The translations under genes and the position numbers were made by a program. Of a DNA stretch of 33,620 bases, positions 1 to 33,620 are shown piece after piece (the first letter of the stretch is position 1; every line of letters starts with the position of its first letter). The DNA is from an uncultured Bacteroidota bacterium. GTDB lineage: Bacteria > Bacteroidota > Bacteroidia > Chitinophagales > Chitinophagaceae. The notes beneath the pieces were generated by a model, which was not told the origin of the DNA, did no database searches, and worked only from the letters and a program-made list of their open reading frames with translations. The stretch covers positions 1 through 33,620 of the forward strand of contig CAIKOJ010000059.1 of NCBI GenBank assembly GCA_903829015.1. The letters are read 5' to 3'.

Positions 1-960
1 ACTCACGTACGGTTATTTTCTTACGGTGGTTTCAACTCTGCGCACAAGCAGCTATCCAGATACATAAAATTAGAGTATAACGAAATGTTGCTTCCAACAG
101 CCAACGTACCAATGGGCATCAACATAATGACTCCGGAAGACCGCACTGGGCGTGGCGGAGACCACATCCCTTTCCGCCAGCTCAACTATACTGCCATGCG
201 TTTCACATCACAGAATGAAGCAGGAGATGCTAATGTTACTAGCGGCACTTATGCTGACAGGCAGCACACATCAAGCGACAGCATAGGCGTAGATATTAAT
301 GCTGATGGCATCATAGACACATTTTTCGTGGACTTCAACTACCTCGCACGCAACACAGTGATCAATGGCAATGCTGCAGGCATGATAGGCATCAGCCCAA
401 AAACACCGGATTTTACTGTAACTACTTTCCCGGGGAACCTTTTTGTAACCATCACACTTCACCCCGAATATTTGAATTACCGGGTAGGTGTGCGGTCCAC
501 AACAAACGATTGGGATTCAGTCTACACCTTCACCGGCAGCACAAGCGCAGCTATTCCCGTGCCGGCGGGCACATGTATAGTTAGCGTTGCATCTGTGGAT
601 ATCAATGGAGTAGAAAGCCTTTTTTCAAAAGAAATTACAACCACAGTTCCGCCAGTAAATGGTATTGGCATTATTACTGCTCCGAAGAAATCAATTGAGT
701 TGCTGCAAAACAAACCTAATCCTGCCGATGAGGCAACTACGATATCAGTGCTGGTCAACGACAAGATCAGCTATAAAGAAGCATGGATATCTATTCGCGA
801 TCTGAATGGTAAAGAAGTAAGCCGCAGCAATATAACTTTGGAAAATGGCATGAACGAGATTTTGTTTGATCACGGCTACAACATGAACGGTACATACATA
901 TACAGTCTGGTCATTGACGGACAGGTAGTAGAATCGAGGAGAATGGTGTTTGCGAATTGA
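1..960 (+). CDS. Secreted M28-family metallopeptidase, C-terminal part, with T9SS sorting domain (5' truncated)
   Basis: The frame is open from the first base of the window, so this is the 3' end of a longer gene; the ATG at 85 is internal. Of the 319 visible residues, about 47-58 read DRTGRGGDHIPF, the zinc-site His segment of M28 aminopeptidase-like enzymes, followed by RFTSQNE and a DRQHTSSD stretch typical of Bacteroidota M28 members. After the catalytic part comes a fibronectin-III-like segment (about residues 130-215, with YRVGVRS and SVASVDINGVES). From about residue 234 a T9SS type A domain starts (LLQNKPNP, then GTYIYSLVIDG). Known of the family: zinc-dependent peptide hydrolysis. 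Inferred: secretion through T9SS and surface attachment or release. The catalytic N-terminal half and signal peptide lie outside the window, so exact specificity cannot be judged. No clear hairpin terminator is visible before the convergent gene ending at 1068. Confidence 0.88.
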   Translation, partial: THVRLFSYGGFNSAHKQLSRYIKLEYNEMLLPTANVPMGINIMTPEDRTGRGGDHIPFRQLNYTAMRFTSQNEAGDANVTSGTYADRQHTSSDSIGVDINADGIIDTFFVDFNYLARNTVINGNAAGMIGISPKTPDFTVTTFPGNLFVTITLHPEYLNYRVGVRSTTNDWDSVYTFTGSTSAAIPVPAGTCIVSVASVDINGVESLFSKEITTTVPPVNGIGIITAPKKSIELLQNKPNPADEATTISVLVNDKISYKEAWISIRDLNGKEVSRSNITLENGMNEILFDHGYNMNGTYIYSLVIDGQVVESRRMVFAN

Positions 961-1067
961 TAAAGTGAAGTTGTCTGGAATTCATCAAATTGTGGTTGAT
1001 AAAAGCACAAACCTTCAGTCTAATTCCACAAAGGGATTAACTCTCCATTATTTATGAAAATAATCGG

Positions 1068-1580
1068 CTATTTCCCTTCTAGTTTCAGCAACCCCTCCAT
1101 TACAGTAAATGAAATGGGGCAAACGGTAGTATTCTTTAAAGTAAGCTGAGTGCGCTTCAGAAAAACATCCTCGTCTGTATACGGGTAACGGGCGCAATCG
1201 CTTGGTCGGTCGTCGTAGATATTGCAGGTATTGTCTTCAGCCAGAAACGGACATGGCTTTGATCTTGTCACATAGTCGCCCTCTTCATCGAGTTTCAGAT
1301 ACTGGGCCACAAGGTCGCCTTCTTTTATGCGCAGGCTTTTTGCGATTCGCTTAATATCGGGTTGTTTAAAACGGGGGGAGTGGTTTTTACAACAGTTGGC
1401 ACACTGTAGGCAATCTATTTTAGCGAAAGCCGCTTCATGCAGGTCAGGCAGAGCCTTCAGCATCTTATTGAAGTTACCCCTTTCCAGTTGGTACTTGTAT
1501 AGCTTCTGGTGCTCTTTGGCTTCTTTCTCCCATTTATCATCAAACCCCGACCCTAAAGGGAGATGTTGTTTGTCTTCCAT
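1068..1580 (-). CDS. YkgJ-family cysteine-cluster protein
   Basis: A 170-residue protein with the YkgJ/putative Zn- or Fe-S-cluster signature: a CLQCANCC block (CX2CX2CC), then KPCPFLAEDNTCNIYDDRP and DCARYP, and a last Cys near the C-terminus (TVCPISF). Members are thought to bind a metal through these eight or so cysteines; the reaction is not established. I chose the ATG at 1580. The same frame also opens at a TTG at 1595, which would add five residues, but neither has a strong Shine-Dalgarno sequence. It is the last gene of a minus-strand run that includes parA and parB, separated from parB by 87 bases holding a CCCCTAAAGGGG repeat. The N-terminal codons for PLGSGF overlap a related repeat copy (1542-1562), so the first dozen residues may be repeat-derived. 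Confidence 0.85.
   Translation of the reverse strand: MEDKQHLPLGSGFDDKWEKEAKEHQKLYKYQLERGNFNKMLKALPDLHEAAFAKIDCLQCANCCKNHSPRFKQPDIKRIAKSLRIKEGDLVAQYLKLDEEGDYVTRSKPCPFLAEDNTCNIYDDRPSDCARYPYTDEDVFLKRTQLTLKNTTVCPISFTVMEGLLKLEGK
1542..1562 (+). repeat. CCCTAAAGGG palindromic repeat, copy inside the YkgJ gene
   Basis: The plus strand reads AAACCCCGACCCTAAAGGGAG, a short palindrome (core CCCTAAAGGG at 1551-1560) flanked on one side by AAACCCC. A second copy lies in inverted orientation at 1639-1662. Similar G/C-rich islands around CCCTAAAGGG are, from memory, dispersed in many Bacteroidota genomes. This copy is translated as part of the N-terminus of the YkgJ protein (PLGSGF). Confidence 0.4.
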
Positions 1581-1638
1581 AATGTTTTCATTCAATCATT
1601 TTCACGGAAATTAAGCACCATGCATTTATAACATCGGG

Positions 1639-1662
1639 AAGCCCCTTTAGGGGTTTGGGGTT
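1639..1662 (-). repeat. CCCCTAAAGGGG palindromic repeat, intergenic copy after parB
   Basis: On the minus strand, just after the parB stop, the sequence reads CCCCAAACCCCTAAAGGGG followed by CTT. The AAACCCC/GGGGCTT arms can form a seven-pair stem with a four-base loop, including one G-T pair. There is no T-run after it, so it is a poor classical terminator for parB. It resembles the copy at 1542-1562 in inverted orientation and is probably a REP-like dispersed element. Confidence 0.45.
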
Positions 1663-1667
1663 GCGGT

Positions 1668-2615
1668 TTACAACTTCATCATATCCATGATCCGCTCCAG
1701 ATCCTCGTCGGAATAAAACTCGATGAGTATACTTCCCTTACCCGATTTTTTGCGGTCAAGCTTCACCTTTGTGGAAAAATGAGATGCCATGTTATCTTCT
1801 ATACGCTTATATGCGGGTGGGAGCTTTACACTTGCTGGCTTACCGGTAGATTGCGCTTTCTCGGCAGTCATATCCTTCACCATCTGCTCCACCTGCCTTA
1901 CCGACAAGCCACGCTGTACGGCTTCTCTGAAAACATACAACTGCTGATCCACATGCTCCAGGCCAATTATTGCCCGAGCATGACCCATACTCAACGAACC
2001 ATCTCTAACTGCTTTCTGTATATCGGGAGGTAATTTTAGTAAGCGTAAATAGTTGGTCACTGTGCTGCGCTCCTTCTTCATCCGCTCAGACACCTGTTCC
2101 TGAGTAAGGCCGCATTCGTCCATCAATTGCCTGTAGCTCAGTGCTATCTCAATTGCGTTCAGGTTCTCTCTCTGCAGATTTTCCAGCAATGCCATTTCCA
2201 GCATTCCCTGTCCATCTGCGGTGCGCACATAAGCAGGAATATCCTGCAAACCCGCCATTTTAGAGGCTCTCAGACGGCGTTCTCCTGAAATCAGCTGGTA
2301 CTTATCGCCCGATAACTTTACAACCGTTACGGGCTGTATAATATCGTGCAACCTGATACTTTCCGACAACTCCCTGAGTGCCTGCTCATCAAAATCGTGA
2401 CGCGGCTGGCTCGGATTTACAACTATCTGATCAAGTGGTATACGTGCAGTACCAGCGACACTGTTGGCGTTGTTATTGTTGTTACTATTGTTATTCTGAC
2501 CTGAAACAGCCGGCACACCATCCTTAGGTGTTTTTATCTCCTCATCGATCGTATCCAGCAATGCCCGGATACCTTTTCCCAGCCCTTGCTTTTTATTGAT
2601 CTGCGCCATGCTCAT
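1668..2615 (-). CDS. parB: Chromosome-partitioning protein ParB
   Basis: A 315-residue ParB/Spo0J family protein that would bind parS sites, spread by CTP-dependent clamping and stimulate ParA. Visible parts: an N-terminal LGKGIRALL motif (residues 12-20), the usual ParA-stimulating segment; an Asn-rich linker at 41-52 (ten Asn in twelve residues); the ParB/Srx core with GERRLRASK at 111-119 (the GERR box) and ENLQRENLNAIEIA; a helix-turn-helix around 169-192 (LTQEQVSERMKKERSTVTNY); and a C-terminal dimerisation segment ending IEFYSDEDLERIMDMM. Two in-frame ATGs (2615 and 2609) are possible. Both overlap the 3' end of parA, by 23 or 17 bases, which indicates translational coupling. The chromosomal type is supported by the usual parA-parB order and the absence of plasmid replication genes. 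I saw no obvious parS site in the window. Confidence 0.96.
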   Translation of the reverse strand: MSMAQINKKQGLGKGIRALLDTIDEEIKTPKDGVPAVSGQNNNSNNNNNANSVAGTARIPLDQIVVNPSQPRHDFDEQALRELSESIRLHDIIQPVTVVKLSGDKYQLISGERRLRASKMAGLQDIPAYVRTADGQGMLEMALLENLQRENLNAIEIALSYRQLMDECGLTQEQVSERMKKERSTVTNYLRLLKLPPDIQKAVRDGSLSMGHARAIIGLEHVDQQLYVFREAVQRGLSVRQVEQMVKDMTAEKAQSTGKPASVKLPPAYKRIEDNMASHFSTKVKLDRKKSGKGSILIEFYSDEDLERIMDMMKL

Positions 2616-3417
2616 CTGTCTCTAAAATTTTATCTTCATTTTTAATTTTGGTCATGTTGTTCTTCTGCAGAATCTCCTTGGCCAGATTCAGGTAATTCAC
2701 TGCACCAGTACTTTCTGCATCATATAGTATGGCTGGCATACCGAAGCTAGGCGCCTCGCCCAGCCTGGTGTTCCTGTGCAGAATGGTATTGAATACCAGA
2801 TCTCCAAAATGGTTCTTGATCTCTTCAACCACCTGATTCGATAAGCGCAGGCGACCATCATACATGGTCATCAATATGCCTTCGATCTTCAGATTTGCAT
2901 TGATCCTGGTTTGTACGATCTTAATTGTATTCAGCAACTTGCCCAATCCTTCCAATGCGAAATATTCACACTGTACCGGTATCACTACACTGTCGGCAAC
3001 TGCAAGTGCGTTCACGGTTATCAAACCCAGAGAAGGTGAGCAATCTATAATAATGAAATCATAATTAGCCAACTCGGTTTCAAGTGCTTTACGCAACACA
3101 AATTCCCTGTTCGGGTGATTGATCAATTCTATTTCCGCACCTACCAGATCCAGATGGCTGGGAACAAGGTGCAGATTGGGTGTTTGAGTCTCCAGCAGTA
3201 CCTGTGATATAGGCGTGTCGTTCACCATACAGTCGTACAAGCTGATCTGTATATTCTTCAGATCAAACCCATTACCGGTAGTACTGTTCGCCTGAGGGTC
3301 TGCATCAACCAGCAGAGTTTTATAATCCAGTACAGCAAGACTTGCCGCCAGGTTGATCGCTGTTGTGGTCTTCCCCACCCCTCCTTTCTGATTCGCTATC
3401 GCTATTACTTTGGCCAT
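2593..3417 (-). CDS. parA: Chromosome-partitioning ATPase ParA/Soj
   Basis: A 274-residue Walker-type ATPase of the ParA/Soj family that binds DNA non-specifically and moves the ParB-parS complex. The deviant Walker A box is KGGVGKTTT at residues 11-19, with the signature Lys before GG; Walker A' is VDADPQANST and Walker B is IIIDCSPSLGL. The C-terminal TRLGEAPSFGMPAILYD segment is typical of chromosomal Soj proteins. I take the ATG at 3417 (MAKVIAIANQKGG). A GTG at 3423 in the same frame would add only two residues and is less likely. The 3' end overlaps parB. The upstream hydrolase gene ends 71 bases away on the same strand, so co-transcription is possible, although the AT-rich gap could hold its own promoter. 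Confidence 0.96.
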   Translation of the reverse strand: MAKVIAIANQKGGVGKTTTAINLAASLAVLDYKTLLVDADPQANSTTGNGFDLKNIQISLYDCMVNDTPISQVLLETQTPNLHLVPSHLDLVGAEIELINHPNREFVLRKALETELANYDFIIIDCSPSLGLITVNALAVADSVVIPVQCEYFALEGLGKLLNTIKIVQTRINANLKIEGILMTMYDGRLRLSNQVVEEIKNHFGDLVFNTILHRNTRLGEAPSFGMPAILYDAESTGAVNYLNLAKEILQKNNMTKIKNEDKILETDEHGADQ

Positions 3418-3488
3418 ATTCACCCGTTGTCCGACTTTACGAACTAAGTATTATATTAATAATTATTTTTATTCCGTATTCAATCCGA

Positions 3489-4169
3489 TTACAAGGTAAT
3501 CGATTCTCCTATCATTGGCAATATTAACTCTTTACCGGCATCCCTGAATTTTTTCTTTGCCCACTCATGGTCGATTTTAATATATCCAAAAGTATCAAAA
3601 TGAACACCAACTATTTTGTCACATGCAATAAATTCAGCAGCCATCACCGCATCTTCGGCATCCATTGTAAAATTACCCCCTACCGGAAGTATTGCGAAAT
3701 CCAGCTTGGCATAAGCGGGAATTAGTTTCATATCCATCGTTACGCAGGTATCACCGCTGTAATAAAACGTACCCTCGTCACTTTTTATTAAAAAACCACC
3801 CGGATTGCCTCCATAGCTGCCATCGGGCATACTGCTGCTGTGCATAGCTGGCAAAAACCATAATTTACCGAATTCAAAATGGGCTGATCCAAAGTTCATA
3901 GGGTGAACACTTCCTGCCCCATTCTTTTCGGCCCAACTCACCACCTCGTAAGCACCAATAACTTTGGCTCCGGTTCTCTTGGCGATTGCAACCAGATCGG
4001 CCACATGATCGCCATGACCGTGTGAAACCAGAATGTAATCAGCCTGAATTGTATCAACGTCTACAATGCCTCTTGCCAGTTCATTACCAGAGATAAACGG
4101 ATCAAACAATATCTTTTTGCCCTTGATCTCAACGCCAAAACAAGAATGTCCGTAGTATGTAAATTTCAT
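3489..4169 (-). CDS. UPF0173-type metal-dependent hydrolase (metallo-beta-lactamase fold)
   Basis: The 226-residue length matches the UPF0173/YtkL family almost exactly. The zinc-site motif is SHGHGDH at residues 49-55 (H50, H52, D54, H55), followed by H110 in FLPAMHSSS, D140 in YYSGDTC and a C-terminal His in VGVHFDT, so the full two-metal site appears intact. There is no signal peptide, so it is cytoplasmic. The physiological substrate of this family is not established and I do not infer one. It is the first gene of the minus-strand run leading into parA and parB. A TAAATTTG -7 box lies 26 bases before the ATG (4195-4202). Confidence 0.9.
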   Translation of the reverse strand: MKFTYYGHSCFGVEIKGKKILFDPFISGNELARGIVDVDTIQADYILVSHGHGDHVADLVAIAKRTGAKVIGAYEVVSWAEKNGAGSVHPMNFGSAHFEFGKLWFLPAMHSSSMPDGSYGGNPGGFLIKSDEGTFYYSGDTCVTMDMKLIPAYAKLDFAILPVGGNFTMDAEDAVMAAEFIACDKIVGVHFDTFGYIKIDHEWAKKKFRDAGKELILPMIGESITL

Positions 4170-4194
4170 AAGTGTTGCTTGGTTTTACCAACTG

Positions 4195-4202
4195 CAAATT
4201 TA
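4195..4202 (-). promoter_or_regulatory. Bacteroidota -7 box upstream of the UPF0173 gene
   Basis: The minus strand reads TAAATTTG, an exact match to TAnnTTTG, 26 bases before the ATG at 4169. No good TTG -33 element was seen at the expected distance, so only the -7 half is supported. Confidence 0.4.
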
Positions 4203-4392
4203 GTTATTAAAAGAGCATAAAAAATTAAAAAAACAATAAGAACTCAGCACAATGGCTATCGAAAAGTCGCAATGCATCTTTACCCACCCAATTCCTTGCC
4301 ATCTAAACAGTAACAACCAATATCTAAATAAAAAATACACCGCTTTGATGTTACTTTTTTACCTATTTTGCTAATAGCCAATCTTCCACAAC

Positions 4393-5223
4393 ATGCATGA
4401 ATACCTGAACTATAAATTCGAAGACACTGCCGATTTCATCAGCACTTTTGATGAAATGCCGCTATGGAGTGCATCATTCGGGTTATTGTTGTTCAAACAT
4501 CTGAAACTGGCACCCAACTTAAAGGTGCTTGATATAGGTTCAGGAGCTGGTTTCCCGTTGCTGGAACTCGCACAGCGTCTCGGCACATCTTCTACCTGTT
4601 ACGGTCTTGACCCATGGGTTAATGCCAATAAGCGGGCCAACCAAAAAATCAGAAACTATGGCATTACAAACGCATCTATAATAGAAGGCAGCGCCGACAA
4701 CATTCCTTTCGCCGACAGCAGTATTGACCTTATCGTCTCCAATCTCGGCATCAACAATTTCGAGCAGCCCGATAAAGTGTTTGCCGAATGTTATAGAGTA
4801 CTAAAACCCGGCGGCAGGCTTGCGCTTACCACCAACCTGAACGGGCACTGGCAGGAATTCTACGATGTATTTGCAGACACATTGGTGCAAACTGGCAACG
4901 CAAAGTTGTTATCCAATTTAACCAGCCACCAGGAACATCGCGGCAATGTAAAATCTATCTCTCAACAATTCTCAAATGCCGGATTTAGCTTGATAGTGCG
5001 CCACGCTGATGAATTCAAAATGGATTTTCTTGATGGAACAGCATTCCTCAATCACAACTTTATCAAACTCGGCTGGCTGGCCTCATGGAAAGCACTGATT
5101 CCGGAAAATATGATCAAAAGTTTCTTCCCTATACTCGAAGAAAATTTAAACAAACTTGCCGCCAAATCCGGCACACTATCACTGACAGTACCGATGGCAT
5201 ATATACAAGCGGAAAAGCAATAA
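4393..5223 (+). CDS. Class I SAM-dependent methyltransferase (Methyltransf_11/UbiE-like)
   Basis: A 276-residue Rossmann-fold methyltransferase. Motif I is VLDIGSGAGFP at residues 45-55, the acidic residue after strand 2 is in YGLDPW, and motif IV-like DLIVSNLGINNF follows about 70 residues later, then the VLKPGGRLALTTN segment. The substrate cannot be read from sequence; the C-terminal 100 residues show nothing I recognise. There is no signal peptide or membrane segment. It stands alone: the upstream gene is divergent and the downstream gene convergent. The 223-base upstream region is AT-rich. A TATTTTG close to the ATG is one base short of the TAnnTTTG consensus, so I do not call a promoter. 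Confidence 0.88.
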   Translation: MHEYLNYKFEDTADFISTFDEMPLWSASFGLLLFKHLKLAPNLKVLDIGSGAGFPLLELAQRLGTSSTCYGLDPWVNANKRANQKIRNYGITNASIIEGSADNIPFADSSIDLIVSNLGINNFEQPDKVFAECYRVLKPGGRLALTTNLNGHWQEFYDVFADTLVQTGNAKLLSNLTSHQEHRGNVKSISQQFSNAGFSLIVRHADEFKMDFLDGTAFLNHNFIKLGWLASWKALIPENMIKSFFPILEENLNKLAAKSGTLSLTVPMAYIQAEKQ

Positions 5224-5248
5224 ACACTTGTCAAAGAAAGACTCAAAT

Positions 5249-5281
5249 AACAATGCCCTCAATCTTCCTGAGGGCATTGTT
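5249..5281. terminator. Bidirectional intrinsic terminator between converging genes
   Basis: AACAATGCCCTCA at 5249-5261 pairs perfectly with TGAGGGCATTGTT at 5269-5281 (13 base pairs, seven-base loop). GTTTT follows on the plus strand and TTATTTG on the minus strand. It lies between the methyltransferase stop (5223) and the stop of the convergent propeller gene (5304), so it can serve both. Confidence 0.85.
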
Positions 5282-5303
5282 GTTTTATCAAAGACCTGTA
5301 ACC

Positions 5304-8105
5304 TTATCTGAGAATTTCAATCTTTCTCGTCTCGTACCTACCTCCTGCTTTTATATTGCAGTAGTAAATACCGGGAGCAAGGTTATTAGTAGCAAACAAG
5401 TATTTGTGATCACCCGCAGGCATCTGCTCATTTGCCACTGTACGCACCAAACGGCCCATCCCATCATAGATCACCAGCGACACATAGCTGCTCTCCGGGA
5501 GATTGAATTGAATGGTTGTTTCGCCGGTAAACGGATTAGGATAATTGGTGAATGTAAAATTGTTTGCAGCAACAGGAGCAGAAGGAACAGAGGTAAAACT
5601 GCCCGTTTGTGTGATGTGCGAAGAGAATATGCCACCCGAATGTGTAGCAACAACAACCAGACCATCGGTAGTTCTATAATCGATCATATCAACAACACTA
5701 GCGCCAATAGTATTTGTTCCTTGCTGTACCCAAACGGTATTAGTATCGTTGAGCTGTGTTGTAGCAAATAAACCTACACTGGTACCCACTAAATATACCC
5801 TGCCGTTCATGCTTGGACTACCATCATAGACCGGAATGATGCTGGCCCACCGTATTGAAGGGCCGTTACCTGCGCCGGTAGTCTTATTATCTTCCAGATT
5901 TCCAGCAATCTTACTGAAGGTAGTTCCGCCGTCATGCGAATAAAACAAACTGTACACTCCGTAGTTAGAGTATGTAACAATAATATTGTCAGCATTTACC
6001 GGATCCACCGCAACACAGCTCACATTGCCGCTAGTTGGAAAAATAGATGAGGTAATATTCCTGAAACGAGGTATACCCACATTCGCACTGTCTATGCGAA
6101 GTACCCTGTGGCTGTCCGTGCCAATATAAACACGGTTGGCTGGCTTCTTTGAAACAGCAACAGCGGTAATATTCCCACCTCCGGTTGAAATTGAATCCGG
6201 TATTTTAAACCAATTGGTAGAAATGGAATCCCAGTTTGATGCGAATGGAATACCGGAAAGATCGTTGTTCCTCCACAATAGCCTTCCTGCAGCCAGGTAC
6301 ATGATGTTGTTGTTATTTGGATCGAGTGCAAACGGATTGATAAACTGGTATCCACGTCCGCCGATAGGATCAATACGTGCAAAGCTGTCGACTCTACCTG
6401 AAGGAGTCAGCTTGGCTTTCATGATCCTGCCAAGCTGAATACTGAAGTAATAAGACGTACCGTTATCAGCAATGGCACAATAAGAGCCATCACCACCGCG
6501 CGGAGATACCCAAGGTTGAGTCAGGTTCTGCGAATTGGTGAACCAGCTACCGTTATCCTGTGCGCCACCAACAATTACATCATTAGTTGCTGCATGATCT
6601 ATCGCACATGTATAAAACAGACTTGTCAGGTACCCGTTGTTCAAAGAAGTCCATAACATTGACGGCGCGGTATTATCATTTGTGTAGAATATGCCACCAT
6701 CGTTACCTGAGAGCATTTTGTTCGGGTTACTTGGAAAAAATACTACCTCATGCTGATCGGGATGATGATTGAGGTACATATCAACCACCGGCAGCGTTGC
6801 ATGTTCTTTGTAGCCACCAATGTATGTTGTATGATACTTATCTGCAAAACCGGATGTAGACCGATAAAGATTAGTGCCGCCTACAAATACCACATTGGTA
6901 TCATTGGGTTTTACTTTAATCACCATGTCATACGAACCCTGGGTCATAAACTTATCAAACGGGCCACCAGTGCTTGGAAGATTCAGCGATCTGTCCTGCC
7001 ACTTACCGCCGGTATCACCTGCACCATTGCCCGACCGGTACCAATATTTCCACAAACTATTCCATTCTATAGTTCCAACATAATTCGTATCAGGGTAGCC
7101 GTATCCAGGCGTATTCCCTAAAAAGTACACCTGATTCTCATCGGCAGGGCTGATGCCTATTTTATATCTGTTCATTGGAGCTGGAAACCACGACGGTGTG
7201 ATCTTAGTAAAACTAATACCGTCCGCAGATCTATAAATGCCTCCGTTTGGTCCGTCGCTGCTAAGTGTAGCATATACCACACCGGTGCGGGTAACTGCAA
7301 CATCTGAATACTGTGCCGTACCTAAAGTTCCCAACACCGATGTCCATGTGTGGCCGCTATCTATACTTCTATAAATGGCACCATATGCGGCTACATAAAT
7401 TTTGTTATTGACCATATCCGACGGGTCAATTGCTATATTCCATACGATGTCAGACCAATGATCAAATGAGGTTAACTGACTGGCAGTTGAGGCTATTTTG
7501 TTCCATGTTTTGCCGCTGTCTACAGATTTATATATTCCATCGCCGAAATAATATGCTCCATTGTCAGAAGCAGATGCCCCTATTGCCTCTCCAGCTCCGT
7601 AATACCATATATTGGTGTGTCCCGGGCGGGTATCCTGCACAATACACGAAACACTTTTGTATTCATTAGGCGACTTTGTTGGATGCCACGTCTGACCTTT
7701 GTCCGTAGAGCGCCACATTCCTCCCGCAATTGTACCTGCTAGAATATTATTCTCATTCGACACATCTATTGCAAGTGCCCGGGTTCTGCCACCTACGTTC
7801 CAGGGGCCTCTGGGATCCCAGTCTAGTGCTGTTGTTTTAGCAGACACCAGATATCTGTCGCTCGGCAGGTTAGAAGCAAATTCCAACTCGCGCTCCCTGA
7901 TATGATAGGGTATCTTACCGGTTGCAGGGTTTTTCAACCTCATCAGTTCGTAATTGATTCGCGCATCAGCATCCTCTTCCGTTCCTATTGAATTCAGATC
8001 TCCCATATGCTCCTCATTTTCAGTAAGCCTACCTCCCGGACCGGAGACGATGTAAAATGCCGCAACAATAAATGCGGCTACAATTGGTAAAAGTACTTTT
8101 CTCAC
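5304..8105 (-). CDS. Secreted Asp-box (BNR/sortilin-like) beta-propeller protein with T9SS sorting domain
   Basis: A 933-residue secreted protein. The N-terminus has a hydrophobic signal or signal-anchor (residues 4-21). Asp-box motifs (S-x-D-x-G-x-T/F-W) recur: WRSTDKGQTWHP at 131-142, YKSVDSGKTWNKI at 192-204, YRSIDSGHTWTSV at 245-257, YRSADGISF, SGNDGGIFYTND and SHDGGTTFSKI near the C-terminal third. This matches the VPS10/sortilin or exo-sialidase-like propeller found in many Bacteroidota proteins. From about residue 854 a T9SS type A domain begins (NYPNPFTGETTIQFNLPE, ending YETRKIEILR). The start is a GTG (GTG AGA AAA), since no in-frame ATG precedes the signal sequence. No catalytic residues of a glycosidase can be assigned, so the role may be binding or adhesion. 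It follows the lipoprotein gene at 8190 after 84 bases on the same strand. Confidence 0.88.
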   Translation of the reverse strand: MRKVLLPIVAAFIVAAFYIVSGPGGRLTENEEHMGDLNSIGTEEDADARINYELMRLKNPATGKIPYHIRERELEFASNLPSDRYLVSAKTTALDWDPRGPWNVGGRTRALAIDVSNENNILAGTIAGGMWRSTDKGQTWHPTKSPNEYKSVSCIVQDTRPGHTNIWYYGAGEAIGASASDNGAYYFGDGIYKSVDSGKTWNKIASTASQLTSFDHWSDIVWNIAIDPSDMVNNKIYVAAYGAIYRSIDSGHTWTSVLGTLGTAQYSDVAVTRTGVVYATLSSDGPNGGIYRSADGISFTKITPSWFPAPMNRYKIGISPADENQVYFLGNTPGYGYPDTNYVGTIEWNSLWKYWYRSGNGAGDTGGKWQDRSLNLPSTGGPFDKFMTQGSYDMVIKVKPNDTNVVFVGGTNLYRSTSGFADKYHTTYIGGYKEHATLPVVDMYLNHHPDQHEVVFFPSNPNKMLSGNDGGIFYTNDNTAPSMLWTSLNNGYLTSLFYTCAIDHAATNDVIVGGAQDNGSWFTNSQNLTQPWVSPRGGDGSYCAIADNGTSYYFSIQLGRIMKAKLTPSGRVDSFARIDPIGGRGYQFINPFALDPNNNNIMYLAAGRLLWRNNDLSGIPFASNWDSISTNWFKIPDSISTGGGNITAVAVSKKPANRVYIGTDSHRVLRIDSANVGIPRFRNITSSIFPTSGNVSCVAVDPVNADNIIVTYSNYGVYSLFYSHDGGTTFSKIAGNLEDNKTTGAGNGPSIRWASIIPVYDGSPSMNGRVYLVGTSVGLFATTQLNDTNTVWVQQGTNTIGASVVDMIDYRTTDGLVVVATHSGGIFSSHITQTGSFTSVPSAPVAANNFTFTNYPNPFTGETTIQFNLPESSYVSLVIYDGMGRLVRTVANEQMPAGDHKYLFATNNLAPGIYYCNIKAGGRYETRKIEILR

Positions 8106-8189
8106 AGGAAATCTATTTTATTGGCAATGAAGGTACAATTGTTAAGGCAAAAGGCAAACTGCGTAGCAAAACACCGGTCACATAGATAC

Positions 8190-8666
8190 TTAGCGACTGG
8201 CTATAGGGTCATAATGAAAAATCACAAATTCACCATCTCCTCCTGGCTTCAATCTTTGCTGAGCATTGGCTGTAAATGTATCACCCACCTTTAGGCCAGA
8301 CATCGCAGGTTTCAAACCAGGCAACAGCGAAGTTGTGTTGTTTAAAGTGAAAGCAAAGTCCATCTCTTCAATTTTGCCCACTATGAGCGTTATCGTCACC
8401 GACGATCCGCATTCATATACTTCCAGCACTTTCACTTTTGCTTTGCACGGATTTTTGCCACAAAGCGATACTGTGTCCAAACCACTTAAGGGCAAAATCT
8501 CGGTGATCACCCCTTTAATCATGCAGGTGCCTGGCCCCGAAGACATCCCATCCCTGGCGCCCGACCATTTCGTCACGACCGGCTCTGCGACAACTTTATT
8601 TTTTGCCGGTTTTGCAACATTGCACGCAATGCAAAAGAAGATTAATAAACTTACAACTTTTCTCAT
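8190..8666 (-). CDS. Small hypothetical lipoprotein
   Basis: A 158-residue protein that I do not assign to a named family. The N-terminus MRKVVSLLIFFCIAC looks like a lipoprotein signal, with C15 as the probable lipidated residue; the -3 position is Cys, which is not the usual Leu, so this is less than certain. The mature part has a Cys pair (LCGKNPCKAKV), alternating beta-strand segments and a conserved-looking GLKVGDTFTANAQ stretch near the end, suggesting a small beta-barrel or OB-like fold. It begins 12 bases after the stop of the B12-binding radical SAM gene and is probably co-transcribed with it, but no functional link can be shown from sequence. Confidence 0.78.
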   Translation of the reverse strand: MRKVVSLLIFFCIACNVAKPAKNKVVAEPVVTKWSGARDGMSSGPGTCMIKGVITEILPLSGLDTVSLCGKNPCKAKVKVLEVYECGSSVTITLIVGKIEEMDFAFTLNNTTSLLPGLKPAMSGLKVGDTFTANAQQRLKPGGDGEFVIFHYDPIASR

Positions 8667-8678
8667 TTTCTAAATTCT

Positions 8679-10877
8679 TTAAACAACCAGTAGCCCAGCT
8701 TTGAATAACGTATTCACAGGTTTATTCTCCCAAAACAACTCAAAGTCCTCCAGTCCAGCCTCCTCAAAATCTGCCTTCAATTCAGCCATTGTCCACATCC
8801 GGGCATTATTTACCGATAATTGCGCCAGTACAGCTGCCAACCATATGCCCTGAGCTTTATCTGTCCTTAAATTAATAGTTTCTTTTTTGCTGAAAATATT
8901 GATAGATGCCAGCTCCCACTGTTCCCCTTTTTTAGACTTAGTTACAATTTCCACATCCGGTCTATGCCCTAGCCAAACAACTTTTGCCGCTGCGTTAAAT
9001 GGCTGATATTCCACTTCATTCAGTATGGAAGTGATATAATCAGGTGCAATTTTAGTTTTAGGAACTTTTTCTTCAAACCATTTTTGTAGCGGAAGGTCGA
9101 AACCCACACCATGCATATAGTTGAGCAGCGATTTCCTCAAGCCCTCCGAAAACTGGTCATGATCCGCCCCGGTTGGATCCAAATGGACTATATCATTATT
9201 AGCAAAAGTACCCACATCATCTGTTTCCTTTTTTACCTTAAACTGATCAGGATACATCCCTACCGGGCTATGTGCTGTCATGGCAAATCTATGCCAGAAA
9301 GCAGACTGAAGTATCCCCGCCTGAAACATCTGCCTGACCATCTCAAGCGAGTCAATTGTCTCCTGCGCAGTTTGAGTGGGGAAACCATACATCAGATAGG
9401 CGTGTACCATAATTCCAGCTTCGGTAAAATGTCTGTTCACCCTGGCCACCTGAGCCACGGTGATCCCCTTCTGAATCAACTCCAGTAATCTATCCGAAGC
9501 CACCTCCAATCCACCCGATACACCAATACACCCCGAAGCATTGAGCAGTAAGCACAGGTCTCTGGTAAAGCTCTTCTCAAACCGAATATTGGCCCACCAC
9601 GATATGGTTATTTTCCGTCTGAGGATCTCTAGTGCCAGCGACCTCATAAGCGCAGGCGGTGCCGCTTCATCAACAAAGTGAAATCCTGTCTCTCCGGTTT
9701 GGGCAACGATCTCCTCAATTCTGTCGCACAGTATCGAGGCCGTAAGTGGCTCGTAACGTTTTATGTAGTCCAGCGAAATATCACAAAAAGTGCATTTACC
9801 CCAATAACAGCCGTGTGCCATGGTCAGTTTGTTCCACCTGCCGTTGCTCCACAAACTGTGCATTGGGTTGATCACCTCAATTGCTGAAATATATTTATGC
9901 AGCAGCAGGTCACTATAGTCGGGAGTGCCAACCTGGCCCTGCTTGTAGTCGGCGCAGGCCGTATTATCAACGTAGTTTACTCTGCCACTTTGCAATAAAA
10001 ATGTCCTTTTGAGTCCGTCTACATTTATTGCACCGTCTATGTATTTTACAAGATTCTCCAGTGGCGCTTCTCCATCGTCCAGCGTTATAAAATCAAAATA
10101 TTCAAATACCCTTGCATCGCTCAGTGAGCGCAGTTCAGTATTCGGGAAACCGCCACCCATAGCCACTTTTATGCCTGGGGCATTCTTTTTGATCCACTGC
10201 GCACATCTGAATGCTGTATACAGGTTACCCGGGAACGGAACCGAAATAGCTACGAGCTTAGGATTGAGCTGCTGAATACGCTGCTGAAGAATGCCAATTA
10301 GAATTTTATCAATAAACGTATATTCCTTGCTCAGAGCCTGATGCAGTTCATCAAAACTACTAGCCGACCGCCCCAATCGCTCTGCATAACGGCTGAACCC
10401 AAAATGTTCATCAACGCATTCTTTGATCAGGTCCGATAAGTCTTCAAGGTATAATGTCGCAAGATGCTTTGCCTTATCATGCACACCCATAGCACCAAAT
10501 GCCCAAACCAGATCATCCAATTGTGCGAACCGGGAAGCTTCAGGCAAAAAACTACGTTTACAGATCAGGTGCGCCAGCGATGGGTCATCACCCTGCATGA
10601 ATCTGACAACGCCATCAATCGTATTTATGTAATCATCCTCCAGGGCTATGATTCGCCGGGAATTTTCAGAAAAACCACCAGTATCTTTAGGAATAGCCCC
10701 GAACAATTCCTGTAAGCCTTTTTTTGAGAACAACTCAAGTATCACCTCCAGACCCAGATCCGATTGATAAGCACTAATTTTCCTGGTATTAAAAAACCCT
10801 TTTAAATAAGCAGTTGCCGGATACGGTGTATTTAATTGAGTAAATGGAGGCGTAATTAAATAAACTGATGTACTCAA
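8679..10877 (-). CDS. B12-binding-domain radical SAM protein
   Basis: A protein of about 732 residues in the cobalamin-binding radical SAM superfamily. The N-terminal region has VYLITPPFTQLNTPYPATAY, then a Rossmann-like B12 domain ending in LVAISVPFPGNLYTA and VAMGGGFPN. No DxHxxG motif is seen, as in BchE-type members where B12 binds without a His ligand. The radical SAM cluster is CYWGKCTFCD, a CX4CX2C spacing rather than the usual CX3CX2C. Later segments (GVSGGLEVASDRLL, AYLMYGFPTQT) fit the Elp3/MiaB-type TIM barrel. The substrate is unknown. Start: an ATG at 10961 would add 28 residues before the conserved region but lies upstream of a -7 box at 10895-10902, so I prefer the TTG at 10877, which gives the short lead-in to VYLITPP that I recall for relatives. 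It is followed 12 bases later by the lipoprotein gene. Confidence 0.88.
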   Translation of the reverse strand: MSTSVYLITPPFTQLNTPYPATAYLKGFFNTRKISAYQSDLGLEVILELFSKKGLQELFGAIPKDTGGFSENSRRIIALEDDYINTIDGVVRFMQGDDPSLAHLICKRSFLPEASRFAQLDDLVWAFGAMGVHDKAKHLATLYLEDLSDLIKECVDEHFGFSRYAERLGRSASSFDELHQALSKEYTFIDKILIGILQQRIQQLNPKLVAISVPFPGNLYTAFRCAQWIKKNAPGIKVAMGGGFPNTELRSLSDARVFEYFDFITLDDGEAPLENLVKYIDGAINVDGLKRTFLLQSGRVNYVDNTACADYKQGQVGTPDYSDLLLHKYISAIEVINPMHSLWSNGRWNKLTMAHGCYWGKCTFCDISLDYIKRYEPLTASILCDRIEEIVAQTGETGFHFVDEAAPPALMRSLALEILRRKITISWWANIRFEKSFTRDLCLLLNASGCIGVSGGLEVASDRLLELIQKGITVAQVARVNRHFTEAGIMVHAYLMYGFPTQTAQETIDSLEMVRQMFQAGILQSAFWHRFAMTAHSPVGMYPDQFKVKKETDDVGTFANNDIVHLDPTGADHDQFSEGLRKSLLNYMHGVGFDLPLQKWFEEKVPKTKIAPDYITSILNEVEYQPFNAAAKVVWLGHRPDVEIVTKSKKGEQWELASINIFSKKETINLRTDKAQGIWLAAVLAQLSVNNARMWTMAELKADFEEAGLEDFELFWENKPVNTLFKAGLLVV

Positions 10878-10894
10878 TCGACTGTGTTTAGATG

Positions 10895-10902
10895 CAAAAA
10901 TA
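10895..10902 (-). promoter_or_regulatory. Candidate -7 box for the radical SAM gene
   Basis: The minus strand reads TATTTTTG, matching TAnnTTTG, 17 bases before the TTG at 10877. No -33 TTG is seen at a good distance. If real, transcription would start downstream of the ATG at 10961 and exclude that start. Confidence 0.3.
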
Positions 10903-11042
10903 TTATAAATAATCGGGTTATCCGACACCCTGCATTGGCACAAATGAAATACCGCTAACAATTAATGAATTAACCAGATTACATTTATCTGTCCAATTAG
11001 TCCTTTCCTGCACTCCATTCTCAAAAAAGTCAAACTAAAACA

Positions 11043-11071
11043 TTGTCTTTATTCGCCATTTTATATATTTG
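11043..11071 (+). promoter_or_regulatory. Bacteroidota promoter (TTG-N18-TATATTTG)
   Basis: TTG at 11043-11045 and an exact TAnnTTTG box (TATATTTG) at 11064-11071, 18 bases apart, fit the -33/-7 promoter of the phylum. It lies 74 bases before the ATG of the small secreted protein at 11146, leaving a leader of roughly 65-70 bases. Confidence 0.6.
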
Positions 11072-11079
11072 CATGAATG

Positions 11080-11144
11080 TGAGTGCAATAAGAAATTAAA
11101 GCACTCATCTGTTTTATAAAATTCATTCAAAAACGATCGTTTTT
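11080..11144 (+). promoter_or_regulatory. Structured 5' leader: 7-bp hairpin and 16-bp palindrome abutting the start codon
   Basis: Within the leader of the gene at 11146, TGAGTGC (11080-11086) pairs with GCACTCA (11101-11107). A perfect 16-base palindrome, AAAAACGATCGTTTTT, occupies 11129-11144 and ends one base before the ATG. In RNA it could fold over the initiation region; as DNA it could be an operator. Both are inferences from symmetry only. Confidence 0.4.
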
Positions 11145-11145
11145 T

Positions 11146-11589
11146 ATGTCATCCCGTATTAGTTATTTGATAATTGCATTATTGTTCGTTCTGAGCAATA
11201 CCAACGTACAGGCTCAGGATAATGACTACCTGAAACACAGGAAGTTCTTTGATATATGCTCTATCAAAAAACAGTGCAGGGAATGTTATACCTGTGAGCA
11301 AAACAGATACCTGGTAAAACTGAACAACAAAGACAGCAAAAACATTACCCATGTTTACTATAAATTCTATTCCCCCGTTTACAACAAGATCATAGAAAAA
11401 GAAGCAAAGATCTCTGGCGATAAAATAGAAGGTAAGAAAATCGGACAAGTATATGTTTGTGTGATCAATGGTACCCATTGGATCTTCAGCCGGATCGGAT
11501 ATTCCGATGGATCAGAAGTGAAATTCATTTTGCATGACCGCATGGAATCATTCCTTCAAGAGCCTGATGAATGTGACTGCAACGACTAA
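11146..11589 (+). CDS. Small secreted cysteine-containing hypothetical protein
   Basis: A 147-residue protein with a clear Sec signal peptide (hydrophobic residues 7-16, probable cleavage after VQA at 23). The mature part has a tight Cys group (CSIKKQCRECYTC), mainly beta-type sequence (THVYYKFYSPVYNKIIEKEAKI) and a Cys-Asp tail (ECDCND). There is no lipobox and no T9SS tail, so it is periplasmic or released. I do not recognise the family. The gene is a self-contained unit with its own promoter, a structured leader and a strong terminator at 11623-11662. The paired cysteines could form disulfides or bind a metal, but that is inference. Confidence 0.78.
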   Translation: MSSRISYLIIALLFVLSNTNVQAQDNDYLKHRKFFDICSIKKQCRECYTCEQNRYLVKLNNKDSKNITHVYYKFYSPVYNKIIEKEAKISGDKIEGKKIGQVYVCVINGTHWIFSRIGYSDGSEVKFILHDRMESFLQEPDECDCND

Positions 11590-11622
11590 AACTGAGGCGC
11601 TAACAGTTAAATAATTCAACTC

Positions 11623-11662
11623 CTAAAACTGCATTTTCATAAAATGCAGTTTTAGTTTTTTT
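11623..11662 (+). terminator. Strong intrinsic terminator
   Basis: CTAAAACTGCATTTT (11623-11637) and AAAATGCAGTTTTAG (11641-11655) form a perfect 15-bp stem with a three-base CAT loop, followed by seven T (11656-11662). It closes the gene at 11146-11589 and insulates the acyltransferase locus. Confidence 0.88.
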
Positions 11663-11672
11663 AAACCCCATA

Positions 11673-12735
11673 GTGTACAATGCAAAAACAAACAACAGGA
11701 TAGACGAACTGGATGCATTGAGAGGCATTGCCGCCATACTGGTGGTCGTTTTTCACGGTACTATGTGCACGATGCCTACACTTTTACTTATGGCGCAGCA
11801 GGGTAGAGCTGTTCTTTATCATCAGTGGTTTTGTCATTTTTATGACGCTCAATCACGTTCGTTCTGCCAAAGCCTTTGTGATCAACCGTTTTGCCCGTCT
11901 TTATCCCTTTTACTGGTTTTGTGTCGCACTTACTTTCGCTTTGCTGCTGGCAAATACCCTATGGATAAACAATACCTTAGTTCCACTATCAGACTATTTT
12001 CAGTTCGCAGTTAACCTGACCATGCTGCAGCATTACTTTGGCATAGCAGACCTCGATGGCCCCTATTGGTCACTGGCTGTAGAACTTGCCTTCTATGCCG
12101 TAATGTTGCTCCTCTATACCCGACAGGCAATACAAAAAACAATTCCTATACTCACAACCTTGGTGGCTTTAGAAATGACAATTGCTTTAGCGACCCGATA
12201 TCTGCCCGGCAACGACCTGCTTTCCGGCATATCAACGTTTAGTAATTACCTGTACTTGATACATTCCCTCCCACTGTTTCTTTCCGGAGTATTCTTTTAC
12301 AGCATATACACTAAGGGAGGCACGTTGGCCAGGTATGGAGGTATTGTATTCTGCTACATTGCGCAGATACTGGAATACCCAAGCCGGCACGTAGATATGT
12401 TTGGGCTCAAACCAATTGGCTATGCGGCAGAACTGGCCGTCTTCTACATATTGTTTGTATTGTTCGTACACAAAAATGCAGGTTTTCTTATCAATAAACC
12501 TACACTGTTTCTCAGCCGGATATCCTATGCGCTGTACCTGTTTCATCAGTACATTATCCTTAAGTTCATTATCCCCTATTTCGACGCTAAACTGAAATGG
12601 CCCTATTTCATTACCTGCTTTATTGCAATAGTTATTGTGGTAATGATTGCCACAATCAATACGCTGTTTATACACGAGCCACTGAGAAACAAAGTGAAGC
12701 GATTACTGCATGGGCATAAAAAAATCCTCCAGTGA
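11673..12735 (+). pseudogene. Acyltransferase 3 (OafA/YrhL-type membrane O-acyltransferase) with two frameshifts
   Basis: Three reading frames in succession encode one membrane acyltransferase. Frame one (GTG at 11673) gives RIDELDALRGIAAILVVVFH, the family's N-terminus with its conserved His. After 11757-11758 the sense continues in another frame as YYVHDAYTFTYGAAG. After 11801-11803 it moves to a third frame, VELFFIISGFVIFMTL, and runs to the stop at 12735 through WSLAVELAFY and several hydrophobic helices. Adding one G at each of the two G-runs restores a continuous protein of about 354 residues. The family transfers acyl groups to envelope polysaccharides or lipids using about ten membrane helices. 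An ATG at 11680 could be the start only if a third base is missing near 11698-11701. The lesions may be real or sequencing errors, so the gene may be functional in the organism. Confidence 0.85.
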
Positions 12736-12746
12736 CCTGAAGGATT
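12718..12746. terminator. Intrinsic terminator after trxA, overlapping the acyltransferase stop
   Basis: AATCCTCCAG (12723-12732) pairs with CTGAAGGATT (12737-12746) with one mismatch and a TGAC loop. On the minus strand it is followed by seven T (the A-run at 12718-12724), making it a good terminator for trxA. On the plus strand CTTTTG follows. The loop contains the acyltransferase TGA. Confidence 0.7.
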
Positions 12747-12774
12747 CTTTTGAGTTATTAAAACGTCTAGGTTA

Positions 12775-13098
12775 TTAAGATGCTAATATCTTCTGTATCT
12801 TTTTGTCGAATACATTCTTAGGTGCTGCACCAACCTGCTTGTCCACTACCTGTCCGTCTTTAATAAAGAGCACGCATGGTATGCTGGTTACACCATAGTT
12901 GATAGAAAGATTGGGATTCTCATCAACGTTTACTTTACCTACATTTACTTTACCTTCATAATCCTTTGAAAGTGCGTCGATAGTTGGGCCTAAAGCCAAA
13001 CAAGGACCGCACCACGGAGCCCAAAAATCTATTACAGAAAGCTTATCAGCTTTAAGTACTTCGGTGTCAAAATTCGAATCAGTGAATACTGCTGCCAT
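12775..13098 (-). CDS. trxA: Thioredoxin
   Basis: A 107-residue thioredoxin with the active site WAPWCGPC (C30 and C33), the FWA lead-in, the structural SIPCVLFIKDGQVVDKQVG segment with a cis-Pro equivalent and the usual family length. There is no signal peptide, so it is a cytoplasmic disulfide reductase working with thioredoxin reductase. The CVLF segment carries an extra Cys next to the cis-Pro position, which is less common. It lies downstream of dnaE on the same strand but 148 bases away, with its own -7 box (13137-13144) and a terminator. Confidence 0.95.
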   Translation of the reverse strand: MAAVFTDSNFDTEVLKADKLSVIDFWAPWCGPCLALGPTIDALSKDYEGKVNVGKVNVDENPNLSINYGVTSIPCVLFIKDGQVVDKQVGAAPKNVFDKKIQKILAS

Positions 13099-13136
13099 TG
13101 TTTTTATTATTTAATATTCTTTGTTAAAAGGAAAGA

Positions 13137-13144
13137 CAAAGTTA
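13137..13144 (-). promoter_or_regulatory. -7 box upstream of trxA
   Basis: The minus strand reads TAACTTTG, an exact TAnnTTTG match, 38 bases before the trxA ATG. A -33 TTG at the right distance is not evident. An AT-rich leader follows. Confidence 0.5.
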
Positions 13145-13246
13145 GTTCAATTACCCGTCACTGATAAATAGAGATGCGAAATACCACTATAATCTATCCA
13201 CATACTGCTAACATTTCGATCGCGATTTCACACCTTGTTAACTAAT

Positions 13247-16200
13247 CTAACCCTTCTCTAATGAATATTTTATTTCCTCATGCTCCTCGATGAATTTTAC
13301 CAGATCATCGTTGATCTCTATCTTTTTACTCTGCGATTTGAGTTTAGTCTCCATACCATCCCAGTCTGCAATATGAAACACCAATTCTGTTGTACCGGGA
13401 TGACTCTTGATGTTTTGGTCCATAAATTCCACAAAAGCCTCGTCGATCTTATGTAGTGGTATTGAAAGACGCAACCGTTTGGCCATCACCTTTCGCACAT
13501 CATCCAGCAGCATTATGTTTTGAATAGTAAATTCCATTCTGCCCGGCTGAAATCTATTCTCATCATACACACCCTGCACCATCAGCTTTTGACCGTTCAC
13601 CAGATAATTCCCAAATGGCACATAGGTTTTCTCCCACAGCATTATTTCAAAATTCCCCGAATAGTCGTTGATGGTCATCTTCCCAAACTTCGTACCTTTT
13701 TTCGAGGTAAGATGTCCGGCATCACTCACAAAACCAGCGATACGGATATTGCGCCCTTTATACGATTCTATTTCTGCAACAGGTGTAAAATCAAAATTCT
13801 CCATTTCGAATTTAAACCCATCCAGCGGATGCGCGCTTATATAAATACCTACCACCTCAATTTCCTTGTCCAATAGCTCTGGCAGTCCCCATTTCTCACA
13901 TACAGGGGGTGTAGGCGGTAGTGCCTGCGTATCCATCTCTTCTCCGCCAAACAGGCCCGGAGCCACCTTATTTGATTTCGCCTGCACAGAACTGCCATAC
14001 TTCAGTAACTTCTCCAGGTAACTCACCGGATTTGCATTTGAAATATAGAAGTACTGCGCCCTGTGTATTTCAGTAAAACAATCGAGCGCTCCTGCAAGCA
14101 CCAGACTCTCCAATGATTTTTTATTTAACGCCCGCTGGTCTACTCTTTTGATCAGATCGTTCACCGATACAAATGCACCATTCAACTCTCTTTCTTTAAC
14201 TATCTCTTCAACACCCATTTCGCCTACACCCTTAATGGCATTCAGTCCGAAACGCACCACATTTTCTTTGGCAACCGCAAACCCTTTCAAACTTTCATTA
14301 ACATCCGGCCCAAGTACCTGCAACCCCATGCGCTGGCACTCTTCCATATAGAACTTGACCTTGTCAATACTGTTTTGGTTATTCAACACCGCAGCCATAA
14401 ACTCTGCAGGATAGTGAGCCTTTAGATATGCTGTCTGATAAGCGACCAAAGCATAACACGTAGAGTGCGATTTATTGAACGCATATTGTGCGAAGGCTTC
14501 CCAGTCCGTCCAGATTTTCTGCAACTTATCTTCCGGATGCCCTTTCGCTTTGGCTCCCGTAATAAACTGCCCCTTCATTTTATCCAGCACCGCCTTCTGC
14601 TTCTTACCCATTGCCTTACGCAGTACGTCGGCATCTCCTTTACTGAATCCACCAATACTCTGCGACAGCAGCATCACCTGTTCCTGATACACAGTAATAC
14701 CATAGGTATCACCCAGGTATTCTTCCATCTCAGCCAGATCGTAGGTAATAGCTTCCTGCCCGTGCTTACGCTTAATGTAGTTAGGGATATACTCCATCGG
14801 CCCCGGACGGTACAAGGCGTTCATGGCAATCAGATCATCAAATTTATCGGGCTTCAGATTGATCAGATGCTTCTGCATTCCGGCACTTTCAAATTGGAAT
14901 GTACCGTTGGTATTCCCTTCCTGATACAACTCGTAGGTTTCTTCGTCATCCAGCGGTATCGTATCAATATCTATTACCAGATTGTAATTTCTTTTGATCA
15001 GCGCCAACGCATCTTTGATAATGGTCAGCGTCTTCAACCCCAGGAAGTCCATCTTGATTACCCCAGCATTCTCGATCACATTGCCCTCATACTGTGTGAT
15101 CAGCGAGTCTACGTCCTTAGCCATAAACACCGGCAACAGATCCGTAAGATCACTTGGCGCAATGATGATACCTGCCGCGTGAATTCCGGTATTGCGCACC
15201 GAACCTTCCAGCTTTTCAGCGTTCCGCAACACTTCGCCATGCAGGCTATCCTGCTTGTATATTTCTCTGAGCTTATTTACAAATTCTACTTCCTCTCCGC
15301 CCAAACCTTCCTTCTGATCAAGACTCCCCTCCCCTTTCAGCTCAGCGTGCAGCAGCCTCTTAAGCGATATACCGGGGCGCTCAGGCACCAGTTTGGCAAG
15401 TGCGTTACTTTCACTCAGCGGCAGATCTAGCACCCTGGCCACATCCTTGATACTGCTCTTGGCAGCCATGGTGCCATAAGTGACTATCTGAGCTACCTGG
15501 TTCTTACCGTATTTCTGCACCACATAGTCAATCACCTTCTGCCTGCCCACGTCATCAAAGTCCGTGTCTATATCGGGCATGCTCTTACGGTCAGGATTAA
15601 GAAATCGCTCGAAAAGCAGCTTGTATTTAATGGGATCAATATTCGTGATGCCAATACAATATGCCACTGCCGACCCCGCCGCCGAACCACGTCCCGGCCC
15701 CACCAGCACCGGTGGATCCATTTGCCTGCCTGCTTTAATAAAGTCACTTACAATAAGAAAGTAACCGGCAAAACCCATCGTTCTGATGGTAAACAATTCA
15801 AACTTTATACGCTCTTCAACTTCGGGTGTTATTTCACCGTACCGCTTCTTTGCACCTTCCCACGTCTCGTGTTCAAGAAACGCATTCTGGTCATTATTGA
15901 ATTCAGTAGGCACCTGAAAGTGTGGCAGCAGAATATCGCGCTCCAGCTTCAGCGGCTTTATCTTTTCAAGTACCAGATTGGTGTTATCAATAGCCTGGGG
16001 TATGTCAGAGAAGAGTGCGCTCATCTCCTCCGATGTCTTGAAGTAAAATCGGTCACTCGGAAACGCAAATCGCCCCCCCTTCACCGGAGTCTCATCATCA
16101 TCACCTATATCCTTCCACTTCGGGTCATTTTGCTTTGATCCCGTGTTCACGCACAGCAATATGTCGTGTGCATTAGCATCCACCTGATCAACGTAATGAC

Positions 16201-16867
16201 TATCGTTGCTGGCAATCACAGGCACATTGTATTTCTCAGCAAACCGCAGCAACACTTCATTCACCTTGTCCTGATCACCAATGGAGTGCCGCTGCAATTC
16301 TATATAATAATCGTCACCAAACAGATCCAACCACCAGTTAAACACCTTCTCACCCTCAGCCTCGCCTTTGCGCAGAATAGTGCGTGGCACCTCAGCCGCC
16401 AGACAACACGTAGTGGCTATCAACCCCTCATGATATTGCTTAACAAGCTCTTTGTCAATTCGCGGATACTTGCTGTACAGCCCTTCCATATACCCCAGCG
16501 AACAAAGTTTCACCAGGTTCTTATACCCTATCTCATTCTTGGCGAGCATTAACTGATGATAACGTACATCCCTGTCATCTTTCGAAAACTGCCGCTTAAA
16601 TCTGTTGTCTACCAGGTAAAATTCACATCCCACAACCGGCTTCACTTCCGGCTCCTCTATATCCTTACCTTCAGGTGTTTTACCCACTACTTTTTTCTTC
16701 TTCCATGCCTCTGCAACAAAGTCAAATGCTCCAAACATATTGCCATGATCGGTGATGGCCATTGCCGGCATACCATCCTTTCGGGCTTTGTCAAACAGCT
16801 TTGAGATGTTGGATGCCCCGTCGAGCAGGGAAAACTGAGTATGATTATGTAAGTGGGAGAATTTCAT
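13247..16867 (-). CDS. dnaE: DNA polymerase III alpha subunit
   Basis: A 1206-residue DnaE-type C-family replicative polymerase. The PHP domain opens with HLHNHTQFSLLDG (H5, H7, H9) and ITDHGNMFGAFDF at 39-51, so the metal ligands of an intact PHP domain are present, as in many non-enterobacterial DnaE proteins. The palm has GPGRGSAAGS at 391-400 and the catalytic pair in PDIDTDFDD at 431-439 (D434 and D436), with the third Asp in the VIKMDFLGL region. The fingers (YRPGPMEYIPNYIKRKHG), the tandem helix-hairpin-helix and the OB fold (about 1034-1120) follow in normal order. It is the catalytic subunit of the chromosomal replicase. The ATG at 16867 directly precedes the PHP domain. It is monocistronic as far as can be seen, and no frameshift or truncation was found. 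Confidence 0.98.
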   Translation of the reverse strand: MKFSHLHNHTQFSLLDGASNISKLFDKARKDGMPAMAITDHGNMFGAFDFVAEAWKKKKVVGKTPEGKDIEEPEVKPVVGCEFYLVDNRFKRQFSKDDRDVRYHQLMLAKNEIGYKNLVKLCSLGYMEGLYSKYPRIDKELVKQYHEGLIATTCCLAAEVPRTILRKGEAEGEKVFNWWLDLFGDDYYIELQRHSIGDQDKVNEVLLRFAEKYNVPVIASNDSHYVDQVDANAHDILLCVNTGSKQNDPKWKDIGDDDETPVKGGRFAFPSDRFYFKTSEEMSALFSDIPQAIDNTNLVLEKIKPLKLERDILLPHFQVPTEFNNDQNAFLEHETWEGAKKRYGEITPEVEERIKFELFTIRTMGFAGYFLIVSDFIKAGRQMDPPVLVGPGRGSAAGSAVAYCIGITNIDPIKYKLLFERFLNPDRKSMPDIDTDFDDVGRQKVIDYVVQKYGKNQVAQIVTYGTMAAKSSIKDVARVLDLPLSESNALAKLVPERPGISLKRLLHAELKGEGSLDQKEGLGGEEVEFVNKLREIYKQDSLHGEVLRNAEKLEGSVRNTGIHAAGIIIAPSDLTDLLPVFMAKDVDSLITQYEGNVIENAGVIKMDFLGLKTLTIIKDALALIKRNYNLVIDIDTIPLDDEETYELYQEGNTNGTFQFESAGMQKHLINLKPDKFDDLIAMNALYRPGPMEYIPNYIKRKHGQEAITYDLAEMEEYLGDTYGITVYQEQVMLLSQSIGGFSKGDADVLRKAMGKKQKAVLDKMKGQFITGAKAKGHPEDKLQKIWTDWEAFAQYAFNKSHSTCYALVAYQTAYLKAHYPAEFMAAVLNNQNSIDKVKFYMEECQRMGLQVLGPDVNESLKGFAVAKENVVRFGLNAIKGVGEMGVEEIVKERELNGAFVSVNDLIKRVDQRALNKKSLESLVLAGALDCFTEIHRAQYFYISNANPVSYLEKLLKYGSSVQAKSNKVAPGLFGGEEMDTQALPPTPPVCEKWGLPELLDKEIEVVGIYISAHPLDGFKFEMENFDFTPVAEIESYKGRNIRIAGFVSDAGHLTSKKGTKFGKMTINDYSGNFEIMLWEKTYVPFGNYLVNGQKLMVQGVYDENRFQPGRMEFTIQNIMLLDDVRKVMAKRLRLSIPLHKIDEAFVEFMDQNIKSHPGTTELVFHIADWDGMETKLKSQSKKIEINDDLVKFIEEHEEIKYSLEKG

Positions 16868-17046
16868 GTTATTTATGCACCAGCCTGCTTTGCGAGGCTA
16901 TCCTTTCGCGTCTTACAAAATAACGAAATTCCATGGGGATCGTCTGTTAATAGTTTTCCACAGAACGAACCAGACAGGCGCAAGAAACAACAATGTTGTT
17001 GACCAATTTATACACATTAGCAAATCCTTACAGATAAAATAAAACA

Positions 17047-17080
17047 AAAAGTGTGGCTGGTTTGCACCGGCCACACTTTT
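17047..17080 (-). terminator. Intrinsic terminator after the first head-swapped paralog
   Basis: 17047-17060 (AAAAGTGTGGCTGG) pairs with 17067-17080 (CCGGCCACACTTTT): 14 pairs including one G-T, with a six-base loop. On the minus strand TTTGTTTT follows. It lies 36 bases past the stop at 17116 and before the dnaE start. Confidence 0.8.
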
Positions 17081-17115
17081 CACTTCTTTAGCAGTTTCTA
17101 TATCTGCTCCGCAAA

Positions 17116-19626
17116 TTAATTCTTAACGAATTTCTGAACTTTACTACCGTTATCACCCTTCAGAGAGATGTAATAAACTCCTGGTGCAAGGTTTTTAATA
17201 TCAAGTTTTGTTTCGGCTTTAGTAATTACCTGTTTCATCATTTCCGAACCAATTGCATTTGTGATGGTGCATGAATTGTAAGCACCTTCTGTCATATTCA
17301 CCACCAGCTCTTCTTTGGCCGGATTTGGATAAATATGCAGATTGCTAGCGTTCACATCAACTACTTTCGACGGTGCACCTATAATGTCAGTGACAGTATT
17401 CGTCAATACCACCGGATTGTTGTCAAAATAAATGCCTGATCTGTTCTGGATAACTGTTCCAACCGGCAATCCTGCTTTTGCATTTACAGTAAATACGATC
17501 ATACCCACTGACTTTCCGTGATGCGAGCTATCTAACAGATTGATCTTAGGGAAATCAAACTTAACGATATGGTGACCTGCTGCATCAGTAAGATTAGAAA
17601 CCATCATCTTTGCTGTGCTCATCAGCATCCGCATAGACGAGATATCAACATTATTAGACAGCGTATCCATTACACGGATATTGAAAGCCGTATCAGTTCC
17701 TGTATTCTCAAACTCAATTGTGTACTGAAGTTTGGTGCCGGCTGATATATATCCTTCAGGAGTAACCTGCATGAAGTTAGGATCATAACCACCCTGAACG
17801 GTATCTACTCTCACACAAGCGTTATTTGACGGATTGATGTCGCCCGATGTTGGACTAACAGAGCAATCATTATAAACAGTGTCTCCTACTGCATACCATG
17901 GACCCGGTGCTTCGAAATGGAAACTGATGACGGTTGGTGCTGCATTTGCGGTAGACAATCCGCCTGCATTCCAGGTAACTGTTGTACCCGAAATAGAAGA
18001 AGGCGTCACACTTGACAACCAGTAATCGTATTTAGGACTAACCGTCATAGATATCGTGCCGGTAGTAAGCGCGCAATAGGTGTTATCTACAGCTATGTTA
18101 CCCCTGAAAGTGTGAATACCTGCTCTCACCGTAGGGAATATCCTCAAATCAAAGGTTGAGCCAGTAGTACAGTTCATTCCGAAGTACCTTGCCGAATCTA
18201 TACTTACACCTGTAACCAGCGTATCGGTAATATAACCAACAGACGGACAGCCAACAGTAAATCCTCCTGTTGTTGAAATGACAGTAAATTTATAAACATC
18301 ACCTGCATTACCGTAAGCTATATAATAGAATCCACTGGTAGCAGAAATTGTATCAATGGTCACACCGTTAGAGTCGACTCTGGTAAGTGATGGCTGGTAA
18401 ATATCAGGTTCGCCGCCATCCTGCACACAGTTAAAATTTGCATCCAGATAAAAACCAACAGGAATCACATTGCACATCATATAATTGTGTGTATAAGATA
18501 CCGAATCTATTGCCGTCGAACCGCTGTAAAGCACGTGTTTTACAGTATACGCACCAGAGGTTGCATAAACGTGCGTAAAATCGGAATAACCACCTGTACC
18601 TGCACTAAGTATTGGGTGTGTATCGCCACTGGCATCACCGTAATCAGTAACTACAGTAAGACCGGTATAATACGTTGGTGTTGTTACATAAAACTCTACA
18701 TCTGCACAATGGTTGGATGGGAAAACAGAAAAACTGTCCGCCGCATGTGTAACTCCACCTATTGGCATCAATGCCGTTCTGGATGTTACGGCGTTCTCAA
18801 TTTCCCTATCTGATGTGGTTGCTCCGAATTTCTCCACCATACCTACTACACTCATCTGAAAGGGATTAGAACCTGTCGGAACGGTATAAGTATAATGTTT
18901 GGTTACAGTAGTACCAGCTGTTGGGTTAGTGAACGCAGCTTCACCCCAGATACTGCCGGCAGGAGCTAAAACACTTCTTACAACAGAATTATGCCAAAAC
19001 AAGGTTGTGGGCATGATAGGATTACCGGCAGTTACCCACCACGATGTACTACCAGTGCAAGATGTAGTGCCGCCGGTGCTGCCATAGTAATTTCGCTGAT
19101 TATAGGTTGAAGTTGGACCGCTGGCGATACTGTCTTCCACCACATAGCCATTTATATACCAGTTGCCGGTAAGCGAAGAAAGCGCAGTACCCGTGATCTG
19201 AACATCCATAACCCTTGTTGACGGGTTATACGTACATAACATATCCACGTCAAAATTTGGCGACAAAGCGTTGCGCACGCCTACATTTGTCTCAAATGGC
19301 CTGTTTTGTCCTACTGCACCCGAAAAGGTTGCCCTGTCTATTGTTCCCATCGGATAACCTGCTATATACCCGGAGCCAGTACAATAAGGGTCGCCTGTTA
19401 TCTGCATAGGATCGCCGTTATGCCAGGCCATAACGATAGTATTTCCATACATTGGTATTACTTTCTCATCTATATCCTGAAAAGCGTCGGGGCAAAATCC
19501 TGCCCAGGCACCCGTTGACACTTCAAGTACCGGATTTTTTGTACCCGATGTGCCTACATGGTACTGACCGTGAGCCAGCTGCACGATGGATGATAGCGAC
19601 AATAATGATAAAAGGATTCTCTTCAT
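17116..19626 (-). CDS. Secreted T9SS protein with Omp28-like head and shared PKD/Sdr-like/DUF7619-like carrier (paralog A)
   Basis: An 836-residue exported protein with a signal peptide (cleavage about AHG-Q21). Head, residues 22-295: VLEVSTGAWAGFCPDAFQ followed by GNTIVMAWHNGDPM and GYPMGTIDR, the pattern of Omp28-related proteins with a thioredoxin-like core. Here the usual first Cys of the TWCGYCP-type motif is Ala (WAGFCP), leaving C45 alone. Carrier, about 296-750: a PKD-like segment (DYGDASGD and HVYATSGAYTVKHVLYS); an SdrB-like segment with a Ca-type loop (FYLDANFNCVQDGGEP); and a conserved-repeat domain resembling DUF7619 (GYDPNFMQVTPEG, IEFENTGTDTAFN, NRSGIYFDNN). The T9SS type A tail runs from about 763 (LHIYPNPAKEELVVN, ending KVQKFVKN). 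The carrier and tail match the next two genes upstream on the strand. The function is unknown; surface display is inferred. Confidence 0.85.
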   Translation of the reverse strand: MKRILLSLLSLSSIVQLAHGQYHVGTSGTKNPVLEVSTGAWAGFCPDAFQDIDEKVIPMYGNTIVMAWHNGDPMQITGDPYCTGSGYIAGYPMGTIDRATFSGAVGQNRPFETNVGVRNALSPNFDVDMLCTYNPSTRVMDVQITGTALSSLTGNWYINGYVVEDSIASGPTSTYNQRNYYGSTGGTTSCTGSTSWWVTAGNPIMPTTLFWHNSVVRSVLAPAGSIWGEAAFTNPTAGTTVTKHYTYTVPTGSNPFQMSVVGMVEKFGATTSDREIENAVTSRTALMPIGGVTHAADSFSVFPSNHCADVEFYVTTPTYYTGLTVVTDYGDASGDTHPILSAGTGGYSDFTHVYATSGAYTVKHVLYSGSTAIDSVSYTHNYMMCNVIPVGFYLDANFNCVQDGGEPDIYQPSLTRVDSNGVTIDTISATSGFYYIAYGNAGDVYKFTVISTTGGFTVGCPSVGYITDTLVTGVSIDSARYFGMNCTTGSTFDLRIFPTVRAGIHTFRGNIAVDNTYCALTTGTISMTVSPKYDYWLSSVTPSSISGTTVTWNAGGLSTANAAPTVISFHFEAPGPWYAVGDTVYNDCSVSPTSGDINPSNNACVRVDTVQGGYDPNFMQVTPEGYISAGTKLQYTIEFENTGTDTAFNIRVMDTLSNNVDISSMRMLMSTAKMMVSNLTDAAGHHIVKFDFPKINLLDSSHHGKSVGMIVFTVNAKAGLPVGTVIQNRSGIYFDNNPVVLTNTVTDIIGAPSKVVDVNASNLHIYPNPAKEELVVNMTEGAYNSCTITNAIGSEMMKQVITKAETKLDIKNLAPGVYYISLKGDNGSKVQKFVKN

Positions 19627-20011
19627 AACTATTTGTTTAAAGGTTTAAATCACGGTTGAATAATGTTCTAACTATTAGACGTAAATGCAACGAGCAATCT
19701 TTGCATGCATATATATTTATTTTATTTGCAGCTAAATCTACTATTATTCCGGGCACATCTTCGCCAACACAATATTAGACGTAAAATTACAATTAAACGT
19801 TAGGAGGATATTCGTATATTTATTTTCTGCGTTCTTCATTGACATTTTAGGCTACCTAATGCCATTTAGTCCGCTGAAAACCAGATTAGTTGATTTTAAA
19901 TCTGGTCTAAAAATTCTCTGCAAATACCCACAATCATATTTCACTGTGGTGGTAATACAAGAAAAATGCGCCATCCGCATCCGGATAGCGCATTTCCATT
20001 TCTTGAGCATT
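19627..20011. other. 385-base intergenic region holding a terminator, upstream region of paralog A and a 13-bp direct repeat
   Basis: I see no gene here. The right end holds the terminator of the gene at 20012. The left end must carry the promoter of the gene starting at 19626. TATTAGACGTAAA occurs twice, at 19673-19685 and 19773-19785, exactly 100 bases apart in direct orientation. An open frame running from 19859 into the next gene has no homology I recognise and is probably spurious. Confidence 0.5.
19964..19995 (-). terminator. Intrinsic terminator after paralog B
   Basis: AAATGCGC-C-ATCCG (19964-19977) pairs with CGGAT-A-GCGCATTT (19982-19995): 13 pairs around one mismatch, with a four-base loop. 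On the minus strand the stem ends in a TTTTTC run. It lies 16 bases past the stop at 20012. Confidence 0.75.
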
Positions 20012-22642
20012 TTATTTCTTAACAACTTTCCTGATCATATTACCGCTCTCCCCTCTGAGGGTAACGTAATATAAACCGGCAGGCAGTGCTTTAATATCTA
20101 CTTTAGTATATGTAGATGTAATTGACTGATGGTTCATCATTTGACCCATACTGTTAGTGATAGAGTACGATGTATAAGCGCCTGTTTCAGTCATTATGGT
20201 AAGTTCGTCCGATGCCGGGTTAGGATAAATTTCAGCTTTATTGCTGTTCACCAATACCGGTACACCATTGTCTTCTATGCAACCTGTAATATTTTCTACC
20301 CCGTTGGTCATCACTACAGCATTATCATCAAAGTAAATACCGGCGCGGTTACTTATATGAGTTCCATCTGTCAACCCGCTTTTCAGATCTGCAGTGTACA
20401 TAAAGAATCCGTCACATAGGTTGTGGTGAGAACTGTCAAGCAAATTAATATTAGGGAAGTTGAATCTTACGATATTGTAACCGCCTGTGTTGATCAGCGA
20501 TATATCCATAGCGTGTGAAGCTGTAACAACTCTTACAGTCTTAGGATCGATATTGGCAGACAATGTATCCATCACATGTATATTATATGCTGTGTCATTA
20601 CCAGTGTTCTCAAAATGTACCGTATATCTGAGCGTCTTTACACCCGGAGCCACACAAACTCTAGGCAGCACCTGCATGTAGTTCGGGTCCCAGCTGCCGG
20701 TAACGGTATCATTATTACCGCAGTTGTTGTCACCAGGGAAAGCATCTCCGCTGAATGGCATAACGGCACCACTTGTCTGAATCGTGTCGCCCACATGAGT
20801 CCATGTTGAAGGAACTTCACCACTCACGTTAATGTGAGTAGGATTAGGAGCTGTGCTGGACAAAGTAAGATCCCAGGTTATAGTATTACCAACAACCGAA
20901 GTAGGCGCAGGACGTGCACTTTGATAGTGATACTTTGGGTTCATATTGAAAACAACTGTAGCTGGCAATGCGGCACATATCTGATTGTCAACAACCATAT
21001 CTGAATTGAAGGAATGCCTGCCCGCCCTTGCGGTTGAGAATATTTGCAGATCATAGCCGGAAGTACCCGAACATTTAAACCCAAATTCCCTGTAATCATT
21101 ATTGTAAACAAGTGTTGTCAAAGTATCCAATATGTAACCAGAACCAGGGCAATTCAAAGCCAGCCCGCTTGGCAAAGCGAGTGGTGTAAATTTGTAAATA
21201 TCACCCAGATGCCCGTAAGCATTGTAATACATACCGTTAGTAGCTGAGATAGTATCAACGGTTACACCATTAGAGTCCACTTTGGTAAGAATTGGCAGAT
21301 TAATATATGGTTCGCCAAAATCTTTTGTACAGCTGTTGTTGCCATCAAAAAAGAACTTAACAGGTATAGTGTTACAGAACACGTACTCATATGTGCTGTG
21401 CACAGAGTCTATAGCTACACCACCCATGTACATGACCATTTTTATCGTGTATGTACCAGAGAAAGGATAAGTATGATTGATAACAGCATAGCCATTTGTG
21501 GTAGCACATCCGGCAGAGAAAGTAGTAATGTTGTTCTGTCCGTCTCCAAAGAATGTCTGCACCGTCATACCAGCCGAATAGTGATTCGCCATAACAGTGA
21601 TCTGTGGTCCGTTACACAATTTGTTGATCACCACACTGAAACTAGGTGTTCCGAAGTAAGAGAAAAAGGTAACCGATGTATTGATCTTCCTTACGTTGGT
21701 AGAATTATTAGAGTAGTAAATGTTTCCGGAACGATCTGATGTAAACATGTAGTTACTACCATATGCTTCCCTCGCAGGCACCCCTTCATCATACGATGTA
21801 CCGCAGCCGGCAATAGTATCTACATAGCTCGACCCAGAATGGAGCTCATATATTTTCGACCCATCTCCAAAATAAATATTACCGCTGGGATCCAGACAGA
21901 ACCGGTCGCCACCTGCCGGCAACAATACCGTAACCGCACTGGTGATTGCATCTATCTTTCTGATGCCTGTACCCACACCCGAATAATAAATATTATTTGC
22001 CGCATCAAAAGCAACTGTTGTAGCACCCATCACACCGGGTACTGTAGTAATATTATTAGTGATCGGGTCTACCCTTCTTAATACTCCCGTTGCATCAACA
22101 ATGTGCAGCACACCTGTATTATTTAATGCTATACAGCGGGCGTCACCAATATCTACACTGGTTGCCAGTGCCCCTTCGGTATACCCCGTGCCGCCGCCTG
22201 CCACTGTATTAATGATACCGGTTGCAGCAGTTACTTTCCTTACTCTTTGATTGCCTGCATCTACTATGTATAAGTTACGTGCTGCATCAATGCAAATGCT
22301 CTGAGGGCTGGCCAGATTTGCTGCCGTAGCCGGACCACCATCTCCGCCAAAACCCGCTGTACCATTACCTGCTGCAGTATAAATAAGTGCACTGGAACTT
22401 CTAACCATTCGCACTTTATGGTAACCGTAGTCGCCAACGTACACGTTACCTGAAGCATCAACTGCTACACCGGTTGTGCCCGGCAGCAATGCCGAAGTGG
22501 CACTTACGCCATCGCCCGTGGAAAACGAGCCACCGATGTAGGCTCCCACTACCGATGTAAGAATATTTACCTGCGCCGACGCAGTAAGGGTACCAACTAA
22601 AGCTGCCGTCAACAGCGCAACCGATAGTGAAAGTTTTTTCAT
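20012..22642 (-). CDS. Secreted T9SS protein with NHL-repeat propeller head and shared carrier (paralog B)
   Basis: An 876-residue exported protein with a signal peptide (cleavage about ASA-Q24). Head, about 50-325: NHL/SMP-30-like propeller repeats, seen as VAVDASGNVYVGDYGYHKVR, ICIDAARNLYIVDAGNQRVR (with TVAGGGTGYTEG between), VAFDAANNIYYSGVGTGIR and DPSGNIYFGDGSKI. Carrier, about 332-790: a PKD-like segment (TFFGDGQNN, TYPFSGTYTIKMVMY); FFFDGNNSCTKDFGEP with VDSNGVTVDTISATNG; and the DUF7619-like domain (WDPNYMQVLP, VHFENTGNDTAYN, LLDSSHH, NRAGIYFDDN). The T9SS tail starts near 804 (AEIYPNPASDELTI). Compared with paralog A, the C-terminal 540 residues align end to end while the heads are unrelated. 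The head could bind a ligand or cell-wall component; no catalytic residues are apparent. It has its own terminator at 19964-19995. Confidence 0.87.
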   Translation of the reverse strand: MKKLSLSVALLTAALVGTLTASAQVNILTSVVGAYIGGSFSTGDGVSATSALLPGTTGVAVDASGNVYVGDYGYHKVRMVRSSSALIYTAAGNGTAGFGGDGGPATAANLASPQSICIDAARNLYIVDAGNQRVRKVTAATGIINTVAGGGTGYTEGALATSVDIGDARCIALNNTGVLHIVDATGVLRRVDPITNNITTVPGVMGATTVAFDAANNIYYSGVGTGIRKIDAITSAVTVLLPAGGDRFCLDPSGNIYFGDGSKIYELHSGSSYVDTIAGCGTSYDEGVPAREAYGSNYMFTSDRSGNIYYSNNSTNVRKINTSVTFFSYFGTPSFSVVINKLCNGPQITVMANHYSAGMTVQTFFGDGQNNITTFSAGCATTNGYAVINHTYPFSGTYTIKMVMYMGGVAIDSVHSTYEYVFCNTIPVKFFFDGNNSCTKDFGEPYINLPILTKVDSNGVTVDTISATNGMYYNAYGHLGDIYKFTPLALPSGLALNCPGSGYILDTLTTLVYNNDYREFGFKCSGTSGYDLQIFSTARAGRHSFNSDMVVDNQICAALPATVVFNMNPKYHYQSARPAPTSVVGNTITWDLTLSSTAPNPTHINVSGEVPSTWTHVGDTIQTSGAVMPFSGDAFPGDNNCGNNDTVTGSWDPNYMQVLPRVCVAPGVKTLRYTVHFENTGNDTAYNIHVMDTLSANIDPKTVRVVTASHAMDISLINTGGYNIVRFNFPNINLLDSSHHNLCDGFFMYTADLKSGLTDGTHISNRAGIYFDDNAVVMTNGVENITGCIEDNGVPVLVNSNKAEIYPNPASDELTIMTETGAYTSYSITNSMGQMMNHQSITSTYTKVDIKALPAGLYYVTLRGESGNMIRKVVKK

Positions 22643-22778
22643 AAGAACATGATTGAGGTTAAAAAATAGAGTCGTTGTGTTCGTAAATATACCGAATTTT
22701 TGAAATAAAAAAATTAATATTCCTTTTTTACTCCCACAAAAATTTAAAATATTATTAACACAATAAGTATGCCAAACA

Positions 22779-25700
22779 TTACATTTTCACAAATTTCCTG
22801 ATTGCAACACCCTCCCCGCCTTTCAGAGTTACATAGTACAATCCCGGCGCAAGTTTACCTACATCGGTCTTTGTTACTGCACTACTAATATTTTGGTCCA
22901 CCAATACCTGCCCCATACTGTTGCTAATAGTGAAAGAGGTATATAAATTGAGTTCTGTTTTGATCGTAAGTTCGTTGTTGGCAGGATTTGGGAATATTTC
23001 GACTAAGTTCCTTCCTGCAACATTCCTGACCGAAGAATAATCGGCGCAGCCTTTTACATTTCGCACAGTATTGGTCATTACAACGTCGTTATCATCAAAA
23101 TAGATACCTGCCCTATGAAATATCTCGGAACCATCGGGTACTCCTGCCAATGTATTAATCTTGAAAAATACGGCTCCATCGCACAGGCCATGCTGTGAAC
23201 TATCAAGGAGATTCGCACCAGGCAGATCGAACTTAATTACGGTGTGGCCGCCTTCGAGATATTTAGTAAAATACATTTCATGAGAGCTCTCAACTATACT
23301 CAGGCTACCTGCATCCAGATTGTCGGACAAAGTATCCAATATATGCACATTGTGCGCAGTATCATTCCCTACGTTCTCGAAATGGATAACATACAGCAAC
23401 TGAGTATCTGATGCGTAACATTGAGACGGAGAGACTGCAATAAAATTAGGATCACAGCTGGCTCTGACCGTATCTTCTCTGATCACGATATTATTTGTCA
23501 AATCTATATCGGCACGCCCTACGGGAGTGACGGTAAAATCATCATTAACTGTATCTCCGGCTGTTAAATAAACAGGAGAACTCCAAATGGCAAAATACAG
23601 ATTGACAGGATGAGCGTCTGTATTAGATATTGAGTTCATGTTCCAAATTATGGTATTCCCGAAAATGCTTGATGCTGTTGGCCTTGTATTAGGTGTAGCG
23701 TATTTAGGACTGTAATGCATGGTTAGGTCTGCATCTGTTGGTGCGCAGTAATTATTATGCACATATATGTTACCCCATTGATCATGTCTGCCGGTTACCG
23801 GAACAACAGCACTGACCGATAGCTCGCAGGCTGAGCCTGAAGTACAATTCAATCCAAATGCCTTACTAGAATATGTATTAATATATGCCTGAATAGTATC
23901 AGTAATAACACCTGAAACAGGGCAAAGAGCTATTAAATTGGAAGAAAGAACAGAAAAAGTATAAACAGTCCCCGCGGCACCATACGTAGTATAATACAAA
24001 CCCGCTGTAACAGAAATGGTATCAATTGGCACACCATTTGAATCAACTTTTACAAAAGCGGGAACAGAATTCACATGCTCTGTAGAATTCATGATGCAAT
24101 CGAAATTCGCATCATAAAACAAAGTGATGGGCAGTGATCTACAAAAACGATACAAATAAGTATAGGTAACAGAATCCTGTGGAACATTGTTGCTGTACAA
24201 TACTTGCTTGATTGTGTAATGCCCGGACGAAGTATAATTATGCATCACATCATTGTATGACCACCCACCCGAGTGTATCAACGGAAGGGAGTCTTTCGTA
24301 CCGTCACCATAATATGTTTTCATATAGAGCACGGGAGACCATCCATTAACTTTCACATATACAGATGGACTGATACACGAACTATCATTGGCATGACGGA
24401 TACTGTCTGCAGTTATCATGTATTGGTATGGAACATAAATTGTGTTTGAATAAGCGAATAAACTGCTGGTAGAGCATGTAACCTGGCATCTGTAATAATA
24501 GGCACCGCCCGGCGCAAACGTAAATGTTGTTGTTGTGCCGCCGGGTATACCAGACCATGTGAAATTATCAGGTGAACTTTGCCACTGATAAGTAACATTT
24601 GGCGCTATGCTGCAGCCGGCAAGATTGAGGGTAAGTGTGCAGGCACTGCAGTAAGTGGTGCTTGTAAAAGCCGTACCTGCAACCGGCATACCAGAGCAGC
24701 AGGGAATTGACAAAAGCTGTATGCCCGCTGTCCTGGCAGAGTCTCCTCCTACGGGGCAGGTTGCTTTCGCCCTGTAAAAAGTATTGGCGCCAATACCAAC
24801 GAACGAATATGGATTGCCTGTAGCACCTGGTATGTTGCTCCAGGCAGCACTGTCGGGTGATGTTTGCCACTGTATAGTGGCTCCCAATGTCGATCCTGTA
24901 TCCCATAAACTGATAGGTGTAGACGGACAGGCGATGAGCGATGTTGAAACTACGGCGCCCGCAACCGTAGTGCCGGAACAAAGCGGGGTAATTGCTCTGT
25001 CGAGATTTGAAGAATCGCCGAAAATATAGGCATAGGAATAAGTGGTACTATCTCCTGGTGCAAGATTTCCAAGTTTCGCCACAAGGCCTATTCCAATATC
25101 TCCGGGATGATGCACACCAGCTCCATAGTACGACGTACCTCCAAAAGTGGTATTCATTGCCCATCCTTGTGCAAGATCGGCTCCCACTGATAACCCCCAT
25201 GAATTATATATCACAGCAACGGCCCGGCTGTCAATGGCTCCAAGCCCAATGTAGGCACCCGGCAATGTACCTTTGGCTGATACAAGTACTCTGTGTACAA
25301 CGTCGTTTTGATAGGTTACCCAATTGTCTGAAACAAAACTACCACCCGGCCATGTTTGATCTATATCAGGATCGCAGCTTCTGAAAAAATAAATATTATT
25401 GATGGTTGAAGATCCGATATTTTTCAACTTCACATTTATCGTTACCCAAAGCCCGCCGGTATCGACACGAGTTTCCATATTCATGTACAACTGGCCTCCA
25501 CCCGCATTATAGATTCCGTTAATTGAAGCAGATTTGTTGACCGGCGTACTTAAATAGGACCCTATCCCCGAACTGGTAAATGTGCCGGAACCAGAGTAGG
25601 TATAAGATGGCCCACCACTTTGGTAACCCTGAACCCTTGAGCCATTTGCCTGCAGCTCCCAGCCTTCAAAGGGACTGCCCGCCAAAGTAAAATCTCCCAT

Positions 25701-25964
25701 GGAGGCCGGAGAGCCAACTGCCCATCCGTCGCGGCCATAGTCACACACCATCGCAAGCCCGTTCGAAGGAAAACAGGTTGCACAATGGCTGTGATACCCT
25801 AAAGGCGGGGGGACAGTGCCAAACGAACCATTAGGACCAATTCCAATTTCTACGAAATTCCCCTGCAGATAAGCAGATGTACCCACCAACTGACCAGAAA
25901 CTATCTTGCCTTTACCACAGAGCAATATCAGTAAAATAAAAAAAAGTAAATTTTTTCTAACCAT
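22779..25964 (-). CDS. Secreted T9SS protein with beta-sandwich and Ig-like head and shared carrier (paralog C)
   Basis: A 1061-residue exported protein, the longest of the three paralogs, with a hydrophobic signal sequence (residues 5-16, cleavage about VSG-Q25). Head, 26-515: first a beta-rich domain of about 300 residues that I do not assign firmly (VTINVKLKNIGSSTINNIYFFRSCDPDID is split by me into VTINVKLKNIGSS and YFFRSCDPDID; also YSYAYIFGDSS). Then come two Ig-like repeats with the ATIQWQTSPDSAAWSNIPGA and VTYQWQSSPDNFTWSGIPGG pattern and paired cysteines. Carrier, about 517-975: a PKD-like segment (YYGDGTKDS, YTSSGHYTIKQVLYS); LFYDANFDC; VDSNGVPIDTISVT; CDPNFIAVSP; IHFENVGNDTAHN; HRAGIYFDDN. 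T9SS tail from about 989 (VEIFPNPANNELTI). No clear terminator was seen after it, so read-through into paralog B is possible. Function unknown; adhesion or binding inferred. Confidence 0.85.
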   Translation of the reverse strand: MVRKNLLFFILLILLCGKGKIVSGQLVGTSAYLQGNFVEIGIGPNGSFGTVPPPLGYHSHCATCFPSNGLAMVCDYGRDGWAVGSPASMGDFTLAGSPFEGWELQANGSRVQGYQSGGPSYTYSGSGTFTSSGIGSYLSTPVNKSASINGIYNAGGGQLYMNMETRVDTGGLWVTINVKLKNIGSSTINNIYFFRSCDPDIDQTWPGGSFVSDNWVTYQNDVVHRVLVSAKGTLPGAYIGLGAIDSRAVAVIYNSWGLSVGADLAQGWAMNTTFGGTSYYGAGVHHPGDIGIGLVAKLGNLAPGDSTTYSYAYIFGDSSNLDRAITPLCSGTTVAGAVVSTSLIACPSTPISLWDTGSTLGATIQWQTSPDSAAWSNIPGATGNPYSFVGIGANTFYRAKATCPVGGDSARTAGIQLLSIPCCSGMPVAGTAFTSTTYCSACTLTLNLAGCSIAPNVTYQWQSSPDNFTWSGIPGGTTTTFTFAPGGAYYYRCQVTCSTSSLFAYSNTIYVPYQYMITADSIRHANDSSCISPSVYVKVNGWSPVLYMKTYYGDGTKDSLPLIHSGGWSYNDVMHNYTSSGHYTIKQVLYSNNVPQDSVTYTYLYRFCRSLPITLFYDANFDCIMNSTEHVNSVPAFVKVDSNGVPIDTISVTAGLYYTTYGAAGTVYTFSVLSSNLIALCPVSGVITDTIQAYINTYSSKAFGLNCTSGSACELSVSAVVPVTGRHDQWGNIYVHNNYCAPTDADLTMHYSPKYATPNTRPTASSIFGNTIIWNMNSISNTDAHPVNLYFAIWSSPVYLTAGDTVNDDFTVTPVGRADIDLTNNIVIREDTVRASCDPNFIAVSPSQCYASDTQLLYVIHFENVGNDTAHNVHILDTLSDNLDAGSLSIVESSHEMYFTKYLEGGHTVIKFDLPGANLLDSSQHGLCDGAVFFKINTLAGVPDGSEIFHRAGIYFDDNDVVMTNTVRNVKGCADYSSVRNVAGRNLVEIFPNPANNELTIKTELNLYTSFTISNSMGQVLVDQNISSAVTKTDVGKLAPGLYYVTLKGGEGVAIRKFVKM

Positions 25965-26276
25965 AGCACCGAATTTTATTCTTTCCGTTAATTAGACGGC
26001 AGTTTCCTTAATAAAGATAGTAAAAAGAAAGAACTTATTTGTTATTAAAACAATATCCTTAATTGCTAGTTAATATAATAGAGGATAGGTGAAAACTGAT
26101 AGAATTGCAAAAACGCAGTTACGAAAAAACAACACGGATTTGCACTTTGCTTCAACCAAAAAACATCCCAAAAACATGCTTTTAAATCAGATAAATCGAT
26201 TTGAATCACATTTCACTAGCCGGCAATATTATTTGTAAAGCTTGAAAAAAATATCGGACATGATTATATTTACAGT
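25965..26276. other. 312-base divergent intergenic region between paralog C and marR
   Basis: I see no gene here. The region is AT-rich and must hold the promoters for both divergent genes. AAATCGATTT (26193-26202) is a 10-base palindrome and a possible operator. ATTAGACG (25991-25998) echoes the core of the 13-base repeat upstream of paralog A. TTG at 26242 and TATATTTA at 26265-26272, 20 bases apart, are a near-consensus promoter only four bases before the marR ATG, which would make that transcript almost leaderless. Confidence 0.4.
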
Positions 26277-26729
26277 ATGAAGCTGGAAGAAGCCATAAAA
26301 TCCAATAAGTTCACCGATGAGAAGCAAAAAGCTTCAGTTAACGTATTGTATACTGCGTATTGGCTGAAACATAGATTCAGCGCGGCTATAAAGACAGATG
26401 ATCTGACGCTGGAGCAGTACAATGTTCTGAGGATACTGAAAGGCAAATATCCTGAGCAGATGTGTGTAAAAGATATCGGCAGCCGAATCGTTGAAAAAAG
26501 TTCCAATGTTCCTCGTATCATCGACAGGCTGGTCATCAAAAAACTCGCTAAACGCACACCTTCAACAGAAGACAAAAGAGAAACTTTGGTGTCATTAACC
26601 GATAAAGGAATTGAAGCACTGGAACGCGCAACAATACTTTTAGACAAAATAAACAACAGTCTTACCTGCCTCACAGATTCCGATGCATACTTGTTGAATG
26701 AACTATTAGAAAAACTGAGAAAAGAGTAA
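26277..26729 (+). CDS. MarR-family transcriptional regulator
   Basis: A 150-residue winged-helix regulator of the MarR type. The pattern includes LTLEQYNVLRILKGKYPEQM (helix before the wing), VKDIGSRIVEKSSNVPRIID (recognition helix region), RLVIKKLAKRTPSTEDKRET (the wing, with the DKR motif characteristic of the family) and LVSLTDKGIEALE. Such proteins usually bind DNA as dimers and repress nearby or divergent genes until a ligand binds. Targets are not known. Candidates by position are paralog C (divergent) and its own gene; the B12 operon downstream is already governed by a riboswitch. No ligand can be inferred. There is no hairpin terminator before the riboswitch region. Confidence 0.92.
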   Translation: MKLEEAIKSNKFTDEKQKASVNVLYTAYWLKHRFSAAIKTDDLTLEQYNVLRILKGKYPEQMCVKDIGSRIVEKSSNVPRIIDRLVIKKLAKRTPSTEDKRETLVSLTDKGIEALERATILLDKINNSLTCLTDSDAYLLNELLEKLRKE

Positions 26730-26801
26730 TTCGGTAATTTTTTGATTTTTTCGTCTTCTGCGTTTTATAAAAAAATATTCCGCAATTTAATTTTTACCGC
26801 C

Positions 26802-26809
26802 TACTTTTG
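26802..26809 (+). promoter_or_regulatory. -7 box of the B12 operon promoter
   Basis: TACTTTTG is an exact TAnnTTTG match placed seven bases before the first paired base of the cobalamin riboswitch, where the transcript should begin. A -33 TTG is not evident in the AT-rich sequence upstream. Confidence 0.55.
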
Positions 26810-26815
26810 CGCCAC

Positions 26816-27006
26816 AAAGGTTCCGATCCCGACTACTGTTGGGGAAGGATGAAAAGGGAACCGGGTGTAAATCCCGGACATTACCCGATGCTGTAAGCTT
26901 CATTTAAAGCTTTTTTGCTACCTGTTTTGCCACTGTCAGGTTTCTGATTTTCAGAGCCACGACGGGAAGGCCGCAAAAAGTGAAGTAAGTCAGAAGACCT
27001 GCCTTT
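26816..27006 (+). promoter_or_regulatory. Cobalamin (adenosylcobalamin-type) riboswitch aptamer
   Basis: The conserved elements occur in order. P1 is closed by AAAGG (26816-26820) with CCTTT (27002-27006). GGTTCC lies at 26819. GGGAACCGGGTGTAAATCCC with its GG (26856-26876) is the core L4-P4-type segment. CCCGATGCTGTAAG at 26884-26897 corresponds to the CCCGC-GCTGTGA block. The B12 box GCCACGACGGGAAGG lies at 26956-26970, and GTCAGAAGACCTGCC at 26989-27003 closes the core. A variable hairpin (AAGCTT...AAGCTT) lies between. Cobalamin binding is known to lower expression downstream. Here the downstream genes encode B12 capture and import, the expected target. Confidence 0.93.
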
Positions 27007-27056
27007 ATCCTGATGAATTTCAGGTGTACTTATCGCTGCTTTCGGGACCAAAAGCA

Positions 27057-27107
27057 CAGATGAGATCTGGGTGGGTATTTCCCGCGTTTATCTGTATCTG
27101 ATTTTTT
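27057..27107 (+). terminator. Riboswitch expression-platform terminator
   Basis: CAGATGAGAT (27057-27066) pairs with ATCTGTATCTG (27090-27100) with one bulge and one G-T pair. It is capped by a small GGG/CCC hairpin (27073-27083) and followed by ATTTTTT (27101-27107). It stands between the aptamer and the ATG at 27150, suggesting that the switch works by transcription termination. An alternative hairpin (CCTGA/TCAGG at 27009-27024) lies just before it. Confidence 0.6.
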
Positions 27108-27149
27108 ACCCAATTGCTGCATTGAATTTGTTTTAAAAACGAAATTTAT

Positions 27150-28124
27150 ATGCGCAGACTATTTATTCTTTTTGCAGCCCTGATAACGGGTACTGCAGCA
27201 CAGTCGCAGACTGTAGCTACTTTCGACAGCCTGAGCCTGGCTGGCACCGACACTTTTTATGTCAACTACTCTGCCTCCGGCACCGATGTAGGGTTCAATA
27301 ACGGCTTGGCTCATTTCCCCTGTGTGTACGACGCCTCGTTTGGTGGCTTCTGGAGCTATGGCTTTGCCTACTCCAATATGACAGACAGTGTCACCAGCAG
27401 TTACACCAACCAATACTCCGCTAAAACAGCCATCGGTTATGGCGGTTCTGCCAAATATGCTGTTGCATATGGCAACGACAATAAAGTAATACTACAAGGC
27501 GCAGCAATGGGCAACAGGGTGAGTGGCTTTTACGTCACCAATAACACTTATGCATACAACAGCATGAGAGATGGCGATGGTTTCGCACGCAAATTCCACA
27601 ACGGCGACTGGTTCAAACTTACCGTACGCGCCTATTCAGGTGGCATACTGAAGCCCGATAGTGTAGGAATGTACCTGGCCAATTTCCTGTATCCTGATTC
27701 TACCATGAATTATATACTCAGAACATGGCAGTGGGTTAACCTGCTCCCGCTGGGTAATGCCGATAGCCTGCTGTTTACACTATCATCTACCGACAATGGC
27801 TCATTCGGCATGAACACTCCGGCCTATTTTTGTATAGATAATTTCACCACCGCAGAATCTCACACATTGCAGGCAAATGTTGCACCCGCAGCTATTACAG
27901 CCAAAGTATATCCTAACCCTACGCACAACTCTTTGTTCATAGACATGAGCGAAAACGATGCGCAAAGTGCTACTATTCTTAATGCTGCCGGCAATGTAAT
28001 GAGCGTTACTGAGATCACCACCCAACATACTGAAATGAATACAGCAACTTTACCGGCAGGTGTATATTTGCTGCAATTAAAGGGCACAAACAAATCCGCC
28101 ACTTTACGTTTCATAAAAGGTTGA
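27150..28124 (+). CDS. DUF4465 (BtuH-like) surface protein with T9SS sorting domain
   Basis: A 324-residue exported protein, first gene after the cobalamin riboswitch. A signal peptide (cleavage about residue 18-20) is followed by a DUF4465 domain: FWSYGFAYSNMTDSVTSSY, TNQYSAKTAIGYGGSAKYAV and YFCIDNF near its end. DUF4465 proteins of Bacteroides include, as I recall, BtuH, a surface B12-binding protein. The C-terminal 73 residues from 252 form a T9SS type A domain (VYPNPTHNSLFIDM, then LPAGVYLLQLKG). Inferred role: surface capture of cobalamin for the TonB receptor encoded three genes later. There is no lipobox, so tethering would rely on T9SS rather than lipidation. The next gene begins 14 bases after the stop. 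Confidence 0.88.
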   Translation: MRRLFILFAALITGTAAQSQTVATFDSLSLAGTDTFYVNYSASGTDVGFNNGLAHFPCVYDASFGGFWSYGFAYSNMTDSVTSSYTNQYSAKTAIGYGGSAKYAVAYGNDNKVILQGAAMGNRVSGFYVTNNTYAYNSMRDGDGFARKFHNGDWFKLTVRAYSGGILKPDSVGMYLANFLYPDSTMNYILRTWQWVNLLPLGNADSLLFTLSSTDNGSFGMNTPAYFCIDNFTTAESHTLQANVAPAAITAKVYPNPTHNSLFIDMSENDAQSATILNAAGNVMSVTEITTQHTEMNTATLPAGVYLLQLKGTNKSATLRFIKG

Positions 28125-28138
28125 TCCGGTACAAATCA

Positions 28139-29131
28139 ATGAAAAACGTTTACCTATTCATCTATTTTTGGCTGTTGTGCAATAGTGCAGATGCTCAGTA
28201 TGCGCCACAGGCTGGCCTGCCTGGCAGCGATGCCATTCCGGCAACCAATAGCAGGTTTGTGAATTGGGCTGCAAACTGTACCCTTACCCGCGGACTGATG
28301 AATATCGCAGATGCCTCATTGGGTTTTGCATCTGCCGGCGACAGCTCCGCCGCCATAGGTGCAGCCGACAATGGTATCGTAAGCCTTGGCGACAGCGGCG
28401 TGGCAGTAGTTACGTTCGCCAAGCCTATATACGATGGCCCCGGCGCAGACTTCGCAGTTTTTGAGAACGGATTTATCAACACCGCCAACGATTCAGAATC
28501 GTACATGGAACTGGCTTTTGTAGAAGTAAGTTCAGATGGCATCTATTACTTCCGTTTCCCTGCATCGTCCAATACTCAGATCAATGTACAAACCGGCAAC
28601 GGCAACTATCTCAACGCTTGCAACATCAACAACCTTGCAGGTAAGTACATAGCCATGTATGGCACCCCCTTCGATCTTCAGGAACTGGCTGGCACAGCTG
28701 GGCTCAACATTGACCACATCACCCACATCCGCATAGTAGATGTTGTGGGTTCAATTTTAGCCAATGCATCGCACGATTTCACCGGTCGTGCGATCAACGA
28801 CCCCTACCCTACTCCATTCCCATCATGCGGGTTCGATCTCGATGCTGTTGGCGTAATACATAACATTGAAACATCAGTAAGATCAGTTACTTCTGGTCCG
28901 GAAATTAGTGTATTCCCAAACCCGGCTTCAGACCAGCTAACCATATCAACCGCAACCCCTACGTCAATAACAGCAGTGCTCACTAACCTTACCGGCAGTG
29001 TGTTGCAGCAAAAAGAAATAACCCCGGCAGACAATACTATACAGGTATCGCAGTATCCTACCGGAATGTATTACCTTGTTTTACAAGACGCATCCGGAAA
29101 CAAATGGTCGCAGATAGTTACAAAACACTGA
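28139..29131 (+). CDS. Secreted protein of the B12 operon with T9SS sorting domain, family without an established function
   Basis: A 330-residue exported protein (signal cleavage about ADA-Q20). I chose the ATG at 28139; a TTG at 28121 in the same frame would overlap the previous stop. The body (about 20-245) is a beta-rich domain with VSLGDSGVAVVTFAKPIYDG, GADFAVFENGF, MELAFVEVSSDGIYYFRFPA, a long NxN-rich middle and THIRIVDVVGS before GFDLDAVGVIHN, a lectin- or discoidin-like jelly-roll pattern with acidic loops that may bind Ca. The last 73 residues are a T9SS type A domain (VFPNPASDQLTIST, ending SQIVTKH). Relatives next to BtuB-type receptors occur, from memory, across Bacteroidota, but no role is established. 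Position between the DUF4465 and propeller genes, with a 28-base overlap into the latter, suggests a part in cobalamin capture. Confidence 0.85.
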   Translation: MKNVYLFIYFWLLCNSADAQYAPQAGLPGSDAIPATNSRFVNWAANCTLTRGLMNIADASLGFASAGDSSAAIGAADNGIVSLGDSGVAVVTFAKPIYDGPGADFAVFENGFINTANDSESYMELAFVEVSSDGIYYFRFPASSNTQINVQTGNGNYLNACNINNLAGKYIAMYGTPFDLQELAGTAGLNIDHITHIRIVDVVGSILANASHDFTGRAINDPYPTPFPSCGFDLDAVGVIHNIETSVRSVTSGPEISVFPNPASDQLTISTATPTSITAVLTNLTGSVLQQKEITPADNTIQVSQYPTGMYYLVLQDASGNKWSQIVTKH

Positions 29132-30177
29132 TCGTTGTTCTTTGCTGCCTGCTGGCATCATGCGTCAAAGACAAACCTGACGATGTGGTTAAGCTAACAC
29201 CATCGGCGGGCAGCAACATCTATGTAGTTTGCGAGGGCCAGTTTATGAACGGCGATGCATCATTATATACCTACCAACCACTTAGCGACAGCGTATTCGG
29301 CGACATCTACAAAAGCACTAACAACCAGCCACTGGGCGATGTTTTCCAAAGTATGGTGCGTATTGGCGACAAACTATTCCTTTGCATCAACAACTCTGAT
29401 AAAGTAGTAGTACTCAATGCCACTAATTGGTTGCAAGTGGCAAGTATCCCGGTTCCCAAACCTCGTTACATAATGCAGATCAGTGCAAGTAAAGCCTATG
29501 TAACTTCTGAGTACAGCAATAAGGTGTATATCATCGATCCACAGTCGTTATCAATAACAGATACATTCGCGCTGCCTTTTATAAATACTGAAGGCATGTA
29601 CCTTTACGACAACTACGCATACATCTGCACCTGGGATACCGGCTGCAATGTATTGTATAAAGTAGATGCCGGCACCAACACGGTTACCCAGAAAATCAAA
29701 CTTGCAGGCAGTGCACCAAAAGATGTTTTGCAGGATAAATACAATCTGCTATGGGTGCTCTCCGGAAATAAGTTGCCGGGGATGCAAGCTATGTTAACGC
29801 GCATCGATCCCTCGTCCGGTAGCATTGTGGGTCAATACCAATTTCCGGCGGACGTTGATGTGATGAAACCGGTATTTAATAAAACCAGAGACTCACTCTA
29901 TTTCATTGAAGTAGACTATAACGGTGGAACCGTGAATAACGGCATCTACAGAATGTCGGTTGCAGATCTAACCTTGCCGTCCAAACCATTTATTGCTGCC
30001 AGGCAGTACCAGTATTTTTACGCACTCGGCATCGACCCCATTACCGGCAATATTTTCGTTGGCGACCCAAAAGGCTTTATTCAGAAAGGCAGCGTATATA
30101 TTTACCAACCCGACGGCAAGCAGGTAAAAAGCTTCACTGTGGGCAAGGGGCCCGGCCATTTTTATTTCGACGAATGA
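29104..30177 (+). CDS. BtuG-like YncE/DUF5074 beta-propeller lipoprotein
   Basis: A 357-residue lipoprotein: signal TLIVVLCCLLASC with lipidated C20. The mature part is a YncE-type seven-bladed propeller, with repeating blades such as DKVVVLNATNWLQVASIPVP, NKVYIIDPQSLSITDTFALP, NVLYKVDAGTNTVTQKIKLA and AMLTRIDPSSGSIVGQYQFP, and a closing KQVKSFTVGKGPGHFYFDE. In Bacteroides the equivalent BtuG sits on BtuB and binds B12 with very high affinity; the same role here is inferred from fold, lipoprotein signal and operon position. The start overlaps the preceding gene by 28 bases. The stop TGA is shared in an ATGA junction with the TonB receptor gene, indicating tight translational coupling. Confidence 0.9.
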   Translation: MVADSYKTLIVVLCCLLASCVKDKPDDVVKLTPSAGSNIYVVCEGQFMNGDASLYTYQPLSDSVFGDIYKSTNNQPLGDVFQSMVRIGDKLFLCINNSDKVVVLNATNWLQVASIPVPKPRYIMQISASKAYVTSEYSNKVYIIDPQSLSITDTFALPFINTEGMYLYDNYAYICTWDTGCNVLYKVDAGTNTVTQKIKLAGSAPKDVLQDKYNLLWVLSGNKLPGMQAMLTRIDPSSGSIVGQYQFPADVDVMKPVFNKTRDSLYFIEVDYNGGTVNNGIYRMSVADLTLPSKPFIAARQYQYFYALGIDPITGNIFVGDPKGFIQKGSVYIYQPDGKQVKSFTVGKGPGHFYFDE

Positions 30178-32135
30178 TGAACGATCAACATAGCGACTTC
30201 AAACACACCGAAAATGCGCCTCTTCGCATTTGCTTCGGGTTCGTCATGTTGGTGTTCATTACTATCCTATCCAGTTTAAGAGCATACGCTCAGGATACAA
30301 AAGATTCAACCCTTCACGAATTTAAAATCGAGGGCAAGCAAAATGCATCTAACGATGCAAGGGTAAATATATTTGCACCCGGCCTAAAAGTAACAACCAT
30401 CGACAGCGCCACACTACAGCAGTACCAGATGCAGAGTATGGCAAGCCTGCTCGCACAGCAGGTGCCGGTATTTGTAAAATCGTATGGATTCAACCAATTA
30501 GCTACTTTAAATTTCCGTGGCTCATCTGCCGCACAGTCTGCTGTACTTTGGAACGGCATACCTATTCAGAACGCAGCCATGGGCATAGCCGATGTATCTT
30601 TGATACCGGTAATGCTCATGAGCCGGGCAAACATTGTTTACGGCAGCTCATCTGCGCTGTGGGGCAGCGGCAATGTAGGCGGCGCTTTGCTGCTCGAGAA
30701 CGAAGCCGCAATTTTCGGTTCGTCTAAAACTACCCTTGCTGCCAGTGCCGGTACCGGCAGCTTCGGTCAGTACATGGCCAGTTTCAAAGCAAAAATTGTA
30801 CGAAAGAAGTTCTATTTTTCCACCAGTATTTTCGGCCAGAATGCCGAAAACAATTTCAGATATACAACACAATCTGGGGCACATCGTTCTTTGCAAAACG
30901 ACCACCTGCTCAGTGGCTCACTGATGCTCCACGCAGCCGTGCTCGACACACCCTCTATTTTACTGAACGCTTACCTGTGGCTGCAACAATACGACCGCGA
31001 GATTCCACCCGCATTGTTCGAACCATCGTCAACTAAAAGACAAAAAGACATGGGCGTGCGTTTCCTCACCGACTGGCAGAAACCACTGGGCAAAGGAACC
31101 TACTATGGCAAGCTCGCCATAATTTACGATAAGATCAACTACTCAGACGAACAGGTGCTACTAAACACCGAAAGCAAAACCCGCAGTGTGTTTCTTGAAA
31201 TGGGCTGGCGCAAACAGTTCCGTAACCTGGGGCAGCTAATGGTATTTGCTCCCTGCCAGTTTTCGTGGATGAGCAACGGCGCCGAAAACGAAGATACAGC
31301 GCTGCAGCAGCGCGCAGCACTGGTAGCTGCATGGGAGATAAAAGCACTCCGCCAAAAACTGAATATATCCACCAGCGTGCGTGGCGAAATTATTGACAAC
31401 GAAGACATTCTGCTGCCTGGCATTAATGCATCTTATAGGCTTACGAGGTGGCTGTCGCTACGAGCGAATGCGCAGCGTACTTACCGCGCACCTTCACTCT
31501 TAGAGCGTTATTCCTTCCCCGGTGGCAACTTGAATCTAAAGCCCGAACAAGGCTGGAGCGAAGACGCAGGATACACAGTAAACGCCAAGATCGGCCGCCT
31601 GACTATCTTCCACGACCTCGCAGTTTTCAACCGAGATATTCACGACTGGATCTACTGGCTGGGCGGCACCATCTGGACACCCCACAACATCAGCGAAGTA
31701 AACAGCCGGGGTTTAGAAACGGAGAATAAACTCACCTACACAATAGGCAAATGGAAAGTTCATGCCGGCCTGAATACCTGCTATGTCCTCGCCACAACCA
31801 CCAGCAGCTATATCTACAACGATGGCAGCATAGGCAAGCAGATACCATACACCCCCCGCTACAACGGCCAGCTAAGCATCGGCGTTGGCTGGAAAGGTAT
31901 CTCCCTCAACTACAACCACACCTACACCGGCTACCGTTTCACCACCACCGATGAATCATCCTGGATGTTGCCCTACTCCACCGGCAACGTACAGCTCATG
32001 TACGACAAACCCATCAGAAACCACTCCTGCCAGATCATAGCCTCCTGCAACAACATCTGGAACCAGCAATACCAGCTCGTAGACCAGCGCCCCATGCCCG
32101 GCATTAACTGGCTGGTGGGGCTAAGAGTTGAATAA
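30174..32135 (+). CDS. btuB: TonB-dependent outer-membrane receptor, BtuB-like (cobalamin import)
   Basis: A 653-residue TonB-dependent receptor. The signal sequence (hydrophobic 20-34, cleavage after AYA39) has an unusually long polar N-region. A short segment HEFKIEGK may be the TonB box. The plug (about 55-165) has QMQSMASLLAQQVPVFVKSY, LNFRGSSAAQSAVLWNGIP and IVYGSSSALWGSGNVGGALL. The rest is a 22-strand-type barrel with typical alternating aromatic strands and LRANAQRTYRAPSLLERY. The length is close to E. coli BtuB and far shorter than SusC-type receptors, and no CarboxypepD_reg domain is present. Assignment to cobalamin rests on the riboswitch and the BtuG-like partner, not on residue-level ligand contacts. 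No periplasmic or ABC-transporter genes (btuF, btuC, btuD) follow, so these must lie elsewhere. Confidence 0.92.
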   Translation: MMNDQHSDFKHTENAPLRICFGFVMLVFITILSSLRAYAQDTKDSTLHEFKIEGKQNASNDARVNIFAPGLKVTTIDSATLQQYQMQSMASLLAQQVPVFVKSYGFNQLATLNFRGSSAAQSAVLWNGIPIQNAAMGIADVSLIPVMLMSRANIVYGSSSALWGSGNVGGALLLENEAAIFGSSKTTLAASAGTGSFGQYMASFKAKIVRKKFYFSTSIFGQNAENNFRYTTQSGAHRSLQNDHLLSGSLMLHAAVLDTPSILLNAYLWLQQYDREIPPALFEPSSTKRQKDMGVRFLTDWQKPLGKGTYYGKLAIIYDKINYSDEQVLLNTESKTRSVFLEMGWRKQFRNLGQLMVFAPCQFSWMSNGAENEDTALQQRAALVAAWEIKALRQKLNISTSVRGEIIDNEDILLPGINASYRLTRWLSLRANAQRTYRAPSLLERYSFPGGNLNLKPEQGWSEDAGYTVNAKIGRLTIFHDLAVFNRDIHDWIYWLGGTIWTPHNISEVNSRGLETENKLTYTIGKWKVHAGLNTCYVLATTTSSYIYNDGSIGKQIPYTPRYNGQLSIGVGWKGISLNYNHTYTGYRFTTTDESSWMLPYSTGNVQLMYDKPIRNHSCQIIASCNNIWNQQYQLVDQRPMPGINWLVGLRVE

Positions 32136-32212
32136 ACTCGAATAATCTTTACGGTTTTTACGCAACTACACCTCCCGATGGCTTTTCTATTTCAAAAAAC
32201 GGGGAAAACACC

Positions 32213-32244
32213 TTGCGTGTATGATGATTTTCATCCTACTTTTA
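32213..32244 (+). promoter_or_regulatory. Candidate promoter of the lipoprotein gene
   Basis: TTG at 32213-32215 and TACTTTTA at 32237-32244 are 21 bases apart. The -7 box has A in place of the final G of TAnnTTTG. It lies 73 bases before the ATG at 32317. Confidence 0.35.
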
Positions 32245-32316
32245 CATACGCACAAAAAAATCATTAAACACTAAAATCAATTTATTATTTTCATCTTTTA
32301 AATGAATCTAAACGTC

Positions 32317-33288
32317 ATGAGAAAAATATCTGTATGTCTAGGAATTATATTTGTATTTAGCTCCTGCACACTGTATGATAACTATAAGTCTAGAGATAAT
32401 GTCTCTTACTTTAGGCACTTACATGCCTCACAGTACCAACATAGAAATAAGACAGTTACACATAGAAGAAAGAATTGGAAAACACCGGGATATAACCCAA
32501 GTCACTCCAAAACCCAGGTCGCGAAAAAAACCAATGCAAAAGACGCTGTCCCTAGCGTAGATGTAAACACGTGGATTTACAATTATACACATGCCAACGG
32601 TTTGCCATTTCCTCAATCATTCATTATCCCAACAACTGATTTGATCACCTTTCTCACCAACAGCCATGCGCCCTATCTGCACATCTATTTGGGCGTTAAT
32701 AGTGTAAATGGGAATCAAGATTTAGTACTTTGTGGAGCATCGGAAAATGCTAGTAAAGATGGATTTAGTGACATTATTCCGTTCGCAAATAATGTTTTCG
32801 GGAATTTCGCAACACCAGTTACTTGTACGGTTACACCAGATCCAATTATGGAAGGTAACCATGGCTACTCTCCATACCCAGGAAGAGGGAATGCAAATTC
32901 TTCACTCATACCTATTCTGACTGCGCGCAATGAGATAGCCGCTTATGAAAATCAATTCAACGAATTTCCTTTAGCTCAATCCTTTATAATAAATACTGTT
33001 GACTTTCTTCCATTTTTAACTAACGGTAATCTACAATGTAACGCTGCCGGAACGATCTTGGGAGGGGGGACCGTTCCTTTTATACAAATCTATTTAGCTT
33101 ATGACAACAATGACACTAACTTAAGCAGCGTCATAATAGTCGGTCTTGATGCAGCTGGCAAACACATTTACTACGCGCATCAGGATTCTGGAACTGTGTT
33201 AGCATACGTATTCAATACTGGGTTCCCCTGTCCATACTGTAATGTAGACGCTGGAGTTTTGCCCCCCCCCAGTGCATCAATAATATGA
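32317..33288 (+). CDS. Hypothetical lipoprotein with an internal duplication
   Basis: A 323-residue protein with signal ISVCLGIIFVFSSC (lipidated C17). I choose the ATG at 32317 because it gives a compact MRK signal; an ATG at 32302 would add five residues. A basic, His-rich stretch (about 30-75) precedes two copies of one motif: FPQSFIIPTTDLITFLTN with YLHIYLGVNS (about 96-150), and FPLAQSFIINTVDFLPFLTN with FIQIYLAYDN and VIIVGLDAAGKHIYY (about 214-285). The C-terminus has a CPYC pair followed by Pro residues encoded by a run of nine C (33262-33270). I do not recognise the family. Its stop overlaps the start of the next frame (ATGA at 33285-33288), implying coupled translation with a membrane protein. 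Confidence 0.8.
   Translation: MRKISVCLGIIFVFSSCTLYDNYKSRDNVSYFRHLHASQYQHRNKTVTHRRKNWKTPGYNPSHSKTQVAKKTNAKDAVPSVDVNTWIYNYTHANGLPFPQSFIIPTTDLITFLTNSHAPYLHIYLGVNSVNGNQDLVLCGASENASKDGFSDIIPFANNVFGNFATPVTCTVTPDPIMEGNHGYSPYPGRGNANSSLIPILTARNEIAAYENQFNEFPLAQSFIINTVDFLPFLTNGNLQCNAAGTILGGGTVPFIQIYLAYDNNDTNLSSVIIVGLDAAGKHIYYAHQDSGTVLAYVFNTGFPCPYCNVDAGVLPPPSASII
33262..33270 (+). repeat. Homopolymer tract of nine C within the lipoprotein gene
   Basis: Nine consecutive C encode the three Pro residues six codons before the stop. Gain of one C would read through the current stop and join the frame of the downstream membrane protein at its ATG; loss of one C would stop three codons later at TAA. It could be a slippage site or a sequencing weak point. 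Confidence 0.5.
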
Positions 33289-33620
33289 ATTTCCTGTCAT
33301 ACACATATTTGTTTTCACTGTTTGTAGACGCTGTTATAGGTACGTTACGGAGCAGCCAATTGAGTTAAAATGTAAGAATAGTTTCTACGGTGATTATGAT
33401 TGGTTTCTTAAGTGACATTTTTTGCGTTACTTTCCCAGAAAGTAAAGGCCCAGTATTACACCTATATTGCGTCATTGACTTTATTCTTATGATAGTTTAC
33501 TTCGCTAATACGTTAAAAATAAAAAATAAACGTCAAATTATAATTTGCTCTTCCGCCGTGGTCGTTGTCCTAGAGATTTTAAATACCTGCTACCTTCAAC
33601 CGATTAAAGTATTCAATTCC
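33285..33620 (+). pseudogene. Membrane protein gene interrupted by an in-frame TAA, 3' end beyond the window
   Basis: From the ATG at 33285 the frame gives MNFLSYTYLFSLFVDAVIG and then SSQLS before a TAA at 33366-33368. The same frame then continues without a stop to the window edge as NVRIVSTVIMIGFLSDIF, later LHLYCVIDFILMIVYFANTL, then IIICSSAVVVVLEIL, ending QPIKVFNS. Taken together this reads as one integral membrane protein with at least four hydrophobic helices, of a type I recall among unnamed Bacteroidota proteins. One base change (AAA to TAA) would explain the stop. Alternatives are a short leader peptide plus re-initiation at the ATG at 33396, or a sequence error. It is coupled by ATGA to the lipoprotein gene. 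Confidence 0.55.

Follow-up and report, generated by a model that had tools for sequence, protein, structure and literature searches.

Three neighbouring T9SS type-A cargo genes with a common carrier and unlike N-terminal heads in an uncultured member of the Chitinophagaceae

Related systems and organization of the array

The domain DUF7619 (PF24595) is listed in PMC12617251 among predicted intramolecular isopeptide domains; the same source describes some DUF11 domains without bond residues, so that loss of such residues has a precedent in the wider group. For fibrillar adhesins, domain shuffling on an evolutionary time scale is described in PMC10952558 (see also PMC9210967 and PMC8286594). 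Cargo of the T9SS with sorting tails of type A (PF18962/TIGR04183) is the third system to which the genes considered here are close.

The analysed window, 33,620 nucleotides in length, comprises positions 1 to 33,620 of contig CAIKOJ010000059.1 (assembly GCA_903829015.1) of an uncultured Bacteroidota bacterium (Chitinophagaceae). Three adjacent genes, A, B and C, were found in it (Table 1). Similar to T9SS type-A cargo, their translations have tails above the cut-offs (Por_Secre_tail, 50, 50 and 40 bits in A, B and C, cut-off 27; TIGR04183, 46.5, 40.5 and 46.2 bits, cut-off 23). Their N-termini are visibly hydrophobic and may be Sec signal peptides. The same genome contains the gene of SprA (TIGR04189, 2436 bits, cut-off 200) and at least 150 tails, and no feature sets A, B and C apart from such cargo.

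The rear part of about 545 residues, hereafter the carrier, is common to the three proteins with 40–47% identity, beginning near residues 293, 329 and 516, and is located under unlike heads. Pairwise identity of carriers is 46.5% for A/B (E 9e-154), 41.7% for A/C (E 3e-129) and 40.2% for B/C (E 2e-122). A common C-terminal part of three neighbouring proteins, with a DUF7619-like domain and a T9SS tail in each, had been proposed in a preliminary description of this DNA and was confirmed; DUF7619 scored 119.1, 115.9 and 100.1 bits in A, B and C (Pfam cut-off 27). The names ‘PKD-like’ and ‘SdrB-like’ given there to other segments found no support in Pfam: in the three proteins PKD was seen in B only, at E 0.13, under its cut-off, and SdrD_B had no match at E ≤ 1.

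At the DNA level the longest match among the three genes does not exceed 41 nt at 80%, which argues against recent exchange between them. The GC content of the heads is 4.6–6.9 points above that of the carriers; third-position GC differs without constant direction, and foreign origin of the DNA is accordingly not claimed.

Table 1. Features of the three-gene array, with positions in the window
Feature	Positions	Strand	Basis
Gene A, 836 aa: Omp28/thioredoxin-like head, carrier, T9SS tail	17116..19626	-	ORF, Pfam, TIGR04183
Head A, residues 1-292 including a putative signal sequence	18751..19626	-	Omp28 36.1 bits, cut-off 34.9; relatives
Codons 42-45 of A (A-G-F-C), where carrier-free relatives have CxxC	19492..19503	-	Alignment; position counted by hand on translation
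Carrier A, residues 293-836	17119..18750	-	Pairwise alignment
DUF7619 of A; Met619 at isopeptide-lysine position	17389..17784	-	Pfam, alignment
T9SS type-A sorting tail of A	17125..17334	-	Por_Secre_tail, TIGR04183
Gene B, 876 aa: NHL head, carrier, T9SS tail	20012..22642	-	ORF, Pfam, TIGR04183
Head B, residues 1-328, NHL repeats	21659..22642	-	TEN_NHL 38.4 bits (cut-off 27.1), NHL 25.1 (20)
Carrier B, residues 329-876	20015..21658	-	Pairwise alignment
DUF7619 of B; Met at isopeptide-lysine position	20291..20689	-	Pfam, alignment
T9SS type-A sorting tail of B	20021..20230	-	Por_Secre_tail, TIGR04183
Gene C, 1061 aa: unannotated head, two Ig-like repeats, carrier, T9SS tail	22779..25964	-	ORF, Pfam
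Head C, residues 1-515: ~1-325 also found on other proteins; pair of ~94-aa repeats at 329-515	24420..25964	-	Relatives; repeats 40% identical (E 1e-9)
Carrier C, residues 516-1061	22782..24419	-	Pairwise alignment
DUF7619 of C; Ile at lysine position, His at asparagine position	23058..23453	-	Pfam, alignment
T9SS type-A sorting tail of C	22788..22997	-	Por_Secre_tail, TIGR04183

Heads and the isopeptide lysine of carriers

The heads are unlike, as initially described. The best blastp match between them has E 0.065, and profile–profile comparison of the head families gives probabilities of 0.1 (A/B), 0.2 (A/C) and 0.2 (B/C) percent. Distant homology, with heads that merely diverged, is very improbable: all heads may be partly beta-rich, but heads A and B belong to different Pfam families, and the profile probabilities are negligible. 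The Omp28 head on A and the NHL head on B, both named earlier, pass the Pfam cut-offs, the former barely. Head C has no Pfam head match at E ≤ 1; the repeat pair reported in it was recovered, the two repeats being 40% identical (E 1e-9). The search of solved structures with A and C returned the T9SS tail and otherwise weak matches, the best of those to a head being the 35 kDa hemin binding protein (residues 1–53 of A, E 0.37). The model of head C predicted from a single sequence has a mean pLDDT of 36.7, too low to confirm a fold. The C-type first domain is present in 27 proteins of the fetched loci, 7 with a carrier, 2 with a tail and no carrier, and 18 cut by the end of the locus.

The active site CxxC of thioredoxin-type oxidoreductases is absent from head A, where AGFC stands instead. 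In the alignment, both cysteines were found in none of five carrier-borne A heads versus all nine close carrier-free relatives from the genus. In the head tree these five heads branch together (100/99) from within carrier-free relatives, and a single clade of their carriers is not rejected (p-AU 0.707).

Among the matches listed, 99 carriers were found, of which 92, from 24 genomes, are represented in the tree; seven partial or divergent ones were dropped, namely, two pieces of a broken gene in L072 and the carriers of L013, L015, L017, L019 and L021. Carriers without a head account for 21 of the 92. In placing the isopeptide triad, lysine was taken at profile position 5, as in the example of PMC12617251, and Asp and Asn were set by motif, 2–3 positions off the numbering of that source. 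Similar to the DUF7619 described there, the domain in A, B and C is above cut-off and retains Asp, as do all 71 head-bearing carriers; in contrast, the triad Lys-Asp-Asn is replaced by M-D-N, M-D-N and I-D-H, with the bond-forming Lys changed in all three proteins and Asn changed to His in C. The predicted isopeptide lysine is absent from all 71 head-bearing carriers, which contain I, M, V or L in its place, and present in 14 of 21 headless carriers and in 28/30 best matches from genomes of other genera. In the carrier tree the 14 lysine rows occupy one side of a single branch. We infer that the predicted isopeptide bond was lost in head-bearing carriers.

Six carrier positions are occupied by cysteine in 82–92 of the 92 rows. 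Replacement of the isopeptide lock by these cysteines was considered and rejected, since the same six are present in lysine-bearing carriers (14/14 at each). The model of the carrier predicted from five sequences has a pLDDT of 47.9, likewise too low for use.

The ‘constant stalk’ of the preliminary description corresponds to one DUF7619 stretch in each protein, not to a tandem stalk, and is without the predicted lysine. The resemblance to fibrillar adhesins, as described in PMC10952558, lies in the combination of unlike N-terminal modules with a common set of beta modules and a C-terminus for anchoring to the surface; in contrast to these adhesins, the trio has no tandem stalk, and no known adhesive domain was found in heads A, B and C (Pfam, E ≤ 1), where an undescribed one is possible.

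Association of heads with carriers

For heads, the labels S, M, D and L were assigned by eye and clustering, Pfam giving no family at E ≤ 0.01 except weak matches, and label B covers Big_2 together with other heads. On the carrier tree the labels require 12 changes (minimum 8), compared with a mean of 55.1 after shuffling, a value as low being reached in none of 200 shuffled sets. Within types, head identity correlates with carrier identity (r 0.64 for N, 0.77 for C, 0.94 for A and 0.88 for S); r was as high in 0, 0, 17 and 0 of 999 permutations, respectively. Carrier C belongs to a clade of eight C-headed carriers (98/92; 99% of 200 bootstrap trees) and groups with those of six other genomes, not with its neighbours A and B. 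Shared indels, as a marker of C-type carriers, did not separate the types. Approximate dN/dS is 0.046 for head A and 0.044 for head B and is also low in carrier A, these values being rough because dS exceeds 1 everywhere and is undefined for carrier B.

In the sister species AM_0832 the region is collinear, and A and B are present with the same heads. Gene C is absent from it as a whole gene, a 3' relic of 42 nt (39/42 identical) being left. On the 5' side of dnaE, read over 12–15 kb, the carrier was found in none of eight relatives; three more, with less than 4.5 kb beside dnaE, were not counted. Nor have the genes downstream stayed next to dnaE, so an empty site is definable in the sister only.

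NHL heads change 8 times on one carrier tree and 7 times on another, at least 3 changes being forced by well-supported branches, and tandem sister carriers with unlike heads of types D and N are present in genome G004 (L079; support 99, 89/98); some head exchange or re-fusion must therefore have happened. Agreement between nearest carrier and head type is 81% in the carrier segment adjoining the head and declines to 64% at its distal end, which fits recombination within the carrier. Thirteen independent arrays were seen, 11 with one head label throughout and 2 mixed. The AU test did not reject a single clade of the window trio and its sister genes (p 0.244 for 92 rows; 0.058 for 49 rows), leaving room for duplication in place with old replacement of heads. 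A VTG-HDQWG-like loop is common to several head types and hints at mosaic carriers.

Origin and probable role of the array

Genes A, B and C are probably three long-separated paralogs of T9SS type-A cargo, brought into an array by chance, whose heads have long been co-inherited with their carriers and whose array evolves as entire genes are gained or lost. The clustered labels, the clade of carrier C and the heads kept in the sister species lead to this reading: fusions of heads with carriers appear to be few and old, with several for NHL heads, and the array appears to have been altered by whole genes. The preliminary description had proposed a head-swapping cassette, with head exchange as its unusual part. 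The carrier does occur under many heads across the genus, with some exchange; such exchange does not mark this locus, where clustering of labels and the sister species speak against it. Taken together, the comparisons suggest slow mix-and-match evolution in the genus and not active swapping at this array. The earlier caveat, that adjacency would have no meaning were the carrier very common, applies by half, as DUF7619 was found in 35/35 genomes of the genus, 2–17 copies each.

Duplication in place, followed by replacement of neighbouring heads through recombination near the junction so as to diversify surface display, is unlikely. The rarity of mixed arrays such as this one, the mixed sister pair, the unrejected single clade and the decay of agreement away from the junction would fit it, but carrier C clusters with C-headed carriers of other genomes, A and B of the sister species have kept their heads, the short DNA matches exclude recent exchange, and the heads appear to be under purifying selection. 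Distinctly unlikely is convergent or relaxed decay, in which the carrier is a secretion-compatible linker, heads were acquired by chance, and Lys and CxxC were lost by drift without display function. Each residue loss may indeed be one inherited event, given the single branch of lysine rows and the single clade of A heads, and headless carriers exist; however, low dN/dS in the heads and in carrier A and the six conserved cysteines argue against drift, and the limited set of residues replacing lysine points to a constrained outcome.

For the long-separated paralogs, the signal sequence would take each protein to the periplasm and the C-terminal tail would direct export through the SprA translocon, after which the tail would be removed and the protein attached to the surface. 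The carrier of about 460 residues, with several beta domains, the well-conserved cysteines and a DUF7619 end, would act as a spacer. The heads would probably be surface-displayed, non-enzymatic binding modules. Head-bearing carriers have lost the lysine of the predicted isopeptide bond of DUF7619, and head A has lost the CxxC of thioredoxins. A wider reading is tentative and rather doubtful: a genus-wide scaffold would make surface binding modules out of T9SS cargo that had been free-standing, a locked headless carrier having lost its lysine once, its descendants having gained many unrelated heads (among them NHL, Big_2, Omp28/thioredoxin-like and C-type), and a pseudo-enzyme having arisen after fusion from an enzyme-like head, with loss of the lock and gain of heads linked.

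The array shows how a genus of Bacteroidota builds its secreted repertoire, with one carrier family and many heads, mostly co-inherited. Linked loss of the predicted covalent lock in headed carriers and of the redox motif in fused heads makes a concrete, testable case, in which covalently locked domains would have lost the lock and an enzyme fold would have been re-used for display.

Array of three carrier-bearing genes and its sister locus

The window covers the whole of contig C59, part of a draft genome of 3.99 Mb, and in it the adjacent genes A, B and C (Table) are separated by gaps of 385 and 136 bases. The preliminary description had proposed a common carrier under different heads, and this was borne out: the C-terminal ~545 residues of the three proteins are 40–47% identical in pairwise alignment, unlike the heads, for which pairwise comparison gave no alignment between them. 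Each protein contains one DUF7619 domain and a type-A T9SS tail, both over the cut-off. Head A is assigned to Omp28 by a narrow margin over the cut-off, head B to NHL, and head C, lacking annotation, holds two ~94-residue repeats. Profile comparison of head families of all types gave 0.1–1.0 percent, with the sole exception of cluster D and NHL heads (99.2 percent); here the two sets match at their C-terminal ends, most likely through the Ig-like repeat present in some members and not through the head proper.

Features of the window and of two related loci
Feature	Position	Strand	Remarks
T9SS-tailed protein	5304–8105	minus	Sortilin/BNR-type repeat match
dnaE-like gene	13247–16867		adjoins the A–B–C array
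Gene A	17116–19626	minus	ORF call and translation
Gene B	20012–22642	minus	ORF call and translation
Gene C	22779–25964	minus	ORF call and translation
Cobalamin riboswitch	26801–27020	plus	95.4 bits, gathering 31.5
Gene run	27150–32135		T9SS-tailed DUF4465 protein, second protein with T9SS tail, DUF5074 protein, TonB receptor
C-type head with T9SS tail, without carrier	L123:6388–9033 (G002:C6)		61 bases after NHL-headed carrier gene
Tandem pair, heads D and NHL	L079:293–6032 (G004:C35)		sister carriers in both trees

The riboswitch directly precedes the gene run, and together they resemble an operon for vitamin B12 uptake, some parts of which would be exported by T9SS; a link to known B12-binding surface proteins may exist.

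The genome of the sister species, Sphingobacteriales bacterium AM_0832 (9 DUF7619 matches), is collinear with the window across its extent, and its A and B are 88% and 86–90% identical along the full length, heads included. Gene C is absent; its place is occupied by a 42-nt stretch in which 39 positions agree with the 3' end of C, and when the last 48 nt are compared this relic matches C at 41, B at 26 and A at 25 positions. The simplest reading is that C was lost in the AM_0832 lineage and, therefore, that the trio would predate the species split; it is less probable that the window lineage acquired C next to an unrelated tail. Approximate dN/dS against AM_0832, with dS >1 throughout, was 0.046 for the head, 0.030 for the carrier and 0.098 for the tail of A, 0.044 for the head and 0.071 for the tail of B (carrier undefined) and 0.014 for dnaE; no sign of faster head diversification under selection was found in A and B.

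Distribution of carriers and possible exchange of heads

The window's genome contains 12 DUF7619 domains and at least 150 T9SS tails. DUF7619 was found in all 35 genomes of the genus (2–17 copies per genome). Of 99 genomes sampled from the class, 59 have it, and the two genomes from other genera of the same family have none. For a 444-residue segment of carrier A, the matches listed cover every one of 40 relatives; counting the window's own genome, 25 of these belong to the genus.

From the top of the matches listed for this segment, 99 carriers were taken, and 92 of them, from the window's genome, one sister and 22 other genus genomes, were used for trees. Their heads are represented by NHL (28), a mixed Big_2 class (18), C (8), A (5) and our own clusters S (6), M (3), D (2) and L (1), and 21 carriers are headless. 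Head labels change 12 times on the carrier tree (minimum possible 8, shuffled mean 55.1), and within head types head identity and carrier identity increase together. C-headed carriers form a single clade (support 91 in the quick tree, 98/92 in the careful tree), and NHL labels are dispersed (8 changes, at least 3 forced). In neither tree is the carrier of A or B the nearest relative of the carrier of window C. Forcing the trio together with A and B of the sister species into one clade was 25.5 log units worse with 92 rows (p-AU 0.244) and 54.3 log units worse with 49 rows (p-AU 0.058), and accordingly their grouping as one carrier clade is disfavoured without being rejected.

When the window and its sister are treated as a single array and a broken gene in locus L072 is left out, there are 13 independent arrays; 11 of them have a single head label and two, the window and L079, are mixed. 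The two carriers of L079 are sisters with different heads, and no other individual case shows replacement of a head as clearly. A VTG-HDQWG-like loop (residues ~486–520 of carrier A and matching columns) is present in carriers of several head types and missing from close relatives, which hints that carriers may be mosaic.

Motif losses in heads and carriers

The CxxC motif is present in nine of nine carrier-free genus relatives of head A (42–50% identity, 378–409 aa) and in one order-level relative, several further matches of 28–33% being not comparable at the motif or not whole, and is absent from all five carrier-borne copies. Since the fused A heads form one clade, nested within the other family members, its loss was perhaps one event. 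A relative of head A in the window's own genome (contig C55) bears a T9SS tail. C-type first domains also occur without the carrier (Table); of six listed in the window's own genome, window C alone shares a contig with a DUF7619 match.

For DUF7619, a Lys-Asp-Asn isopeptide bond is predicted in a 2025 survey (PMC12617251). The lysine position is occupied by M in A and B and by I in C; lysine is found in 0 of 71 headed carriers and in 14 of the 21 that are headless. Among the top matches of 30 other-genus genomes, one from each and hence a set biased toward consensus, 28 have it. Headed carriers keep Asp in 71/71 and Asn in 57/71. Because a branch with good support (99) separates the 14 lysine-bearing carriers from all others, lysine loss may have been a single event. 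The seven headless carriers without lysine are placed within the headed part of the tree, and therefore the correspondence between losing the lysine and gaining a head is not strict. In each of the headless triplets L073 and L075, lysine is retained by one carrier and not by the other two.

Proposed function

Literature searched on T9SS cargo modularity, domain shuffling and Omp28 did not yield the carrier family, and in the literature searched DUF7619 was found in one paper. A tandem stalk and a known adhesive domain were both absent from A, B and C, and consequently these were not classed as fibrillar adhesins. The tail, the SprA gene and the domain order are seen in the sequence; based on knowledge of T9SS (review PMC10202324), we infer that the tail would direct export through T9SS, after which the protein would be attached to the cell surface, with the carrier as spacer and the head as putative binding module. 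Proteins A, B and C would work in like manner to shuffled surface adhesins (PMC10952558).
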